A stretch of DNA of 64,000 nucleotides, from positions 4,588,001-4,652,000 of the forward strand of contig NZ_CP008884.1 in NCBI RefSeq assembly GCF_000725385.1, written 5' to 3'. This DNA is from Dyella japonica A8 (lineage in GTDB: Bacteria; Pseudomonadota; Gammaproteobacteria; Xanthomonadales; Rhodanobacteraceae). The stretch's first letter is position 1; each line of letters starts with the position of its first letter. Positions 1 to 64,000 of this stretch are shown piece by piece. A program made the position numbers and the translations under genes. The notes beneath the pieces were generated by a model, which had not been told where the DNA came from, did no database searches, and was given only the letters and a program-made list of their open reading frames with translations.

Positions 1-2
1 GC

Positions 3-1274
3 GCCCTGTGCGCATGGCTGGCGCCACAGGCGGAGGCGCTGGGCGTGGACGTGTTCCCTGGCTTCGCCGCGGCCGACAACATCTATAATGACGACGGCTC
101 CGTCGCCGGCGTGCGCATCGGCGACATGGGCGTGGCAAAGGACGGCTCGCACAAGCCGGGCTACACGCAGGGCATCGACATCAAGGCCAAGGTCACCGTG
201 CTGGCCGAAGGCGCGCGCGGCAGCCTGACCAAGCAGCTGATCAAGCGCTTCAAGCTGGACAAGGACAGCGACCCGCAGGGCTACTCCATCGGCATCAAGG
301 AGCTGTGGCAGGTGCCTGCCGGACGCGTGCAGCCGGGCAAGATCGTGCACAGCTTCGGCTGGCCGGCCGACAGCCATACCTACGGCGGCAGCTTCCTCTA
401 TCACCTGGACAAGGACCGCATCGCGCTGGGCTACGTCAGCGGCCTGGACTACAGCGATCCCAACTACCAGCCGTGGGAGGCCTTCCAGCAGTGGAAGAAC
501 CACCCGTCGGTGAAGTCGCTGCTCGAGGGCGGCAGCATCCTCTCGGCCGGCGCACGCGCCATCGTCACGGGCGGCTACCAGTCCCTGCCGACGGTAGAGA
601 TGCCGGGTGCGCTGCTCATCGGCGACACCGCCGGCCTGCTCAACGTGCCCAAGATCAAGGGCACGCACCAGGCGATCAAGAGCGGCATGCTGGCGGCCGA
701 GCACCTGGTGGCCAACGACCTCAACCCCGCGGGTTTCGATGCCAAGCTGCGCGCCTCGGACGTGATGGCCGAGCTCAAGAAGGTGCGCAACATCAAGCCC
801 GGCTTCAAGAAGGGCCTGTGGTTCGGCATGTTGAACGCGGCCTGGGAAACCGTGCTGGGCGGCGCCTCGCCGTGGACGCTGAAGAACAAGGCCGACTGGT
901 CGTCCCTGCACAAGCTGGGCGAGCAGGAGGAGCCCAAGCGCGACTACGTACAACCCCGCGAACTGCCGCCGCGCGATCGCCTGGCCGGCGTCTACTTCGC
1001 CGCCACCGAGCACGACGAAGACCAGCCCATCCACCTGCACGTCTCCGATACCGACGTGTGCGTGACCAAGTGCAGCGTGGAATACGGCAACCCGTGCACG
1101 CGCTTCTGTCCGGCCGGTGTTTACGAGATCGTCGATGACGAGGCGGGCAAGCGCCTGCAGATCAACGCCGCCAACTGCGTGCACTGCAAGACCTGCGACA
1201 TCAAGGATCCCTACCAGATCATCAACTGGGTCACGCCGGAAGGCGGTTCGGGTCCGAACTACCAGAATCTCTGA
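3..1274 (+). CDS. Electron transfer flavoprotein-ubiquinone oxidoreductase (5' end outside window)
   Basis: Inner-membrane FAD and 4Fe-4S protein that passes electrons from reduced ETF to ubiquinone. The reading frame is open from base 3, so only about the last 423 residues are present. The C-terminus carries the 4Fe-4S cluster ligands: an upstream Cys in the CSVEYGNPCTRFCP stretch and the CVHCKTC motif near 1176-1198, followed by the family's typical IINWVTPEGGSGPNYQNL tail. Earlier segments (GDTAGLLNVPKIKGTHQAIKSG) match the FAD/quinone domain. Its partners etfB and etfA lie about 5.3 kb downstream, separated by two polysaccharide genes and galE. Family assignment is secure; the N-terminal FAD motif cannot be seen here. 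Confidence 0.95.
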   Translation, partial: ALCAWLAPQAEALGVDVFPGFAAADNIYNDDGSVAGVRIGDMGVAKDGSHKPGYTQGIDIKAKVTVLAEGARGSLTKQLIKRFKLDKDSDPQGYSIGIKELWQVPAGRVQPGKIVHSFGWPADSHTYGGSFLYHLDKDRIALGYVSGLDYSDPNYQPWEAFQQWKNHPSVKSLLEGGSILSAGARAIVTGGYQSLPTVEMPGALLIGDTAGLLNVPKIKGTHQAIKSGMLAAEHLVANDLNPAGFDAKLRASDVMAELKKVRNIKPGFKKGLWFGMLNAAWETVLGGASPWTLKNKADWSSLHKLGEQEEPKRDYVQPRELPPRDRLAGVYFAATEHDEDQPIHLHVSDTDVCVTKCSVEYGNPCTRFCPAGVYEIVDDEAGKRLQINAANCVHCKTCDIKDPYQIINWVTPEGGSGPNYQNL

Positions 1275-1361
1275 CCCGAGGGCATAGCGCTGTCCTCCCG
1301 ACTCACCTGGCGCCTTAAACGCCTCAACTACGCGCTGCAGCGGTTTCGCGGCAGCGTCGCC

Positions 1362-3371
1362 TTGCGTGGCTGGCGCGGCACGCTCGCACGCGTGCAGCAG
1401 GAGTTCGAACGCCGGCCGGCGTTCGACGACTCCCTGCATGTCGAGCCGCTCGACCTGCCGTTCGAGCCGTTCGCCCTGCCCACCAACGACCAACCGCTGG
1501 TGTCGGTCGTCATTCCTATCCACGGCAAGCTCGCTTACACGCTGGCCTGCCTGCGCTCGATCGCACGACATGCGCCCAAGGCATCGTTCGAAGTCATCGT
1601 GGTCGACGATGCGTCCCCTGACGACTCCGCCGAACGCCTGGGACAGATCCACGGCCTGCGTCTGCTGAAGAACGAACGCAACCTAGGCTTCGTCGGCAGC
1701 TGCAATGTAGGCGCCGTCGCCGCGCGCGGTGAATTCCTGCTGTTCCTCAACAACGACACGCAGGTCATGGCCCATTGGCTCGATGGCCTGCTGGGCTGCT
1801 TCGCCGATCGCGAAGACTGCGGCATCGCCGGCAGCCGTTTGGTCTACCCCGATGGAAGGCTGCAGGAAGCCGGTGGACTGGTCTTCGCCGATGGCACCTG
1901 CTGGACCACCGGGCGCTTCGAGCAGCGCGATGCACCCGCATGGCGCTATCGCCGGGAAACCGACTACGTCAGCGGCGCCTCGCTGATGATCCGTCGAGAG
2001 GTATTCGAACGCATCGGCGGCTTCGACCAACGCTACGCGCCGGCCTACTACGAAGACACCGACCTGGCTTTCGCGGTGCGGAAACGTGGCCTGAAGGTCT
2101 ATTACGAGCCCTCCAGCACCATCATCCACTGCGAAGGCATCAGCGCCGGCACCGACCTGCATGCGGGCATGAAGCGTCATCAGGTTACGAACCAGGCCAC
2201 CTTCGTTGCCAAGTGGGCAGAAGCACTGCGCGCGCAGCCGCCGGAGGGTACGTCGCTGATGCGCGCGATGCGCTGGTCTCGGCGCGGGCGCATCCTCGTC
2301 GTCGACAGTATGACGCCCGAACCCACCCGCGACTCTGGGTCGCTACGCTTGAGCGCCATGCTTCGCCTGCTCGACGAGCAGGGATGGTCCGTATCGTTCC
2401 TTCCGGATGACGGTCGCGCCAGCGACGATGAAATCCGCGCGCTGGGTGCCATCGGTACTGAGGTGCTGTGCAAGCCCTGGGTGTCCGACCTGCCCCACTG
2501 GTTGCGCGCGCACGGGCATGAACTCCACGCCGTGATGCTCTGCCGCCACACCGTGGCCGGCCAGTACGCGGCATTGGTGCGCAAGCTGGCGCCAAAGGCA
2601 CGCCTGCTGTTCGATACGGTGGACCTGCACTTCCTGCGCGAGCAGCGCGCTGCCGAACTCAGCGGCAATGCCTCGATGGCACGCCAGGCGCAGGCGTCGC
2701 GCAAGAGTGAGCTGGCGCTGATCGAACAAAGCGACGTCACCTTCGTGGTGAGTTCACACGAGAAGGCGCTGCTGGCACAGGCAACTCCGCAAGCCAGGGT
2801 CATCTTGCTGTCCAATATCCACGAGATCCATGGTTGCAAAACCGGATGGGCGCAGCGCAAGGATCTGGTCTTCATTGGCGGGCATGGCCACCCGCCCAAT
2901 GCGGACGCAATGAGGTGGATGTCCCAGGATATCCTGCCCAGGCTTCGAGAACGACATCCGCAGATGTGCATCCACGTTCTTGGCGACGTCACCGATGCCC
3001 TGCGCCAGGAGCTGACCACACCAGGCTTGGAACTGCATGGCAGAGTCCCAGATCTCGCCCCATGGCTGGAGACCTCGATGGCATCGCTGGCCCCATTGCG
3101 CTTCGGCGCCGGCGTGAAAGGCAAGATCAACATGGCGATGAGCTACGGAGTACCCGTCATCGCCACGAGCATCGCAGCCGAAGGCATGCGCCTAACGGAT
3201 GGCGAGGACGCCTTGATTGCCAACAACGCGGCGGATTTCGTCGACGCCGTGGATCGGTTGCTGCTTGACGAGGTACTGTGGGGCCGACTGTCCCAGCGAG
3301 GGTTGGAGAATGTGCGCCAGCACTTCTCACGGGAGGCCGCCGCCCATGCCCTCCGCCTGGCGTTAGATTGA
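1362..3371 (+). CDS. Two-domain glycosyltransferase (GT2 + GT1/GT4-like)
   Basis: Predicted cytoplasmic sugar transferase for surface polysaccharide. The N-terminal third is a GT-A family 2 domain: VSVVIPIHGK, VIVVDDASPD, LFLNNDTQV (DxD equivalent) and a YYEDTDLAFAVRKRG segment. The C-terminal part (from about residue 310) is GT-B like, with KARLLFDTVDLHF and a late segment APLRFGAGVKGKINMAMSYGVPVIATSIAAEG typical of GT1/GT4 nucleotide-sugar binding regions, here cited as APLRFGAGVKGKI and GVPVIATSIAAEG. The start is uncertain: the listed start is a TTG without a good ribosome site. The frame stays open back to 1275 and encodes a basic segment, with GAGGG seven bases before a CTG at 1290. It follows the ETF-QO gene directly. 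Confidence 0.85.
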   Translation: MRGWRGTLARVQQEFERRPAFDDSLHVEPLDLPFEPFALPTNDQPLVSVVIPIHGKLAYTLACLRSIARHAPKASFEVIVVDDASPDDSAERLGQIHGLRLLKNERNLGFVGSCNVGAVAARGEFLLFLNNDTQVMAHWLDGLLGCFADREDCGIAGSRLVYPDGRLQEAGGLVFADGTCWTTGRFEQRDAPAWRYRRETDYVSGASLMIRREVFERIGGFDQRYAPAYYEDTDLAFAVRKRGLKVYYEPSSTIIHCEGISAGTDLHAGMKRHQVTNQATFVAKWAEALRAQPPEGTSLMRAMRWSRRGRILVVDSMTPEPTRDSGSLRLSAMLRLLDEQGWSVSFLPDDGRASDDEIRALGAIGTEVLCKPWVSDLPHWLRAHGHELHAVMLCRHTVAGQYAALVRKLAPKARLLFDTVDLHFLREQRAAELSGNASMARQAQASRKSELALIEQSDVTFVVSSHEKALLAQATPQARVILLSNIHEIHGCKTGWAQRKDLVFIGGHGHPPNADAMRWMSQDILPRLRERHPQMCIHVLGDVTDALRQELTTPGLELHGRVPDLAPWLETSMASLAPLRFGAGVKGKINMAMSYGVPVIATSIAAEGMRLTDGEDALIANNAADFVDAVDRLLLDEVLWGRLSQRGLENVRQHFSREAAAHALRLALD

Positions 3372-3419
3372 CCAGGTACCCCCGGTCATCGGACCACCAA
3401 CGTTACCGCGAAGACCCAC

Positions 3420-5486
3420 ATGAACGTCACCGATCTTGGCCGTCGCTGCTTGTTTCGATTGCTGCGCGCAGGCTTTCGGCTAACCCCCATGCCCACAGCA
3501 ACGCGGGACAAGTGGCGCCAGCGCTTCCTGGACCGACACGGATCCCTGGTTCCACAAGGCCCCCAGGGCCAGCTGCCCGTGGGAACAGGCCGGATGCACA
3601 GACCCCTGCGCCACGCGGGCGGGCGGGCCATCGGCTACGTGCCGTATCGCAGCAAAGCCTTGCCTGCAGCCTTGCCGGCCAGGCTCGTCGCGTTTTATCT
3701 CCCACAGTTCCACCCCATTCCGGAAAATGACTCGTGGTGGGGTAGAGGCTTTACCGAGTGGGCCAATGTCACACGCGCGCTGCCGCAGTTTGAAGGCCAC
3801 GTCCAGCCGCGGCTGCCAGGCGCGCTTGGGTTCTACGATCTGCGCCATGCCGAGGTCATGCGCAGCCAGATGCAGCTGGCGAGCGAATATGGTGTCGGTG
3901 CCTTTTGCACCTACTTCTACTGGTTCGCCGGCAAAACGCTGTTGGAAGCACCACTACAGGCCTGGCTGGACGACGCCTCGCTCAGCCTGCCCATCTGCCT
4001 GTGCTGGGCCAATGAAAACTGGTCACGCCGCTGGGACGGCCGCGCTGAGGACATCCTGATCGGTCAGAAGCACAGCGCCGAAGACGACATTGCGTTCATT
4101 GAATACGTGTCGCGTTACCTGCGCGACCCACGCTACCTGCGCGTAGACGGAAAGCCGATGCTACTGGTCTATCGCCCCAGCCTGCTTCCCGACCCGAGGG
4201 CAACCGCGCAGCGGTGGCGCGAGTGGTGCCGTGCCCAGGGTATCGGTGAGCTCCATCTGGCCTACGTACAAAGCTTTGACCGTGTCGACCCGCGCGATAT
4301 CGGCTTCGATGCGGCAGTGGAGTTCCCTCCCAACAATACGTCGCTGACGCCGGTGACATCAAAACAACGGCTTATTAATCCAGACTACCGCGGCGACATC
4401 TTTGATTGGCGAATGCTTGCAAAGCAGGCCACTACCGCCAGCGACCCGACCTATCCACTCTATCCCGGCGTCAATGCGGGTTGGGACAACGAGCCCCGCC
4501 GAAGCGGCCGTGGCCGGGTTTATCTGCACGCCTCACCCAGGGGCTACCGCGACTGGCTACAGCAGGCCGTCAAAACCGCATGCCGCCGAATGCCCAGGAT
4601 GCCCTTGGTGTTCATCAACGCATGGAACGAATGGGCTGAAGGTGCAGTGCTGGAGCCTGACAACCGCCTGGGACACGCCTGGCTTGAGGCCACCCGGTCC
4701 GCGCTAGCTCCCGTTGTCGTGGCCGATACAAGGCCATGCGCCGTCATTCATGCATGGTATGTCGACGTACTCGAGGAAATGCTCCAGGACCTGGATCGCA
4801 GCGGCATTACCTGGCGCACGGTCATCACAACGGCGCCCGAACGCGAGAAACAGGTTCGCGACTGCGTAGCCAGGCTCGGCCTCGATCCACAGATCGAGGT
4901 GTTCGAGAATCGCGGCCGTGACGTCCTGCCATTCCTCCATGTCGCCAATCGCCTGCTAGATGAGGGAGCACAGGTCGTACTCAAGCTTCACACCAAACGC
5001 TCAACCCACCGAAACGATGGTGACCAGTGGCGGCGTGAGCTGGTGGAAAAATTGCTATCGCCGGCGCGTGCCGAGCGGATACTCGAAGCGTTCGAACAAC
5101 ATGCCGACCTGGGGCTGGTGGCGGCTGAAGGGCATCTGCAACCACTCCACTATTTCTGGGGCGCGAACGAGGCCAACGTGTACTACCTGAGTAGCCGCCT
5201 CGGCATAGCCGCACCATCCGTCGATAGTGATCAGTTCATTGCAGGCACCATGTTCTGGGCACGCTTGGAAGCATTGCGCCCCCTATTGGACGCACACCTG
5301 GACCTATGGGAATTCGAGGACGAATCCGGGCAAGTCGATGGCACCATGGCGCACGCCGTGGAACGCATCTTCACGCAGTCAGCAACAAGCATCGGCATGA
5401 CAACACAGAGTGCCGCACGGGTGTGCGGCCTGCCCGAGGCCGGGGAAGGAGCCGCCCCGTACCCCTATGCGCAACGGAGCGGCTAG
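3420..5486 (+). CDS. WbsX-like glycosyl hydrolase/transferase fused to an RgpF-like domain
   Basis: Polysaccharide assembly protein of 688 residues. After a basic N-terminus, residues about 88-430 form a WbsX domain (GH99-related, found in O-antigen loci): VAFYLPQFHPIPENDSWWG, GFTEWANVTRA, LCWANENWSRRWDG, INAWNEWAEGAVLEPD. Residues about 455-670 resemble RgpF (rhamnan synthesis F): FENRGRDVLPFL, VLKLHTKRSTH, SDQFIAGTMFWARLEAL. RgpF-type domains act in rhamnose-polymer assembly in streptococci, and this window also encodes dTDP-rhamnose synthesis. It follows the GT2/GT1 gene with a 48-base gap and runs convergently into galE with only 7 bases between stops. The exact reaction is unknown. Confidence 0.82.
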   Translation: MNVTDLGRRCLFRLLRAGFRLTPMPTATRDKWRQRFLDRHGSLVPQGPQGQLPVGTGRMHRPLRHAGGRAIGYVPYRSKALPAALPARLVAFYLPQFHPIPENDSWWGRGFTEWANVTRALPQFEGHVQPRLPGALGFYDLRHAEVMRSQMQLASEYGVGAFCTYFYWFAGKTLLEAPLQAWLDDASLSLPICLCWANENWSRRWDGRAEDILIGQKHSAEDDIAFIEYVSRYLRDPRYLRVDGKPMLLVYRPSLLPDPRATAQRWREWCRAQGIGELHLAYVQSFDRVDPRDIGFDAAVEFPPNNTSLTPVTSKQRLINPDYRGDIFDWRMLAKQATTASDPTYPLYPGVNAGWDNEPRRSGRGRVYLHASPRGYRDWLQQAVKTACRRMPRMPLVFINAWNEWAEGAVLEPDNRLGHAWLEATRSALAPVVVADTRPCAVIHAWYVDVLEEMLQDLDRSGITWRTVITTAPEREKQVRDCVARLGLDPQIEVFENRGRDVLPFLHVANRLLDEGAQVVLKLHTKRSTHRNDGDQWRRELVEKLLSPARAERILEAFEQHADLGLVAAEGHLQPLHYFWGANEANVYYLSSRLGIAAPSVDSDQFIAGTMFWARLEALRPLLDAHLDLWEFEDESGQVDGTMAHAVERIFTQSATSIGMTTQSAARVCGLPEAGEGAAPYPYAQRSG

Positions 5487-5493
5487 AGCAAGC

Positions 5494-6468
5494 TCAGTAG
5501 GCGGGCGACTGGTGCCAGCGCCAGGCCGTCTCGATGATTTCGCCGATGTCCACGAAACGCGGCCGCCAGCCGAGCACCCGCCTCGCCTTGTCACTGGACG
5601 CGACCAGCACAGCCGGATCCCCCTGCCGGCGGGCATCCTGTGCAAAATCGATCGACCGCCCCGTTACGCGCCTTGCCGCCTCGATAACCTCAAGCACGGT
5701 AAAGCCCTGGCCATTGCCCAGGTTGAAGCGGTGCGCACCTTCGTTGGCTTGCATGTATTCCAACGCCAGCAGGTGTGCCGAGGCGAGATCGTTGACGTGG
5801 ACGTAGTCTCGGACGCACGTGCCATCGCGCGTTGAATAATCGTTGCCGAACACCCTCAGGCCATTGCCCTGGCCAAGCGCGGCGCGCAACACGTTTGGAA
5901 TCAGATGGGTCTCAGGCTGGTGCGACTCGCCAATTCCACCGGCAGGGTCCGCGCCGGCGGCATTGAAATAACGCAGCGCTGTCGAACGCAAACCGTATGC
6001 GCCCGCAGCATCGGCCAGAATGCGTTCGACCATCAGCTTGCTCGCGCCGTAGGGGTTAATCGGCTGCGTGGGGTGGTCCTCGTCGATCAACGGCGCCTGC
6101 GGATTGCCGAAGACGGCGGCGGTAGAGGAGAACACGATGCGGTCCACCTTCGCCTCATGCATGGCACGAAGGAGATTCAACGTACCCGCCACGTTGTTCT
6201 CGTAATAGGCGTAAGGCTGCGAAACCGATTCCCCAACCAGGGACCGTGCGCAGAAATGGATCACGCCATCGAAGCGATGCCGGGCGAACACGCCCGTCAA
6301 TGAGCTCGGTTCCAGCAGATCAGCCACTTCCAGGATGTCCGGGGAAACGGCCTGACGGTGCCCGGTGGAAAGGTTGTCCAGCACCACAGACTGGTGCCCT
6401 TGGGCCGCCAGGTAACGCACCATATGCGAGCCGATGTAGCCGGCCCCGCCGCAAATAAGGATTTTCAT
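5494..6468 (-). CDS. galE: UDP-glucose 4-epimerase
   Basis: Interconverts UDP-glucose and UDP-galactose using bound NAD in the cytoplasm. The start at 6468 gives a 324-residue protein beginning MKILICGGAGYIGSH, preceded by GGAGGG; a longer open frame upstream has no family character and is rejected. Seen: the GxxGxxG dinucleotide motif, FSSTAAVFG, the YxxxK catalytic pair in NPYGASKLMVE, and the epimerase segments SLVGESVSQP and GTCVRDYVHV. It is divergent from etfB and convergent with the WbsX gene. It supplies UDP-Gal, the substrate of the UDP-galactopyranose mutase encoded at 21.9-23.0 kb, so the two together would give UDP-galactofuranose. Confidence 0.95.
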   Translation of the reverse strand: MKILICGGAGYIGSHMVRYLAAQGHQSVVLDNLSTGHRQAVSPDILEVADLLEPSSLTGVFARHRFDGVIHFCARSLVGESVSQPYAYYENNVAGTLNLLRAMHEAKVDRIVFSSTAAVFGNPQAPLIDEDHPTQPINPYGASKLMVERILADAAGAYGLRSTALRYFNAAGADPAGGIGESHQPETHLIPNVLRAALGQGNGLRVFGNDYSTRDGTCVRDYVHVNDLASAHLLALEYMQANEGAHRFNLGNGQGFTVLEVIEAARRVTGRSIDFAQDARRQGDPAVLVASSDKARRVLGWRPRFVDIGEIIETAWRWHQSPAY

Positions 6469-6608
6469 GGGCCCTCCAATGGCTGCCCCGGAGAAAGCGG
6501 GCGGCAACCATTCGCGCCCGCATGGATTATGAGATCCGGTTAGAATAACGGATTGACCCATCGTACAGGCGCCCCCCTTCCGCGCCTGCCACCCGAGGAA
6601 AACCGCTG

Positions 6609-7355
6609 ATGAAAATTCTGGTCGGCTACAAGCGCGTCGTGGACTACAACGTCCGCATTCAGGTGAAGCCCGACGGTACGGGCGTGGTGACGGACGGCGT
6701 GAAGCTGTCCGCCAACCCCTTCGACGACATCGCGCTGGAAGAAGCGCTGCGCCTGCGCGAGAAGGGTCTCGCCGAGGAAGTGGTCGTCGTGGGCATCGGC
6801 CCGGCCGACCTCACCGCGCACCTGCGCAACGGCCTGGCCATGGGTGCCAACCGCGCCATCCACGTGGTGACCAGCGATGCCATGCAGCCGCTGACCGCCG
6901 CCCGCGTATTCCAGAAGCTGATCGAGAAGGAACAGCCGGGCCTGGTCATTCTGGGCAAGCAGGCCATCGACGACGACGCCAACCAGACCGGCCAGATGCT
7001 GGCCGCCCTGTGGGACCGCCCACAGGCCACCTTCGCCAGCAAAGTCGAGATCGCCAACGGCAAGGCCACGGTGACCCGTGAAGTCGACGCCGGCCTGGAA
7101 GTGATCGAAGCGGAACTGCCTGCCGTCATCACCACCGACCTGCGCCTGAACGAGCCGCGCTTCATCAAGCTGCCGGACATCATGAAGGCCAAGTCCAAGC
7201 CCATCGACACCATCGAATTCACTTCGATGGGCGTGGAAGCCAATGACCACCTCAAGACCACGCACTACGCCGCGCCGGCCAAGCGCAGCAAGGGCGTGAT
7301 GGTGAAGGATGCGGCCGAACTGGTCGCGGCGCTGAAGCAGAAAGGGCTGTTGTGA
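6609..7355 (+). CDS. etfB: Electron transfer flavoprotein beta subunit
   Basis: Small subunit of the soluble FAD/AMP electron carrier that takes electrons from acyl-CoA and other dehydrogenases to ETF-QO. The 248-residue product starts MKILVGYKRVVDYNVRI and contains the ETF-beta segments NPFDDIALEEALRLRE, MGANRAIHV and LPAVITTDLRLNEPRFIKLP, close to the PROSITE-type signature VEAELPAVIT region. Length is normal for the family. A GAGGA ribosome site precedes the ATG. etfA follows after 80 bases containing a hairpin. In Xanthomonas this gene pair forms the left boundary of the LPS locus. Confidence 0.96.
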   Translation: MKILVGYKRVVDYNVRIQVKPDGTGVVTDGVKLSANPFDDIALEEALRLREKGLAEEVVVVGIGPADLTAHLRNGLAMGANRAIHVVTSDAMQPLTAARVFQKLIEKEQPGLVILGKQAIDDDANQTGQMLAALWDRPQATFASKVEIANGKATVTREVDAGLEVIEAELPAVITTDLRLNEPRFIKLPDIMKAKSKPIDTIEFTSMGVEANDHLKTTHYAAPAKRSKGVMVKDAAELVAALKQKGLL

Positions 7356-7372
7356 TCATCCCTGATCAAACA

Positions 7373-7390
7373 CCGGCCATCCATGGCCGG
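7373..7390 (+). terminator. Small hairpin between etfB and etfA (possible attenuator)
   Basis: Perfect 8-bp stem (CCGGCCAT / ATGGCCGG) with a 2-base loop, followed by ACTTTTC. It lies in the 80-base etfB-etfA gap. It could weaken read-through or stabilise the etfB message; the T run is short, so a full terminator is unlikely. Confidence 0.4.
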
Positions 7391-7435
7391 ACTTTTCAAT
7401 AAAAGCCTCCCTGTCCCACGTTTGAGGGAACACCC

Positions 7436-8377
7436 ATGAGCAAGATCCTCGTCATCGCCGAGCACCTGAACGGCAAGCTGAATTCCTCCACCGCGCGCGC
7501 CGTGAGCGCCGCCGCGGCCGTCAAGCCAGAAGCCATCGACGTGCTGGTGCTGGCCGACAGCGTCGACGCCATTGCCACCGAAGCGGCCAAGATCGAAGGC
7601 GTGAGCCGCGTGCTTACCGTCGCCCGAGCCGAGAACGCCCATCCGCTCGCCGCCGTGCTGGCCCCGCAGATCGCGAAGGCCGCCGCTGGCTACAGCCATG
7701 TGTTCGCGCCGTCCACCACGTTCGGCAAGGACGTGCTGCCGCGCGTCGCCGCCCTACTGGGCGTGGCCCAGGTCAGTGACGTGATGAGCGTGGAAGGCAG
7801 CCACACTTTCAAGCGCCCGATCTACGCCGGCAACGCCATCATCACCGTGGAAGCCGATGCCGGCAGCACGGTGGTCGCCACCATTCGCACGGCCTCGTGG
7901 GCCGCTGCCGTCAGCGGCGCCAACAACGCCCCGGTAGAAGCGCTCAGCGTTGACGCCACCCTGCCCTCGCATACCCGCTTCGTCGAGCTGCAGTCGGGCA
8001 AGAGCGATCGTCCGGACCTGCAGAGCGCCGGCAAGGTCGTCTCCGGCGGCCGCGGCGTGGGTTCGAAGGAAAACTTCGAGATCATCTACAAGTTCGCCGA
8101 CAAGATCGGCGCTGCCGTGGGCGCCTCGCGTGCCGCGGTGGACGCCGGCTACGTGCCGAGCGACCTACAGGTCGGCCAGACCGGCAAGATCATCGCGCCT
8201 GAGCTCTACATGGCCATCGGCATTTCCGGCGCCATCCAGCACCTGACGGGCATCAAGGACGCAGGCACCATCGTGGCGATCAACAAGGACGGCGAGGCGC
8301 CGATCTTCGAGATCGCCGATATCGGCCTGGTGGGGGATCTGTTCAAGATCATCCCGGAGCTGGAGCAATCGCTTTAA
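7436..8377 (+). CDS. etfA: Electron transfer flavoprotein alpha subunit
   Basis: Large ETF subunit that binds FAD. The product has 313 residues, starts [16 protein letters not shown], and carries the C-terminal FAD-binding signature region ([19 protein letters not shown], then [18 protein letters not shown] and [19 protein letters not shown]). The N-terminal half shows the AMP-binding-like fold ([20 protein letters not shown]). AGGGA precedes the ATG. It is the last conserved gene before the variable O-antigen region: downstream the base composition drops and gene content turns to polysaccharide functions. Confidence 0.96.
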
Positions 8378-8788
8378 GGCGACCCGCACGGGGCGACCAC
8401 CAAGGTCGCTCCGTGTACTCTTGAGCTCCTGCGGCTAAAAGCTCTGCCATTTGCCTCGAATCGTCCTGGCTCAAAGCCATGCCAGGGCCCCCAAACGCCG
8501 TGCCAAGGTGCCCGGGTGCACCAGACGTAGACACCAAGCGAAGGCAAACTCAATAGCCCACACCGCTATTGCAACGAATTTATGACACAGAGTCGCCATC
8601 GAGTCGCGACCGTCACGCACCACTAGTACCCGCCAGGTCATTGCATTGCCGCACGCGTAAGAAAAAACCTAAAATCTGCCAATCCTCTGGGTACCCGCCT
8701 TTAAGCGCGTTCTTCACCCAGAAATACACGATTGTAAATCGCATCCGCGGTTCCGAGGCCCTATTCGGAGCATGCAGGGAGGGGCAGA
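8378..8788. other. Leader region of the O-antigen locus, no gene seen
   Basis: 411 bases between etfA and the UbiA-fusion gene. The first half has normal GC; the second half (from about 8640) is AT-rich and contains the promoter-like pair listed separately. No convincing protein is encoded in any frame and no JUMPstart (ops) element was recognised. A long leader of this kind may carry regulation of the whole locus. Confidence 0.5.
8646..8675 (+). promoter_or_regulatory. Candidate sigma70 promoter for the HAD-UbiA/DprE-like operon
   Basis: TTGCCG at 8646-8651, an 18-base spacer, and TAAAAT at 8670-8675. The boxes match four and five of six consensus positions and lie about 110 bases upstream of the first ATG of the operon. 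Assignment by eye only. Confidence 0.35.
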
Positions 8789-10243
8789 ATGAATTCATTG
8801 CCGGATACAAACTCTTTTGTGTGCGATCAGCACACCATGCCGTTGTGCGTCGACCTGGATGGCAGCCTGATCCATTCCGACCTGCTCGTGGAGTCAGCGT
8901 TACTTTTGCTGGGCAAGCAGCCATGGATGCTCTTTGGCATGCTGGTTTGGTTGCTTAAGGGAAAAGCTCATCTGAAGGAGCAGATTGCCCGGCGCGTCGA
9001 ACTAGACCCATCCGCGCTCCCATACAATCAGGAATTGCTCGCCTGGCTCAGATCGCAGCAGTCGAAGCGGCCCTTGATCCTGTGCACGGCATCGGATGCC
9101 AGGCTTGCGATCCCAGTAGCCAAGCACGTTGGAGTTTTCGACGATGTCATGGCCAGCGACGGGAAGAGGAATCTGTCCGGTCGCAACAAGGCCGATGCCC
9201 TCGTCGAACGTTTTGGCGAGCATGGTTTTGACTATGTCGGAAACGCCGATGTTGATTTGGCCGTGTGGCAACGCGCCCACGGAGCCATCGTGGTTGAAGC
9301 GAGCGCCCACCTCTCCTCCGCGGCCAGTCGTGTGGCGCAGGTCAAACAGCGATTTCCAGCGCACAAGGCAACTTTGCGCACATGGCTAAAAGCGCTGCGT
9401 GTCCATCAATGGGTCAAAAACGTCCTGGTTTTCCTACCACTCCTGGCCGCGCATCGCATCTTTGATCTGGCAGCCGTAGCCGGCACAGTTCTTTCCTTTC
9501 TGTGCTTTGGTCTCTGTGCGTCCAGCGTCTATCTGACCAATGATCTACTCGACCTGACAGCGGATCGACATCATCACAGGAAACGCAGTCGTCCATTTGC
9601 CGCGGGCAAGCTACCACTTGCCGCGGGCCCGGTGGTGGCGGCTCTTCTGCTTGTTTGCGGCTTTGCTCTCGCCTCACTTCTGGATGTCAAGTTCGTACTG
9701 ACGCTCGCCGCCTATTACGTACTGACCACGCTTTACTCGCTTCACCTCAAGCGCGTTGTCATGCTTGACGTGATCGTGTTGGCGATGCTTTACACGACAA
9801 GGATCCTTGCCGGCACCGCCGCAATTCAGGGCAAGCATTCGTTCTGGCTCATGGCGTTTTCAATGTTCATCTTCCTCAGCTTGGCCATGGTCAAGCGCTT
9901 TACGGAGCTCTTGGGTGCGCAGAAGGCGGGAAAAGTAACGGCGAAAGGTCGCGGCTATGACGTCGATGACATTCCCCTCATACAGTCGCTCGGCAGCGCG
10001 AGCGGCTACCTCGCCGTGCTGGTGTTGGCGCAGTACGTTGAAAGCACCGCGAGCAGCATGCTTTATCGACACCCTCACTATCTCTGGCTGCTATGTCCCC
10101 TGCTGCTTTATTGGATTAGCCGGACCTGGGCCATTGCCCATCGGGGTGTAATGCATGACGACCCGGTCGTGTTCGCACTGAAGGACAAGGTGAGCCGGAT
10201 TTTGCTGGTCATTGCCGCCGCGATTGTCGCCATATCGATCTGA
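8789..10243 (+). CDS. HAD phosphatase-UbiA prenyltransferase fusion, DPPR-synthase-like
   Basis: A 484-residue protein. Residues about 17-185 form a HAD domain: motif I DLDGS (D22, D24), motif II around LCTASD, a lysine in GRNKADAL, and motif IV GNADVD. Residues about 200-484 are a polytopic UbiA domain with the prenyl-diphosphate motif NDxxDxxxD (N251, D252, D255, D259) followed by HHHRKRSRPFAAGKL, close to Rv3806c-type decaprenyl-phosphate phosphoribosyltransferase. That enzyme joins PRPP to polyprenyl phosphate. The HAD part might remove the 5-phosphate (inference). GGGAGGGG precedes the ATG. The stop overlaps the next start by one base (TGATG), and the next two genes are DprE1- and DprE2-like, so a polyprenyl-phospho-arabinose pathway is likely. 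Confidence 0.85.
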   Translation: MNSLPDTNSFVCDQHTMPLCVDLDGSLIHSDLLVESALLLLGKQPWMLFGMLVWLLKGKAHLKEQIARRVELDPSALPYNQELLAWLRSQQSKRPLILCTASDARLAIPVAKHVGVFDDVMASDGKRNLSGRNKADALVERFGEHGFDYVGNADVDLAVWQRAHGAIVVEASAHLSSAASRVAQVKQRFPAHKATLRTWLKALRVHQWVKNVLVFLPLLAAHRIFDLAAVAGTVLSFLCFGLCASSVYLTNDLLDLTADRHHHRKRSRPFAAGKLPLAAGPVVAALLLVCGFALASLLDVKFVLTLAAYYVLTTLYSLHLKRVVMLDVIVLAMLYTTRILAGTAAIQGKHSFWLMAFSMFIFLSLAMVKRFTELLGAQKAGKVTAKGRGYDVDDIPLIQSLGSASGYLAVLVLAQYVESTASSMLYRHPHYLWLLCPLLLYWISRTWAIAHRGVMHDDPVVFALKDKVSRILLVIAAAIVAISI

Positions 10244-11556
10244 TGAAGACTCAAGCACCGTCCTGGGGGCTTTACCCAAAAGCGACGCAGCACCTGATTG
10301 GGCTGCACGACCGGCATGCGCCCATTCCCCGTTTTGACGGACATCTCTTGCCACGGGGCAACGGCAGGAGTTACGGCGATAGCTGCCTCAACGACGGCGG
10401 CGCACTCTTGCTTGCTCGAGGACTGGACAGGTATCTGCAATTTGATGCAGCCACAGGCGTCATCGAATGCGAATCAGGCGTGCTCCTGTCAGAAATTTTA
10501 AGCCTCGCCGTACCGCAAGGCTGGTTCCTGCCTGTCACACCTGGCACCAAATTCGTTACCGTCGGCGGGGCCATTGCCAACGACGTCCACGGCAAAAACC
10601 ACCACCGATCTGGAACTTTTGGGCACCACATCCACGGATTCGAATTGCGTCGCACCGACGAAACACTCCGATGGTGCAGTCGTACGGAGAACACAGACTG
10701 GTTTGCGGCAACGATTGGCGGCCTGGGGCTCACCGGCCTAATCACCAGGGTGAAGCTTCAACTGCGCCGGATAGCAAGCCCCTGGCTGAATAGTGAAGTC
10801 GTCCGATTTGGAGGGCTGCCGGAGTTCTTTGCATTGTCCGCTGACTCCGAAGCAAATCATGAATACACGGTCGCATGGATCGATTGCGCGGCGCGCGGCA
10901 AGGCACTCGGCCGCGGCCTCTTCAGTCGCGCCAACCACGGCCCAGCACAACCAGAAAGACGTCCACCGGCTGACATTCAGCGTAAGAACGTACCATTCAC
11001 GCCACCGGTCTCGCTGATAAACAATCTGAGCCTTCGCGCATTCAATTTCGCCTACTATCACAAGCAAAGGCAGCAACTTGCCCGAGCCGTAGCGCACTAT
11101 GACCCATTCTTCTATCCGCTTGACGCGATTGGAAACTGGAATCGGATTTATGGACCGCGCGGATTCCTGCAGTATCAATGCGTCGTTCCACCAGAGGACG
11201 CAGAGCAATCGATTCACCGCCTGATGGAGCTGATCTCCAAATCGGGATCCGGGTCTTTTTTGGCGGTACTCAAGCAGTTTGGGCAACAGCAATCACTGGG
11301 GATGATGTCGTTTCCACGTACGGGAACCACGCTCGCGCTTGATTTTCCCAATCACGGAAGCTCGACGCTTCAACTGCTGCAGCAATTGGACAACGTTGTT
11401 GCGGAATCGGGAGGCCGCGTCTATCCGGCAAAGGACGCTCGAATGTCGGCCGACCATTTCCAGCGGTACTACACGAACTGGGAGGCATTCAGCGGCTTCA
11501 TCGACCCCAAGTTCTCTTCCAGCCTTTGGCGCAGAGTTACGGACCACGCATGCTAA
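10243..11556 (+). CDS. DprE1-like FAD-dependent decaprenylphosphoryl-ribose oxidase
   Basis: Predicted to oxidise the 2'-hydroxyl of polyprenyl-phospho-ribose, the first half of its epimerisation to the arabinose form. The 437-residue protein has the PCMH/VAO FAD fold: PRGNGRSYGDSCLN, TPGTKFVTVGGAIANDVHG (H116 corresponds to the flavin-site His132 of the Mycobacterium enzyme) and KNHHRSGTFGHHIHG. The C-terminal part follows DprE1 closely, with FLAVLKQFG, LALDFPNHG and GGRVYPAKDARM (K397, equivalent to Lys418). At the site of mycobacterial Cys387 there is Ala365. It is coupled to the UbiA gene upstream (TGATG) and overlaps the SDR gene downstream. The proteobacterial substrate is inferred from context. 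Confidence 0.85.
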   Translation: MKTQAPSWGLYPKATQHLIGLHDRHAPIPRFDGHLLPRGNGRSYGDSCLNDGGALLLARGLDRYLQFDAATGVIECESGVLLSEILSLAVPQGWFLPVTPGTKFVTVGGAIANDVHGKNHHRSGTFGHHIHGFELRRTDETLRWCSRTENTDWFAATIGGLGLTGLITRVKLQLRRIASPWLNSEVVRFGGLPEFFALSADSEANHEYTVAWIDCAARGKALGRGLFSRANHGPAQPERRPPADIQRKNVPFTPPVSLINNLSLRAFNFAYYHKQRQQLARAVAHYDPFFYPLDAIGNWNRIYGPRGFLQYQCVVPPEDAEQSIHRLMELISKSGSGSFLAVLKQFGQQQSLGMMSFPRTGTTLALDFPNHGSSTLQLLQQLDNVVAESGGRVYPAKDARMSADHFQRYYTNWEAFSGFIDPKFSSSLWRRVTDHAC

Positions 11557-12287
11557 ATGTTCTTATCATCGGCGCAAACTCTGCCATCGCGGAGGCTACC
11601 GCCCGGATTTATGCAAATCGCGGCGCACGACTGTTCCTCGTCGCACGAAACTCCCACAAGCTCGCCGACCTTACCGCAGATCTAAGCGTCCGCGGTGCAT
11701 CAGCCGTTGGCAGCTGCGTGTTGGATGTAGGTGATGTGGCAAGCCAAGCCGGGGCACTTGAACAGGCGAAGGCCTTCTTGTCATCCATCGATGTTGCACT
11801 GATCGCTCATGGCACCTTACCCAAGCAAGAGGCCTGCGAGGCATCCGTTGACACCGCTCTTGCAGAGTTCTGGATAAATGCGAGTTCGACGATTGCACTG
11901 CTCACGCAGCTCGGAAATACCTTCGAGGCTAAGGGGAGCGGCACCATAGCCGTCATCTCGTCCGTTGCGGGCGATCGCGGCCGGGCCAGCAACTATCTCT
12001 ACGGCGCCGCGAAATCTGCGGTGAGCACCTTCTTGAGCGGCATGGGGCAAAGGCTTAAGTCCAAAGGCATCACCATCCTGAACATCAAGCCTGGATTCGT
12101 CGACACTCCAATGACAAGCGAGTTCAAGAAGGGACCGCTTTGGGCCAAGCCAGACGCTGTCGCAAAAGGAATTGTTCGAGCCATCGACACAAAGAAGGCC
12201 GTCGTCTATTTACCCGGCTTCTGGCGCCTTATCATGTTGGTGATTCGACACATTCCTGAAACGGTCTTCCGCCGTATCAGGCTATAG
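11550..12287 (+). CDS. DprE2-like short-chain dehydrogenase
   Basis: Predicted NAD(P)H-dependent reductase of the 2-keto intermediate made by the DprE1-like enzyme, yielding polyprenyl-phospho-arabinose. The ATG at 11550 gives 245 residues and a seven-base overlap with the preceding gene; an upstream TTG is possible but less likely. Seen: an N-terminal Rossmann motif IIGANSAIAEA (the SAIA form typical of DprE2), VISSVAG with the catalytic serines near 137-138, and YGAAK (Y151, K155). The C-terminus ends in a hydrophobic/basic stretch FWRLIMLVIRHIPETVFRR, suggesting membrane association as expected for a lipid-linked substrate. Last gene of the plus-strand cassette. Confidence 0.83.
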   Translation: MLNVLIIGANSAIAEATARIYANRGARLFLVARNSHKLADLTADLSVRGASAVGSCVLDVGDVASQAGALEQAKAFLSSIDVALIAHGTLPKQEACEASVDTALAEFWINASSTIALLTQLGNTFEAKGSGTIAVISSVAGDRGRASNYLYGAAKSAVSTFLSGMGQRLKSKGITILNIKPGFVDTPMTSEFKKGPLWAKPDAVAKGIVRAIDTKKAVVYLPGFWRLIMLVIRHIPETVFRRIRL

Positions 12288-12545
12288 GCGGATGATCGCC
12301 CAGGATCAGTGTTCCGTCGTCTAGCGACGCGAAACCGGCGCGTTCCCGGGAACCTGTTGCTGGCGGTTTTTTGGTCCCGGGGCGCGCTTAAAGCCGCGTG
12401 GTAGATCGCCCCGCCAAGACGGGCCAGCAGCCCCTCGCTTTCAAAGGGCCGAGAGGCTTCGCATTCCCGCCTCTGCGGGAATGTCATGGCTGATACGTTG
12501 CGAGATTTTGCTGGCGATGCCTTGTGGCAGGCGCACGGCGCCCTG
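12288..12545. other. Gene-free convergent region with REP-like palindrome
   Basis: Region between convergent operons. No credible coding frame. It contains a perfect 9-bp inverted repeat (CATTCCCGC at 12462-12470 and its complement at 12475-12483, loop CTCT), of the short palindromic kind repeated in xanthomonad and pseudomonad genomes. Confidence 0.45.
12462..12483. repeat. REP-like short palindrome
   Basis: CATTCCCGC, loop CTCT, GCGGGAATG: a perfect inverted repeat in an intergenic region between convergent genes. The sequence resembles RAYT-mobilised REP units (GC-rich stem beginning with an ATTCCCGC type core). Copy number in the genome cannot be judged from this window. Confidence 0.4.
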
Positions 12546-12568
12546 AGCCCTCGGTAAATCCGAGGGCT
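12546..12568. terminator. Bidirectional terminator hairpin between convergent operons
   Basis: AGCCCTCGG, loop TAAAT, CCGAGGGCT: a perfect 9-bp stem, 10 bases from the stop of the minus-strand gene. T content after the stem is modest in both directions. Confidence 0.6.
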
Positions 12569-12579
12569 CTTGCTGTCCG

Positions 12580-14805
12580 TCACACTGCCCCGGACTGACC
12601 AGCAGACCGCTCGTCCGATGGTCGGCGGCCGATCCTCCGAAACAACAAGGAGCCGGTCAACAGCACAATCATGCCCAGCGGCAAGAGCGCCCAACGCCGA
12701 CCCTTTAGTGGTTCGAAGGTAAGCACGAGACGCGCGGAACCTGAGATTCCATCCGGAACGTCAACCCGCACCAGAAGTCCGTCGTGTGGCGAAACGGAGA
12801 CCTTCTTCCCGTCAATCCTTGCCACATAACCGGGCCACCAGAGGCGCGCAAAGATTAGTGACCTGGCCAGTGGCCCGGCCGGCGCCCTGTCTTGGGACAC
12901 ACTGATATTCACGATCTCTTTCGTGGCTTCAACGCCCACATTGGCAGGCTCCATTACGCCAGTAATCGCGCTTCCCGTGAAAGAAATCGTTCCAGGCGGA
13001 AACGTCGTTGGATCTTTGCGAACCCAGCGCGCGAACTGATCTCCCATTGTTTCTGCCTGCCACCCTTCGGGCGCATGACCTGCTTCCCGGGATGGAACAA
13101 CGATGGCTCGGATCCGCATCAGGTCTACGAATTTCCTCCCCGACTGCGGCTCAGCCTCGAACAGTGCCATGGGAGACCTGTCGCATACGGCCCCGGCGAA
13201 ATCCAGACAAAAGAGTTCCTGCAGTCGGGCGTGATTCGCCGGCGAGTAACCGTTTACGAATCGCTGTCCGGACGAAAGGCGTAAATATCCATTGATCAGA
13301 TGATCTCCAGCCGTTGAATTGGCTGATGCAAACACATACTCGATGGGATCCGAAAACTTTCCGCTCACCTCGATGTCATCGATGGTTTCGCGCCGGTCAA
13401 CTGCCGGGTCATGCCATAAGTCCGGAGCGTCCGTAACGATGTCGTTGGCCGGGTAAATAGCATGCGTAAATACAAAGAAAATGCCCGACCACAGCAACAC
13501 AAAATGTGCCACCAATCTCGCATTGATCTTTGAAACATACGCCACCGAAAGGCCTGCGACCAACAGCAACAATGTTCCACTTACAGCATTCTTCATGTTC
13601 TCCGGCTGAAACTGGATCGACATGACCTGTGGCACGACAAAAAGCAATGCAAGGGTGACCGCTACGCCGACCCCAATTTCACGTTCACGGGACTCGCGGT
13701 AAAGCACAAGGATGAACAGTAGCGCCAGAAACTGGAAATAAGGAACAAACCGGAATGGCCAGCGCAGAGGTCCGATTTGCTCAGGCCCCAAGGACAGGAA
13801 CAACAAGACCGCTGCGCCCACAAGCAAGCCGAGCAAACGAGGCTTGAGAAAAACTCGCCAGTTGGGCTTTACCAGGAGAAGAGGCGCCCAGCCGAACCAA
13901 GCAATGAAGAAAATCGGCAGCGAAACGTTCTTGTCGTGGAACCCCTTGAGGTGGGGCAGCAAAGTCGGGGATCCCAGATTCAGAATATCCGACAACACCG
14001 GCACCAGGAGCCAGTTGTTGTAAAAGCCGCTACCCCTTGATGAGATGGATAGCAAGTCACGCGTCACCAGTATCGAGGGCAAAGACGCGATGAGAGCTGA
14101 CAACATGATCAGACCCACATAGGCCACACGACGCCAGTCACGCGTCCAAAGCGCAACGGCACCCACGCCGCCCGCTAAAATAAACGTTGCTACGATGGCA
14201 TGCGGCCAGCCGCTGTTAATGGCCGCGAAGGCGGAAAAGGCACCCAGGATGAGTGCCGGAGCCCGGACCACTTGCAACGTCAGGCAGAAGGCGACCCATA
14301 CAACCCATGTTTGCCCGATCAGCCCCGCGGTCCAATTGGATGTGAACCAATAGACGACAAAGTTGTTGCTGATCAGCAGAAAGGCAAATATCCGCCTGTA
14401 GGCTCGCGGAAGTTCAAAGTTCCCTGCAAGCAGCCAGCCACCAAACCACAAGAGTACGGTGTAGTACGCATCAATGGCGAACAACCCTATCCGCGCGGTC
14501 GGACAGAGTGCTGACAACACGGCCCCCAGCATGGTGACGGGGTTTAGCAATCCATACTGGTTCTCGCCAAAGAGAAATCCTCCTTGCCACATATCGATGG
14601 TCAGGGAGGGCCACTTGCCGTTGAGCAGTTGATGACCGATGTACTGGAATATCGGTCCGTACTGCCTCGAACTTTCGTCAACAAAGAAGAAGTGCGGCTT
14701 GTAGTGTTCGCAAACAGCGAACACGAAAGCAGTCGCAAGACCGGCCTCGATCAATAGAACGAGAAACCGCCGCAATCCGTATGCAAAACTCCAACCCATG
14801 TTCAT
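12580..14805 (-). CDS. Large polytopic membrane protein, GT-C / YfhO-like
   Basis: A 741-residue integral membrane protein. About a dozen hydrophobic segments occupy residues 10-460 (for example RRFLVLLIEAGLATAFVFAV and ILGAFSAFAAINS). A soluble, probably periplasmic, region spans about 465-700, and one last membrane segment is WALLPLGMIVLLTGSLLF. The tail (LWWPGYVARIDGKKVSVSPH, LLVRVDVPDG, LVLTFEPLKG) is like the C-terminal beta domain of YfhO-type GT-C proteins, which use polyprenyl-phosphate sugars. An early VDESSRQYGP loop offers the acidic residue expected in GT-C loop 1. It ends a minus-strand triplet with GtrA and an FAD enzyme and faces the arabinose-donor cassette, so it is a candidate acceptor-side transferase. 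The function is inferred. Confidence 0.7.
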   Translation of the reverse strand: MNMGWSFAYGLRRFLVLLIEAGLATAFVFAVCEHYKPHFFFVDESSRQYGPIFQYIGHQLLNGKWPSLTIDMWQGGFLFGENQYGLLNPVTMLGAVLSALCPTARIGLFAIDAYYTVLLWFGGWLLAGNFELPRAYRRIFAFLLISNNFVVYWFTSNWTAGLIGQTWVVWVAFCLTLQVVRAPALILGAFSAFAAINSGWPHAIVATFILAGGVGAVALWTRDWRRVAYVGLIMLSALIASLPSILVTRDLLSISSRGSGFYNNWLLVPVLSDILNLGSPTLLPHLKGFHDKNVSLPIFFIAWFGWAPLLLVKPNWRVFLKPRLLGLLVGAAVLLFLSLGPEQIGPLRWPFRFVPYFQFLALLFILVLYRESREREIGVGVAVTLALLFVVPQVMSIQFQPENMKNAVSGTLLLLVAGLSVAYVSKINARLVAHFVLLWSGIFFVFTHAIYPANDIVTDAPDLWHDPAVDRRETIDDIEVSGKFSDPIEYVFASANSTAGDHLINGYLRLSSGQRFVNGYSPANHARLQELFCLDFAGAVCDRSPMALFEAEPQSGRKFVDLMRIRAIVVPSREAGHAPEGWQAETMGDQFARWVRKDPTTFPPGTISFTGSAITGVMEPANVGVEATKEIVNISVSQDRAPAGPLARSLIFARLWWPGYVARIDGKKVSVSPHDGLLVRVDVPDGISGSARLVLTFEPLKGRRWALLPLGMIVLLTGSLLFRRIGRRPSDERSAGQSGAV

Positions 14806-14832
14806 AGCCTGACACCGTCCCCTGGCTGGCGC

Positions 14833-15279
14833 TCAACGAACACCGGCTGCCCTGAAAGAAAAATATTTATGACCAAGAAAGCTCGGTAGCGCGCATGCAG
14901 CCAGTCCGACCAGCTGCGCAAGGACGTCCGGATGGAAGCTCACACCCAAATTCGGCAGGACAATTCGGAAAGCAAGCGAGCTTACGGTAACCGCAATTGC
15001 AAGCGACACCACATTTACCAAGGTAAAACGCCAAATTCTGGCGTAAGTAAGAACCTGCTCGCCAGAAAATACAAAGCGCCTATTTAGAGTAAAAGCGATA
15101 ATCACCCCGGCCACCTGCGCGAGGCCGACAGCCACCTCGTACGGCATGACCAGGTTCGCCACATACCGCACAATCAGCGAACATACGGCGGAGATTGAGC
15201 TGACAAAGACAAACGCAGCGAACTGCTTGATCAATGGCGTGAACGAAGGGACCACGTTTTCCCGTTTTTGCATACTCAT
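14833..15279 (-). CDS. GtrA-family membrane protein
   Basis: A 148-residue protein with four transmembrane segments (around residues 18-40, 45-68, 83-105 and 118-140). The family marker FTLNRRFVFSG follows helix two, and GHKYFSFR is at the end. GtrA/PF04138 proteins are thought to flip or help present polyprenyl-phosphate-linked sugars across the inner membrane in glycan modification systems such as the Shigella gtr operons. Here it stands directly upstream of a GT-C-like protein (27-base gap), the usual gtr arrangement, and downstream of an FAD oxidoreductase. It would fit as the flippase for the lipid-linked pentose made by the opposite-strand cassette (inference). Confidence 0.85.
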   Translation of the reverse strand: MSMQKRENVVPSFTPLIKQFAAFVFVSSISAVCSLIVRYVANLVMPYEVAVGLAQVAGVIIAFTLNRRFVFSGEQVLTYARIWRFTLVNVVSLAIAVTVSSLAFRIVLPNLGVSFHPDVLAQLVGLAACALPSFLGHKYFSFRAAGVR

Positions 15280-15388
15280 TCCAAGTCATCCACCCAAGCA
15301 ACCGCAGAAAACACCCACTCATGGCACAAGAGGCTGCTTGCAGATCGGCTTAAGACCCCCCGCCCTGCCGCCAAAAGGGTCTTGTCGC

Positions 15389-16672
15389 TCAAATCATTTT
15401 CGCCATTGAGCGCGCCAAACCAATGCTCTCGGAAATCCCGCGGTCCTCGGGGTAATAGTAGGAGGTATCCGCAACCAGCAGGCCATCAATGGGCAACTTC
15501 ACTGGCGGAAGTCGGTCAAGGAATCCTGGTTCGCAAACAGGTTGTGCAAACCGGTACCGACTTGCGCGGACATCAATGAAGTCATCATCCTCAAGATCGG
15601 CGTTTATCTTCTGCAGATATCGCCGGACCTTGTCGATGAACACCGAGTCCGCATCCTGGTATGTCGGATGCTCACCGGGCATATAGAAAGGCACGTATAC
15701 GACGTGACAATCCAACGGACGAAGGTTGGTGTACTCGACAATTCCAGGGATATCCATTTCCGGATCGTTTGTATTCAACCAGAAATTGTTGGTTACAGGC
15801 TTCTTCAGCTTTGCTATGACGCAGACGACCGCTACATTCTTAACGCTCTGATAGGCCTGCAGTAAACTTTCAGGCAGATCAGGCATCAAGCGCGGCACGT
15901 AAGGCAGTGGAACAGTGCTGATCACCTTATCGAACGCGAGATGTTGCCCAGCCACTTCAACACCTGTGACCTTGCCCTCCTCCATCAGCACCTTCTGAAC
16001 GGGTGAGCTCAGATGGAACTCGCCCCCATTTCGCTCGATGTAGTCGCGCATGGCAACAAGCAAGGTGTCCGAGCCGCCATCCAGATAACCTAGCTTCTCG
16101 CGGAATAGGTCGTAACGTGACCTGCCAATCCGGCGAATGCGGCTCCAGATCCAAGCCGCCGACAAATTGTTGGAATAGTCGTAGAACTTGTATTCAAAAA
16201 GCCGACGCCACAAGAGCTCCCATGCCTCTTCGCCAACCCAGCGCCGGATCCAGCCACTGGCCTCGATCTTGTCCAGGGGCTTCCAGTCATTCCGACGCGT
16301 ACACAAAAACGCATGAATGCCATATCGAATCTTTGCTGGCAGGCTAAGGCCTTTGAATTTCAGCAATGCGATGGGATTTCCCCAGGGTTGGACGCGTCCG
16401 TTATGGAAGTACCCCATCTTGGTTTCGCGCCAGTGCATACGATCCTCAAGGCCGAGTTCCTTTAGAACCTGGAAGAAGGCGTCATCAGACGTAGCGTGAA
16501 AGTGATAGTAACGCTCAATGCTTAGGCCATTGAAATCAAACGATGCAGCCATACCACCAACACGGTCATCGGCCTCGAAGATCACAGGTTTGCGACCATC
16601 CTTGACTAACTGGTAAGCGACACCCAGCCCCATGGGACCAGCGCCGAGTACTGCTACGCGATCTGTGCTCAT
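15389..16672 (-). CDS. NAD(P)/FAD-dependent oxidoreductase, amine-oxidase/UGM-like
   Basis: A 427-residue flavoprotein of the protoporphyrinogen-oxidase/amine-oxidase superfamily, also related to UDP-galactopyranose mutase. The N-terminus has the dinucleotide motif VAVLGAGPMGLGVAYQL, then an acidic residue and VGGMAASF; a C-terminal FAD segment is present (LLVADTSYYYPEDRGISES). The length is standard. No transmembrane segment is evident. It is first of a three-gene minus-strand unit with GtrA and the GT-C-like protein. Similar enzymes occur in many O-antigen loci without an assigned reaction; a sugar-ring or polyprenyl-sugar redox step is possible. Substrate unknown. Confidence 0.75.
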   Translation of the reverse strand: MSTDRVAVLGAGPMGLGVAYQLVKDGRKPVIFEADDRVGGMAASFDFNGLSIERYYHFHATSDDAFFQVLKELGLEDRMHWRETKMGYFHNGRVQPWGNPIALLKFKGLSLPAKIRYGIHAFLCTRRNDWKPLDKIEASGWIRRWVGEEAWELLWRRLFEYKFYDYSNNLSAAWIWSRIRRIGRSRYDLFREKLGYLDGGSDTLLVAMRDYIERNGGEFHLSSPVQKVLMEEGKVTGVEVAGQHLAFDKVISTVPLPYVPRLMPDLPESLLQAYQSVKNVAVVCVIAKLKKPVTNNFWLNTNDPEMDIPGIVEYTNLRPLDCHVVYVPFYMPGEHPTYQDADSVFIDKVRRYLQKINADLEDDDFIDVRASRYRFAQPVCEPGFLDRLPPVKLPIDGLLVADTSYYYPEDRGISESIGLARSMAKMI

Positions 16673-17675
16673 ATCGAATTGAATTTCCCTTGCCGTTCGT
16701 TAGCGCGCTTCGAATTGAAGCTTCGTCGCCCTGGATCTATGCCCGAGCGAAATCGCACCCCTTAAGCCCCCTATGATAAGGGGCCAGGCGCTTTTTTTTC
16801 GAGGCTGGGCTGAGCGCCCGCCCCGCGATAACCGCGGCCCTTGCGCACGGGATCTGCCTTCGATCATCTAAAGCAATGGCGATCGAGACAATGAGGTGGC
16901 GAACCTGGGTCGGGCCATGCTGGCCCATATTCTCGATAGTCCAGCACTCATCAGGAACGGCAGACGCTGCGACCACGCCAAATATCATACTTAACCAATG
17001 GCTTACGATGCCTTATGCCGCATAGCCGGGCGGTCGGCGCTGGCCAAGGTCATTTATTCCGCCTGACAACGGCAAATGCAAGCTGGCGATGCATTCGCCC
17101 TGGAACAGGCCTGCCATGAGCCGCGCAAGTACACTTGCCTAGCCGTGAACGCGACATACTCCAAGGTTCCGTGTCCCTGAGCCTTTGACCGACATGGCGT
17201 GCGGCCAACACAGGCAACCTGGCGCTTTCCGCCTCTCATCAGCTAGCAAGTCAAGACGGCAAAACGCGACACGCAGAGGAAACGGGCCGCCCAGCCCGTG
17301 ATAGAACGACTATCGCCGCCACCTTTGGGGTTCGGTATCAGGGCGAGCACGGTAACTCACATGCCGCCTGACCTGAGTTGCCAACGTATCAGTCATCGGA
17401 CAGCGTGAGCCCGCCCCTCAGAGCCGTAGGCCACTACTCAATCTTGCCACGTGTCCACGCTATCTCAGCACATCACGCGAGACGCCCAAGGACCGAGCAC
17501 TGAGAGTACCTGGCAGATCTGCCGCGAGCACCGGAACCCATAACTGTGCCTCTGCCCTGCGGGAGGGGATCCAACGTCTCGACTTTCAACAAGCCGCCGG
17601 GCACCGGATTTTCATCCGTCGCAGGAATGCTGAATTTGAATCACTACGGGATTCTGCCAGCGGTTCTGAGAAAAG
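16673..17675. other. Gene-free kilobase inside the O-antigen locus
   Basis: About 1.0 kb with no recognisable gene on either strand; only open frames below about 85 codons exist, none with family character. It contains a hairpin (CCCCTTA at 16758-16764, TAAGGGG at 16777-16783) and a T8 run at 16792-16799, which in the plus direction would look like a terminator, although no plus-strand gene lies upstream. Base composition is mixed. It may be a scar of gene loss or recombination between the two halves of the locus, or hold an undetected RNA. Confidence 0.5.
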
Positions 17676-18758
17676 TTAGTAACCGAGCATACGATTGGCC
17701 TCTGCCAAGCCTGACTCTTCAAAGAAGTCCTGCACCGCCGCGGACCAGTGCTCCTCGTGGGAGCTAGGTCTATCGGACAATGTTGAAGTTGGCATCCCCA
17801 GCACGAGCGGCAGTTTTGTCGAGAACGCTGTGGCGAGTTCTCCATCAATGGCAGCGAGAGCTGCGCTCGTATCTTCCGTCAATTGCCCGGTCAGGAGCTC
17901 TTCAAATTTCAGCCGAACGCCAACATCGGCGGCAATGGCCCGAGCAACTTCCTGAACGTGCTTCACATCACGATCAGCAAAGTGCAGCAAAAAGCCAAGG
18001 AATCGGCCTGATTCGGGGAGTGCGCGCCAGAGTCGGTCCTCGACATCCAGGGGGTCTACAGTGCTCAGCTTGAACCGATAAAGCGAAATCAGCACATCGC
18101 GCAAATCGCGGATGCAATTCAACTTGGCGACGCCTAACTTGTCGATGGCGGCCAACTGAAAGCTGTCTTCAATATGGCCAACAACACACTCACCTCGCCC
18201 CATCAATGCGGCCAAAGCACCGGCTGGCAGCGAATGACGGCGGGACTGCGGAGCCCGATGTACGTCAGCCTCCTCGATGCCCCGATTATCGTCGTAGATG
18301 TAGCTCCCCAGGTGAAGCCCAATAGGCGCCACGCCCAAATGACGAAGCACCCCCTCGACGAGATAGGTACCCGACTTGGGAATGGAATTAATCAGCATGG
18401 GCGGATAATCAGGCAGCGGCGCCGGGTGCTCATCCAGCACCAGAGTGGGCAACAGGAATACACGCTGAAGCCCCCCCGACAAAAAGACCTGTCCCTCCCC
18501 AACCCGCGTCAACTCCGCCGTGACCTCATCGACTTCGTTGAAAAAGAGCAGTCGGTCGTCGCATAACTCGTATCGGCGCTCGTTCGGGTGGGAGTAGTAA
18601 CGGACCAAACCGTCCACCCCCAACACCATGTCGCCGTAGAGCCCATACATCGTGGAGCCGTACTTAAATACTGTCCGGAACAGGTGGGCGTTCTCAGAGC
18701 CAAGGTTTTGCATGCACTTATCGAATAACAGGACACCAAGCTGGATGCACTCCCGCAT
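17676..18758 (-). CDS. Sulfotransferase-family protein
   Basis: Predicted PAPS-dependent sulfotransferase of 360 residues. The 5'-phosphosulfate loop is LINSIPKSGTYLVEGVLRHLG (core P127 K128 S129 G130 T131), and the 3'-phosphate-binding motif is RDLRDVLISLYRF (R217, S225). Residues 1-118 form an extra N-terminal region (VDGLVRYYSHPNERRYELCDD) that was not recognised. The start is uncertain: the ATG at 18758 has only a G-run directly before it, and the frame stays open and coding-like for twelve more codons upstream to a TAG, without an ATG. Placed among O-antigen glycosyltransferases, it may sulfate the polysaccharide. A C7 tract (18471-18477) lies inside the gene. Confidence 0.75.
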   Translation of the reverse strand: MRECIQLGVLLFDKCMQNLGSENAHLFRTVFKYGSTMYGLYGDMVLGVDGLVRYYSHPNERRYELCDDRLLFFNEVDEVTAELTRVGEGQVFLSGGLQRVFLLPTLVLDEHPAPLPDYPPMLINSIPKSGTYLVEGVLRHLGVAPIGLHLGSYIYDDNRGIEEADVHRAPQSRRHSLPAGALAALMGRGECVVGHIEDSFQLAAIDKLGVAKLNCIRDLRDVLISLYRFKLSTVDPLDVEDRLWRALPESGRFLGFLLHFADRDVKHVQEVARAIAADVGVRLKFEELLTGQLTEDTSAALAAIDGELATAFSTKLPLVLGMPTSTLSDRPSSHEEHWSAAVQDFFEESGLAEANRMLGY

Positions 18759-18954
18759 CCCCCAGGGTTCCTGCTCCTTCAGGAGAGGTGAGTTCTAGTT
18801 CATGGCGCGGCGACTCCACCGTCCATGCTGCGACAAAGAGGGCCGACCCGCGCGCATCTTTGTGACAGTCTTATGAACTCACTTTACCCCAAAAGCTGTC
18901 GTAAAGCTGTAGCGGATTTCACGACTTGCCAAGCGCAAAATCCGCTGCATCACC

Positions 18955-20442
18955 TCAAGGTTTGAGCGACGCCTCAACCAGCGCCAAAGGAACCGGACCG
19001 AGTCCCTTTGCAATGCGCCGGATACGCTTCGGACCAAGCATTTCATAGCCACGACGTAGCGAGTCCACCGCAAGTTTGTGGTACTCCTCTTTATATTGCG
19101 GCTCGATGCGCCCCAGGCTCCAGTTGTGGGAATTCAATTCCACTTCGAGGAGTTTGAAGATGACGTCCATCTTGGCGTGGTCACAGATACGCGGCTTGAG
19201 ATAATCGAAAATCTCAAAATGCACGTACAGGCGCTTGTCCTTGGCCATGATGTCCTGGCCAACTCGCCCCTGGCGGTAGTAGTAGTACTGTTCAGCGGTG
19301 GTAACGATCGATTTGACGTTGCTCAACGCTTCGAACTGGAACGGCAGGTCGTCGAAACGCTTGATGTGCGCCGGGAAATCGATGCGGTTGGCGCTCAGGA
19401 ACTGACGCGAGTAGATACGACGCCAGATCGTGGGCTGAACGGTCAGAATGGAGACCGCGTTGCTGATCACACCCTGTCGTCCATAGGGGCCCGAGCCTGC
19501 GTAGATGTCGTTACCGCTCTCCACCTCTCCGGTGGAGTAATGCAGCTGGAAGCCGCATTGCGCGATCTCGGCACCGTGATTGATGGCGATATCGTGCAGG
19601 TGGCGGTACATGTTCAGGTCGACCCAGTCGTCGCCATCAACGAAGCCCACGTACTCGCCACGTGCCGCCGCCAGACCCGCGCTACGCGCTGCGGCGCAAC
19701 CGCCGTTCTTCTGGTGGATCACGAACACGCGCCCCGGGTAGCGCCGCGCGAAGTCGTCGGCAATCTCCCCGCTGCGATCCGGCGAGCCGTCGTCCACGAC
19801 AATGATCTCAAGTCGCTCAGCGGTTTGCTGAGCAAGACTCTCGATACATTGAGCCAGTTCTTTCTCGACGCCGTAGGCCGGAACGATCACCGATACGTCA
19901 AACTCGGGCGCTCCCTTGTCAAAACCGCGGCCACCGCCCAAAGGATGGGCCAGGTACAGATACTCTACGCGCCCACGCAACCTGCGCGCGCCGTCGCTCA
20001 CCTGCATGGTGCCATGGAGCTCGGTGGTCAAGGCAATGATGCGATAGCGCTCCACCAGCGCCTCGGCCATGCTCAGGTAGTGAGCCTCCAGGCGCATATG
20101 ATCGACGATGCTACCCTCGGGCAACGCCTCGAACAACGCTTCCAGGGACGCATGAACCCGTACACGCGAGTCATTGCGTACGGTGACGAGCAGGGCCTCA
20201 TGCAAACGAGCATCGAGCTCCACCACATCGATGGTCGAGCCCGGCAGATATTCCAGCTGCAGCAGCACCTCCAATCCGGAGCGCGCACCGATGTAAACGC
20301 ATACGCCCTGCGGCCGCTCAGGAAAAACGCGGCTGCCGTACCAGGCATTTTCCATACGCCAGACGTCATCTTCGATCATCTGACGATCGATCAACGCCGA
20401 AATCTGCTTGGAGAGAATGGAAATTTCAGGGTACTTGATCAT
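18955..20442 (-). CDS. Family 2 glycosyltransferase with extra N-terminal domain
   Basis: A 495-residue enzyme for polysaccharide assembly. Residues about 180-400 are a GT-A/GT2 domain: FDVSVIVPAYGVEKELAQCI, IIVVDDGSPDRSGEIADDF, NGGCAAARSAGL, EYVGFVDGDDWVD (catalytic metal DxD). The first 160 residues form a separate Rossmann-like region (GVCVYIGARSGLEVLLQLE, IDVVELDARLHEALL) reminiscent of FkbM-type or other class I methyltransferases, but the motif set is incomplete. The start codon overlaps the stop of the upstream GT2 gene by four bases, so the two are translationally coupled and probably act in the same repeat unit. Confidence 0.82.
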   Translation of the reverse strand: MIKYPEISILSKQISALIDRQMIEDDVWRMENAWYGSRVFPERPQGVCVYIGARSGLEVLLQLEYLPGSTIDVVELDARLHEALLVTVRNDSRVRVHASLEALFEALPEGSIVDHMRLEAHYLSMAEALVERYRIIALTTELHGTMQVSDGARRLRGRVEYLYLAHPLGGGRGFDKGAPEFDVSVIVPAYGVEKELAQCIESLAQQTAERLEIIVVDDGSPDRSGEIADDFARRYPGRVFVIHQKNGGCAAARSAGLAAARGEYVGFVDGDDWVDLNMYRHLHDIAINHGAEIAQCGFQLHYSTGEVESGNDIYAGSGPYGRQGVISNAVSILTVQPTIWRRIYSRQFLSANRIDFPAHIKRFDDLPFQFEALSNVKSIVTTAEQYYYYRQGRVGQDIMAKDKRLYVHFEIFDYLKPRICDHAKMDVIFKLLEVELNSHNWSLGRIEPQYKEEYHKLAVDSLRRGYEMLGPKRIRRIAKGLGPVPLALVEASLKP

Positions 20443-21623
20443 GCGATTCTCTCGGTCACGAGCGGGCGCTGACGACGGATAAACCGCGCCGCAGCAGTCT
20501 TGGCCATACGCCGCAAGACGTGCTTGCCAATATCATCAGTCTGCGACTGATAGATCTTCAGCAGATCTGAGATATCCGGGCGACTCCCGAGACTGAACAG
20601 CATCAGTGCGTCGACCAGACCATCCATGAAGCAGACCACGTGTATGCGGTCACGCTGCGCGCCGAACATCTGCCGATGCGCCATCCCCCATTCCTTGGGC
20701 ACGCGCTGCAGCACTTCAGCCGCCAGTGCAAAAAACTCCTTGCGCTGACTCAGTACGACATTCTCCGCACACCAAAACAGCATGCGCACAAGCATACTGA
20801 GCAGGGCGCCGCCCGCCTGCGGATCAAGTTTGCAACTGAGCCCAGCGTCAATCGCCAGACCCGCGCTGCGAATCATGTCGAATCGGCGACGACTACGCTC
20901 ATCAGTGATCTTGCCGGGTCGGTTTACACGGTAGATGTAGCCCGTAGTGTTCAGCAAGCCAACGCGGCTGGCCGCAGCCATCTCGAGCACGTGGGGCGGC
21001 AGGTCCTCAAACAGCAAGCCGGGCTCGAAGCTCACTCCCGCGGCATCAAAGAAACTACGCCGAATGACGCGCATATTGGCGTTGGGCTCCAGGCGCAACA
21101 AGCGCGGCTCGCTGCGCAGGCTGCTCTGCACAAAAACCCGATTGCCGGCAATCTCTTCCCACAGCCAATCGTCATAGAACGGTGTGAGACGCGAGGTCGT
21201 GTCGTCCAGAACGGCACCACGACACAACACGACGTCGCAGCGGTTGTCGATGGCCGCCAAGGTCATGCGCGAGTAGATGCCAGGAGTCGCCAGGTCGTCG
21301 CTGTCAAGAAACGCGATGAACTCGCCACGCGCGTGCTCCATGCCCGACGTCCGCGCAGCGGAAAGCCCCGCGTTGGGCTGATCGAGAATCAGCGCAGGAC
21401 TCTGCGTCTCCTTGGCCCACTCGGACACGATGGCGAGGCTGTTGTCGCTCCCCCCGTCGTGCACCACGATGATCTCGTGGCGATCAGCGTGCTCTGCTTC
21501 CAGCGACTTCAGCGTAGCCAGCACATAAGCTTCGGTGTTGTAGACCGGAACTATGATGCTCACAGAGCCTGCGGCCAGCCCCTTGTCATACGCAGCGTTG
21601 GTATATACGCGCTTGGCGGTCAT
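20439..21623 (-). CDS. Family 2 glycosyltransferase
   Basis: Cytoplasmic GT-A enzyme of 394 residues: SVSIIVPVYNTEAYVLATLKS, IIVVHDGGSDNSLAIV, NAGLSAARTSGMEHARGEF, then FIAFLDSDDLATPGIYSRM with the DxD-type metal motif. The C-terminal half is helical and lacks membrane segments. It precedes the other GT2 gene, overlapping it by the sequence ATGA. The VVHD (instead of VVDD) after the first strand is a small departure from the family. Sugar donor and acceptor cannot be told from the sequence. Confidence 0.87.
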   Translation of the reverse strand: MTAKRVYTNAAYDKGLAAGSVSIIVPVYNTEAYVLATLKSLEAEHADRHEIIVVHDGGSDNSLAIVSEWAKETQSPALILDQPNAGLSAARTSGMEHARGEFIAFLDSDDLATPGIYSRMTLAAIDNRCDVVLCRGAVLDDTTSRLTPFYDDWLWEEIAGNRVFVQSSLRSEPRLLRLEPNANMRVIRRSFFDAAGVSFEPGLLFEDLPPHVLEMAAASRVGLLNTTGYIYRVNRPGKITDERSRRRFDMIRSAGLAIDAGLSCKLDPQAGGALLSMLVRMLFWCAENVVLSQRKEFFALAAEVLQRVPKEWGMAHRQMFGAQRDRIHVVCFMDGLVDALMLFSLGSRPDISDLLKIYQSQTDDIGKHVLRRMAKTAAARFIRRQRPLVTERIA

Positions 21624-21851
21624 CTATCGACTTCTCTTCATCATGGCTATCAACAGGGGTCGCACGCTGGACCAGGCCCGCCGCGCGCAATCAAGCCGCT
21701 GCGACAGGCGTTGAACCCAGGAAAGGACCCCCTCTCCCTCTGTTTACTTCCACAGCCACCGGGAGCGCGCCGCAGCGCGCTTCCGGGCACATCCATTCGA
21801 TCCATTCAAACTAGCCAATGATATGTACCAGCCCATTGGCAAGGCTTAGCC
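21624..21851. other. Intergenic gap between glf and the GT2 pair
   Basis: 228 bases of mixed composition. No gene, clear promoter or terminator was recognised; a promoter for the GT2 pair would be expected here if it is not read from glf. Confidence 0.35.
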
Positions 21852-22994
21852 TCACATGTCCACGTTGAACGCGGGCATCCCATCCGGGTCGGCAAGGAAA
21901 CGGCGCGACACGTCCAGCGCCTCGGCAATCGTCACGTGCATGTCGAGGTAACGATACGTGCCCAGACGACCAACAAACGTTACCGACTGCTCCTGGCGCG
22001 CCAGGTCAACGTAGCTGGCTAGCTGCTTCATTTCGGCAACCAGACGGATCGGGTAGTACGGAATATCGTCCTCACCACAAACACGGCTGCGCTCCCGGAA
22101 TATCACCGTCTTTTCGTGGGACTCCCAGGGAGCAAAATGCTTGTGCTCAGAGATACGCGTCCACGGCACCGATTCGTCGCAATAGTTGATGACGGCATTG
22201 CCCTGGAAATCGCCGTTGTCGGTGTGGGCTTCAAAGTCAAGGGTGCGATAGGCTAAACGCCCATCGGCAAAATCGAACCATTTGTCGATCGGGCCGCTAT
22301 AGAACACATGATCGTAGCTCGGCACCATTTCACGCGTGAATGGGGTGCTCAAATGCAACTTGACGCCCGGCATGTCGAGCATTTTCTCGACGATATGGGT
22401 ATATCCGTTCTTTGGAATACCTTGATGCCGACTGTTGTAATAGTTGTCGTCATAGTTGAAGCGCAACGGCAAGCGCTTGAGGATGCTTGCGGGGAGCTCA
22501 GTCGGATCCATACCCCACTGCTTGCGGGTGTAACCGCGGAAGAAGGCCTCGTACAGATCGCGACCGACAAAGCGAAGGGCCTGCTCTTCAAACGTCTGGG
22601 GATCAGCGATGCTTTCGTCTGCCAGCGTGGTGACGAATGCAGCCGCCTCCTTGGGCGAGAGCGCCTTGCCGAAGAACTGGTTGATTGTGTGCAGATTGAT
22701 CGGCATGGAATAAATCTTTCCGCCGACATTGGCCTTCACACGATTGATGTACGGCATGAATTCGTCGAATTCATTGACGTAACGCCACACCTCTTCATTG
22801 CTGGTGTGAAAAATATGCGGCCCATACACATGAACCATGACACCCGTGTCGGCGTCGCGCTCGGTATGGCAATTGCCCGCCACGTGGCCTCGAGTGTCGA
22901 ACACGTCGATCTCGTAACCCGCCTGGCTCAATTGATGCGTGATGACTGCGCCAGAAAAGCCGGCTCCGGCAATGGCAATCTTCTTTTTGGGCAC
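21852..22994 (-). CDS. glf: UDP-galactopyranose mutase
   Basis: Converts UDP-galactopyranose to UDP-galactofuranose with reduced FAD. The 380-residue product matches the bacterial family over its length: IAIAGAGFSGAVITHQL, VFDTRGHVAGNCHTE, VHVYGPHIFHTSNEEVW, YTRKQWGMDPTELP, and the conserved arginine/tyrosine segments YYNSRHQGIPKNGYTH and FVGRLGTYRYLDMHVTI. Length agrees with known Glf proteins. Together with galE it implies galactofuranose in the glycan. The upstream 47 bases are AT-rich (GAATTAATTCTGAATTAGG on the minus strand) and may hold a promoter. Confidence 0.96.
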   Translation of the reverse strand: MPKKKIAIAGAGFSGAVITHQLSQAGYEIDVFDTRGHVAGNCHTERDADTGVMVHVYGPHIFHTSNEEVWRYVNEFDEFMPYINRVKANVGGKIYSMPINLHTINQFFGKALSPKEAAAFVTTLADESIADPQTFEEQALRFVGRDLYEAFFRGYTRKQWGMDPTELPASILKRLPLRFNYDDNYYNSRHQGIPKNGYTHIVEKMLDMPGVKLHLSTPFTREMVPSYDHVFYSGPIDKWFDFADGRLAYRTLDFEAHTDNGDFQGNAVINYCDESVPWTRISEHKHFAPWESHEKTVIFRERSRVCGEDDIPYYPIRLVAEMKQLASYVDLARQEQSVTFVGRLGTYRYLDMHVTIAEALDVSRRFLADPDGMPAFNVDM

Positions 22995-23041
22995 GGGTGC
23001 GCTCGTCCTAATTCAGAATTAATTCAGCTTTAAAAGATAGC

Positions 23042-23791
23042 TCATCTGTCCCGAAAAATGCCATCGGGTGCTTGTTCCTGAGGGCCTGCCCCTTCTACAT
23101 CAAAATAGCGGCGACCTTCGGGGGACAATCTGACGAGTAAACTGGCTTGCTGCAGCGCCTTGCCATGCTTGCGGAAGCATGTATCCGCCACCGGATGCCC
23201 GGTAAACAGAATTTCGGCAGGTGCCATCTGGATCAAAAGCCGGGTCACCACGGCGACGCACTCATCCTCTGCGAGGTTTCGCCTGGGAAGCACCGCAACG
23301 GAGCAGTGAGCCTCCCCAACGGGGGCGACGACACCATCCAGATCCAGAATCAACAAGCGACGCTTATCGTTGGCTGCAAAACACTTGAGCGCTGCCTCCG
23401 AAAAGCTCGATCCGATCAATAATATCGCATCGAATGTCCCGCTCGCTTGCTTTAGCAGCCGGAAATAGGCCTTTCCGGCCAGGACCGAGTCCCAGGGGAT
23501 GATGTACTCCCCAACGGCCTGCCCCCCCCTACCCAAGGGCAGGAGATCCCCTTCAAGACCAGCCAGTGACTGGAGTTCGGCCTGGGCCCAGGCGGGCAGG
23601 CGCCCCCCCAATCGTACGGAGTGCGCCCCCGCAACGAATTCTCCGACCGTCCGCGCCTTCAAGCGCGAACCTAATATCAGCTTGGCACCGTTAAAGATGA
23701 TCGCACTGAACCACCATTCCATCCGCGACGGCAGTCTCCGCAATATTGTGCGGTCAAATCCCCGGTAAATGGCGCGAAATGCCTTGTACAT
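23042..23791 (-). CDS. Unknown O-antigen locus protein
   Basis: A 249-residue protein that I do not recognise. It begins MYKAFRAIYRGFDRTILRRLPSRMEWW, quoted here only to MYKAFRAIYRGFDRTILRR: a basic, possibly membrane-apposed N-terminus. It continues with alternating strands (FDAILLIGSSFSEAALKCF, LLILDLDGVV, EILFTGHPVAD) suggesting a Rossmann-like alpha/beta fold, perhaps a degenerate GT-B or nucleotide-binding domain. LDLDGVV is not backed by the other HAD motifs. Two homopolymer tracts, C8 (23522-23529) and C7 (23603-23609), lie in the gene. The start shares one base with the stop of the upstream GT2 gene (TGATG), so they are coupled. Confidence 0.6.
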   Translation of the reverse strand: MYKAFRAIYRGFDRTILRRLPSRMEWWFSAIIFNGAKLILGSRLKARTVGEFVAGAHSVRLGGRLPAWAQAELQSLAGLEGDLLPLGRGGQAVGEYIIPWDSVLAGKAYFRLLKQASGTFDAILLIGSSFSEAALKCFAANDKRRLLILDLDGVVAPVGEAHCSVAVLPRRNLAEDECVAVVTRLLIQMAPAEILFTGHPVADTCFRKHGKALQQASLLVRLSPEGRRYFDVEGAGPQEQAPDGIFRDR

Positions 23792-24516
23792 CAGGGTACC
23801 CGGTCGAACATAGCCGTACGCCGGATGACGGCGCCTGCGTCCTGATGTCCCACATTGAGCGAGCCGGAAAGCTTCCTGCGCTCGGCCCTTAGTGTCCTGG
23901 GGGCGACGCGATGAACGTAGCCGGCCGCGATTGTCTCACAGTTCCAGTGCCAGTCCTCGAAGCCGAAACCTGACTCCCCCACCCTGGCGCACACGTACGG
24001 ACAGCGCTCGAAGACCTCACGGCGCGCCGCGGAGCAAGCATTCCAGTGGTTGATGGACAGCAGTGACTCAGGCCGGAACCGGGGATCGGACTGGTTCATC
24101 TGGTACCAATAGGCGGTCCAGCCACCAAAGGCGACTATAAGCTCGGGGTGCACGATGGTTGCTGGACCGTGCTGTTTGATGGCCGATACCGCCTCGTACA
24201 GCCAATTCTCGGAAAACAGATCGTCGCCATCGAACGTGGCGACCACATCGCTGGCGGAGTGAGCAATGGCGTAGTTGCGACTTAGGGACAAGTCACGCAG
24301 ATCAATGTGAAACAATCGATCGTCGTCGCGCAGCCCGCCGTGAGAGACGATGGCCTCCTCAGTGGTGGCATCCCCGTTATCCAGCGTCATGGCGAAGTTG
24401 ACAGACAGGCCGCGCTTCTCCGCATACGCTCTGCAACGTTCAATGGACGCAAGCGCAGTCCTGGCGTACTCGCCCTCTCGATGAAAAGTGACAACGGCAG
24501 TGACACTGCGGATCAT
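23791..24516 (-). CDS. Small family 2 glycosyltransferase
   Basis: A 241-residue GT-A protein: SVTAVVTFHREGEYARTALAS at the N-terminus, DLSLSRNYAIAHSASDVVATFDGDDLFSENW carrying the DGDD metal motif (core ATFDGDDLF), then ESGFGFEDWHWNCETIAAGY with the ED catalytic-base region. It is shorter than the other two GT2 enzymes and has no C-terminal extension. It lies 39 bases downstream of wzt and is fused by overlap to the following unknown gene. Likely adds one residue of the O-antigen repeat unit or its adaptor; the sugar is unknown. Confidence 0.82.
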   Translation of the reverse strand: MIRSVTAVVTFHREGEYARTALASIERCRAYAEKRGLSVNFAMTLDNGDATTEEAIVSHGGLRDDDRLFHIDLRDLSLSRNYAIAHSASDVVATFDGDDLFSENWLYEAVSAIKQHGPATIVHPELIVAFGGWTAYWYQMNQSDPRFRPESLLSINHWNACSAARREVFERCPYVCARVGESGFGFEDWHWNCETIAAGYVHRVAPRTLRAERRKLSGSLNVGHQDAGAVIRRTAMFDRVP

Positions 24517-24555
24517 CGTCCCTGCTGCCCTCCCCCAGACTGACGAAGAGGAACC

Positions 24556-25275
24556 TTACGATCGCTCGACACCGACAACGCTCCCGTGCTCGAGAGTAAC
24601 GCGCACATTGCACAGATCGGCCACGATTTTCGGACTGTGCGAGGCCAGCACGAGGATGCTTGCATTGTCGACGAGGCGCTTTAGACGAGCCTCCGCCCTC
24701 GATACAAACTCGGCGTCACCCACACTGAGCCACTCATCCATCAGCAGGATGTCAGGCTGCACGGAAGTGACAATGGAAAACGCCAAGCGCAACACCATAC
24801 CGCTCGAGTAGGTGCGGACGGGCATATGCATGTACTCGCCAAGCCCCGAAAACTCTACGATCTCCGGCATGAGTTGAGCGATCTGGCTCTTCTTCAGACC
24901 AAGGATCAACCCGCGGATGTAGATGTTCTCGTAGCCGGTCGACTCGAAATCCATACCCAGCGTGACGTCTATCAGGCTGGTGACATTCCCCTCGACCGAC
25001 AGCGAACCGGCCGTTGGCGGATAAATGCCAGCCAGCATGCGCAGCAGGGTTGTCTTGCCCGAACCGTTGTGCCCGATCAGGCCAACGCGATCACCGGGCT
25101 GAATATCCAGCGACACGCCCCGCAAAGCCTCCACCACCATGATGTGACGACTAGTGGACGCAATCTTTCCACCGGTCACGGCGGACAAGGCAAGTTGCTT
25201 GAAGGATTGATTGCCCACCCCGTACACAGGCAGGGAAAGGCCGCATTGATCCAGAATAATGTGCGCCACGGTCAC
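24556..25275 (-). CDS. wzt: O-antigen ABC exporter ATP-binding protein (Wzt)
   Basis: ATPase of the exporter that moves the finished lipid-linked O-antigen across the inner membrane. A GTG start at 25275 overlaps the wzm stop (GTGA) and gives 239 residues beginning with VTVAHIILDQCGL; a longer in-frame start exists but would run 78 bases into wzm. Walker A is GHNGSGKT (68-75), the signature region is TYSSGMVLRLAFS, and Walker B is DILLMDEWL. The protein ends right after the ATPase domain (LEHGSVVGVERS): there is no C-terminal carbohydrate-binding domain, as in Klebsiella galactan exporters and unlike E. coli O8/O9a Wzt. This suggests export without recognition of a capped chain end. Confidence 0.93.
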   Translation of the reverse strand: MTVAHIILDQCGLSLPVYGVGNQSFKQLALSAVTGGKIASTSRHIMVVEALRGVSLDIQPGDRVGLIGHNGSGKTTLLRMLAGIYPPTAGSLSVEGNVTSLIDVTLGMDFESTGYENIYIRGLILGLKKSQIAQLMPEIVEFSGLGEYMHMPVRTYSSGMVLRLAFSIVTSVQPDILLMDEWLSVGDAEFVSRAEARLKRLVDNASILVLASHSPKIVADLCNVRVTLEHGSVVGVERS

Positions 25276-26099
25276 ACCCAGAAAGCAATTCGCTGGCGGT
25301 ACTTGACGAACAAAGGAATCGCCAGGACGTACAGCAGGATCATAACGCCGCAAACGCCAAGATAAGTGTTCACGCCGGGAATGTACCCATAAATGGGGCC
25401 GCGAATGGTTTCAATGAACAGGTAAAGAGGATTGAAGTTCGCCAGGTAGGCGTGCTCCCTCAGCAGGTCAGGCTTCCAGAAAATGGGTGTCATGAAAAAC
25501 ACCAGCTGCACAATGCTCCCGATAATCTGCTGCATATCGCGGAATCGAGCGCAAAAGATACCCAGGATGAAGCTAAGGGGTATGGCAGTGAGAATTATGA
25601 TCAACACGCCAGGGATAGCGGCCAACCAGCGCCATTGCGGAGTAATGCCGAAGAACAATATGACGGGGATATAAGCCGCCAGATTGTGCGCGAAGGTAAG
25701 CACGTTCCGATAAATCATTCTGAACACATACGTGCCCATGGGTAGGCGAACAGACCGGATAAGGCTGTCCGAACCCAGAAATGTTACGCACCCTTCGAGA
25801 ATCAAGCTCGACAGCAATCCCCAGGTGATGATGCCCAGCGCCAGGTAGGGAATGAAATCCCGGATGTCCATCTTGAACAGGGATCCATACAAAGGCCCCA
25901 TGCCCGAAATGGTGACCAGCATGGTCAAGGTGATCCAAAACGGACCCAGTACGGATCGTTTGTATTTCTGGCGAATATCCTGCCAAGCCAGGGCAGCCCA
26001 GACCTCATGACGCTTGATGGCCGCATTAAAATCTGACCAGGCCGCAGCAAACGACCCAGCAGCCGTGTTTTGCAGTTGCACCGAATTCGTATGACCCAC
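25272..26099 (-). CDS. wzm: O-antigen ABC exporter permease (Wzm)
   Basis: ABC-2 type permease of 275 residues with six predicted membrane helices, starting at about residue 50 (RSVLGPFWITLTMLVTISGM). The family markers RQKYKRSVLGPFW in the amphipathic N-terminus, RDMQQIIGSIVQLVFFMTPIFW and FNPLYLFIETIRGP are present. It pairs with Wzt by a four-base overlap. The gene starts 9 bases after the metB stop on the same strand, so metB transcripts could read into it. With no wzx/wzy in the window, the polysaccharide made here is presumably ABC-transporter dependent. Confidence 0.95.
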   Translation of the reverse strand: MGHTNSVQLQNTAAGSFAAAWSDFNAAIKRHEVWAALAWQDIRQKYKRSVLGPFWITLTMLVTISGMGPLYGSLFKMDIRDFIPYLALGIITWGLLSSLILEGCVTFLGSDSLIRSVRLPMGTYVFRMIYRNVLTFAHNLAAYIPVILFFGITPQWRWLAAIPGVLIIILTAIPLSFILGIFCARFRDMQQIIGSIVQLVFFMTPIFWKPDLLREHAYLANFNPLYLFIETIRGPIYGYIPGVNTYLGVCGVMILLYVLAIPLFVKYRQRIAFWV

Positions 26100-26108
26100 G
26101 TGCTAGTC

Positions 26109-27317
26109 CTATGCAGCCAGGGAGCGCTGAAGCTCACCCTGAAGGTCCACGACGTCCTCAACGCCCACCGACAGGCGAACCAAACCATCGCTGATGCCCA
26201 AGCGCTTGCGATTGGCCGGTGGTACTGAAGCATGGGTCATGATGGCAGGATGCTCTATGAGGCTTTCTACGCCACCAAGAGATTCGGCAAGTGCAAACAG
26301 CTCGCATCGCTCGAGCATGCGGCGCGCGCTCTTGAGCCCGCCCTTGACCTCGATAGAGATAATGCCGCCAAACCCCTGCATCTGGCGCTTAGCCAGCGCA
26401 TGCTGCGGATGGCTCTTTAGCCCAGGATAAATCACGCGATCGATGGCGGAGTGGCCTTCAAGCCACTTTGCCAAGTGCATGGCACTCTCACAATGAGCCT
26501 TCATGCGCAGATGAAGCGTCTTGAGGCCACGCATGGCCAAGAACGAATCGAACGGACCGGCGATGGCACCGACGGAATTCTGAAGAAATGCCATCTGTTC
26601 GGCCATTTCCTTGCTGCCGGCCACAACAATGCCGCCAACCATATCCGAATGACCATTGAGGTACTTGGTGGCGGAATGCAGCACCAGATCCGCACCGAAC
26701 TCCAACGGACGCTGCAGCATGGGTGAGCAGAAAGTATTGTCGACCACCAGGATCAATCCGTGCTTCTTGGCAAACTGCGAAACCTTTGCCAGATCCACGA
26801 GCTTGAGCATCGGATTGGTAGGCGTTTCTGCCCAGATCATCCGCGTATTAGGTTTCAATGCTGCCTTGAGCGCTGCGGTGTCGTTCAGATCGACAAAACT
26901 GAAATCCAGGCCCGCCGAACGTCGGCGCACACGCTCGAACAAGCGATAGCTGCCGCCGTACAGGTCATCCATCGCGATCACATGGCTGCCGGAGTCAAGC
27001 ATGTCCAATACCGTGGCGGCGGCACCCAAGCCCGACCCGAAAGCAAAACCGGCGACGCCGCCCTCCAGATCTGCCACGCAACGCTCATACGCCATGCGCG
27101 TGGGGTTTTGCGTTCGAGAATACTCGTACCCCTTGTGCTTACCTGGACTTTCCTGAACGTAGGTGGAAGTCGCGTAAATGGGGGTCATGATTGCCCCCGT
27201 GGTCGGGTCCGGATGCTGTCCTGCATGAATAGCCCGGGTCCCCAAGCCAAGTTCCACGGCTTGTTTTTGCTTGGCGCTGGATATCTTTTTGGGGCTCATG
27301 GGGTGGACCGTGTCCAT
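26109..27317 (-). CDS. metB: Cystathionine gamma-synthase/gamma-lyase (PLP enzyme)
   Basis: A 402-residue PLP enzyme of the Cys/Met metabolism family. Seen: YSRTQNPTRMAYERCVADLEGG, FGSGLGAAATVLDML, DDLYGGSYRLFERV, TPTNPMLKL, VVDNTFCSPMLQRP and the PLP lysine in HSATKYLNGHSD (K218). Sequence alone does not separate synthase (O-succinylhomoserine) from lyase activity; the position next to the LPS locus matches the gene called metB in Xanthomonas. A cystathionine beta-synthase gene about 8.5 kb away makes a transsulfuration role plausible. A second ATG 18 bases in (MSPKK) is possible. It marks the right edge of the variable O-antigen segment. Confidence 0.92.
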   Translation of the reverse strand: MDTVHPMSPKKISSAKQKQAVELGLGTRAIHAGQHPDPTTGAIMTPIYATSTYVQESPGKHKGYEYSRTQNPTRMAYERCVADLEGGVAGFAFGSGLGAAATVLDMLDSGSHVIAMDDLYGGSYRLFERVRRRSAGLDFSFVDLNDTAALKAALKPNTRMIWAETPTNPMLKLVDLAKVSQFAKKHGLILVVDNTFCSPMLQRPLEFGADLVLHSATKYLNGHSDMVGGIVVAGSKEMAEQMAFLQNSVGAIAGPFDSFLAMRGLKTLHLRMKAHCESAMHLAKWLEGHSAIDRVIYPGLKSHPQHALAKRQMQGFGGIISIEVKGGLKSARRMLERCELFALAESLGGVESLIEHPAIMTHASVPPANRKRLGISDGLVRLSVGVEDVVDLQGELQRSLAA

Positions 27318-27332
27318 TTGGGCAATCCCCTA

Positions 27333-27361
27333 ATGATACCGGTAGCCCGCAGCCTTGTCTT
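27333..27361 (-). promoter_or_regulatory. Candidate metB promoter
   Basis: On the minus strand AAGACA (27361-27356), a 17-base spacer, and TATCAT (27338-27333); the -10 box matches five of six consensus bases. Transcription would begin about 10 bases before the metB ATG. Confidence 0.45.
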
Positions 27362-27451
27362 AACACACTCCGTTATGCGGTAAAAACATGGGGCCGCACC
27401 CCCTGCACCTCATGGCACAATGCCAAATAGACTCTCGACCAAGACCCCCTA

Positions 27452-28501
27452 ATGACAACTTTACTGGTGACCGGCGGCGCGGGCTTCATCGGAGCGAACT
27501 TCGTGCTGAAGGCAATTGCCGACGGGTTGAAGATCGTGAACCTCGATCTTCTGACCTACGCGGGCAACCTGGGCACCCTGGATGCCGTCAAAAATAGCCA
27601 CAATCATATATTTGTGCAGGGCAGCATTGGCGACCGCGCCTGCGTGACCCGTATCCTCGATGAGCACAAACCCGACGCCATCGTCAATTTTGCAGCCGAA
27701 TCACATGTCGATCGGTCCATCGATGGCCCGGCGGCGTTCATCGAGACCAATGTGGTGGGCACCCTTGCCCTGCTCGAGTGCTCCCGCGATTACTGGCTTG
27801 CGCTCGATAATGCAGCGCGCGAACGCTTCCGCTTCCTCCACGTCTCCACCGACGAGGTCTACGGTTCGCTCGGTGCTGAGGGACACTTCAGCGAGCAGAC
27901 TCCTTACGCACCCAATTCGCCGTATTCGGCGTCCAAGGCAGCCTCTGACCATCTGGTTCGGGCATTTCATCATACCTACGGCTTGCCTACGCTAACCACG
28001 AACTGCTCCAACAACTATGGGCCATACCAGTTTCCGGAAAAGCTCATCCCGCTGGTCATACAAAAGGCGTTGTCCGGGGAACCCCTCCCGGTCTACGGCG
28101 ACGGAATGAACATTCGCGACTGGCTCTACGTCGGCGACCATTGCGAGGCAATTCGCCGTGTATTGGAAGCTGGACGAGTCGGGGAGACATACAACGTAGG
28201 CGGCAATGCCGAGCGGCCAAACATCGCGGTGGTGGAAACCATCTGCGCCGTCCTTGACGAACGGCAACCGCTGGCCAACCAGGCACCTCGCAAGTCTCTC
28301 ATTACCTTCGTCAAGGATCGTCCCGGTCACGACCGTCGTTACGCCGTCAATGCCGACAAGATTCATCGCGAGCTGGGATGGCGCCCTTCGCTCACCTTTG
28401 AACAAGGTATTCGTCAAACGATTGCCTGGTACTTGTCCAATCAAGCCTGGACAACACGCGTACTCAACGGCAGTTATCGAATGGAGCGATTGGGCCTGTG
28501 A
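27452..28501 (+). CDS. rfbB: dTDP-glucose 4,6-dehydratase
   Basis: Second step of dTDP-L-rhamnose synthesis (dTDP-glucose to the 4-keto-6-deoxy form), NAD-dependent SDR. The product has 349 residues: [49 protein letters not shown] (catalytic Thr-Asp-Glu), [15 protein letters not shown] (YxxxK), [17 protein letters not shown], and [15 protein letters not shown]. First gene of the rmlBACD-xanB operon, transcribed divergently from metB. The following rmlA start overlaps its stop by four bases. Confidence 0.97.
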
Positions 28502-29382
28502 GCACAAGAGGAATCATTCTTGCCGGTGGATCGGGCACAAGGTTGCACCCCATCACCCGCGCAATCAGCAAACAGCTTCTGCCGGTTTATGACAAACCGA
28601 TGATTTACTACCCGCTCGCTACGCTGATGCTGGCGGGTATCCGCGACATATTGGTGATCAATACGCCGCATGAGCAGGCGTTGTTCCAGCGCTTGCTCGG
28701 CGATGGCTCTCAATGGGGCATCAACATCCAATACGAAGTGCAGCCGTCGCCTAACGGCTTGGCCGAGGCTTTCATCATCGGTCGCAGCTTCGTCGCCGGC
28801 CGCCGAAGCTGCCTCGTACTGGGCGACAATATTTTCTACGGCGTCGGGCTAACTGCACACCTCAAGCGTGCTGTTCAGCAATCGGCCGGCGCCACCATAT
28901 TCGGCTATCGAGTAAGCGACCCGCAGCGCTATGGCGTTGCCGAGTTCGATGCACAGGGCCGGGTCGTTGGCCTGGAAGAGAAACCGGAGCGACCGAAATC
29001 ACAGTACGCAGTCACGGGTTTATATTTCTACGACGAACGCGCCTGTGATTTCGCCTTGCAGCTGCGCCCATCGGCGCGCGGCGAGCTGGAAATTACCGAT
29101 CTGAACCGATGCTACCTGAAGGACGCCTCGCTGCACCTGGAGCGACTTGGTCGCGGCTTTGCCTGGCTTGACACCGGCACCCACGAATCGCTGATCGAAG
29201 CTGGAAACTACGTACAGACCATTGAACACCGCCAGGGACTCAAAGTGTGCTGCCCTGAAGAAATTGCCTACCTCAATGGCTGGATTGATTCGGAACAACT
29301 GCGTCGACTGGCGTCGGAGCTTTCCAAGACTGGCTATGGGCAATACCTCTATGCACTGACTGAACAAGGCATCGCCCCATGA
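28498..29382 (+). CDS. rfbA: Glucose-1-phosphate thymidylyltransferase
   Basis: Makes dTDP-glucose from dTTP and glucose-1-phosphate. The GTG start at 28498 lies within the rmlB stop (GTGA), giving 294 residues: [18 protein letters not shown] (nucleotide loop), [46 protein letters not shown] and [14 protein letters not shown]. Length matches RmlA. The overlaps on both sides (GTGA and ATGA) show tight translational coupling with its pathway partners. Confidence 0.97.
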
Positions 29383-29936
29383 AGATCCAGGAAACGCCTC
29401 TACAGGGGGCGCTGGTACTTGAGCCCAGGGTTTTTGGCGATGGCCGCGGCTTCTTCTATGAAAGCTACAACCAAGCGGCATTCCGCGACGCCGGAATCGA
29501 CGCCAACTTCGTCCAGGCAAATGTGTCGCGCTCCAGCAAGGGTGTGTTGCGTGGTCTCCACTATCAATGGCCCAGCCCGCAGGGCAAGTTGGTGAGCGTT
29601 TTGCAAGGCGAGGTCTATGACGTCGCGGTAGATATCCGTCAAGGCTCGCCTACCTTCGGCCAATGGACAGGAGTGATGCTTTCCGGGGAAAACCATCGAC
29701 ATTTCTGGATACCCGAGGGATTCGCCCACGGCTTCTGCGTGCTGAGCGAGTTCGCGATTTTCACCTACCAATGCACCGCGCTGTATGACCCGTCGGCCGA
29801 CGCCGGCGTGCGCTGGAACGACTCCGACCTTGGCATTGATTGGCCAGTGAGGAATCCCCTGTTGTCGGAGAAGGACCAAAAGGCCCCTTTGTTGCGGGAC
29901 GTCCCGTCTCCTCGCCTGCCAAGGTGGACCCAGTGA
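29379..29936 (+). CDS. rfbC: dTDP-4-dehydrorhamnose 3,5-epimerase
   Basis: Cupin-type double epimerase of the rhamnose pathway, 185 residues. Seen: [40 protein letters not shown] with the catalytic His, [18 protein letters not shown] with the partner Asp, and [15 protein letters not shown]. It starts with ATGA overlapping the rmlA stop, and its own stop is overlapped by the GTG of rmlD. Standard length and complete active site. Confidence 0.97.
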
Positions 29937-30883
29937 GGATCCTTCTGCTCGGCGCCAATGGCCAGCTGGGTCGTTGCTTCATTAAACAGGGCGGACTGTC
30001 GGAACGCGGCGAGCTGTTCGCCGCCAGCCGCGATGGTCAGCTAACCGAGGGCGGGGACGGCTACGTCGCCGATCTGTCGGACACCTCCAGTCTTCGGGCC
30101 GTACTGCACCAGTTGCACCCCGACGTGGTGATCAATACCGCCGCCTATACCGCTGTCGATCGCGCCGAGGAAGAAGAAAACCTCGCGCTTCGAATCAATG
30201 GCGAGGCCGTCGCCGAGCTGGGCCAGTGGGCTCGTGTGCACAATGCCCTCGTTGTGCACTACTCGACTGACTACGTGTTCAATGGCGAAGCCCGTACGCC
30301 ATATGGCGTTGGCGCACAAACCGATCCGCTTGGCGCTTACGGCCGCAGCAAATTGGCGGGCGAACTCGCTCTGGCTGCCAGTGGCGCCGCACATTTCAAC
30401 TTCCGCACCGCCTGGGTATATGCCGCCCACGGCCAAAACTTTCTGCGCACGATGCTAAGACTTGGTGCGGAACGAGATGAATTGTCCGTCGTTGTCGATC
30501 AGATCGGGGCACCGACCAGCACGAACCTTATCGTAGCCGGCACGCTGGCCGCGCTGGATCGCTGGCTCCATGCATCAGTAGAAACGCGATCCGCCCTGGA
30601 AGGCACCCATCATCTTGTGGCAAGCGGCAAGACAAGCTGGCATGGATTTGCCGAGGCCGTCTTCGCCGGTGCCGTTGATCGCGGCCTGCTTTCCAAGCGC
30701 CCTCTTGTACGCGCCATCGGCACGTCCGACTTCCCCACGCGCGCTAGACGCCCCGCCTACTCGGTACTGGACAACCAAGGGTTTCACAGCCATTTCGGCA
30801 TACCCCTTCCCGATTGGAAAATCGGACTGGAACAGGTGCTCGACACCATGACCCTCCCCTCTTCGACGGAAAAATCATGCTGA
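29933..30883 (+). CDS. rfbD: dTDP-4-dehydrorhamnose reductase
   Basis: Last step to dTDP-L-rhamnose. The GTG at 29933 overlaps the rmlC stop (GTGA) and gives 316 residues beginning with [16 protein letters not shown]; a more upstream ATG inside rmlC is rejected because its extra residues are unlike the family. Seen: the GxxGxxG motif, NTAAYTAVDRAEEE, HYSTDYVFNGEARTPY, YGRSKLAGE (YxxxK) and RTAWVYAAHGQNF. The xanB ATG lies seven bases inside its 3' end. Confidence 0.95.
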   Translation: MRILLLGANGQLGRCFIKQGGLSERGELFAASRDGQLTEGGDGYVADLSDTSSLRAVLHQLHPDVVINTAAYTAVDRAEEEENLALRINGEAVAELGQWARVHNALVVHYSTDYVFNGEARTPYGVGAQTDPLGAYGRSKLAGELALAASGAAHFNFRTAWVYAAHGQNFLRTMLRLGAERDELSVVVDQIGAPTSTNLIVAGTLAALDRWLHASVETRSALEGTHHLVASGKTSWHGFAEAVFAGAVDRGLLSKRPLVRAIGTSDFPTRARRPAYSVLDNQGFHSHFGIPLPDWKIGLEQVLDTMTLPSSTEKSC

Positions 30884-32289
30884 TTCCTTTGATTCTCAGC
30901 GGAGGCAGCGGCACACGACTGTGGCCGATCTCGCGCAGGAACCTACCCAAGCAATTCCTGTCGCTTGCGGGTAGCGAAACGCTGTTTCAGCAGACGGTAC
31001 AACGCGCGCTCAACCTTGCAGGAGCCACTTCTCCAGTCGTGGTCGCAAGCGATGACCATCGCTTCCTCGCTGCCGAGCAATTGCAGGCGCTGCAGATCAG
31101 TAATACCAGCATCCTGCTCGAACCGGTCGCACGCAACACGGCACCGGCGATTGCAGTCGGTGCGCTGCAGGCATTGACCAAAGATCCCGAGGCCATCGTA
31201 TTAGTCCTTCCCGCAGACCATCTGGTTGGCGATGCAGCCTCCTTCTCCGCGGCGGTGGCGAAGGCACAGCCGCTGGCAGAGCAGGGCTGGCTGGTGACGT
31301 TCGGCATCCGCCCGGATCGTCCGGAGACAGGCTTCGGCTACATCCGCCGTGGCAAGGCCCTTGGGGGGGGGGCTTTCCAGGTCGAACAATTCGTCGAGAA
31401 GCCGCAGCTCGAGGTTGCGGAACGCTATGTGTCCAGCGGCGAGTACGACTGGAACTCGGGCATGTTCATGTTTCGCGCTGCCAGCTACATCGACGAACTC
31501 GGCAAGCATGCGCCTGCCATGCTTGCCGCCGCGCGCGCCGCGTTCGAGAACGCCAACATCGATCTCGATTTCATTCGACTGGAAGCGAAAACCTTTGCTT
31601 CAGCTCCCAGCGACTCCATCGATTATGCGGTCATGGAGAAGACGTCGCGAGCTGCCGTCGTACCCGTGGCCTGCCAATGGTCGGATATCGGATCATGGGA
31701 TGCACTGTGGCTCGCTGCCGAAAAGGATGCCAATGGCAATCACGTCGAGGGGGATGTGATTGCCCTGGACACCAGGGGCAGCCTGGTCCGTTCGCATGAC
31801 CGTCACATGGTGGCCACGATCGGCCTGAAAGACGTCGTGGTGGTCACCACGCCCGATGCCACCCTGGTTGCACATCGCAATGCCTCGCAAGAGGTTAAGC
31901 GGGTCGTCGAAAAATTGAAGGATGCCGGCCGTACGGAGCACGATCTTCATCGTGTGGTGCACCGCCCCTGGGGAACATACGACTCCCTGGAGCGCGGTGA
32001 TCGCTTCCAGGTCAAGCGCATAGTGGTGAAACCCGGCGCCTCGCTAAGCCTGCAGATGCATCACCATCGCGCGGAGCACTGGATCGTGGTCAAGGGCGTG
32101 GCTGAAGTGACCTGTGACGACAAAGTTTTCTTGCTCGCTGAAAATCAGAGTACCTACCTTCCATTGGGCAGCAAACATCGTCTGCGCAACCCTGGGAAGG
32201 TACCGGTCGAGCTGATCGAGGTTCAATCCGGAAGCTATCTTGGCGAAGACGATATCGTACGCTTCGACGACGCCTACGGCCGGACCTGA
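30877..32289 (+). CDS. xanB: Mannose-1-phosphate guanylyltransferase / mannose-6-phosphate isomerase
   Basis: Bifunctional type II enzyme of 470 residues: mannose-6-P isomerisation and GDP-mannose formation. The ATG at 30877 sits seven bases before the rmlD stop. The N-terminal nucleotidyltransferase has LILSGGSGTRLWPISRRNLPKQF and the GDP-mannose segment FVEKP; the C-terminal cupin isomerase has HRPWGTYDSLERGDRFQVKRI, VKPGASLSLQMHHHRAEHW and SGSYLGEDDIVRFDD. A G10 tract (31363-31372) encodes Leu-Gly-Gly-Gly-Ala in the nucleotidyltransferase part and would be prone to slippage. Ends at a strong terminator shared with xanA. Confidence 0.96.
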   Translation: MLIPLILSGGSGTRLWPISRRNLPKQFLSLAGSETLFQQTVQRALNLAGATSPVVVASDDHRFLAAEQLQALQISNTSILLEPVARNTAPAIAVGALQALTKDPEAIVLVLPADHLVGDAASFSAAVAKAQPLAEQGWLVTFGIRPDRPETGFGYIRRGKALGGGAFQVEQFVEKPQLEVAERYVSSGEYDWNSGMFMFRAASYIDELGKHAPAMLAAARAAFENANIDLDFIRLEAKTFASAPSDSIDYAVMEKTSRAAVVPVACQWSDIGSWDALWLAAEKDANGNHVEGDVIALDTRGSLVRSHDRHMVATIGLKDVVVVTTPDATLVAHRNASQEVKRVVEKLKDAGRTEHDLHRVVHRPWGTYDSLERGDRFQVKRIVVKPGASLSLQMHHHRAEHWIVVKGVAEVTCDDKVFLLAENQSTYLPLGSKHRLRNPGKVPVELIEVQSGSYLGEDDIVRFDDAYGRT

Positions 32290-32304
32290 AGCTTGAGGCA
32301 TCCC

Positions 32305-32338
32305 AATGAGAAAGGCCCCCGAGGGGGCCTTTCTCATT
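32305..32338. terminator. Perfect bidirectional terminator between xanB and xanA
   Basis: A 16-bp stem with a 2-base loop, perfectly palindromic: AATGAGAAAGGCCCCC, GA, then the complement. T-rich on both exits. It overlaps the stop codon of xanA (32334-32336), so it serves both convergent operons. Confidence 0.9.
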
Positions 32339-33728
32339 TCTGAATGAGGGAGGAGAGCTCCAGCGTCTTTGCGCTCATTAGCTCAACATCGCCTCGGGAC
32401 TCGACGTTGAGCCGTAACAGCGGCTCCGTGTTAGACGAGCGTAGATTGAAGCGCCAGCGACCGAAGTCAGCGCTGATACCATCAACGCGTTCGACCAGGG
32501 GATGTTGCGCGGCGTAATAATCCAGCACGGACGCCACAGTTGCTGGCGCATCGTCGACTACGAAGTTGATTTCGCCACTGCACGGATAGGCTGCCATGCG
32601 CTCGGCCAGCATATCCGCCAAGCTGGTACCGCCGGACACACGTTCGGCAATCAACAGCCATGGGATCATGCCGGAATCGCAATAGGCGAACTCTCGAAAA
32701 TAATGATGAGCGCTCATCTCGCCGCCGTAGATCGCATCCTCGGCGCGCATACGCTCCTTGATAAACGCGTGTCCTGTCTTGCTTTCGACGGGAATTCCGC
32801 CAGCCTGCCTGACCATCTCAATCGTGTTCCAGGTGAGCCGCGGATCGTGGATGACCTTCGCGCCGGGATGCCTTTGCAGCATCTGCGCGGCGAGCAAGCC
32901 GACGATGTAATAGCCCTCGATGAACTCCCCTTGTGCATCAAACAGAAAGCAGCGATCGAAGTCGCCATCCCAAGCGACACCCAAATCCGCGCCGTGTCGG
33001 CGCACCGCCTCCGCGGTAGCCGCGCGGTTTTCGGGAAGCAGAGGATTTGGGATGCCATGGGGAAAACTTCCATCAGGCTCGTGATGGATGCGAACAAATT
33101 GCAACGGCAGGTGCGCCGCAAGCAGGTCAATCACGACACCCGCACCACCGTTGCCTGCATTGACGACCACTTTGAGCGGGCGCATGGCTCGTGGATCGAT
33201 GTATCCAAGAAGATGTTCGATGTAAGCCGACTTGTCATGATCGTGTGTAACGCCCCCACGCTTCGCGGCCACTGGTCCGAACGCGTTTGCCTCAACGAGA
33301 CGCTCGATGTCGCGCAGGCCAGTATCGCCACTGATGGGGCGTGCTCCATCCCGAACCAGCTTCATGCCGTTGTAGTCGATGGGATTGTGGCTGGCAGTCA
33401 CCATGATGCCGCCCGCGACTCCACGGCTAAACACCTGAAAATAGACTTCTTCCGTGCCGCACAGCCCGATGTCGATCGCGTCACGACCCTCATCGTTCAG
33501 GCCACGAATGATGGCCTGTGCAAAGGACGGGCTGTCCCGACGCACGTCGAACCCCACCACCACGACGCCATCATTCACGGTTTGGGCAAAAGCACGCCCT
33601 AGCCGATACGCAACGTCATCATTGAGTTCATCGGGCACGCGGCCACGGATGTCATAAGCCTTGAAGCACTTCATCGGCGTGTCCGATTTCATTCGGGAGC
33701 GCCAGTCTATCGCCATTGCGACGTTCAC
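32334..33728 (-). CDS. xanA: Phosphomannomutase / phosphoglucomutase
   Basis: Interconverts hexose 6- and 1-phosphates, feeding GDP-mannose and (as XanA in Xanthomonas) glucose-1-phosphate for UDP- and dTDP-sugars. Four-domain alpha-D-phosphohexomutase: [17 protein letters not shown], phosphoserine loop [17 protein letters not shown], metal loop [13 protein letters not shown], sugar loop [11 protein letters not shown], phosphate loop [15 protein letters not shown]. Listed start gives 464 residues; internal ATGs giving [10 protein letters not shown] or MKCFKAYD are more typical, so the true start may be 36-54 bases in. It is convergent with xanB and ends in their common terminator. Confidence 0.95.
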
Positions 33729-33826
33729 GACCGACTACAGATCCGCCATTCAAGAGATGTCAACGAGGCCGATTCACATGAACCGGCACGACATGCCTAC
33801 AGTGCTTGCGCCGCAGCCTGAGTCAT

Positions 33827-35656
33827 TCACTCAACCGTCACCGACTTTGCCAGGTTGCGTGGCTGGTCCACGTCGGTGCCGCGCAACACGGCCACGTGGT
33901 AGGCAAGCAACTGCATCGGCACGGTGAACACGGCGGGTGCGATGAAATCGCCCCCGCCATCCATGCGCAGGATCACGCCTCGCGATGCATTGCCATCCAT
34001 GCTCGCCTCGCCATCGGCAAACACCAGCAGCTCGCCACCGCGGGCGCGCACTTCCTGCAGGTTGGATTTGAGCTTGTCGAGCAGGGGGCCATTGGGTGCC
34101 ACCGCGATCACCGGCATGTCCTCATCCACCAGCGCCAGCGGGCCGTGCTTGAGTTCGCCCGCCGCATAGGCCTCGGCGTGGATATAGGAGATCTCTTTCA
34201 GCTTGAGTGCCCCCTCCATCGCCACTGGATGCTGCGCGCCGCGCCCGAGGAACAGCGCGTGCTGGCGATGGATCAGGCGCTCGGAAAGCTCGATGATCCG
34301 CGGCTCCAGTTCCAGCGCCTTCTCGATCATCGAAGGCATGTGCAGGAGTTGTGCGGTCAGGTCGGCATAACGCGCCCCATCCAGGCCGCGCTGGTGCGCG
34401 AGTTGCAGCGTCAGCAGGCCCAGCGCCGCGAGCTGCGTGGTGAATGCCTTGGTGGAGGCCACGCCGATCTCAGGGCCCGCGCGCGTCATCAGCTTGAGGT
34501 CCGCTTCGCGCACCACCGACGATTCGGGCACGTTACAGATCGCCAGCGTGCCGAGATAGCCGCGACGACGCGACTCGCGCATCGCCGCCAGCGTGTCCGC
34601 CGTTTCGCCGGACTGGGAAATGGCCACGAACAAGGTGCCGTCCGGCACCACGGCCTCGCGATAGCGGTATTCGCTCGCCACCTCCACATTCACCGGTAGA
34701 CGGGCGTATTCCTCAATCCAGTACTTGGCGACAAGGCCGGCGTGATAACTGGTGCCACAGGCGATGATGTGCAGGCCTTTCACCTTGGCCAACAGTTCGT
34801 CGCCGCCCACCCCGAAGATGTTGGGCAACACGCCGTTCGGGCTGATGCGAGCCTCCAGCGTATCGGCGACGGCGCGCGGCTGCTCGAAGATTTCCTTCTG
34901 CATGTAGTGGCGGTATTCGCCACGCTCGACGGCGTCCTTGGAGAGTTCGCTTTCATGCACTGCGCGCTCGACCGGCTTGCCATCGTGGCCATACACCTGC
35001 ACTTGGTCGCGGGTGATCTCCACGACGTCGTGCTCTTCCAGGTAGATGATCTTGTTGGTGACCTGGATCAGCGCCTGGGCATCGGAACCCAGGAAGTTCT
35101 CGCCAATGCCCACGCCCACCAGCAGGGGCGCACCGCGACGTGCGCCGACGACGCGGCCGGGCTCGCTGTCGCTCACCACGGCGATCGCATAGGCGCCTTC
35201 CAGCTCATGCACCACGGACGACACGGCATCCAGCAGCGACTTGCCCGAAACCATGCGTTCGCTGATCAATGCCGCCATGACCTCGGTGTCGGTCTCCGAC
35301 GTAAAGACATGGCCACGCGCTTCCAGCTCACCGCGCAACGTGGCGTAGTTTTCGATGATGCCGTTGTGCACCAGCGCCACGCCACCCTGCACATGCGGAT
35401 GCGCGTTGGCCGTGTTGGGCACGCCATGGGTGGCCCAGCGCGTGTGCGCGATGCCGGTGCCGCCCGGGAATGGGTCGGCCCTGTACAGGCCTTCCATCTC
35501 GCGCACCTTGCCCTTGGCTCGCACGCGACGGATCTCGCCGCCGTTCAGCACGGCGAGGCCGGCTGAGTCGTAACCGCGATATTCGAGGGCCTTCAGGCCC
35601 GCGATGAGCAAGGGAGCCACGTCACGCTGGGCGGCGGCGGCAACGATTCCACACAT
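33827..35656 (-). CDS. glmS: Glutamine-fructose-6-phosphate aminotransferase (isomerizing)
   Basis: Makes glucosamine-6-phosphate, the entry to UDP-GlcNAc for peptidoglycan and LPS. The product is 609 residues: N-terminal glutaminase with nucleophile Cys2 (MCGIVAAAAQ), RGYDSAGLAV, HTRWATHGVPN; C-terminal sugar-isomerase pair with HIIACGTSYHAGLVAKYW, FVAISQSGETADTLAAM and the tail PRNLAKSVTVE. AAGGAG lies 9-10 bases before the ATG. No glmS ribozyme-like leader is visible. It is not in an operon with glmU here. Confidence 0.97.
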   Translation of the reverse strand: MCGIVAAAAQRDVAPLLIAGLKALEYRGYDSAGLAVLNGGEIRRVRAKGKVREMEGLYRADPFPGGTGIAHTRWATHGVPNTANAHPHVQGGVALVHNGIIENYATLRGELEARGHVFTSETDTEVMAALISERMVSGKSLLDAVSSVVHELEGAYAIAVVSDSEPGRVVGARRGAPLLVGVGIGENFLGSDAQALIQVTNKIIYLEEHDVVEITRDQVQVYGHDGKPVERAVHESELSKDAVERGEYRHYMQKEIFEQPRAVADTLEARISPNGVLPNIFGVGGDELLAKVKGLHIIACGTSYHAGLVAKYWIEEYARLPVNVEVASEYRYREAVVPDGTLFVAISQSGETADTLAAMRESRRRGYLGTLAICNVPESSVVREADLKLMTRAGPEIGVASTKAFTTQLAALGLLTLQLAHQRGLDGARYADLTAQLLHMPSMIEKALELEPRIIELSERLIHRQHALFLGRGAQHPVAMEGALKLKEISYIHAEAYAAGELKHGPLALVDEDMPVIAVAPNGPLLDKLKSNLQEVRARGGELLVFADGEASMDGNASRGVILRMDGGGDFIAPAVFTVPMQLLAYHVAVLRGTDVDQPRNLAKSVTVE

Positions 35657-35803
35657 GAGTTGTCACTCCTTAGAACGGGCGCGGCCTGGGGGTCGGTCGC
35701 GAAACAGCGACTTTGTCCGCAACCGATTTCAGCAAACTTTCAAGACCAGCGGCCGAGTGGCCGATGGTCCACCGTCCATGCTGAACGCCCCGTCACCCGG
35801 GCT

Positions 35804-37174
35804 TCAATGCACCTTGCGACGTAGATAGTTCAGCAGATCGATACGCGTGATCAGGCCCAGGAACTGTTCGCCGTCCACCACGATGGCCACATGCCCACGC
35901 TCGAACACGGGCAGCAGGGATTCGATAGGCGAACGCACGTCCAGCATCTGCAGGTTGGTGATCATGGCGGTGGACACCGCGTCGCGGAACTTGGTTTCGT
36001 CCGCGTGCACGTGCATCAACACGTCCGATTCATCGAGGATGCCCACCAGGCGGCTGCCATCCATGACCGGCAACTGCGAGACGTCGTACAGCTTCATGCG
36101 CGTATAGGCCGTCATGAGCAATTCGTTCGGCCCCACCACCACGGTGTCACGCTGGGCGAAGGGGCGCAGCAACAGGTCACGCAGGTCGCCGTGCTGTTCG
36201 CGATCGATGAAGCCGTTGTCGAGCATCCAGTAGTCGTTGTACATCTTCGACAGGTACTTGTTGCCCGTGTCGCACACCAGGGTCACGACGCGCTTGGGGC
36301 TGGTCTGCTCGCGGCAGTAGCGCAGCGCAGCGGCCAGCAGCGTGCCGGTGGAAGAACCACCGAGAATGCCCTCCTTCGCCAGCAGCTCGCGCGCGGCCAG
36401 GAAGCTTTCCTTGTCGGGAATCGCGTAGGCCTTTTTCACGCGCGTGAAATCGCTGATGGTCGGCAGGAAATCCTCACCGATGCCCTCGACCATCCAGCTG
36501 CCCGATTTGGTCGAGAGGGTGCCCTCGTTGATGTACTGCGCCAGGATCGAACCGACCGGATCGGCCAGCACGAATTCGGTGTTGGGCGAGTGCTCGGCAA
36601 AGAACTTGGACAGGCCGCTGAGCGTGCCCGACGAACCGCAGCCCACCACGATGGCGTCTACCTTGCCGTCGAGCTGCTCAAGGATCTCCGGACCGGTGGT
36701 GGCGATATGCGCCGCCGGGTTGTCGGGGTTGCCGAACTGGTTGATGAAGTACGCCCCCGGGGTTTCGCGCGCAATGCGCTCGGCCATGTCCTGGTAGTAC
36801 TCCGGGTGGCCCTTGGCCACGTCCGAGCGGGTGAGCACCACTTCGGCGCCCATGGCCTTGAGGTTGAAGATTTTCTCGCGGCTCATCTTGTCCGGCACCA
36901 CCAGGATCAGGCGGTAACCCTTCTGCTGCGCCACCAGGGCCAGGCCCAGGCCGGTATTACCGGCGGTGCCTTCGACCAGGGTGTCACCCGGGCGGATCTT
37001 GCCGGCTTTCTCGGCGCCCTCAATCATCGACAGGCCGATGCGGTCCTTGACGGAACCACCGGGGTTGGCACTTTCCAGCTTCAGGAACAGCTCGCACGGT
37101 CCAACGTCCAGGCGCTGCGCGCGTACCATCGGGGTACGTCCGATCAGTTCGAGGACACTCTGGTGGACCGACAT
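35804..37174 (-). CDS. cbs: Cystathionine beta-synthase
   Basis: PLP enzyme condensing serine with homocysteine. The start at 37174 gives 456 residues (MSVHQSVLELIGRTPMV) with AAGGAG before it; an upstream in-frame ATG adds 24 low-character residues. The PLP lysine is K43 in ANPGGSVKDRIG; the PLP phosphate loop is GCGSSGTLSG; EGTAGNTGLGLAL is the substrate loop. Two C-terminal CBS domains (about 335-456: LPVMDGSRLVGILDESDV and HVAIVVDGEQFLGLITRIDLL) suggest effector control. No N-terminal heme motif. With the metB-type enzyme it can complete transsulfuration. Confidence 0.93.
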   Translation of the reverse strand: MSVHQSVLELIGRTPMVRAQRLDVGPCELFLKLESANPGGSVKDRIGLSMIEGAEKAGKIRPGDTLVEGTAGNTGLGLALVAQQKGYRLILVVPDKMSREKIFNLKAMGAEVVLTRSDVAKGHPEYYQDMAERIARETPGAYFINQFGNPDNPAAHIATTGPEILEQLDGKVDAIVVGCGSSGTLSGLSKFFAEHSPNTEFVLADPVGSILAQYINEGTLSTKSGSWMVEGIGEDFLPTISDFTRVKKAYAIPDKESFLAARELLAKEGILGGSSTGTLLAAALRYCREQTSPKRVVTLVCDTGNKYLSKMYNDYWMLDNGFIDREQHGDLRDLLLRPFAQRDTVVVGPNELLMTAYTRMKLYDVSQLPVMDGSRLVGILDESDVLMHVHADETKFRDAVSTAMITNLQMLDVRSPIESLLPVFERGHVAIVVDGEQFLGLITRIDLLNYLRRKVH

Positions 37175-37273
37175 GGGAACTCCTTGCAATAGGCGCCGGC
37201 CGCTTGGTGGCGGCCGCTTGGAACGCCGATGATACCCGAGCAGCACGACACCCTTGCGGCGGAGCCATGAACG

Positions 37274-37309
37274 ACGCGGCCCCGGAGCCGTGAGGCGCCG
37301 GGGCCGCGT
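37274..37309 (-). terminator. Hairpin downstream of the YdcH gene
   Basis: A 12-bp perfect GC-rich stem (ACGCGGCCCCGG and its complement) with a 12-base loop, 22 bases past the ydcH-type stop and before the cbs gene. No clear T run, so a weak or Rho-assisted terminator. Confidence 0.45.
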
Positions 37310-37330
37310 TCATGCGAAAACGTCGCAGAT

Positions 37331-37558
37331 TCAGTTGATGTGGTGCGCTCGGGTGTCCCACATGCGCTGGAGTCGCTCCTTCGCGTGGAGTTTCTCCTTC
37401 TTCATGCCCGATAACGTCATGTCGTCGATGGGAAGGACGCCGATCTCGGCGTCGTGCACCTTGCTGTCGAGCTCCTGATGGTGCTGGTAGAGCCGACGAA
37501 ACTCAGCGTCGGCCTTCATCAAAGCTTCGACATCATCACGCTGCTGGTTTTCAAACAT
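37331..37558 (-). CDS. YdcH family (DUF465) small protein
   Basis: A 75-residue, highly charged helical protein beginning MFENQQRDDVEALMKADAEF, with the family features FRRLYQHHQELDSKVHD and LKKEKLHAKERL-like tail (here MKKEKLHAKERLQRMW). The ATG at 37558 is preceded by AGAGGAGG; longer upstream frames are noise. YdcH/DUF465 proteins are small coiled-coil proteins of unknown function, widespread in proteobacteria. It is a single-gene unit between hairpins, upstream of cbs on the same strand. Confidence 0.85.
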   Translation of the reverse strand: MFENQQRDDVEALMKADAEFRRLYQHHQELDSKVHDAEIGVLPIDDMTLSGMKKEKLHAKERLQRMWDTRAHHIN

Positions 37559-37806
37559 GATCGAACCTCCTCTGGAGAGAACGGCAGGTGCCCGGCAAGG
37601 CGCCTGCTGACGTTGGATCAGGCGCAAGCACCCCCGATCCATGCCGCTTGAGCGGTCCATGGAGAGCGAATGAGGGAGAGGGATAGGCGCATGATCCAGG
37701 TCGGTGACCCAAGGTGCGATATGCCCCTTGGGAAGTTGACCCTACTCCCCGTCCCGGAGTCATGCAAGCGTCATAACCGGGTTCCGGCGTTACGGAACTT
37801 TCCGAA

Positions 37807-37830
37807 AAAATACTGCCAGAACAGTATTTT
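37807..37830 (-). terminator. AT-rich palindrome with T run (second terminator)
   Basis: AAAATACTG, CCAGAA, CAGTATTTT: a perfect 9-bp inverted repeat which, read on the minus strand, is followed by T's (six in all). It may be a back-up terminator behind the one at 37914-37938; alternatively a symmetric operator. Confidence 0.4.
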
Positions 37831-37913
37831 GCGCGGCACCCACCTTTGCACGACGAAATCTGCATGGACCGGGCGGCAGGCCACGCCGTCTCATGCCGGG
37901 GCAGACAGACAAA

Positions 37914-37938
37914 AGGCCGACGGCAGCCCCGTCGGCCT
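37914..37938 (-). terminator. Terminator of the DUF4398-type operon
   Basis: AGGCCGACGG, loop CAGCC, CCGTCGGCCT: a perfect 10-bp stem followed on the minus strand by TTTTGTC, 26 bases past the stop codon of the preceding gene. Confidence 0.8.
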
Positions 37939-37964
37939 CTCGGCATCGACCCTCGGAAGGGCGA

Positions 37965-38582
37965 TTACTTGCCCTGGTCCTTGCTGCTCGACGAGCTGTC
38001 ACCCTGCATCTGCTGGCGCATCGCGCGGGCAGCCTGGGCGGCCAGGTCAGCCTGCTTCTTGGCGGCGTTGGCCACCTTGGCCTGGGCCGCGGCGAGCTTC
38101 TTGGCCTGCTCTGCCTGGGCCTGCGCCTGGGCGGTGGCTTCGGCGCCGGCGGCCATCTGGCGGGCAGACTCTTCCTGCGCGGCCTGGTACTGCATGCGTT
38201 GGCGTTCCAGCTCGCGGCGAGCCATTTCCGTCTCGCGGCGGCTGCCGTCGAGCTGGATCTGGTCGTGTTCGCGGTCCAGCTTGGCGATCTGCTGCTGGGC
38301 GTCCTGCAGCTGGGCGGTGGCACGGGCCAGGTCCACGCGGCGCTCGGCGATGTACAGGGCGTGGGTGCGGTCGCGCGAACGGGCCTGGGCGAGCTGGTTC
38401 ACCGCGTCATGCGCGCGCGCCTGCTCGGCCTGCGCGTACATGCCAAGGGCCGGGTCGCTGGAAAGCTGGCTGAGGCTGCTGTTGAGGCGAGCCACGTCCA
38501 TGTCTTCCTTGGACGCATGGGCGGCGCCTGCGGCGGCAAGCGCCACCAGCACCGTCGACAGACGGAAGGTCAGGGATTTCAC
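37965..38582 (-). CDS. Periplasmic coiled-coil protein, DUF4398-associated
   Basis: A 205-residue exported protein. Signal peptide about 1-23 (MKSLTFRLSTVLVALAAAG, cleaved after AHA-like ALA/HAS). The rest is almost wholly helical and Ala/Gln/Glu rich (RRVDLARATAQLQDAQQQIA, EMARRELERQRMQYQAAQEE, then an Ala/Lys-rich segment), a long coiled coil, ending in a Ser-rich tail. Such proteins normally sit between a DUF4398 lipoprotein and an OmpA-domain protein. Its start overlaps the stop of the lipoprotein gene by four bases. The function is unknown; a cell-envelope structural role is likely. Confidence 0.7.
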   Translation of the reverse strand: MKSLTFRLSTVLVALAAAGAAHASKEDMDVARLNSSLSQLSSDPALGMYAQAEQARAHDAVNQLAQARSRDRTHALYIAERRVDLARATAQLQDAQQQIAKLDREHDQIQLDGSRRETEMARRELERQRMQYQAAQEESARQMAAGAEATAQAQAQAEQAKKLAAAQAKVANAAKKQADLAAQAARAMRQQMQGDSSSSSKDQGK

Positions 38583-39178
38583 AGGTGGCCTCCTTGGTCA
38601 GTGCTCGACGGAGGAGCCGGCTGGTCGGGGTTGGGGTTCTGCGGGTAGGTCTGGAAGCCCTGGCCCTGCTGGATCGGTTCGCCCAGCTGCGAGCTGGTCG
38701 GGGCCGGCATGTCCTGGGTCTGCTGCTGTGGCGGCAGGCCGGCGGCCTGGCTCTGGTTCTGCTGTTGCTGCTCGGACAGCGACTGCTCGATCTGGTCGCG
38801 CAGCTGCTGGTTGGTCGAGGTCTTGCTCTGGATCTGGGCGCGGGCGGCAGCCAGCCGGGACTTGGCACGCGCCAGCTCGGCGTCGGCACGGGATTCGTCC
38901 GCCAGCTGGGCCGCCACGTCGTAATCACGCTTGGCCATGGCGTTCTGGGCCTGCTGGAACTTGCTCTGGGCGTTGCCCAGGTCAATCGGGTCGTACGCGG
39001 AGGCGTCGACGTCCCGTGCCGCCTGCAGCTGCATTTGCGCCTGATTCATGGCCCCGTCCGGCGGCGGCGTGGAGGCGCAGCCGGCAAGCGCCAGCGTCAT
39101 GGCCAGCGTCAGGGTCGAAACCGCCAGCCTGGCAACCTTAAGTTGCCCTGTCGACGGGGAAAAGATGTGCACCATCAC
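38579..39178 (-). CDS. DUF4398-domain lipoprotein
   Basis: A 199-residue lipoprotein: lipobox LALAGC with the acylated Cys34, after an unusually long N-region. The DUF4398 core follows (YDPIDLGNAQSKFQQAQNAM, KRDYDVAAQLADESRADAEL, AKSRLAAARAQI), then a Gln/Pro-rich low-complexity tail (SEQQQQNQSQAAGLPPQQQ) that may span periplasm or bind peptidoglycan partners. It heads a two-gene operon and is divergent from pilU with only 78 bases between the starts. The OmpA-type third gene often found in such clusters is not next to it here. Confidence 0.78.
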   Translation of the reverse strand: MMVHIFSPSTGQLKVARLAVSTLTLAMTLALAGCASTPPPDGAMNQAQMQLQAARDVDASAYDPIDLGNAQSKFQQAQNAMAKRDYDVAAQLADESRADAELARAKSRLAAARAQIQSKTSTNQQLRDQIEQSLSEQQQQNQSQAAGLPPQQQTQDMPAPTSSQLGEPIQQGQGFQTYPQNPNPDQPAPPSSTDQGGHL

Positions 39179-39256
39179 TCAGTCCTCTCGGAGTGTCGCA
39201 GCGTATTGTGGGCGGGCATAATCGCTTTTAGCAATGCGTACGAACAGGGGATTCGA

Positions 39257-40372
39257 GTGGATATCGGTTATTTCCTCAAGCTAATGGTTGACAAGGGCGC
39301 GTCGGATATGTTCCTGACGACGGGCGCCCCTGTGAACATTAAGGTCGAGGGCAAGCTTTACCCGCTGGGCAATACCGGCCTTCCCAGCGGCATGGTGAAG
39401 AAAATCGCTTACTCGCTGATGGACGAAGGCCAGGTTCCCCAGTTCGAGCGCGACCTGGAACTGAACATGGCGCTGGCGGTGAAGGAAGCCGGCCGTTTCC
39501 GCATCAACGTGTTCAAGCAGCGCGGCGAAGTGGGCATGGTCATCCGTGCCATCAAGAGCGAGATCCCCAGCATCGACCAGCTGCAGCTGCCGAGCATCTT
39601 CCGTGAGCTGATCATGGAGCCGCGCGGCCTGATTCTGGTGGTCGGCGCCACCGGTTCGGGCAAGTCGACCACCCTGGCCGCGATGCTCGACCACCGCAAC
39701 CAGAACTCCTCGGGCCACATCCTCACCATCGAGGACCCGATCGAGTACCTGCACCGCCACAAGCGGTCGATCGTCAACCAGCGCGAAGTCGGCCTGGATA
39801 CGCACAGCTATCACGAGGCCCTGCGCAACGCGATGCGCGAAGCGCCGGACGTGATCATGATCGGCGAAATCCGCGACACCGACACCATGGAAGCGGCCAT
39901 TTCGTTCTCCGAAACCGGCCATCTCTGCCTTGCCACCCTGCACTCGAACAACGCCGACCAGACGCTGGAGCGCATCCTCAACTTCTTCCCGGAATCGGCG
40001 CACAAGAACGTGCTGATGAACCTCGCGCTCAACCTGCGCGCGGTGATCAGCCAGCGCCTGGTGGTGGGCAAGGACGGCCGCCGCCTGCCGGCGACGGAAG
40101 TGCTGCTCAACACGCCGCTGATCCGCGACATGATCCGCCGCGGCCAGGTGCACGACGTCAAGGAAGCCATGGACCGCAGCCTGCAGGAAGGCATGCAGAC
40201 CTTCGACCAGTCGCTGTACCGCCTGTACAAGGAAGGCCGCATCGAGCTGGACGAAGCGCTCAACAAGGCGGACTCCCGCGATGGCCTGGCGCTCAAGATC
40301 CGCCTGTCCGACAGCGGCAACCCGGAAAGCACCGAGCTGGTCGGCAACGACCCCTACGGTCTGGGCTTCTGA
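39257..40372 (+). CDS. pilU: Type IV pilus retraction ATPase PilU
   Basis: Cytoplasmic hexameric ATPase assisting pilus retraction in twitching motility. The GTG at 39257 gives 371 residues, starting VDIGYFLKLMVDKGASDMF; a much longer upstream frame is antisense to the lipoprotein gene and is rejected. Seen: N-terminal PAS-like domain, Walker A VVGATGSGKSTTLAAM, Asp box ILTIEDPIEYLH, Walker B DVIMIGEIRDTDTMEAAI, and His box HLCLATLHSNNADQTL. The SDMFLTTGAPV start and C-terminal tail after the core fit the PilU rather than PilT branch. No pilT gene lies next to it. Confidence 0.93.
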   Translation: MDIGYFLKLMVDKGASDMFLTTGAPVNIKVEGKLYPLGNTGLPSGMVKKIAYSLMDEGQVPQFERDLELNMALAVKEAGRFRINVFKQRGEVGMVIRAIKSEIPSIDQLQLPSIFRELIMEPRGLILVVGATGSGKSTTLAAMLDHRNQNSSGHILTIEDPIEYLHRHKRSIVNQREVGLDTHSYHEALRNAMREAPDVIMIGEIRDTDTMEAAISFSETGHLCLATLHSNNADQTLERILNFFPESAHKNVLMNLALNLRAVISQRLVVGKDGRRLPATEVLLNTPLIRDMIRRGQVHDVKEAMDRSLQEGMQTFDQSLYRLYKEGRIELDEALNKADSRDGLALKIRLSDSGNPESTELVGNDPYGLGF

Positions 40373-40388
40373 AGCCCGCCGTCAGGCG

Positions 40389-40412
40389 GCGGGGCGTGCA
40401 TCGCCGCCCCGC
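40389..40412. terminator. GC-rich hairpin between pilU and maiA
   Basis: GCGGGGCG, 8-base loop, CGCCCCGC, in the 49-base gap between the convergent genes. No T run. Confidence 0.4.
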
Positions 40413-40421
40413 GCCACACCG

Positions 40422-41090
40422 TCAGCCCTGAGTGGCAGGCGCATCCGGCTGCGCTTCCGGCACGGCCCGCTGGAAAGCTTCCAGCGACTGGCAGGCATCC
40501 ACGATGCGGCAGATGGTCGGGAAGTCCTCCATCGGCAACTTCCAGCGCACCGCGTTGTAGACCTGCGGCACCAGGCAGGCGTCCGCCATGCTGGGCGCAT
40601 CGCCGTGACAGAACCGGCCCGTGGCGACATTGCCCGCCAGCATCGCTTCCAGCGACTGCAGGCCCAGGCCGATCCAATGGCGTGACCACACGCCTTTGGC
40701 GGCGTCATCCGCCCCGAACTGCGACGTCAGGTGCTGGAGCACGCGCAGGTTGCCGAGCGGATGCACGTCACAGGCGACCACCTGCGACAACGCGCGTACC
40801 CGCGCCCTGCCGGCCGGATCGGCCGGGAGCAGCGGCGGCGCTGGATGGGTTTCATCCAGGTACTCCATGATCGCCATGGACTGGGTGAACACCCGCCCGT
40901 CGTCGATCAGGCAGGGCACCAGCTCCTGCGGGTTGAGAGCCTGGAAGTCCGGCAGGTGCTGCTCGCCGCCCTGATTGACCAGGTGTACCGCCTTGGACTC
41001 GTACGGCAGCCCCTTCAGGTTCAGGGCGATGCGCACCCGATAGGCCGCACTGGAACGCCAATAGCCGTACAACACCAGATCCTGCCCCAT
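40422..41090 (-). CDS. maiA: Maleylacetoacetate isomerase (zeta-class GST)
   Basis: Glutathione-dependent cis-trans isomerase in tyrosine/homogentisate breakdown. The product has 222 residues: [21 protein letters not shown] (zeta-class serine motif, with Ala where many have Cys), [13 protein letters not shown] and [15 protein letters not shown] for glutathione binding, and [14 protein letters not shown] in the helical domain. A fumarylacetoacetate-hydrolase-family gene, a possible next step, starts at the far right of the window. AGGACAAGGG precedes the ATG. It is divergent from pgk. Confidence 0.9.
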
Positions 41091-41226
41091 ACCCTTGTCC
41101 TCTCGACGACATGCCGGGCGCCTAGGATACCTGTCATGCGGTTTGCATCACCGCGAAACGGGCAGGACAATAGGCGGTTCGCGCCTCAGGGCGTCCGCAT
41201 CCCGAATCCCAGCTAGGAGTTCCGCC

Positions 41227-42405
41227 GTGTCCGTTACCCGCATGAGCGATCTTGATCTGCGCGGCAAGCGCGTGCTTATCCGCGAAGACCTGAACGTGCC
41301 GATCGATAACGGCCACATCACCTCCACCCAGCGCCTGGAAGCCGCCCTGCCGACCATCAAGGCCGCCCGCGACGCCGGCGCCAAGGTGATGGTGCTGTCG
41401 CACCTGGGCCGCCCGAAGGAAGGCCAGTTCGACGCCGAATCCTCGCTGGCGCCGGTCGCCAAGTGGCTGGGTGACAAGCTGGGCCAGCCGGTGCGCCTGG
41501 TAGCCGACTACCTCGACGGTGTCGAGGTTGCCGAGGGCGAGGTGGTGGTGCTCGAGAACTGCCGCATGAACGTCGGCGAAGGCAAGGACGACGAAGCCCT
41601 GTCGAAGAAATACGCCGCCCTGTGCGACGTGTTCGTCATGGACGCCTTCGGCACGGCGCACCGCGCCCAGGCCTCCACCCACGGCGTCATCAAGTTCGCC
41701 CCGATCGCCGCCGCCGGTCCGCTGCTATCGGCCGAACTGGACGCGCTGGGCAAGGCGCTGGAGCACCCTGCCCGCCCGCTGCTGGCCATCGTCGCCGGCT
41801 CCAAGGTGTCGACCAAGCTCACCCTGCTTGAGAACCTGATCGGCAAGGTGGACCAGCTGATCGTCGGCGGCGGCATCGCCAACACTTTCATCGCCGCCAT
41901 GGGTTACCCGGTCGGCAACTCGCTGTATGAGCCGGACCTCATCCAGGCCGCCAAGAAGGTCATGGCCGACGCCAAGCGCCGCAACGCCGACGTGCCGGTG
42001 CCGGTCGACGTGGTCGTCGCACCGGAGTTCTCCGCCCACGCCCCCGCCACCGTGAAGCCGGTAGATCAGGTGAAGGAAGGCGAGATGATCCTGGACATCG
42101 GCCCCGAGACCGCGCGCCGCTACGCCGAGATGATCGCCAAGGCCGGCACCGTCGTGTGGAACGGTCCGGTGGGCGTGTTCGAATTCGACGCCTTCGGCCA
42201 AGGCACCGAGACGCTGGCACGCGCGGTGGCCGAGTCGCCGGCCTTCTCTATCGCCGGTGGTGGCGACACGCTCGCAGCGGTGGACAAGTACGGCATCGAG
42301 AAGAACGTCTCGTACATCTCCACCGGCGGCGGCGCCTTCCTCGAATTCCTCGAAGGCAAGGAACTGCCGGCCGTGGCCGCCCTCAAGGCGCGCGCGGGCA
42401 AGTAA
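41227..42405 (+). CDS. pgk: Phosphoglycerate kinase
   Basis: Glycolytic ATP-forming kinase. The GTG at 41227, seven bases after AGGAG, gives 392 residues starting [21 protein letters not shown], here shortened to [17 protein letters not shown]; relatives in Xanthomonas begin the same way. Seen: [57 protein letters not shown], and the nucleotide segment [18 protein letters not shown]. Complete length. The stop overlaps the next start by one base (TAATG), so the HAD gene is coupled to it. Confidence 0.97.
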
Positions 42406-43037
42406 TGCTCTGCCTGTTCGACCTCGATGGCACGCTGATCGATTCGGAGATCGGCATCCTGGGCTGCGTCCGGCATGCACTGACGCAGCTGGGCGTGGAA
42501 CACCCGGCCGAGCTGCGCCACTGGATCGGCCCGCCGCTGCGCCACAGCTTCGCGCCGCTGCTGGATCACGACCACGACCGCATCGAGCTGGCCGTGGAGC
42601 ACTACCACGAGCGTTTCCATGCCATCGGCTGGCAGGAGCACTCGGTGTACCCGGGCATCGAGGCGATGATCGGCCGCCTGCAGGCGGCCGGCCACACCTT
42701 GGCCGTGGTCACCAGCAAGCCGGAGCGACACGCGCGGCCGATCATCGAGCACCTGCCCTTTGGCCCCGCGTTCAGCCGTCTGTACGGTCCCCACCCGTCC
42801 AGCGCGCACAGCGAGAAAGCAACCATGATCGCCGCCGCGCTCGAAGACTTCGGCGCCGAGCCGCAGCAGGCGGTGATGATCGGCGACCGTCATTTCGACA
42901 TCGACGGCGCTGTCGCCAATCGCGTGCGGGGCATCGGCGTGCTGTGGGGCTTCGGCAGTCGCGCCGAGCTGGAAAAGGCCGGGGCGCATGCGTTGGCGCG
43001 TGATCCGGGACATCTGGCCGAACTGCTCGCCGCCTGA
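42405..43037 (+). CDS. HAD-family phosphatase, phosphoglycolate-phosphatase-like
   Basis: A 210-residue HAD subfamily IA hydrolase: motif I LFDLDGTLIDSE, motif II AVVTSKPE, lysine in SEKATMIAAAL, motif IV MIGDRHFDIDGAVANRV. A helical cap lies between motifs I and II (about 15-75). The start shares one base with the pgk stop, so it is cotranslated with the glycolytic enzyme. Phosphoglycolate or a side-product phosphate repair role is plausible; substrate not determinable. A large inverted repeat follows 10 bases after the stop. Confidence 0.88.
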   Translation: MLCLFDLDGTLIDSEIGILGCVRHALTQLGVEHPAELRHWIGPPLRHSFAPLLDHDHDRIELAVEHYHERFHAIGWQEHSVYPGIEAMIGRLQAAGHTLAVVTSKPERHARPIIEHLPFGPAFSRLYGPHPSSAHSEKATMIAAALEDFGAEPQQAVMIGDRHFDIDGAVANRVRGIGVLWGFGSRAELEKAGAHALARDPGHLAELLAA

Positions 43038-43046
43038 CCTCATCAC

Positions 43047-43131
43047 CTGTGGGAGCGCACCCTGTGCGCGACAGCCTCGCGATGTGGTGTCGGCGTGGCC
43101 CTGCCGTCGCGCACAGGGTGCGCTCCCACAG
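43047..43131. repeat. Paired REP/BIME-like inverted repeat
   Basis: Two perfect 26-base inverted arms (43047-43072 and 43106-43131) around a 33-base spacer. The arm begins CTGTGGGAGCGCACCCTGTG and ends in GCGCGAC, the layout of REP-type repeats common in Pseudomonas and Rhodanobacteraceae intergenic regions. It lies between the HAD gene and the convergent DinB gene and could end both transcripts. Confidence 0.75.
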
Positions 43132-43152
43132 AAATCGTGTTGCCTCGCGAGA

Positions 43153-43701
43153 TCAGGCTTCAGCGATCAATGCCGACAGATCCGTCGCCCCAACATCCAC
43201 ACCCGCCTGCGCCAACAACGTCGTCACCTGCCCGCGATGATGGGTCTGGTGATTGAAGAAATGCATGACGAGGAAGAAATACGGCTTGCGGAACGCCTCC
43301 CCACGAGTATTCGCGTACGCCAGCACCTGATCCAGGTCTTCTTCTGATACCGCGTCTGCCCAGGCTTCGATCACGCCGTCGAGAAAACGCCGGTGTTCGG
43401 TCAGCGCGGCAAGATCACCAAACGGCCGCGCACTCAGATCACGCTGGATCGGCAGGCCCCGCACGGGATCGAGCGCTACATAGCCCGCAGGGTGTCCCGC
43501 AAAGCGCTGCAACCAGATCATGTCCGCCACGGCAATGTGGCTCAGCGTCCCGTGAATCGAACTGAAGAACGCACCGCGATCCGCCATGACTTCCGTAGCC
43601 GGCAGGCTCGCCGCCGCGGCATAGACCTTGTCATTCATCCACCGGTTGTAGGCGGCCATCTGTCGCACATGATCGCGGCGCAAAGGGGCATGGGTCGTCA
43701 T
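43153..43701 (-). CDS. DinB-family metal-dependent protein
   Basis: A 182-residue four-helix DinB/YfiT-type protein. The expected metal ligands are visible: a His in FSSIHGTLSHIAVAD and the pair in HFFNHQTHHRGQ. MAAYNRWMNDKVY is the family's N-terminal signature. Members include thiol-dependent transferases and proteins of unknown role; no specific activity can be read. Weak ribosome site. It is 130 bases downstream of tkt in the same direction, with a terminator between. Confidence 0.88.
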   Translation of the reverse strand: MTTHAPLRRDHVRQMAAYNRWMNDKVYAAAASLPATEVMADRGAFFSSIHGTLSHIAVADMIWLQRFAGHPAGYVALDPVRGLPIQRDLSARPFGDLAALTEHRRFLDGVIEAWADAVSEEDLDQVLAYANTRGEAFRKPYFFLVMHFFNHQTHHRGQVTTLLAQAGVDVGATDLSALIAEA

Positions 43702-43780
43702 GGGTCAGGCCTGTGGTCCAAAGCCACAAGCCTAGCGCCGACGGCCATCGGCGTCGCCTGCCACTTGAAACAGTACGCAA

Positions 43781-43812
43781 AGAAAAAGCCGCGGCATGCC
43801 GCGGCTTTTTCT
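43781..43812. terminator. Terminator downstream of tkt
   Basis: A perfect 32-base palindrome, AGAAAAAGCCGCGGCA and its complement, with A/T runs at both ends: a bidirectional intrinsic terminator 20 bases past the tkt stop. Confidence 0.9.
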
Positions 43813-43831
43813 CATCGGGCTTCGTGATGGC

Positions 43832-45835
43832 TTAGCCGATCACGCGCTTCACGGCGTCGACCACGTGGGCCACGGTGAAACCGAAGTGCTCGAACAACTG
43901 CGGCGCCGGTGCCGAGGCACCGAAGGTGGTCATGCCGACCACGTCGCCGTCCAGGCCCACGTACTTGCGCCAGAAGTCGGACGAAGCCGCCTCCACCGCC
44001 ACGCGGGCGCGGCACCAGCCCGGCAGGATCGCTTCACGATACTCCAGCGGCTGCGCATCGAACACTTCCGTGCACGGCATGGACACCACGCGCACCGGCA
44101 CGTTCTGCTGCGCCAGCGTGCGGGCGGCTTCCATCGCCAGTTCCACTTCCGAACCGGTGGCGATCAGGATGGCCTTGAACTTGGTGTCCTGCGGATCGGA
44201 TAGCACGTAGGCGCCACGCGCGATGTCAGCCACCTGCTGCGCGGTGCGCTGCTGCGGCTTGAGGTTCTGGCGCGAGAACACCAGGCAGGCCGGGTTGCCC
44301 TTGCGCTCGATGGCGAGCTTCCACGACATCGCCGATTCCGCCGCGTCGCACGGGCGCCACACCTGGTTGTTCGGGATGTAGCGCAGCGAGGCGAGGTGTT
44401 CCACCGGCTGATGGGTCGGGCCGTCTTCACCCAGGCCGATCGAGTCGTGCGTGTACACGTGGATTACATGGGCCGGGATCAGCGCGCTCATGCGCACGGC
44501 GTTGCGCGCATAGTCAGAGAACACCAGGAACGTGGCGTCGTACGGAATGAAGCCGCCGTGCAGCGCCAGGCCGTTGGCGATGGCGCTCATGCCGAACTCG
44601 CGCACACCGTAATAGAGGTAGTTGCCCTTGGCGTCGCGGCCGTTGCCAGCGTCGACGCTGCCCTTCCACTTGGTGAGGTTGGAGCCGGCCAGGTCAGCCG
44701 AGCCGCCGATCAATTCCGGCAGCAGCGGCGCGAAAGCCTCGATGGTCATCTGCGAGGCCTTGCGCGAGGCGACGTCCGGGGCGTCCGCCTGCATCTTGTC
44801 GACGAAGGCCTGCGACTTCTCGGCCCAGTCGGACGGCAGTTCACCGGACACGCGACGGGTGAACTCGGCCGCCAGTTCCGGGAAGGCCGCCGAATACTTG
44901 GCGACGGTATCGTGCCACTTCTGCTCGCGCTCGGCGCCTGCCTTCTTGTGGTCCCAACCGGCATAGATCTCGGCCGGGATCTCGAACGCCGGGTGGCGCC
45001 AGTCCAGCGCGTCGCGCGTGGCGGCCACTTCGTCCTTGCCCAGCGCGGCGCCGTGGCTTTCTTCCTTGCCCTGCTTGTGCGGGGAGCCGAAGCCGATGAT
45101 GGTGCGCGCGCAGATCAGCGTGGGCTTGTCAGACTGGCTGGTAGCCGCGCTGATGGCCTTCTTGATGGCGTCGGCGTCATGGCCGTCCACGCCGCGGATC
45201 ACGTTCCAGCCATAGGCCTCGAAACGTTCCGGCGTGTTGTCGGTGAACCAGCCGTGCACTTCGCCGTCGATGGAGATGCCGTTGTCGTCGTAGATAGCGA
45301 CCAGCTTGCCGAGCTTCCACGTGCCGGCGAGCGAAGCGACTTCGTGCGAGATACCTTCCATCAGGCAGCCATCACCCAGGAACACATAGGTATGGTGGTT
45401 GACGATCTCGTAGCCCGGACGGTTGAAGTGGTCCGCCAGCACCTTCTCTGCCAGCGCGAAGCCAACGGCATTGGCCAGACCCTGACCCAGCGGGCCGGTG
45501 GTGGTTTCCACGCCCGGGGTTTCGCTGGCTTCCGGATGGCCGGCGGTCTTGGAGTGCAGCTGGCGGAAACGCTTGAGCTGTTCCATCGGCAGGTCATAGC
45601 CGGTCAGGTGCAGCAGTGCGTACTGCAGCATCGAGCCGTGGCCGTTGGAGAGCACAAAACGGTCGCGGTTGAACCACTTCGGGTTGGTCGGGTTGTGCTG
45701 GAGGAAGTCATTCCACAGCACCTCGGCGATGTCCGCCATGCCCATGGGCATGCCCGGGTGGCCGGAATTGGCCTGCTGTACGGCGTCCATGGCAAGGGCG
45801 CGCACGGCGTTGGCGAGTTCGCGACGGGTCGTCAT
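43832..45835 (-). CDS. tkt: Transketolase
   Basis: TPP enzyme of the pentose phosphate pathway, 667 residues. Seen: [58 protein letters not shown], the TPP motif [18 protein letters not shown] with [12 protein letters not shown], then in the pyrimidine domain [34 protein letters not shown], and the C-terminal [13 protein letters not shown]. Complete. It stands alone between terminators, close to other central-carbon genes (pgk, fba, pyk, gap). Confidence 0.97.
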
Positions 45836-46090
45836 CTAAGGGGGTCTCCGGCAGGGGCGGCCATAAAAACCGGTATTGTCGCCGATCCCGCGATGTCCTG
45901 TCGCCGATGAGACGCTGCCCTTGATTGGCCACAACAATTAACTCAACCTTAATAATGTACTAACCGGTATTGAAACTTCCATCCCCTCCTCCCATCTAAG
46001 GAACAGCACCGTCGGCACGAGGTGCCCAGCCGCGCCACACCGAACCCCCGGCGCCGCGGACTGGCCCAATAAGACAAAGAGGAGTACCCC

Positions 46091-46702
46091 ATGAAGAACA
46101 CCATTCTTGCTCTCGCCCTGGCTACCGCTGGTTTCGCCGCCGTTCCCGCCGCTTTCGCCCAGGATGCCGGCAACGCCCAGCAGGGCTGGTACGTCGGCGC
46201 CAACGCCGGCTACGGCCAGGTGCAGAAGGGCCCCTACGACAACGGCAGCTTCGCCGGTGGCGTGAAGGGTGGTTACCGCTTCGCGATCAACCCGGATACC
46301 TCGGTGGGCGCGGAAGTGGGTTATGTCTACCTGGGCCGTGCCGACGCACGTGGCCAGTACACCCAGAATTACGCCAACTACAACGGCAACAACGGCCAGT
46401 CCAAGCTGCAGGGCGCCACCGCCGGCCTGAACCTGCGCTACAGCTTCAGCCCGAACTGGTACGGTGAAGTCCGCGGCGGCGCTTTCTTCGCCAAGGGCTC
46501 GGGCCTGACCGACGACAAGACCAACCCGCAGAACGTCAACTTCAACAGCACCCGCTACTACGCTGGTCTGGGCGCGGGCTACAACATCAACAAGAACATC
46601 AGCGTGGGTCTGAACTGGGACTACTACGACGGCAGCCAGAGCGACAAGAACATCCACCTGCCGACCAACCTGTACAGCGTCAGCGCGGAATACCGCTTCT
46701 GA
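46091..46702 (+). CDS. Outer-membrane beta-barrel protein
   Basis: A 203-residue exported protein. Signal peptide 1-23 (MKNTILALALATAGFAAVPA, cleaved after AFA before QDAG). The mature part has the alternating Gly/aromatic strands of an OmpA/OmpX-like eight-stranded barrel (GWYVGANAGYGQ, GGVKGGYRF, SVGAEVGYVYLG, YYAGLGAGYNI, VGLNWDYYDG) and ends in the outer-membrane insertion signal YRF. AGAGGAG precedes the ATG. The 255-base upstream region is AT-rich near 45925-45960 and probably holds its promoter. A terminator shared with fba follows. Confidence 0.88.
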   Translation: MKNTILALALATAGFAAVPAAFAQDAGNAQQGWYVGANAGYGQVQKGPYDNGSFAGGVKGGYRFAINPDTSVGAEVGYVYLGRADARGQYTQNYANYNGNNGQSKLQGATAGLNLRYSFSPNWYGEVRGGAFFAKGSGLTDDKTNPQNVNFNSTRYYAGLGAGYNINKNISVGLNWDYYDGSQSDKNIHLPTNLYSVSAEYRF

Positions 46703-46723
46703 TCCAACGGTTGGCATGAAACA

Positions 46724-46751
46724 AAAACGGGCGCCGCGAGGCGCCCGTTTT
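46724..46751. terminator. Bidirectional terminator between the OMP gene and fba
   Basis: AAAACGGGCGCC, loop GCGA, GGCGCCCGTTTT: a perfect 12-bp stem with A and T runs on both sides, followed by CTTTG. Confidence 0.92.
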
Positions 46752-46780
46752 CTTTGCAGCGATGAAAAGCTGCGTATCGC

Positions 46781-47788
46781 TTACTTGGCGTTCCACTGGC
46801 CGAGCGCGGCGAGACCGTTGTCCTTCGCGCGAGCGAAGACGGTCTTCTGGGCGTCGGCGTAGTTCGCCTTCATGTCCTTGGCCCACAGCTTCAGCGCGGC
46901 CTGCTGCATGGCGCGGCCGTAGGAGAACGACAGCGGCCACGGGTGCGGGCCCATGCGGTTCATGGCGTTGAGGTGGGCGGTGGACTGCTCGTCGGTCTGG
47001 CCGCCGGAGAGGAACACGATGCCCGGAAGCGTGGCCGGCACGGTGGTCTTGAGCACGCGCACGGTGGCTTCGGCGACTTCCTCGACCTCGGCCTGCTCGT
47101 CCGCTTCCTTGCCCGGGATGACCATGCTGACCTTCAGGATGGTGCCTTCCAGCATCACGTTCTGCTCGTACAGCGCGTTGAACAGGCTACGCAGCACGGC
47201 TTCATGCACTTCGTAGCTGACTTCGATGCTGTGGTCGCCGTCCATGATCACTTCCGGCTCGACCATCGGCACCAAGCCGGCTTCCTGGCACAGGGCGGCG
47301 TAGCGGGCCAGCGCGTGGCAGTTGGCCTCGATGGCGGTGGAGGACGGGTTGTCCTCGGAAATGTTGATCACGGCGCGCCACTTGGCGAACTGGGCACCCA
47401 GCTTCACGTACTCGGCGAGACGCTCGCGCAGGCCGTCGAGGCCTTCGGTCACCACGTCGCCCGGGAAGCCGGCCAGCGGCACGGGGCCCTTGTCGACCTT
47501 GATGCCCGGGATGATGCCGTTCTTCTTCATCAGCGTCGTGAACGGCACGCCGTCCTTGGTCGACTGACGGATGGTTTCGTCATACAGGATCGCGCCGGAG
47601 ATGTGCTCGTTCAGGCCCGGCGTGGTGAGCAGCAGCTCACGGTAGGCGCGACGGTTCTCTTCGGTGTTGTCGATGCCGACGGCCTCGAAACGCTTCTTGA
47701 TGGTGTTGGTCGACTCATCGATGGCGATGATGCCCTTGCCGGGCGCGACCATAGCGAGGGCAACGCTTTCGAGATCTTCGATGCTCAT
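46781..47788 (-). CDS. fba: Fructose-bisphosphate aldolase, class I
   Basis: Schiff-base aldolase cleaving fructose-1,6-bisphosphate; 335 residues of the animal/plant-like class I type used in xanthomonads. Seen: GKGIIAIDESTNTIKKRF, KVDKGPVPLAGFPGD, WRAVINISEDNPSSTAI, MVEPEVIMDGDHSIE, the Schiff-base lysine in EGTILKVSMVIPG, and GIVFLSGGQTDEQSTAHLNA. CGGAG lies before the ATG. A TATAAT box is 79-84 bases upstream. The protein is complete, with a shortened C-terminus (NGLAALGQWNAK) compared with animal enzymes. Confidence 0.96.
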   Translation of the reverse strand: MSIEDLESVALAMVAPGKGIIAIDESTNTIKKRFEAVGIDNTEENRRAYRELLLTTPGLNEHISGAILYDETIRQSTKDGVPFTTLMKKNGIIPGIKVDKGPVPLAGFPGDVVTEGLDGLRERLAEYVKLGAQFAKWRAVINISEDNPSSTAIEANCHALARYAALCQEAGLVPMVEPEVIMDGDHSIEVSYEVHEAVLRSLFNALYEQNVMLEGTILKVSMVIPGKEADEQAEVEEVAEATVRVLKTTVPATLPGIVFLSGGQTDEQSTAHLNAMNRMGPHPWPLSFSYGRAMQQAALKLWAKDMKANYADAQKTVFARAKDNGLAALGQWNAK

Positions 47789-47866
47789 GACAACTCCGGA
47801 TACTTAGGCGGTGTGGGCCGCACAAGGTGATGCCGCCCCGGAAAGGGCGGAGGCTGAAAAGCCGCG

Positions 47867-47896
47867 ATTATAGGCCAAGCGGCCGCCCAGGGTCCG
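47867..47896 (-). promoter_or_regulatory. Candidate fba promoter
   Basis: On the minus strand a perfect TATAAT (47872-47867) with CGGACC 18 bases upstream (47896-47891). A start near 47860 would give a leader of about 70 bases. Confidence 0.5.
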
Positions 47897-47936
47897 GAGC
47901 GTCCCTGAACGGCCTGGCAGAAGGCCTGGCGGCGCC

Positions 47937-48386
47937 TCAGGCCTGCTCGTAGCCCGGCAGCTTGCAGGCGTTGATGATGGACTGCCGCTGCGCCGGGTCG
48001 GCCGGCAGGTTGAACGGCACGATGAAATAGGTGTTGACCGGCTCGTGCGTCCCGTTCTTCAGCGCCGGGCCATAGCGGAAGTTGCTCACCACGCTCTTGG
48101 CCACGGCGTCCAGGTCGCTCTGCGGCACCACCTTGCGCACGGTGACGTTCTGGGGGATGCCGTCCGAGCCGATCATGTAGCTGACGGCCACGCAGCCGGG
48201 CTTGTCCATGTTGCGGCCGCTGTTGGGAATATCCGCATCCACCTTGGTGTTGAGCATGATCCAGTAAGACTGGATCTGCTCCGGCCCGACCATGCGCTCA
48301 CGGGACTGCGCCAGCAGGGGCGCCGCGCCCGTCATGGCCAATGCCAGCGCCAGCGCCTGGGTTATGCGACGTGACTTCGTGTTCAT
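47937..48386 (-). CDS. TonB C-terminal-domain exported protein
   Basis: A 149-residue protein; the ATG at 48386 has AGGAGG before it, and longer upstream frames lack character. Signal peptide about 1-27 (RRITQALALALAMTGAAPLL, cleaved after LLA). The mature part is a TonB-C-like fold: KPGCVAVSYMIGSDGIPQNV, VRKVVPQSDLDAVAKSVVS, NFRYGPALKNGTHEPVNTY. There is no transmembrane anchor or Pro-rich linker, so it is not a full TonB; it is probably a periplasmic energy-transducer-like protein of unknown role. Confidence 0.75.
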   Translation of the reverse strand: MNTKSRRITQALALALAMTGAAPLLAQSRERMVGPEQIQSYWIMLNTKVDADIPNSGRNMDKPGCVAVSYMIGSDGIPQNVTVRKVVPQSDLDAVAKSVVSNFRYGPALKNGTHEPVNTYFIVPFNLPADPAQRQSIINACKLPGYEQA

Positions 48387-48562
48387 GGAAAACCTCCTGT
48401 ACCTGATCGGGGACGGTGCGGCGATTCTAGCCGTACCTCGCGCCCGGCGATGCGGGCGTGAAGCATCGATCCGTGCCCGAAAGCGCCGCACGACGGAGCG
48501 CCATCGCCCGCCGACCCGGCCCACACCGGATCGGCGGACGATGGCGGCTCAACGCGACTTGC

Positions 48563-50035
48563 TCAGAGGTCCCGCAGGCACTCCACGACACCCGCGGCCC
48601 CGACCGAGAGCAGCTTGAGCGTATTGGTGCCGCCACCCTGGCCGATATGGTCGCCATGGGTAAGCACCACGCGATCGCCTTCGACCAGCTTCCCTTCAAT
48701 GAAGAGCTGGCGCACGGCGTCGCGCGCGGAACCGGCGGTGGTCTGCGACACGTGGGCGAACTTCACGGCGGTCACATCGCGGAGGATGGACATGCGGCGA
48801 CGGGCGTCGTCGAACGGCGAAAGCGCATAGATCGGCACCGCGCTGCGATAACGCGACAGCCACTGCGCCGTGGCGCCCGACTCGGTCAAGGCCACGATGG
48901 CGCGCACGCCCAGCTGGCTGGCCAGCAGCATGGCGGCCAGCGCGATGGCCTGGTCGGTGCGGTCAAGATGGTGGCCCTGCGTGGCGGGGTCTTCCTTCGG
49001 TTCGAACTGGCGCTCGGCGCCCAGGCAGATGCGGCGCAGCGCGGCCACGGCCTTGTCCGGATGGGCGCCAGCGGCGGATTCCTCCGACAGCATGACCGCG
49101 TCGGTGCCGTCGATCACGGCGTTGGCCACGTCCATCACCTCAGCGCGGGTCGGGATGGGCGAGCGCACCATCGACTGCAGCATCTGCGTGGCGGTGATGA
49201 CGGCGCGATTGCGCTGTACGGATTCGCGAATGATCTTTTTCTGCAGGCCCGGCAGCTCGGCGTCGCCGATTTCCACGCCCAGGTCGCCGCGCGCCACCAT
49301 CACCACATCGGACGCATCAATGATTTCGCCGAGCACCGGAATCGCGTCCGCGCGCTCGATCTTGGCCACCAGCGACGCCTTGCCGCCGGCTTCTTCGAGC
49401 AGGCGGCGCGCCTCGTTCATGTCGGCGGCCGAACGCACGAACGACACGGCGAGGAAGTCGCAGCCGATCTCGGCCGCCAGCTTGATGTCCGCCTTGTCCT
49501 TGTCCGACAGCGCGGACACGGAGAGGCCACCGCCCTGGCGATTGAGCCCCTTGCGATCGGACAGCTTGCCGCCAATCAGCACCGTGCAGCGGATTTCCTG
49601 GCCCACCACCTCTTCGACGGTGAGGGCGACGAGACCATCGTCCAGCAACAGCACGTCGCCGGCCGACACGTCCTTGGGCAGGTCGTAGTAGCTCACGCCC
49701 ACGCGGGTGTTGTCGCCCAGCGGCGCACCAGGGGTGCAGTCCAGCACGAAGCTGTCGCCCACCTTCAGCTCGATCGGGCCGTTGGCGAAACGCTCGACGC
49801 GGATCTTCGGACCCTGCAGGTCGGCGAGGATACCGACCTCGCGCCCAAGCTTCGTCGCGACGTCGCGCACGGCCACGGCGCGGGCGCGGTGATCATCCGG
49901 CTGGCCGTGGGAGAGGTTCAGGCGAACCACGTCCACGCCTTCGGCAATGATTTTTTCGAGCATGCCAGGCGCGTCGGTGGCGGGACCGAGGGTGGCAACG
50001 ATTTTTGTGCGGCGCAGCGGATTGTCGATAGTCAT
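48563..50035 (-). CDS. pyk: Pyruvate kinase
   Basis: Final glycolytic kinase, 490 residues: RRTKIVATLGPATDAPGM, VVRLNLSHGQPDDH, LADLQGPKIRVERF, the catalytic lysine motif VMVARGDLGVEIG, ATQMLQSMVRSPIPTRAEV and DAVMLSEESAAGAHP. The C-terminal domain has IVALTESGATAQWLSRYR and a normal length. The ATG is preceded by AT-rich sequence without a clear ribosome site. Convergence or operon partners are not evident; fba and tkt follow downstream on the same strand after other genes. Confidence 0.97.
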   Translation of the reverse strand: MTIDNPLRRTKIVATLGPATDAPGMLEKIIAEGVDVVRLNLSHGQPDDHRARAVAVRDVATKLGREVGILADLQGPKIRVERFANGPIELKVGDSFVLDCTPGAPLGDNTRVGVSYYDLPKDVSAGDVLLLDDGLVALTVEEVVGQEIRCTVLIGGKLSDRKGLNRQGGGLSVSALSDKDKADIKLAAEIGCDFLAVSFVRSAADMNEARRLLEEAGGKASLVAKIERADAIPVLGEIIDASDVVMVARGDLGVEIGDAELPGLQKKIIRESVQRNRAVITATQMLQSMVRSPIPTRAEVMDVANAVIDGTDAVMLSEESAAGAHPDKAVAALRRICLGAERQFEPKEDPATQGHHLDRTDQAIALAAMLLASQLGVRAIVALTESGATAQWLSRYRSAVPIYALSPFDDARRRMSILRDVTAVKFAHVSQTTAGSARDAVRQLFIEGKLVEGDRVVLTHGDHIGQGGGTNTLKLLSVGAAGVVECLRDL

Positions 50036-50484
50036 TATTTCAAACTAGCAGAACTGACGGATCGCGCCAGAGGGTTTTGGACGTCTTTTCGCGGGCCGGC
50101 GCAGGCGTGAAAGTGGACTGCTTCTGGCATGCGGACCACCTGCAGCACTGGTATGGCAGCTCGACCAAGTTATCAACGTTCGTGACACATCACTGGTCTG
50201 TTTTGCCAGCCATGCCGGACGGATTCACTGGTGTTGTATGCCCTCGAAAACGAAGCCACTCGCAGGCCTCGTCGCGTTGGCCAAAATGTTCGCACCCGAC
50301 GCCTTCATGGACCTGCCCAGGCGCGCTGCAGAAGCTTGTCGCAATGCATCAATTTTCGATGCGAGACACGCGTTGATGCGTCGCGGCCCAGGCCAGCATG
50401 GCCCGGTCGATGTCACTCCGCGATCAAACCGGTAGCATCGCGACCATGGATCGGGGGATCCATATCCAAGGAAAGGGGAAATCT
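50036..50484. other. Divergent intergenic region pyk / S9 peptidase
   Basis: 449 bases between divergent genes. A few short open frames (up to about 99 codons) occur on both strands, none with recognisable family features or a good ribosome site. It should contain promoters of both genes; none could be assigned with confidence. Confidence 0.4.
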
Positions 50485-52539
50485 ATGTCACGTCGTTTCA
50501 GCGCGGCCTTCGCCGTCGCGTCGGTCGTCCTGTGTTCGTCCCTGCCCATCGCCACCACGGCCGCCGAAAAGCAGGCGCCCGCGTCCTCACCTCAGTCCGG
50601 CTCGCCGCCGATCAGCGATTTCGTCCGGCCGACGGACTTTTCGCAGGTATCCCTGTCGCCGGACGGCAAGTACATCGCCGCCATCGTGCCCAAGCCCGAC
50701 GACCCGCACGAAAACGTGCTTGCCATCCTCGACGGCCAGACGGCTCGTCTGCTCAAGGCGATTCCCTCTGGCCGGGAAGCACTCATCCACGGCTATTTCT
50801 GGACCGACGACGACCGCCTGATCGCTACCCTTGCCGTGCGAATGAACGGGGAGGACACGCCCGTACTTACCGGGGAGCTGTTTGCCATCGACCCGGACGG
50901 AACCCACCAGATCGAACTGTTCGGCTGGCGCGCCGGCGCCAAGGGTTCGCTGATCAAGTCCGAGGGCCGACGTGCCGGGGCAACGCCCATCAGCCACCGA
51001 TACGTCAATCAGGACGAGATCCTTATCGCGGTCAACGACTACACCGCCTTCAGCGGCGGCAACGTAACCGAGATCGATCGGCTCAACGTTCGCAATGGCA
51101 AGACGGTCCAGGTCGGCACCTCGCCCGCGCGTAACGCAGAACTGCTTGCCGACCACGCCGGCCAAGTGCGCGTCGCCATGGCCGAAAACAAATTCACCCA
51201 CCCCACCCTGTGGCTGCGCAAGGACAACCATGCGCCATGGGAACTGGCAAACGAGACATCGACATCGCACGTCGACGTGTGGCCCATCGGCTTCAACCGG
51301 GACAACAGCAAGCTCTATGTCCGCGTATCGCAGGCAGGACATCCCGATGCGATCGAGCTGATGGACATGGAAAGCCGGCAACGCACCCGCCTTTACCAGG
51401 GCGAGTTCGCCGATCCGGGCAGATTGCTGCTGACGGCCGACAAGATGGACTACTACGCCGTGGAAACCGAGGACGGGAAACCGGGGCTGCACTACTTCAG
51501 CAGCGACAGCGACGAAGCGCTGTTGAGCCAGGCGATCGCAAAGAATTTCCCTGGCCAGTTCAGCCAGCTGATCGACTTCACGCGCGACGGCAAGCGCGCG
51601 GTAGTTTTCGTGCGCAGCGACCGGAACCCCGGCGATTACTATCTGTTCGATCTGAACACGCGCAATGCCAAACTGCTCGTGCACGCCCGCCCCTGGGTCG
51701 ACACCGGCAAGATGCGCCCGATGGATCCCGTCGACATGACCGCACGCGATGGCGTGAACCTGCACGGCTTCCTGACGCTGCCCGCCGGGCCCAAGCCTTA
51801 TCCGCTGGTTGTACTTCCCCACGGTGGCCCACACGGCATTCACGACGAATGGGGTTTCAACAACGAAGTACAAATGCTGGCCAGCCGCGGCTATGCCGTG
51901 CTGCAAGTGAACTACCGCGGCTCGGGTGGTTACGGTGGCCAGTTCCAGCAGATGGGCTACCGCCAATGGGGCCTCGGCATGCAGGACGACCTGACGGACG
52001 CCACCCAGTGGGCCATTCATCAGGGCTATGCCGATGCACAGCGCATCTGCATCTACGGCGCCAGCTATGGTGGCTACGCTGCGCTGGAAGGCGCGGTGCG
52101 CGAGCCCGACCTGTACAAGTGCGCCGTGGGCTATGCGGGCGTGTATGACCTGCGGGTGCAGATGGACAGCAGCGACACGCAACGCAGCGACATGGGCACG
52201 TCCTATCTCAACCTCGTGCTGGGCACGGACCGCGACGATCTGCTGCACCGCTCACCGCTTGGCGGCGCCGACCGGATCAAGGCCGATGTGCTGCTGATTC
52301 ACGGCCAAGACGATCGCCGCGTGCCGTACAAGAACTTCCAGGAGTTCACCCGCGCGCTGGACAAGGACGGCAAGCACTACGAGACACTGGTCGAACCACT
52401 CGAGGGCCACGGCTTCTTCGTTCCCGCCCATCAAGAAGCGGCGTACCAGAAATTGCTGGACTTCCTGGCGCGCCATATCGGCCCCGGCAGCGACACGGCG
52501 ACCCGCACGGCGGCGATCAGCGACAGCGGCGCACACTGA
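50485..52539 (+). CDS. S9 family prolyl-oligopeptidase-type peptidase
   Basis: Exported serine peptidase of 684 residues. The ATG at 50485 follows AAGGAAAGGGG and starts a signal peptide (MSRRFSAAFAVASVVLCSSL, cleaved near TAA). The N-terminal part is a beta-propeller with SLSPDGKYIAAIVPKP repeats; the C-terminal alpha/beta-hydrolase domain has the triad S527 in YGASYGGYAAL, D610 in HGQDDRRVP and H642 in EGHGFFVP. It resembles periplasmic acylaminoacyl-peptidase/DPP-like enzymes that are numerous in Xanthomonadales. Likely digests proline-containing or other small peptides in the periplasm. Confidence 0.92.
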   Translation: MSRRFSAAFAVASVVLCSSLPIATTAAEKQAPASSPQSGSPPISDFVRPTDFSQVSLSPDGKYIAAIVPKPDDPHENVLAILDGQTARLLKAIPSGREALIHGYFWTDDDRLIATLAVRMNGEDTPVLTGELFAIDPDGTHQIELFGWRAGAKGSLIKSEGRRAGATPISHRYVNQDEILIAVNDYTAFSGGNVTEIDRLNVRNGKTVQVGTSPARNAELLADHAGQVRVAMAENKFTHPTLWLRKDNHAPWELANETSTSHVDVWPIGFNRDNSKLYVRVSQAGHPDAIELMDMESRQRTRLYQGEFADPGRLLLTADKMDYYAVETEDGKPGLHYFSSDSDEALLSQAIAKNFPGQFSQLIDFTRDGKRAVVFVRSDRNPGDYYLFDLNTRNAKLLVHARPWVDTGKMRPMDPVDMTARDGVNLHGFLTLPAGPKPYPLVVLPHGGPHGIHDEWGFNNEVQMLASRGYAVLQVNYRGSGGYGGQFQQMGYRQWGLGMQDDLTDATQWAIHQGYADAQRICIYGASYGGYAALEGAVREPDLYKCAVGYAGVYDLRVQMDSSDTQRSDMGTSYLNLVLGTDRDDLLHRSPLGGADRIKADVLLIHGQDDRRVPYKNFQEFTRALDKDGKHYETLVEPLEGHGFFVPAHQEAAYQKLLDFLARHIGPGSDTATRTAAISDSGAH

Positions 52540-52563
52540 TCACGTGCGCGCCGCGGGGAGGCC

Positions 52564-53379
52564 TCAACCGTTGGCGAGCGTGATGTTCAATACCTCCGCG
52601 AGGCGGCGTCCCGCCTCGCGCAGGCGCAGTTCGGCCACTGGCAGCTCCTTGTCCACATAGGCCTGGTCGATCTTGTGGCCATCCGGGTAGATGTCGCGCG
52701 AGATCGCGCACGACTCTTCGGCCCACTGGGCGTAGGCGTTGTCGAACGGGGGAATCGGCGCGGGTAAGGTCACCGTGCCGCGTGCCTCGAGCTGGTCCGC
52801 ATAGGCCTTGTAGTCCAGCCCGCGGGTCTTGAGCAGGCCCGAATCCCACACACTGTGCAGGTTGGTGCCCTTGTCCTGGAACTGCACCTGATAGGCGTTG
52901 CCACCCTTGTCGTCGCGGGAGCCGCCGTGCAGCGGCTGGTGTTCGTCGCCGATGAAATGGACGACGAACTTCAGCGCTTCGAGTCGCGCTGCATCGGGCT
53001 GGCTCTTGTCGCCCAGGACTTTCACGTAATGGTCGATGCCTTCGACCACGCACTGTCCATCCTTGCAGTCGCGCGGCGGCACGTAGTTGCAGTCGCCGGA
53101 GGTGAAGTCGACATAGTGCAAGGCGCGCGTCTGCTTCCACAGCGCATCCTTGGCCGGATCGTTGCGGATCTCGTCCGGCCAGCTGGCGATGTCGGCCAGC
53201 GCCTTGGTGTGTTCCGGCGCCAGCAGGCGCTCCACCTGCGCTTCCGCCGCCGGGCTCAGGTGGCGCTGCGCCAGGTCCGCGACGATGCTGTGGCCAAGCG
53301 GGCCCCAGGCATGGGCGGCGGGTGCCAGGACAACACTGAGGACAGCGGCGGCAACGGCGGTTCGGCGCAGGAATGACAT
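52564..53379 (-). CDS. S1/P1-type nuclease
   Basis: Secreted zinc phosphodiesterase acting on single-stranded nucleic acid. The start at 53379 gives 271 residues with a signal peptide 1-24 (MSFLRRTAVAAAVLSVVLAP, cleavage AHA before W25). The mature N-terminal Trp and H30 (WGPLGH) are the first zinc ligands; further ligands are in ASWPDEIRND, LHYVDF, GIDHYV, FVVHFIGDEHQPLH and NLHSVWDSGLL. Short for fungal enzymes but normal for bacteria. Tail-to-tail with the peptidase gene, 24 bases apart. Confidence 0.93.
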   Translation of the reverse strand: MSFLRRTAVAAAVLSVVLAPAAHAWGPLGHSIVADLAQRHLSPAAEAQVERLLAPEHTKALADIASWPDEIRNDPAKDALWKQTRALHYVDFTSGDCNYVPPRDCKDGQCVVEGIDHYVKVLGDKSQPDAARLEALKFVVHFIGDEHQPLHGGSRDDKGGNAYQVQFQDKGTNLHSVWDSGLLKTRGLDYKAYADQLEARGTVTLPAPIPPFDNAYAQWAEESCAISRDIYPDGHKIDQAYVDKELPVAELRLREAGRRLAEVLNITLANG

Positions 53380-53452
53380 GGGGCGGTGGTTCTTGTCCGG
53401 GAAAGCGGACCAGTCTGCCACAGCCCCATGACAGGTTCTCGCAAGCGTGGGA

Positions 53453-53923
53453 TCAACCCTCGCCGGGTACAGGCAAGGCCGTGCCTTCCCCGTCGTGCAC
53501 GCTCACATCCACCTTGATGCCCTGGCGCACGCTCTGCGTGACGATGCAGAAGTCCTCGAACTGGGCGAGCACGCGGTCGAGATGTTCCAGCGTTTCGGCC
53601 TTGTCGGCCAGCTGCAGGTCCACGCCGATATGGGTGATGCGCAGCCGGCCATGCTCGTTGCGGGTCAGCGTGAGCTTCGCCTTCGCGCCCATCGTGCCGG
53701 GCGCGTTCTTGTACTTGCGCAGGGCAAACAGCAGGCTGGCAGCGAGGCAGTTGGCCACGGCCGTGGCCATCATCCGCGAGGGATTGGGCCCCGCGTTGTG
53801 GCCCAGCGGCAAGGTTTCGTCCGTGATGAGGTCGGGAATCGGGGTGTCGTCGAAGCGTACGCGGAACTCGTAGTCCGCCACCTGCTCAAGGGTGATCCCG
53901 AAGCTCTGTTCTGTCTCGCTCAT
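53453..53923 (-). CDS. OsmC-family protein
   Basis: A 156-residue OsmC/Ohr-fold protein. The redox cysteines lie in VANCLAASLLFALRK and EDFCIVTQSVRQGI, matching the two positions of the family; HNAGPNPSRMMATA precedes the first. Ohr and OsmC reduce organic hydroperoxides, but this subgroup (with ALRKYKN) is less defined, so peroxidase activity is only likely. AGGAG stands before the ATG. It is divergent from gap with a 188-base gap. Confidence 0.85.
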   Translation of the reverse strand: MSETEQSFGITLEQVADYEFRVRFDDTPIPDLITDETLPLGHNAGPNPSRMMATAVANCLAASLLFALRKYKNAPGTMGAKAKLTLTRNEHGRLRITHIGVDLQLADKAETLEHLDRVLAQFEDFCIVTQSVRQGIKVDVSVHDGEGTALPVPGEG

Positions 53924-54111
53924 GCCAATCTCCTGGTGGGCCGGGGCGCCCGAAAGAAAAGTCGATTCAAACGCTTCCGGCGCCCGCTGAACAGCCCTAT
54001 CCGGGTGATTAACAACCGGATGGGAGCCAAGGGCCGGTTCAGGCTAAAATGACGGTTTTACGGCGGTCCCACAGCCGCTATTTTCGTCATCTCACCGGAG
54101 GACGCTGTCCC

Positions 54112-55125
54112 ATGGCAATTAAGGTCGCCATCAACGGTTACGGTCGCATTGGCCGCAACATTCTGCGCGCGCTGTACGAAGCCGGTCGCACCAACGAGAT
54201 CCAGATCGTTGCGATCAATGACCTCGGCAATGCCGAGACCAATGCGCACCTGACTCAGTACGACACCGCGCACGGCAAGTTCCCGGGCACCGTGTCCGTG
54301 GACGGCGGCGATCTGATCGTCAACGGCGACCGCATCAAGGTCTGCGCCGAGCGCGATCCGTCGAAGCTGCCGTGGGGCGCCCTGGGCGTCGACGTGGTGC
54401 TGGAATGCACCGGCCTGTTCACCTCCAAGGCCAAGGCCAGCGCGCACATCGCCGCCGGCGCCAAGAAGGTGATCATCTCCGCCCCGGGCGACAAGGACGT
54501 GGACGGCACCTTCGTCATCGGCGTCAACGACGACAAGCTCACCTCCAAGCTGGAAGTGATCTCCAACGCCTCCTGCACCACCAACTGCCTCGCTCCGCTG
54601 GCCAAGGTGCTGCACGAGAAGATCGGCATCCAGCGCGGCCTGATGACGACCATCCACGCCTACACCAACGACCAGGTGCTGACGGACGTCTACCACTCCG
54701 ACCTGCGTCGCGCCCGCTCGGCCACGCACTCGCAGATCCCGACCAAGACCGGCGCCGCCGCCGCGGTGGGCCTGGTGCTGCCGGAACTCAACGGCAAGCT
54801 GGACGGTTTCGCCATGCGCGTGCCGACCATCAACGTGTCGGTCGTGGACCTTGTGTTCGACGCCGCACGTCCGACCACCAAGGAAGAGATCGACCAGATC
54901 ATCAGCGAAGCCGCCAACGGCCCGCTGAAGGGCATCCTGGCCGTCAACACCCAGCCGCTGGTGTCGATCGACTTCAACCACAACCCGGCCTCGTCCACCT
55001 ATGACGCCACGCAGACGCGCGTCATGGAAGGCACGCTGGTGAAGGTGCTGTCGTGGTACGACAACGAGTGGGGCTTCTCCAACCGCATGCTCGACATGAC
55101 TGTCGCGATGATGGCGGCCAAGTAA
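54112..55125 (+). CDS. gap: Glyceraldehyde-3-phosphate dehydrogenase
   Basis: Glycolytic NAD-dependent dehydrogenase, 337 residues. The ATG at 54112 is preceded by CCGGAGGA; an upstream in-frame start adds 21 residues without family character. Seen: [19 protein letters not shown], catalytic cysteine in [16 protein letters not shown], the histidine in [31 protein letters not shown], and [13 protein letters not shown] near the end. A TAAAAT at 54045-54050 may be its -10 box. It is followed by a strong terminator. Confidence 0.97.
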
Positions 55126-55149
55126 GCCACTCGCTACTGATGTAACGAC

Positions 55150-55174
55150 AAAAGCCGGGCACTGCCCGGCTTTT
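55150..55174 (+). terminator. Terminator of gap
   Basis: AAAAGCCGGGC, loop ACT, GCCCGGCTTTT, then GTTTTT: a classical intrinsic terminator 25 bases past the gap stop. Confidence 0.95.
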
Positions 55175-55234
55175 GTTTTTCCGCCCCCCCCCTGCGCGGC
55201 ACACGGTCGCATCGGCGCATGTGGAGTCGCCGAT

Positions 55235-55248
55235 CTGATCCAGGTCAG
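55235..55248 (+). promoter_or_regulatory. FNR/ANR-type box upstream of azurin
   Basis: CTGATCCAGGTCAG: eight of ten half-site bases match TTGAT-N4-ATCAA-type sites, and the core resembles ANR sites of Pseudomonas. The centre is 69 bases before the azurin ATG, so a class II start would fall near 55283. Confidence 0.6.
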
Positions 55249-55309
55249 CGCGCCAGCGGGGGCACGGCGCAATCGTTCGGGCTTTCCCACCCCGCTCCGG
55301 AGATACCCG

Positions 55310-55759
55310 ATGATCCGCCAAGTCCTGGCCCTCGCCCTGCTCGGCCTGTCCGCCACGCCCCTGTGGGCCGCCGATTGCGCCGCCACCATCGATGGCAACG
55401 ACGCCATGCAGTACGACCAGAAAAGCATCACCGTGCCCAAGACCTGCAAGCAGTTCACGGTGACGCTGAAGCACACGGGCAAGCTGCCCAAGGCCTCCAT
55501 GGGCCACAACTGGGTGCTGGGCACGGCGGCCGACGAGCCGGCCATCATCGCGGACGGCATGAAAGCCGGCGCGGACCAGAACTACATCAAGCCCAATGAC
55601 ACGCGCGTCATCGCCCACACCAAGCTCATCGGCGGCGGCGAGTCCGACAGCGTCACCTTCCCGGTGACCAAGCTCAAGGCAGGCGAAACCTATGCCTATT
55701 TCTGCACCTTCCCGGGCCATGCCGCGCTGATGAAGGGCACGCTGACGCTGGCACCCTGA
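55310..55759 (+). CDS. azu: Azurin
   Basis: Periplasmic blue-copper electron carrier, a common donor to copper nitrite reductase. The product has 149 residues with a 20-residue signal peptide (cleaved before [10 protein letters not shown]). Type 1 copper ligands are H66 (MGHNWVL), C132 (YFCTFPGH), H137 and M141 (ALMKG), at exactly the mature-azurin spacing (46, 112, 117, 121). The structural disulfide cysteines are also present (C23, C46). GGAGAT precedes the ATG. An FNR-like box lies upstream. It is convergent with tpx. Confidence 0.97.
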
Positions 55760-55781
55760 ACGCTCACTCCCGCGATGCATG

Positions 55782-55812
55782 AAAAAAGGCCGGGAAGATC
55801 CCGGCCTTTTTC
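55782..55812. terminator. Bidirectional terminator between azurin and tpx
   Basis: GAAAAAAGGCCGGGA, loop AGA, TCCCGGCCTTTTTC: a GC stem with A and T runs on its two sides, between convergent genes. Confidence 0.92.
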
Positions 55813-55829
55813 ACGCAGATTCGCCAGGC

Positions 55830-56330
55830 TCAGCCCAGCGCAGCCAGCGCCGCGTCGTAGTTCGGCTCGTGGGCGATCTCACCCACCATCTCGCTATGCA
55901 CGACCTTGTTCTGGGCATCCAGCACCACCACCGCACGCGCGGCCAGGCCCGACAGCGGGCCCGAGGCGATCGCCACGCCATAGTTCTTCAGGAAATCGTG
56001 GCCGCGCAGCGTGGAAAGCGTGACGACGTTGCTCAGCCCCTCGGCGCCGCAGAAGCGCGCCTGCGCGAACGGCAGGTCGGCGGAAATGCACAGCACCACG
56101 GCGTTGTCGAGCTGACTCGCCTTCTCGTTGAAGCGGCGCACCGAGGTGGCGCAGGTCGGCGTATCGATGCTTGGGAAAATATTCAGCACCTTGCGCTTGC
56201 CATCGAAGCTGGCGAGCGTGACGTCGGCCAGGTCCTTGCCGACCAGCGCGAACGCGGGGGCCGCTTCGCCCTTGGCAGGGAAATGGCCGTCGACCTGGAC
56301 CGGATTGCCTTTCAGCGTGACTTGGGACAT
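55830..56330 (-). CDS. tpx: Thiol peroxidase (Tpx)
   Basis: Atypical 2-Cys peroxiredoxin of 166 residues. The peroxidatic cysteine is in [20 protein letters not shown] and the resolving one in [12 protein letters not shown], both at the usual spacing. [20 protein letters not shown] is the family N-terminus. GAGGTG stands before the ATG. It sits between azurin and the nitrite genes and may protect against peroxide during nitrite respiration (inference). No FNR-like box was found upstream. Confidence 0.96.
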
Positions 56331-56411
56331 GGGACACCTCGTTGGATGGGGTCCTTAAGTAGACCATGAGAGGCCCTGCCAACACGATGGCCGTCGCGTC
56401 CGCGCCATGAC

Positions 56412-57641
56412 TTATAGCGATTGCTTGCCGATCCACTCCAATTGCAGCCAGAGCTTGGTGTCGTCGTGGCCGAACCGGTCGGCGCGATAATCCGCCGCCT
56501 TCAGCAAGGCCTGCAGGCCCGGCATCACGGTGTAGCTCAGCGAGGCATCCCATTCGCTGCCATAGCGTGCGTTCCCTCGGTCCGCGTGGAACTCGTGATA
56601 GGCCACCGTCCAGGCGAACCTGCGCCCCGCGCCGGTACGCCCCAACGGACCGTTGAGGGTCAGGTAGTAGTCCTGCAGGCCGCCCGCTGGCGTTACCGCG
56701 AACTGATCATCCCAGCCATTGAATGCGTGCAGGCTGGCCAGCGGGGTTTGCAGCGCCGTGCGGCCATCGCCGCCAAGAAACTCCCACCCCAGCTTGCCGG
56801 TGACGCCCCACTGCGTCCATGAGGGCTCCACCAGCCAGTAATCGTGGGCAAACGACAGGGGATTGTTGGCATAGCCGACCTGGTGCGCGCCTTCCACGCT
56901 CCAGCCGAAGCCGCCATCGGCGGGTGTCTTGCCGGTCCACCGGACACCGTACGTCGCCGTGGAAGCCGTAGCGACGTCCTTGTCCTTGTGCAGGTAGCCA
57001 TAGCCCGTCACCTGCTGCCGCCCCTGGCTCCAGGCCGCGTGCAGAAGATGCGTGTTCAAGTCGCGATGACGCGCCAGCGGATTGAGTGCCTCCGGACCGG
57101 CTACGCGGTTCACCCGTTCGAGCCAGTCGTATTGCAACCACCATGCTGCCGAAGGCTTCCAGCTCAAGGCCACGGCGTCGAAGGTTTGCTCGAACTGGCG
57201 CCAGGCGACGTTGCCAACCCAGCGCTGGTTGTCCAACACCACTTCCTGCCGCCCGACCTTGGCGCCGAGCGTCCCGCCCTGCCAAGCCAGCCAGGCCTGA
57301 TTGAGTTCGGCACCACTGGGGTCGGTGATGGATGGATACCTCACCTGCCCGTTGGCTCCGCTGTTGTAGTGATCCTCCGCGCTGGCCGTGCCGGCTCCCT
57401 CGATGCCATAGCTCCAGCCATGACCCACCTGGCTGCGTATGCCGAGGCGCAGCCGCAAGGTGTCGGCATAGGCATGCGGTGCATAGGCCGCGGCATCCAC
57501 CTGCTCATGACGCAGTCGCGCGTTCCATTCCAGTTGCACCCCGCTATCCGGCGGATCGCCCGACTGGGCAAACGCGGCGGCGGACATCCCCAGCCACGCA
57601 CTCATGGCGAAGCAGCGTTGGAAAAACCCGATGCACTTCAT
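56412..57641 (-). CDS. Alginate-export-family outer-membrane barrel protein
   Basis: A 409-residue outer-membrane protein. The ATG at 57641 follows ACAGGAG; longer frames are noise. Signal peptide about 1-25 (KCIGFFQRCFAMSAWLGMSA, cleaved after AFA). The mature sequence has about 16-18 amphipathic strands with features of the AlgE/alginate_exp group: RLRLGIRSQVGHGWSYGIEG, LNQAWLAWQG, KVGRQEVVLDNQRWVGNVAWRQ (core VGRQEVVLDNQRWVG), and GQYD-like DYYLTLNGPLG. This family includes AlgE and uncharacterised porins. A near-perfect FNR box lies 68-81 bases upstream, so it appears to belong with the nitrite module. Substrate unknown. Confidence 0.8.
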   Translation of the reverse strand: MKCIGFFQRCFAMSAWLGMSAAAFAQSGDPPDSGVQLEWNARLRHEQVDAAAYAPHAYADTLRLRLGIRSQVGHGWSYGIEGAGTASAEDHYNSGANGQVRYPSITDPSGAELNQAWLAWQGGTLGAKVGRQEVVLDNQRWVGNVAWRQFEQTFDAVALSWKPSAAWWLQYDWLERVNRVAGPEALNPLARHRDLNTHLLHAAWSQGRQQVTGYGYLHKDKDVATASTATYGVRWTGKTPADGGFGWSVEGAHQVGYANNPLSFAHDYWLVEPSWTQWGVTGKLGWEFLGGDGRTALQTPLASLHAFNGWDDQFAVTPAGGLQDYYLTLNGPLGRTGAGRRFAWTVAYHEFHADRGNARYGSEWDASLSYTVMPGLQALLKAADYRADRFGHDDTKLWLQLEWIGKQSL

Positions 57642-57708
57642 GGACGACTCCTGTCGAATGGCTGCGATACCCCTGGTCGCAGTCTCGGCAGATGTCGCCC
57701 GTGCCATC

Positions 57709-57722
57709 CTGATCACCATCAA
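57709..57722 (-). promoter_or_regulatory. FNR-type box upstream of the outer-membrane protein gene
   Basis: Read on the minus strand TTGATGGTGATCAG: nine of ten half-site bases of TTGAT-N4-ATCAA. The centre is 41.5 bases from a start near 57674, with GAGACT as a weak -10 box. Confidence 0.7.
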
Positions 57723-57819
57723 TCGCGCGGGGGTGCGCGCGTTCCTTGTGACAATCTGTCCCCCCCAAAAGCACGAAGACGCCACGTCGAGCGGCCTCGT
57801 GGCGCAGGCATGCGCCCGG

Positions 57820-58395
57820 CTACGGAACGCCAAGCGCCCGGTTCACGGCCGCGACAAAGCCGGGGTCCACGCGGCCGATCTCGCTGGTCCGGGCCACCAC
57901 GCGCCCCTCCGCATCCAGCAGCACCAGTTCGCTGGAATGATTGAAATCTCCATCCGGCAACTGGCGATACTGCAGGCCAAGCAGTGCCGCGATCTGCCGG
58001 GTGTCGGTGTCACGGCTGGCCCGTGCGAACGTCCACGGCGGCGTCGGCAGCTTGCGGCGCGCAGCATAGTCATGCAGCACGCCTGGCGTATCCCTGGCCG
58101 GGTCGAAACTCACCAGCAGCAGATCGAGCCTGGGCCGCTCCTTCGCATCCACGGCCTGCGCCGTGAGCTTCATGGTGTCGACGATCATCGGGCAGACCAT
58201 CGTGCATGAGGTATAGAACATCGAGACGATCTGCACGTGCCCGCGTCGGTCCGCCCATCGCCAGTCATGCCCATCCTGATCGACCAGCCCGGCCTGGAAC
58301 TGGTAGACCGAGTCGCCCGGAAGCGCCGTGCCGCCCCAGGCGATTCCCGTCACAAGGAACAGGAGGAGCAAGAAAAGCAGCCGTTTCATGATCAT
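57820..58395 (-). CDS. SCO1/SenC-family copper chaperone
   Basis: A 191-residue membrane-anchored or exported thioredoxin-fold protein: hydrophobic N-terminus MKRLLFLLLLFLVTGIAW, copper ligands C64 and C68 in YTSCTMVCPMIVD, and H153 in DFNHSSELVLL. The three conserved Sco residues are thus intact. Sco proteins usually deliver copper to cytochrome oxidase CuA. Here the gene follows nirV and nirK with 3-base spacing, so it more likely serves the copper sites of NirK (inference). Two possible starts (MIMKR or MKR). First or last gene of a nirK-nirV-sco unit. Confidence 0.92.
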   Translation of the reverse strand: MIMKRLLFLLLLFLVTGIAWGGTALPGDSVYQFQAGLVDQDGHDWRWADRRGHVQIVSMFYTSCTMVCPMIVDTMKLTAQAVDAKERPRLDLLLVSFDPARDTPGVLHDYAARRKLPTPPWTFARASRDTDTRQIAALLGLQYRQLPDGDFNHSSELVLLDAEGRVVARTSEIGRVDPGFVAAVNRALGVP

Positions 58396-58398
58396 TCC

Positions 58399-59157
58399 TC
58401 AACGTGGGCGGACACAACGGAAACCCATGTTCCGCGTGGTATCCGACGCCTTCAGTGCGGACAGCATCGCCACCCGCATCAGCGTCGCGTAGTTTTCCTT
58501 CTGCTGCATGGTGAGTGCGCCGGCGCCACAGAACTTCATCGTGTCCGCGCTGTTCTGGTCACGGCTGTCCGCGCTCACCAGCAGGGCATTGAAGTCGTCC
58601 ACCCATTCCCATACAAGCCCATGCAGGTCACGCACGCCGTAGACGTTCGCTTCGCCGCCGACGCTTGCCAGCGATACCGTGGATGGGCGTCCATACCAGG
58701 CGAGCACGCGTTCGCGCCACGCCGGATCGGCGCGGGCATCCGCACGATGGGCATCGGCGGCTGCGGCGTATTCCCATTCGTACCAGGTGGGCAGGCGGGC
58801 CTGTTCACTCTCGCAGTAGGCACGGGCGGCGAACCAGCTCACCTGTGTTACGGGTTGACCGGGCCCCGCCTTCGGGCCCAAGGTCGACGCACCCTCCCAG
58901 TGCGAGAGATAAGCACCGTCCGCCAGCACCGTGGGAGCGCTGCCCTTGCGCCACTCCGGATGCACCTGCACGAAGGCCAGGTACTCGGCATTCGTCACCG
59001 GCTCCACCCGCATGGCGAATGGCGCAATGCTTGCCGGTGCGCTTTGGCCGTCCGCCGGCAGGACGCTGTTGAACACCGCCCCGGGCAGCGGCACATAGTC
59101 CGCTGCCACTGCGCCGAGGCAGCAAAGCATGCCGGCAAGGAGAGCCGCACCGCGCAT
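58399..59157 (-). CDS. nirV: NirV-like formylglycine-generating-enzyme-fold protein
   Basis: A 252-residue exported protein of the FGE-sulfatase (SUMF1) fold: signal peptide MRGAALLAGMLCCLGAVAA, then FAMRVEPVTNAEYLAFVQVHP, QPVTQVSWFAARAYCESEQ, LPTWYEWEYAAAADAH, GLVWEWVDDFN and RNMGFRCVRPR. The start at 59157, with GAGG before it, avoids overlap with nirK; an ATG at 59184 is possible. NirV genes lie next to nirK in Rhodobacter sphaeroides and other denitrifiers; its biochemical role is unclear. No sulfatase gene is nearby, so classical formylglycine formation is unlikely. Confidence 0.88.
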   Translation of the reverse strand: MRGAALLAGMLCCLGAVAADYVPLPGAVFNSVLPADGQSAPASIAPFAMRVEPVTNAEYLAFVQVHPEWRKGSAPTVLADGAYLSHWEGASTLGPKAGPGQPVTQVSWFAARAYCESEQARLPTWYEWEYAAAADAHRADARADPAWRERVLAWYGRPSTVSLASVGGEANVYGVRDLHGLVWEWVDDFNALLVSADSRDQNSADTMKFCGAGALTMQQKENYATLMRVAMLSALKASDTTRNMGFRCVRPR

Positions 59158-59167
59158 GGCGAAGGCC

Positions 59168-60667
59168 TCAGTGACCGTCCCCACCGCCAGCCGGCTGGGC
59201 GCGCACCTTGCCCACCTCCTCCTTGCTCACCTGCCCGCCAGGGTTGCCCCAGCTGTTGAGCACGTAGGTGAGTATGTTGGCCACCTCGTCATCCGTGAGC
59301 TGCGACATGGGGGGCATCACCGAGTTGTAGTCCTTGCCGTTGACGGTAACTGCACCGGTCAGCCCATGCAGGGGTATGGAAATCAGCTTTTCCTTCGCCA
59401 GCTTGGCCAGATAGTCGGACTTGGCCAGCGGCGGAAAGACGCCGGGCATGCCCTCACCGCTGCCCTGGTGGCAGACCGAGCAGGTGCCGACGAACAACTG
59501 CTGGCCCGCCTTGATCTGGTCTTCCTTGCTCAGGGTGCCGCTTGCATTGGCCTTGGCCGCCACGGTGACGGCATGCAGGTTGTCGCCGGCGCGATCGCCT
59601 AGGTAGACCGAGTCCACTTCCTTGCCGGAATAAATCGCCTTGTTCTCCGGCCCGTCGACCTTGAGCATGCCAAGCGCGCCCTTGTTGAACGCGCGGAAGA
59701 TGGAGTGATCCACCAGCACGTAGGTGCCCGGCACGTCCACGCGGAACTCGGCCATCATCGCGCCACCGGCGGGAATCAGCGTGGTCTGCACGTTTTCCTG
59801 CGCGTGCGTGCCGCCCTCGTAGTACACCTTGTCGAAGATCTCGCCGATGACGTGGAAACTCGACACCAGGTTCGGACCGCCGTTGCCCACGAACAGTCGA
59901 ACCGTTTCGCCGACCTTGGCATTCAGGGCATGGTCGCCGGTCAGCGCGCCCTCGCGTCCGTTGAACAGCACATAGGTCGGACGCTCGGCGATGGCCGCAT
60001 CCATGTCGAACGGCTGGTGGCCTTTCTCGCGGTACTTGCCTGTGGTGTAGAAATCGCCCTGCATCACGTAGTACTCGTGGTCCACCTTCGCCAAGCCCTC
60101 CGGCGGCTCGATCAGGATCAGGCCGTACATGCCGTTGGCCACGTGCATGCCCACCGGCGCCGTGGCGCAGTGATAGACGTAGAGGCCCGCGTTGAGCGCC
60201 TTGAAGGTGAACTGCGATTCATGCCCCGGCGCCGTAAAACTGGATGCCGCGCCGCCACCCGGGCCGGTGACACCGTGCAGGTCGATGTTGTGCGGCATCT
60301 TGTTGTCAGGCGCGTTCTTCAGGTGGAACTCCACCGTGTCGCCCTGCCGCACGCGGATAAAGCTGCCGGGCACGGTGCCGCCGAACGTCCAGTAGGTGTA
60401 GGTCACGCCCTCGGAGATCGGCATGTCCTTCTCCACCACCTCCAGCTCCACGATGACCTTGGCGGGCGTGTTGCGATGGATCGGCGGTGGCACGTTCGGC
60501 GGAATGCCAAGCACGGCGCGGATGGGCTGGCCCTGGGGTGGACCAAAATCCCCGGGCGTGGCGGTGCTCGCGGCCGGTGCCGTGGCAGCACCTTTGGCGC
60601 CAGTGGCCATGAGATGGGCGGGCAGCAGGCTCGCCGACAAAAGCAGGATGGGTATCAGGCGTGACAT
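59168..60667 (-). CDS. nirK: Copper nitrite reductase with C-terminal cytochrome c domain
   Basis: Periplasmic enzyme reducing nitrite to nitric oxide. The product has 499 residues with a signal peptide of about 21. Two cupredoxin domains carry type 1 copper ligands H126, C167, H175, M180, type 2 ligands H131, H166, H321, and the catalytic D129 and H272. After about residue 375 a fused class I cytochrome c follows, with the heme motif CSVCH (396-400) and an axial Met near MPPM (451-454). This three-domain form resembles the Ralstonia pickettii enzyme. AGGGAG precedes the ATG. An FNR-type box is 60 bases upstream, overlapping the end of the fnr gene. Confidence 0.97.
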
Positions 60668-60720
60668 GTAACTCTCCCTGTAGTTGCCACGCCAGCGTAG
60701 GGAACGCTTTTGTTTCGGGT

Positions 60721-60734
60721 TTGACCGAAGTCAG
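60721..60734 (-). promoter_or_regulatory. FNR-type box upstream of nirK
   Basis: TTGACCGAAGTCAG on the plus strand (TGAC-N4-GTCA core). Its centre lies 41.5 bases from a start near 60686; TACGCT (60699-60694, minus) is the matching weak -10. The box overlaps the fnr stop codon at 60731-60733. Confidence 0.65.
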
Positions 60735-61543
60735 TTCCGGTGACGACAGGCGCCCGCTGCGTCAATGCGCCACGATCCGTCGGACATGGCGCCCTTTGCC
60801 AGCGCGTGCAACGCAGCGCGATCGCGCAACGCAACCATGCGGCCATCGATATCGATGGCACCCTGGCTGCGCAGGCGACCCAGTACCCGGCTGACGGTTT
60901 CCGGCGCCAACCGCAGATAGTTGGCGATGTCGCCCCGCGGCATGCTCAGGCGAAATTGCGAACCCGAAAATCCACGGGAGGCGTAACGGTCGCCAAGATC
61001 GAGCAGGAAGGCGGCGACGCGTTCGTCCGCCGACAGGTCCGCCGCCAGTTGCGCCGTGGCGCCCAGCTCCTTGCTGAGCAGGCGGAACAGGTGCTGCTGC
61101 AAGGCCGGCAGGCGCGTGGCCAGCGCACTCATGGCAGGAAAGGAGAACCGGCAGAACTGGGTCGACTCCAGTGCCACCGCATCACAGGGAAAGCGATCCG
61201 GGTAGATGCCGTTGAGGCCGACCACCTCGCCGGGCAGATGAAAGCCGAGCACCTGCTCGCGGCCGTCCGCATCGATCACCAGGGTCTTCACCATGCCCGA
61301 TCGCACGGCATAGATGGCACGAAACGGATCGCCCATGCGAAACGCATAGGCACCTGCCCGCACGGGCCCCACGTGTTCCACCAGACAGTGCAGCTGGGAG
61401 AGCTCGGGCTTGCCATACCCGACGGAAAGACAGGCGTCGGAGAAGGCGCATGCGCTGCAGAAGCGCACGTCGTCGCCGTCATCCGGCAGGCAGGCGGAGG
61501 GCGTGCTTATGGACTGGGACTCAGAGGGACTCGTGGCGTTCAT
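60731..61543 (-). CDS. fnr: FNR-type oxygen-sensing transcriptional regulator
   Basis: CRP/FNR family activator of 270 residues. The four 4Fe-4S ligands of E. coli FNR are all present with a constant offset of nine: C29, C32, C38 (FCSACAFSDAC) and C131 (STQFCRF). The cyclic-nucleotide-like domain includes VLGFHLPGEVVGLNGIYPD. The C-terminal helix-turn-helix is RGDIANYLRLAPETVSRVLGRL, with recognition helix ETVSR (E, S and R as in FNR). It lies 12 bases after hemN on the same strand, so hemN-fnr probably form an operon, and it precedes nirK, whose promoter carries a matching box. Confidence 0.95.
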   Translation of the reverse strand: MNATSPSESQSISTPSACLPDDGDDVRFCSACAFSDACLSVGYGKPELSQLHCLVEHVGPVRAGAYAFRMGDPFRAIYAVRSGMVKTLVIDADGREQVLGFHLPGEVVGLNGIYPDRFPCDAVALESTQFCRFSFPAMSALATRLPALQQHLFRLLSKELGATAQLAADLSADERVAAFLLDLGDRYASRGFSGSQFRLSMPRGDIANYLRLAPETVSRVLGRLRSQGAIDIDGRMVALRDRAALHALAKGAMSDGSWRIDAAGACRHRN

Positions 61544-61555
61544 GCACGGGTGACG

Positions 61556-62956
61556 TCATATGGTGCGCGAGTAGCGCGGTGTGTCCAGTGAGCTGCCCAG
61601 ATAAGCGTCGAAACACATCGCCACATTGCGCAGCAACAGCCGGCCCCGCGGGGTGACGCGGATGACATGCGCGTCGAACGTGACGAGGCCGTCCTCGACA
61701 CACGGCGTCAGGCGCTCGAGTTCGGAAGCAAAGATGTCATCGAAGCGGAAGCCATGCCTCAGGCCGAAGCCATGCATATCAATCTCGCCGTGACACATCA
61801 GCTCGCCGATCACCGCGCGCCGCAGCACGTCGTCATTGGTGAGGCGGATGCCACGGCTCACCGGCAGGCGCCCCGCGGCCAGGGCGGCTTCGTAGCCGAC
61901 AAGATCGCGCGCATTCTGGCTGTAGCTGTTGCCAACCCGGCTGATCGAACTCACGCCGAGGCCGACGATGTCACAGTCGCCATGCGTGGAATAGCCCTGG
62001 AAATTGCGTTGCAGCGTGCCCGCCCGCTGCGCGCGGACCAGCTCGTCGCCCGCACGCGCGAAATGATCCATGCCCACATACACATACCCTGCCCCGCACA
62101 GCGTCCGGAAGGCTTCGCCAAACAGCGCCAGGCGCGTGGAGGCGTCCGGCAGTTCGCTGTCGACGATCTGCTGCTGCGCCTTGAACAGATGCGGCAGATG
62201 GGCGTAGCCATACACCGCCACGCGATCGGGCCCCAGCGCGATCACTTCGTCCAGCGTGCGCCGGAAGCCGTCGAGCGTCTGGCGCGGCAGGCCATAGATC
62301 AGGTCCACGCTGACCGACCCGTAGCCCGCATCCCGCGCGCCCTCGATCACCTCGCGCGTCTGCACCACGCTCTGGATGCGGTTGACCGCGACCTGCACCT
62401 CGGGGTCGAAGTCCTGGATGCCCACCGACAGGCGGTTGAAGCCCAGCGCCGCCAGGTCGCGCACGTAGCGGCTGTCCGCGTAACGCGGGTCGATCTCGAT
62501 ACCGTACTCGCGCACGCCGCCGCGACGGTAGGCGAAGCTGTTTTCCAGGGCGGCGACCAGCCTGGCCATGCGCGGTGCGTCCAGGAAGTTCGGCGTGCCA
62601 CCGCCGAGATGGAGCTGCAGCACCGGGCGATCCCGGTTGAACAGCGCGCCAGTCAGCGCGATTTCGCGCAGCAGCACGTCGAGGTAATGATCGGCCCGGG
62701 TGACGTCACGCGTGATGACGCGTGTGCAGCCACAGTAGAAGCACGGGCTGAAGCAGAATGGCACATGCACATAAAGCGACAGCGGCCGGGGCGATGCGGC
62801 TTCGTTGGAGGCCATGACCTGGGCGCGGAACGCCGCCTCGTCAAAGCCCGCATGGAACTGGGGCGCGGTCGGATAGCTCGTGTAGCGGGGCCCGGGCACA
62901 TCGTAACGAGCGATGAGGGCTGGATCGAATTCCGGAACGATGGTGTTCGTGCGCAT
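61556..62956 (-). CDS. hemN: Oxygen-independent coproporphyrinogen III oxidase
   Basis: Radical-SAM enzyme making protoporphyrinogen without oxygen, needed for heme under anaerobic nitrite respiration. The product has 466 residues: the YSYPTAPQFH-like start (YTSYPTAPQFHAGF), the cluster motif C68-x3-C72-x2-C75 plus C77 (FCFSPCFYCGC), LHLGGGTPNFLDAPRM, and the C-terminal HemN domain. No ribosome site precedes the ATG. A TGAC-N4-GTCA palindrome is centred 42.5 bases upstream of the ATG, suggesting an FNR-activated, possibly leaderless, transcript. Confidence 0.95.
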   Translation of the reverse strand: MRTNTIVPEFDPALIARYDVPGPRYTSYPTAPQFHAGFDEAAFRAQVMASNEAASPRPLSLYVHVPFCFSPCFYCGCTRVITRDVTRADHYLDVLLREIALTGALFNRDRPVLQLHLGGGTPNFLDAPRMARLVAALENSFAYRRGGVREYGIEIDPRYADSRYVRDLAALGFNRLSVGIQDFDPEVQVAVNRIQSVVQTREVIEGARDAGYGSVSVDLIYGLPRQTLDGFRRTLDEVIALGPDRVAVYGYAHLPHLFKAQQQIVDSELPDASTRLALFGEAFRTLCGAGYVYVGMDHFARAGDELVRAQRAGTLQRNFQGYSTHGDCDIVGLGVSSISRVGNSYSQNARDLVGYEAALAAGRLPVSRGIRLTNDDVLRRAVIGELMCHGEIDMHGFGLRHGFRFDDIFASELERLTPCVEDGLVTFDAHVIRVTPRGRLLLRNVAMCFDAYLGSSLDTPRYSRTI

Positions 62957-62988
62957 GCGCGGCAGTATCGCCGCGCCGCCGAACGTGA

Positions 62989-63008
62989 GGCCTGACGCCC
63001 GTCAGGCC
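62989..63008 (-). promoter_or_regulatory. FNR-like palindrome upstream of hemN
   Basis: GGCCTGAC, GCCC, GTCAGGCC: a perfect 8-bp inverted repeat containing CTGAC-N4-GTCAG, sharing the TGAC-N4-GTCA core with the nirK box. GATACT lies between it and the hemN ATG at -13 to -8. It could instead be a simple hairpin terminator for the upstream gene on the minus strand. Confidence 0.5.
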
Positions 63009-63076
63009 GATGCGACAATTCGTACGGATCCGCGGCGCATCACGGAAGGATGCCCGCGGATCCGCGGTCGCCTCGC

Positions 63077-64000
63077 TTACCGCTTCAGCGGCGCGATGGT
63101 CTGCTCGATGGACCCGAAGATGGACGCGCCCGAGGCATCCGTCACGTCGATGCGCAGGCTGTCGCCGAACGTCAGGAACGGCGTGGTCGGCTTGCCGTCG
63201 CGCAGGGTTTCCACCGTGCGCTGTTCGGCCAGGCACGACGCACCCTTGCTGGTGTCTTCGTTGGCGATGGTGCCGGAGCCGACGATGGTGCCTGCCGTGA
63301 GCGGACGCGTCTTCGCCGCGTGCGCCACCAGCTGCGCGAAGTTGAACTGCATGTCCACGCCGCACTCGGCCTCGCCGAACCACTGGCCGTTGAGCCAGGT
63401 GCGCATCGGCAGGTGCAGCTTCTCGTCCTGCCACACGTCGCCGAGTTCGTCCGGCGTCACGAACACCGGCGACAGCGCGGAGCGCGGCTTGGACTGCAGG
63501 AAGCCGAAGCCCTTGGCGAGCTCGGCGGGAATCAGGCCACGCAGCGACACGTCGTTGACCAGGCCGATCAGCTGGATGTGCCCCACGGCCTGCGCCGGCG
63601 TCACCGCCATCGGCACGTCGTCGGTGATCACCACCACTTCGGCTTCCAGGTCGATGCCGTAGTCCTCGCTCGGCACCACTACCGGATCGCGCGGGCCAAG
63701 GAAGCCGGCGCTGACCGCCTGGTACATCAGCGGATCGACGTAGAAGGACTCGGGCACCTCGGCGCCACGGGCGCGGCGCACGCGCTCGACGTGCGGCAGG
63801 TAGGCGCTGCCGTCGACGAATTCATAGGCACGCGGCAGCGGCGAAGCAAGCGCATGCATGTCGAGCGCGAACGCACCCTTGGCGGTGCCGGCGTTCAGTT
63901 CTTCATACAGCGCGTTGAGGCGCGGCGCCGTACTCGACCAATCGTCCAGCGCTGCCTGCAGCGTCGACGCGATGCCGGTGGCCTTGACCGCCTGCGTCAG
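63077..64000 (-). CDS. Fumarylacetoacetate-hydrolase-family protein (5' end outside window)
   Basis: At least 308 residues, open to the right edge of the window. FAH-fold features: PLMYQAVSAGFLGPRDP, the metal-site segments IDLEAEVVVITDDVP (E-x-E) and GLVNDVSLRG, LKHLPMRTW-like LHLPMRTWLNG, and GSGTIANEDTSKGASCLAEQ near the end. Probably catalyses C-C bond hydrolysis of an acylpyruvate or fumarylacetoacetate in aromatic degradation, and could follow maiA in tyrosine catabolism. Its stop is 120 bases before the hemN start region on the same strand. The start is not in the window. Confidence 0.88.
   Translation of the reverse strand: MTQAVKATGIASTLQAALDDWSSTAPRLNALYEELNAGTAKGAFALDMHALASPLPRAYEFVDGSAYLPHVERVRRARGAEVPESFYVDPLMYQAVSAGFLGPRDPVVVPSEDYGIDLEAEVVVITDDVPMAVTPAQAVGHIQLIGLVNDVSLRGLIPAELAKGFGFLQSKPRSALSPVFVTPDELGDVWQDEKLHLPMRTWLNGQWFGEAECGVDMQFNFAQLVAHAAKTRPLTAGTIVGSGTIANEDTSKGASCLAEQRTVETLRDGKPTTPFLTFGDSLRIDVTDASGASIFGSIEQTIAPLKR

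Follow-up and report, generated by a model that had tools for sequence, protein, structure and literature searches.

The three overlapping genes at 8789-12287 of the window (the whole stretch of 64,000 nucleotides from Dyella japonica A8 that was analysed) probably make polyprenyl-phosphate-linked D-arabinofuranose, which is predicted to end as a side chain on the O-antigen of the LPS. The gene overlaps described in an earlier note on this DNA were confirmed, with open reading frames at 8789-10243, 10243-11556, and 11526-12287, all on the plus strand. Gene 1 (8789-10243, 484 aa) encodes a fusion of a phosphatase-like HAD domain with a UbiA domain of the polyprenyl-phosphate phosphoribosyltransferase type, and gene 2 (10243-11556, 437 aa; PF01565) a DprE1-like FAD-dependent oxidase. 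Gene 3 (PF00106) encodes a DprE2-like short-chain reductase; genes 2 and 3 were both also recognised by NCBIfam and PDB matches. The frame of gene 3 opens at a TTG at 11526 (253 aa), and its ATG at 11550 gives 245 aa (11550-12287). Genes 1 and 2 overlap by 1 nt, and genes 2 and 3 by 7 nt with ATG 11550 as the start.

Sequence searches of the PDB supported the proposed Rv3806c-like, DprE1-like, and DprE2-like assignments: the best matches were decaprenyl-phosphate phosphoribosyltransferase 8j8j for residues 199-474 of gene 1 (E=5e-24), DprE1 4aut for gene 2 (E=2e-72), and DprE2 21gq chain C for gene 3 (E=4e-30, with the next SDR at 1e-13). While the UbiA part of gene 1 had been recognised correctly in the earlier note, the HAD domain fused to its N-terminus (residues ~12-192) had been overlooked. 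This domain has a nucleophilic Asp and the UbiA domain the predicted fold of a polyprenyl-phosphate phosphoribosyltransferase, as in charging enzymes of the PRP-PPPRS (ORF15) type, and since the HAD domain is already fused to gene 1, no separate phosphatase gene is required. All three proteins scored below the cut-offs of the mycobacterial equivalog models in NCBIfam: gene 1 reached 146.6 bits at best against PRK12324 (decaprenyl-phosphate phosphoribosyltransferase, cut-off 234), gene 2 reached 360.1 bits over residues 36-431 against NF053785 (DprE1, cut-off 500), and gene 3 reached 185.9 bits against NF053786 (DprE2, cut-off 250). DprE1 was nevertheless the top-scoring NCBIfam family and the top PDB group for gene 2, and gene 1 scored above the cut-off of PRK08238 (UbiA family prenyltransferase, 664 bits, cut-off 351), as did gene 3 for PRK07102 (SDR family oxidoreductase, 313 bits, cut-off 267). 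The cassette proteins are thus homologues of the mycobacterial enzymes that, judged by sequence, likely work alike, rather than proven equivalogs.

Chance or mis-annotation was ruled out by the PDB matches of all three proteins and by the conservation of the cassette: of 85 loci with homologues of all three, 81 retain the order HAD-UbiA, DprE1, DprE2 and 83 retain the strand, which shows that the unit is real. These loci, which are related to one another, comprised 23 from the same family, 61 from a genome collection, and the window, with at least four genomes present in both sets, as seen from contigs of matching length (516807, 1659441, 223689, and 280676). The collection set consisted of the best 80 of at least 583 confirmed loci, among which 61 carried DprE1 and DprE2, 3 carried DprE1 only, and 16 carried neither. 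Among 117 family genomes, the gene 1 protein found matches at E<=0.001 in 53; it matched at full length at E<1e-130 in 39 of these, own genome counted, and the remaining 14, which matched partly and mostly over the UbiA half, were left out. Of the 38 further genomes, 34 supplied loci, with G061, G070, G079, and G114 left out. Because a simple greedy ORF caller misses or merges genes, presence calls relied on tblastn or on six-frame profile searches. A promoter and terminator scan gave no signal above shuffled sequence.

The cassette had been placed in a xanthomonad-type LPS locus, and its surroundings agree with one running from etfA to metB. Directly upstream lie two ORFs that are presumably etfB and etfA (6609-8377, plus strand), conserved in relatives by tblastn; downstream are a wzt-wzm-like ABC exporter (24556-26099, minus strand; PF00005, PF01061) and a metB-like gene (26109-27317; PF01053). 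In the part of Patil et al. 2007 consulted, the etfA flank defines this locus type (PMC2238763). What had been missed in the otherwise correctly named LPS locus are an adjoining likely flippase and transferase. A 741-aa membrane protein (12580-14805) has a predicted GT-C fold, from a model of low confidence, and a C-terminal beta domain, and is likely a lipid-linked-pentose transferase; one of its homologues (P0124) carries PF09586. It is accompanied by a 148-aa GtrA-family membrane protein (14833-15279; PF04138, 46.5 bits, gathering cut-off 26.1), likely a lipid-linked-sugar flippase, and by a 427-aa FAD-dependent oxidoreductase, FADox (15389-16672). All three are on the minus strand, opposite to the cassette.

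The components of the three-component pentofuranose modification defined by Kelly et al. 2024 (PMC11127046) were found encoded together, namely a charging enzyme (8789-10243), a GtrA protein (14833-15279), and a predicted GT-C protein (12580-14805), and the DprE1/E2 homologues that go with Araf as the sugar were identified by their PDB matches, the sugar itself being predicted. Polyprenyl-phospho-arabinofuranose, as first suggested, was upheld as the likely product. The HAD domain of gene 1 would remove the 5-phosphate, and a DprE1-like oxidation at C2, with a DprE2-like reduction, would lead to undecaprenyl-phospho-arabinofuranose. I infer that the GtrA and GT-C proteins act with this cassette: the former may flip the lipid-linked sugar, and the latter may act in the periplasm to attach arabinose to the polymer built by the ABC-transporter pathway. 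A point against this reading is that no glycan structure of this organism was found.

GtrA homologues co-occurred with DprE-positive cassettes. A single profile detected GtrA in 22 of 23 same-family and 40 of 61 collection loci (best 80 of at least 583), and the union of profiles in 23 of 23 and 44 of 61, respectively; no GtrA was seen in 17 of 84 DprE-positive loci, several of them on short contigs and the collection part again being the best 80 of at least 583. A strict rule by which the sugar sets the flippase (GtrA for Araf, SMR for Ribf) is weakened because three loci break the pairing: L141 pairs DprE1/E2 with an SMR-like gene and lacks GtrA, while L061 and L143 carry GtrA but no DprE1/E2. 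All 24 same-family loci that have GtrA and FADox carry them on the cassette strand, as do 33 of 36 (GtrA) and 33 of 35 (FADox) loci of the collection (best 80 of at least 583), so that GtrA, FADox, and the GT-C gene, inverted in the window, may be a separate import. The GT-C protein was rejected as a usual cassette partner: a loose first look, scoring at most two candidates per listed genome, found it in a single genome among 398 of the order, and a search restricted to shared 5-mers gave five other proteins.

A rare and inverted GT-C/GtrA block is also consistent with an unlikely alternative, in which lipid-linked arabinose is made for an acceptor other than the O-antigen, be it a glycan or a protein (type IV pilin, an exopolysaccharide, or a glycolipid), and the neighbouring pair serves a different lipid-linked sugar. 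The precedents named in the earlier note were borne out in print, as far as the descriptions consulted go: P. paraeruginosa (PSPA7_6245-6251, TfpW) and A. caulinodans (noeCHOP) share a mycobacterial-type D-arabinose donor pathway in a Gram-negative, likened here from descriptions rather than sequences, with D-Araf placed on pilin in the former and arabinose on Nod factors in the latter. The P. aeruginosa enzyme lacks a PRP domain (PMC11127046). Moreover, three GT2 genes of the whole genome match the ArnC model under its cut-off (172, 98, and 66 bits), and with only two GtrA genes present, the one in the window could act on a different lipid-linked sugar. However, neither GtrA gene adjoins an ArnC-like GT2 gene, the cassette here occupies the interval from etfA to metB in an LPS-type locus, and 13 of the 23 DprE-positive loci from the same family have etfA, though no metB was noticed, within the ~19.5-kb stretch that holds the cassette. 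The second GtrA gene (C1:2600533), its neighbours judged by size and start only, was rejected as part of another Gtr operon, having no ArnC-like GT2 nearby. The nearest ArnC-like GT2 gene adjoins a gene for a 415-aa, 8-TM protein, outside the family scan.

FADox (NCBIfam PRK07233, 562 bits, cut-off 252) was found in all 28 DprE1-bearing genomes among the 117 of the family and is a regular cassette partner in relatives. At E<=1e-50 it was detected in 32 of the 117, three of which were distant (28-29% identity) and left out, leaving 29. An extended SDR, SDR314, accompanied the cassette in 27 of 28 DprE1 genomes and was missing in the window genome at E<=1e-50. Decay in place was rejected, as a search of 12280-18800 gave no trace of the gene (best E 0.15). 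SDR314, FADox, and GtrA were nearly all-or-none as a trio, and among 398 genomes from the phylum the seven that carry SDR314 all have DprE1 as well. The best PDB matches by sequence were phytoene dehydrogenase for FADox (E=3e-10) and an NAD-dependent epimerase/dehydratase for SDR314 (E=3e-9), neither protein having a close solved relative.

This tight association, and the retention of FADox in the window genome, would suit an end sugar other than plain D-arabinofuranose, the lipid-linked intermediate being altered further by FADox and the extended SDR in relatives and FADox alone being a different step or a relic here. I consider this doubtful: FADox has no known chemistry, and it was not seen in 26 of 61 DprE1+E2 collection loci (best 80 of at least 583), some of these lying on short contigs, which suggests that cassettes lacking it also occur. 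A quite improbable extension is a two-stage rebuild in relatives, where DprE1/E2 invert C2 and an unrelated second redox pair, FADox and the extended SDR, alters the same lipid-linked sugar again. The product would be a pentofuranose so far unseen in glycans, for example lyxofuranose, in which C2 and C3 are each inverted. The window genome would then be a natural knock-out of stage two, with the SDR lost, FADox kept, and plain or differently altered arabinofuranose attached by a transplanted transferase. The absence of SDR314 without a remnant and the inverted block could also indicate a decayed or silent locus yielding no product, which is very improbable given that all six module genes (cassette, GT-C, GtrA, and FADox) are full-length open reading frames and that gene 1 retains its likely catalytic residues.

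Several known systems resemble this module in part. The Citrobacter youngae O1/O2 system (ORF12-15; PMC11127046) shares the HAD(PRP)-UbiA charging enzyme, a GT-C protein with a C-terminal beta domain, an ABC-transporter O antigen, and, in O2, a change of the pentose by an epimerase, the window transferase being likened to GT136 ORF12 by its predicted fold only. In contrast to the DprE1/E2 pair and GtrA-family protein of the window, C. youngae has the single SDR ORF13 and the small ArnE-like ORF14 (PMC11127046). The mycobacterial decaprenyl-phospho-arabinose pathway (Rv3806c, Rv3807c, Rv3790/Rv3791, Rv3789) has homologous UbiA, DprE1, and DprE2 enzymes with the same predicted reactions and, in the text consulted, a GtrA homologue, Rv3789 (PMC7389260), corresponding to 14833-15279; its phosphatase is Rv3807c instead of a fused HAD domain, and its lipid is decaprenyl, whereas undecaprenyl is expected here. 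GtcA-YfhO teichoic-acid glycosylation, as partly covered in PMC7389260, also pairs a GtrA-family protein with a YfhO-type glycosyltransferase, but with hexose/HexNAc donors from cytoplasmic GTs and Gram-positive acceptors.

The cassette is indeed present in a Gram-negative LPS locus, but its presentation as a surprise was overstated, given the 2024 pathway type (PMC11127046) and a matching block that was tabulated in 2007 for the side of Xanthomonas LPS loci next to etfA (PMC2238763, consulted in part). In X. oryzae BXO8 and X. citri 306 that table gives a 481-aa prenyltransferase, a 433-aa oxidoreductase, and a 242-aa SDR near etfA, together with a ~430-aa 'phytoene desaturase', a GtrA-like protein, and membrane proteins in two convergent units, the equivalence to the window being judged by size, name, and order. 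Xanthomonas additionally encodes an epimerase of 312-314 aa and, in BXO8, a methyltransferase. Neither turned up in the window, where FADox, GtrA, and GT-C are inverted relative to the Xanthomonas block. Xanthomonas loci L080, L082, and L102 carry HAD-UbiA, DprE1, DprE2, SDR314, FADox, and GtrA. The part of Patil et al. 2007 consulted does not mention arabinose, and a word search of the main text of an X. citri LPS paper (PMC3391215) found neither 'arabinose' nor 'xylose'.

The predicted arabinose supply for the surface sugar coat would add one more example to a pathway type already known from Gram-negatives, placing a complete candidate D-arabinofuranose donor pathway, with its accompanying neighbours, in an LPS-type locus of Dyella. 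Two points go beyond the cited texts, figures S11/S12 of Kelly et al. aside. FADox and the extended SDR are close partners of the cassette in many loci, Xanthomonas included, and the pathway as now described may thus lack steps in such loci; natural variants such as the window, with no SDR, an inverted block, and a rare transferase, allow a comparison of glycans for the role of this pair. Judging from the genes present, arabinose-type modules also seem to be exchanged for ribose-type ones, and the reverse, at the etfA end of this LPS locus, even among members of a single genus; such swapping would offer a simple genetic explanation for changes of serotype.

Three plus-strand genes make up the cassette, and the likeness to mycobacterial arabinose enzymes that the earlier note had claimed for them was borne out by their open reading frames and best solved matches. 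By sequence, gene 1 (8789-10243), a HAD-UbiA fusion, was closest to decaprenyl-phosphate phosphoribosyltransferase 8j8j (E=5e-24, residues 199-474), a mycobacterial enzyme (PMC11127046), gene 2 (10243-11556) to DprE1 (E=2e-72), and gene 3 to DprE2 (E=4e-30; next SDR 1e-13). The gene 1 stop and gene 2 start have one base in common, and the gene 3 frame (11526-12287) probably starts at ATG 11550, which would give a seven-base overlap with the end of gene 2. In alignments, gene 2 had HGKNHH and a Y-x-AKD stretch in common with DprE1 and an alanine at the cysteine of 'WNVCVDFP' in the aligned DprE1 chain, presumably the benzothiazinone-binding residue, while gene 3 kept the SDR Tyr-x-x-x-Lys when aligned with DprE2. 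Because both scored below the NCBIfam cut-offs for the mycobacterial equivalogs (360 against 500 for DprE1, 186 against 250 for DprE2), they are called DprE1-like and DprE2-like here.

The surroundings are indeed a xanthomonad-type LPS locus, with the etfA-metB layout and of the ABC-transporter type. The etfB-etfA pair ends at 8377, before the cassette, which is convergent with a minus-strand gene for a 741-aa membrane protein (the GT-C protein, 12580-14805), followed on the same strand by a GtrA-family protein (14833-15279, PF04138), an FAD oxidoreductase (FADox, 15389-16672, PRK07233), a gap of ~1 kb without a convincing gene (16673-17675) and a 360-aa protein (17676-18758). Beyond these lie two GT2 genes, a UDP-galactopyranose-mutase-like gene (21852-22994, minus), a 249-aa protein without family, a further GT2, wzt, wzm and metB. 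G+C is 0.65-0.67 in etfB/etfA and lower, at 0.52-0.60, for genes between 8789 and 26099. The 360-aa protein is possibly an O-antigen sulfotransferase; it contains 'IPKSGTYLV', which I take to be a sulfotransferase-like start, and matched PF00685 at only E=0.14. Given the mutase-like protein (PF03275, 257 bits; TIGR00031, 302.8 against a cut-off of 303.75), this glycan might also contain galactofuranose. Upstream of etfB, 3420-5486 (plus) encodes RgpF fused to a WbsX-type glycosyltransferase domain, and WbsX-like genes also occur near etfB in several relatives.

A block like this cassette has been known in Xanthomonas since 2007, when a table covering X. oryzae BXO8 and X. citri 306 included a matching set of genes (PMC2238763), with entries for a prenyltransferase (481 aa), oxidoreductase (433), SDR (242), methyltransferase (223), epimerase (312), phytoene desaturase-like protein (430) and GtrA-like protein (136). 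Arabinose precedents on other acceptors are also on record: D-Araf on pilin and the arabinosylation of Nod factors, both invoked in the earlier note, appear in the literature, as does the D-arabinan of Devosia.

Of the 117 family genomes, 39 had full-length HAD-UbiA, 28 had DprE1, 28 had SDR314 (an extended SDR of 314 aa) and 29 had a close FADox. All 28 DprE1 genomes also had FADox, and 27 of them had SDR314, the sole exception being the window's own; a single genome (G044) had SDR314 and a close FADox without DprE1. Across 34 same-family loci, the 23 with DprE1+E2 all had the trio of SDR314, FADox and GtrA, each time within one ~19.5-kb stretch that also held the cassette, and on the same strand as the cassette. 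In the best 80 of at least 583 confirmed collection loci, the whole trio was present in 35/61 loci with DprE1+E2, FADox being missing from 26/61, and in 0/16 without; two more loci held a single trio member, GtrA in L130 and SDR314 in L135, a short contig. DprE1-like proteins occurred in 54 of 398 phylum genomes and SDR314 in seven, all among the 54. This co-occurrence makes SDR314 and FADox close partners of the cassette. The window is an exception, since its FADox and GtrA are inverted relative to the cassette and its genome, a single contig of 4.83 Mb placed in the same genus as genome G035, yielded no SDR314; no SDR314 remnant was found in the gap at 16673-17675. A search of the open-access literature, not aimed at these two alone, turned up no paper giving FADox or SDR314 a role.

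The most likely working of the cassette together with GtrA and the GT-C protein is an arabinofuranose route to the O-polysaccharide. The UbiA domain would convert PRPP and undecaprenyl phosphate to a 5-phosphoribosyl lipid, the HAD domain would take off its 5-phosphate, and the DprE1/DprE2-like enzymes would invert C2 to give an arabinofuranosyl lipid, which GtrA would flip and from which the GT-C protein would move arabinofuranose to the O-polysaccharide. Gene identities, the HAD-UbiA fusion, predicted folds and linkage are observed, whereas the lipid and the acceptor, each of the reactions and the cassette's pairing with GtrA and the GT-C protein are inferred. Weak points of this route are that GtrA, the GT-C protein and FADox lie on the opposite strand from the cassette, that the genome contains, at other sites, three ArnC-like GT2 genes whose products could likewise supply a GtrA, and that FADox is absent from those 26 collection loci. 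At L165 (G000:C1:1936000-1948000), genes resembling those for prepilin peptidase and pilus assembly adjoin an aminotransferase-like gene and an ArnC-like GT2; L165 is possibly a separate glycosylation locus.

Gene content near the module varied between loci. A ~225-aa class I methyltransferase lay in or near it in part of the trio loci (12/34 same-family loci: L039, L040, L045-L051, L054-L056; 7 of the best 80 of at least 583 collection loci) and was not found in the window. In L079, L080, L082, L102, L138 and L140 (Xanthomonas and others), the gene immediately upstream of HAD-UbiA encodes a multi-TM protein of 317-328 aa, an LPG_synthase_TM (PF03706) in L102 and L138; none was seen in the window. 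Two DprE1-bearing cassettes (L141, L122) had an SMR-like gene and no GtrA was found in them; there is therefore no strict coupling between flippase type and sugar. In L060, L062 and L063, the etfA end carried HAD-UbiA without DprE1/E2 (one gene lies between in L060, which belongs to the window's genus), alongside a 119-125-aa multi-TM protein, matching ArnE/ArnF models in L062, and a different large membrane protein. This arrangement resembles the Citrobacter ribofuranose layout, and the etfA-end site therefore seems to hold alternative pentofuranose modules.
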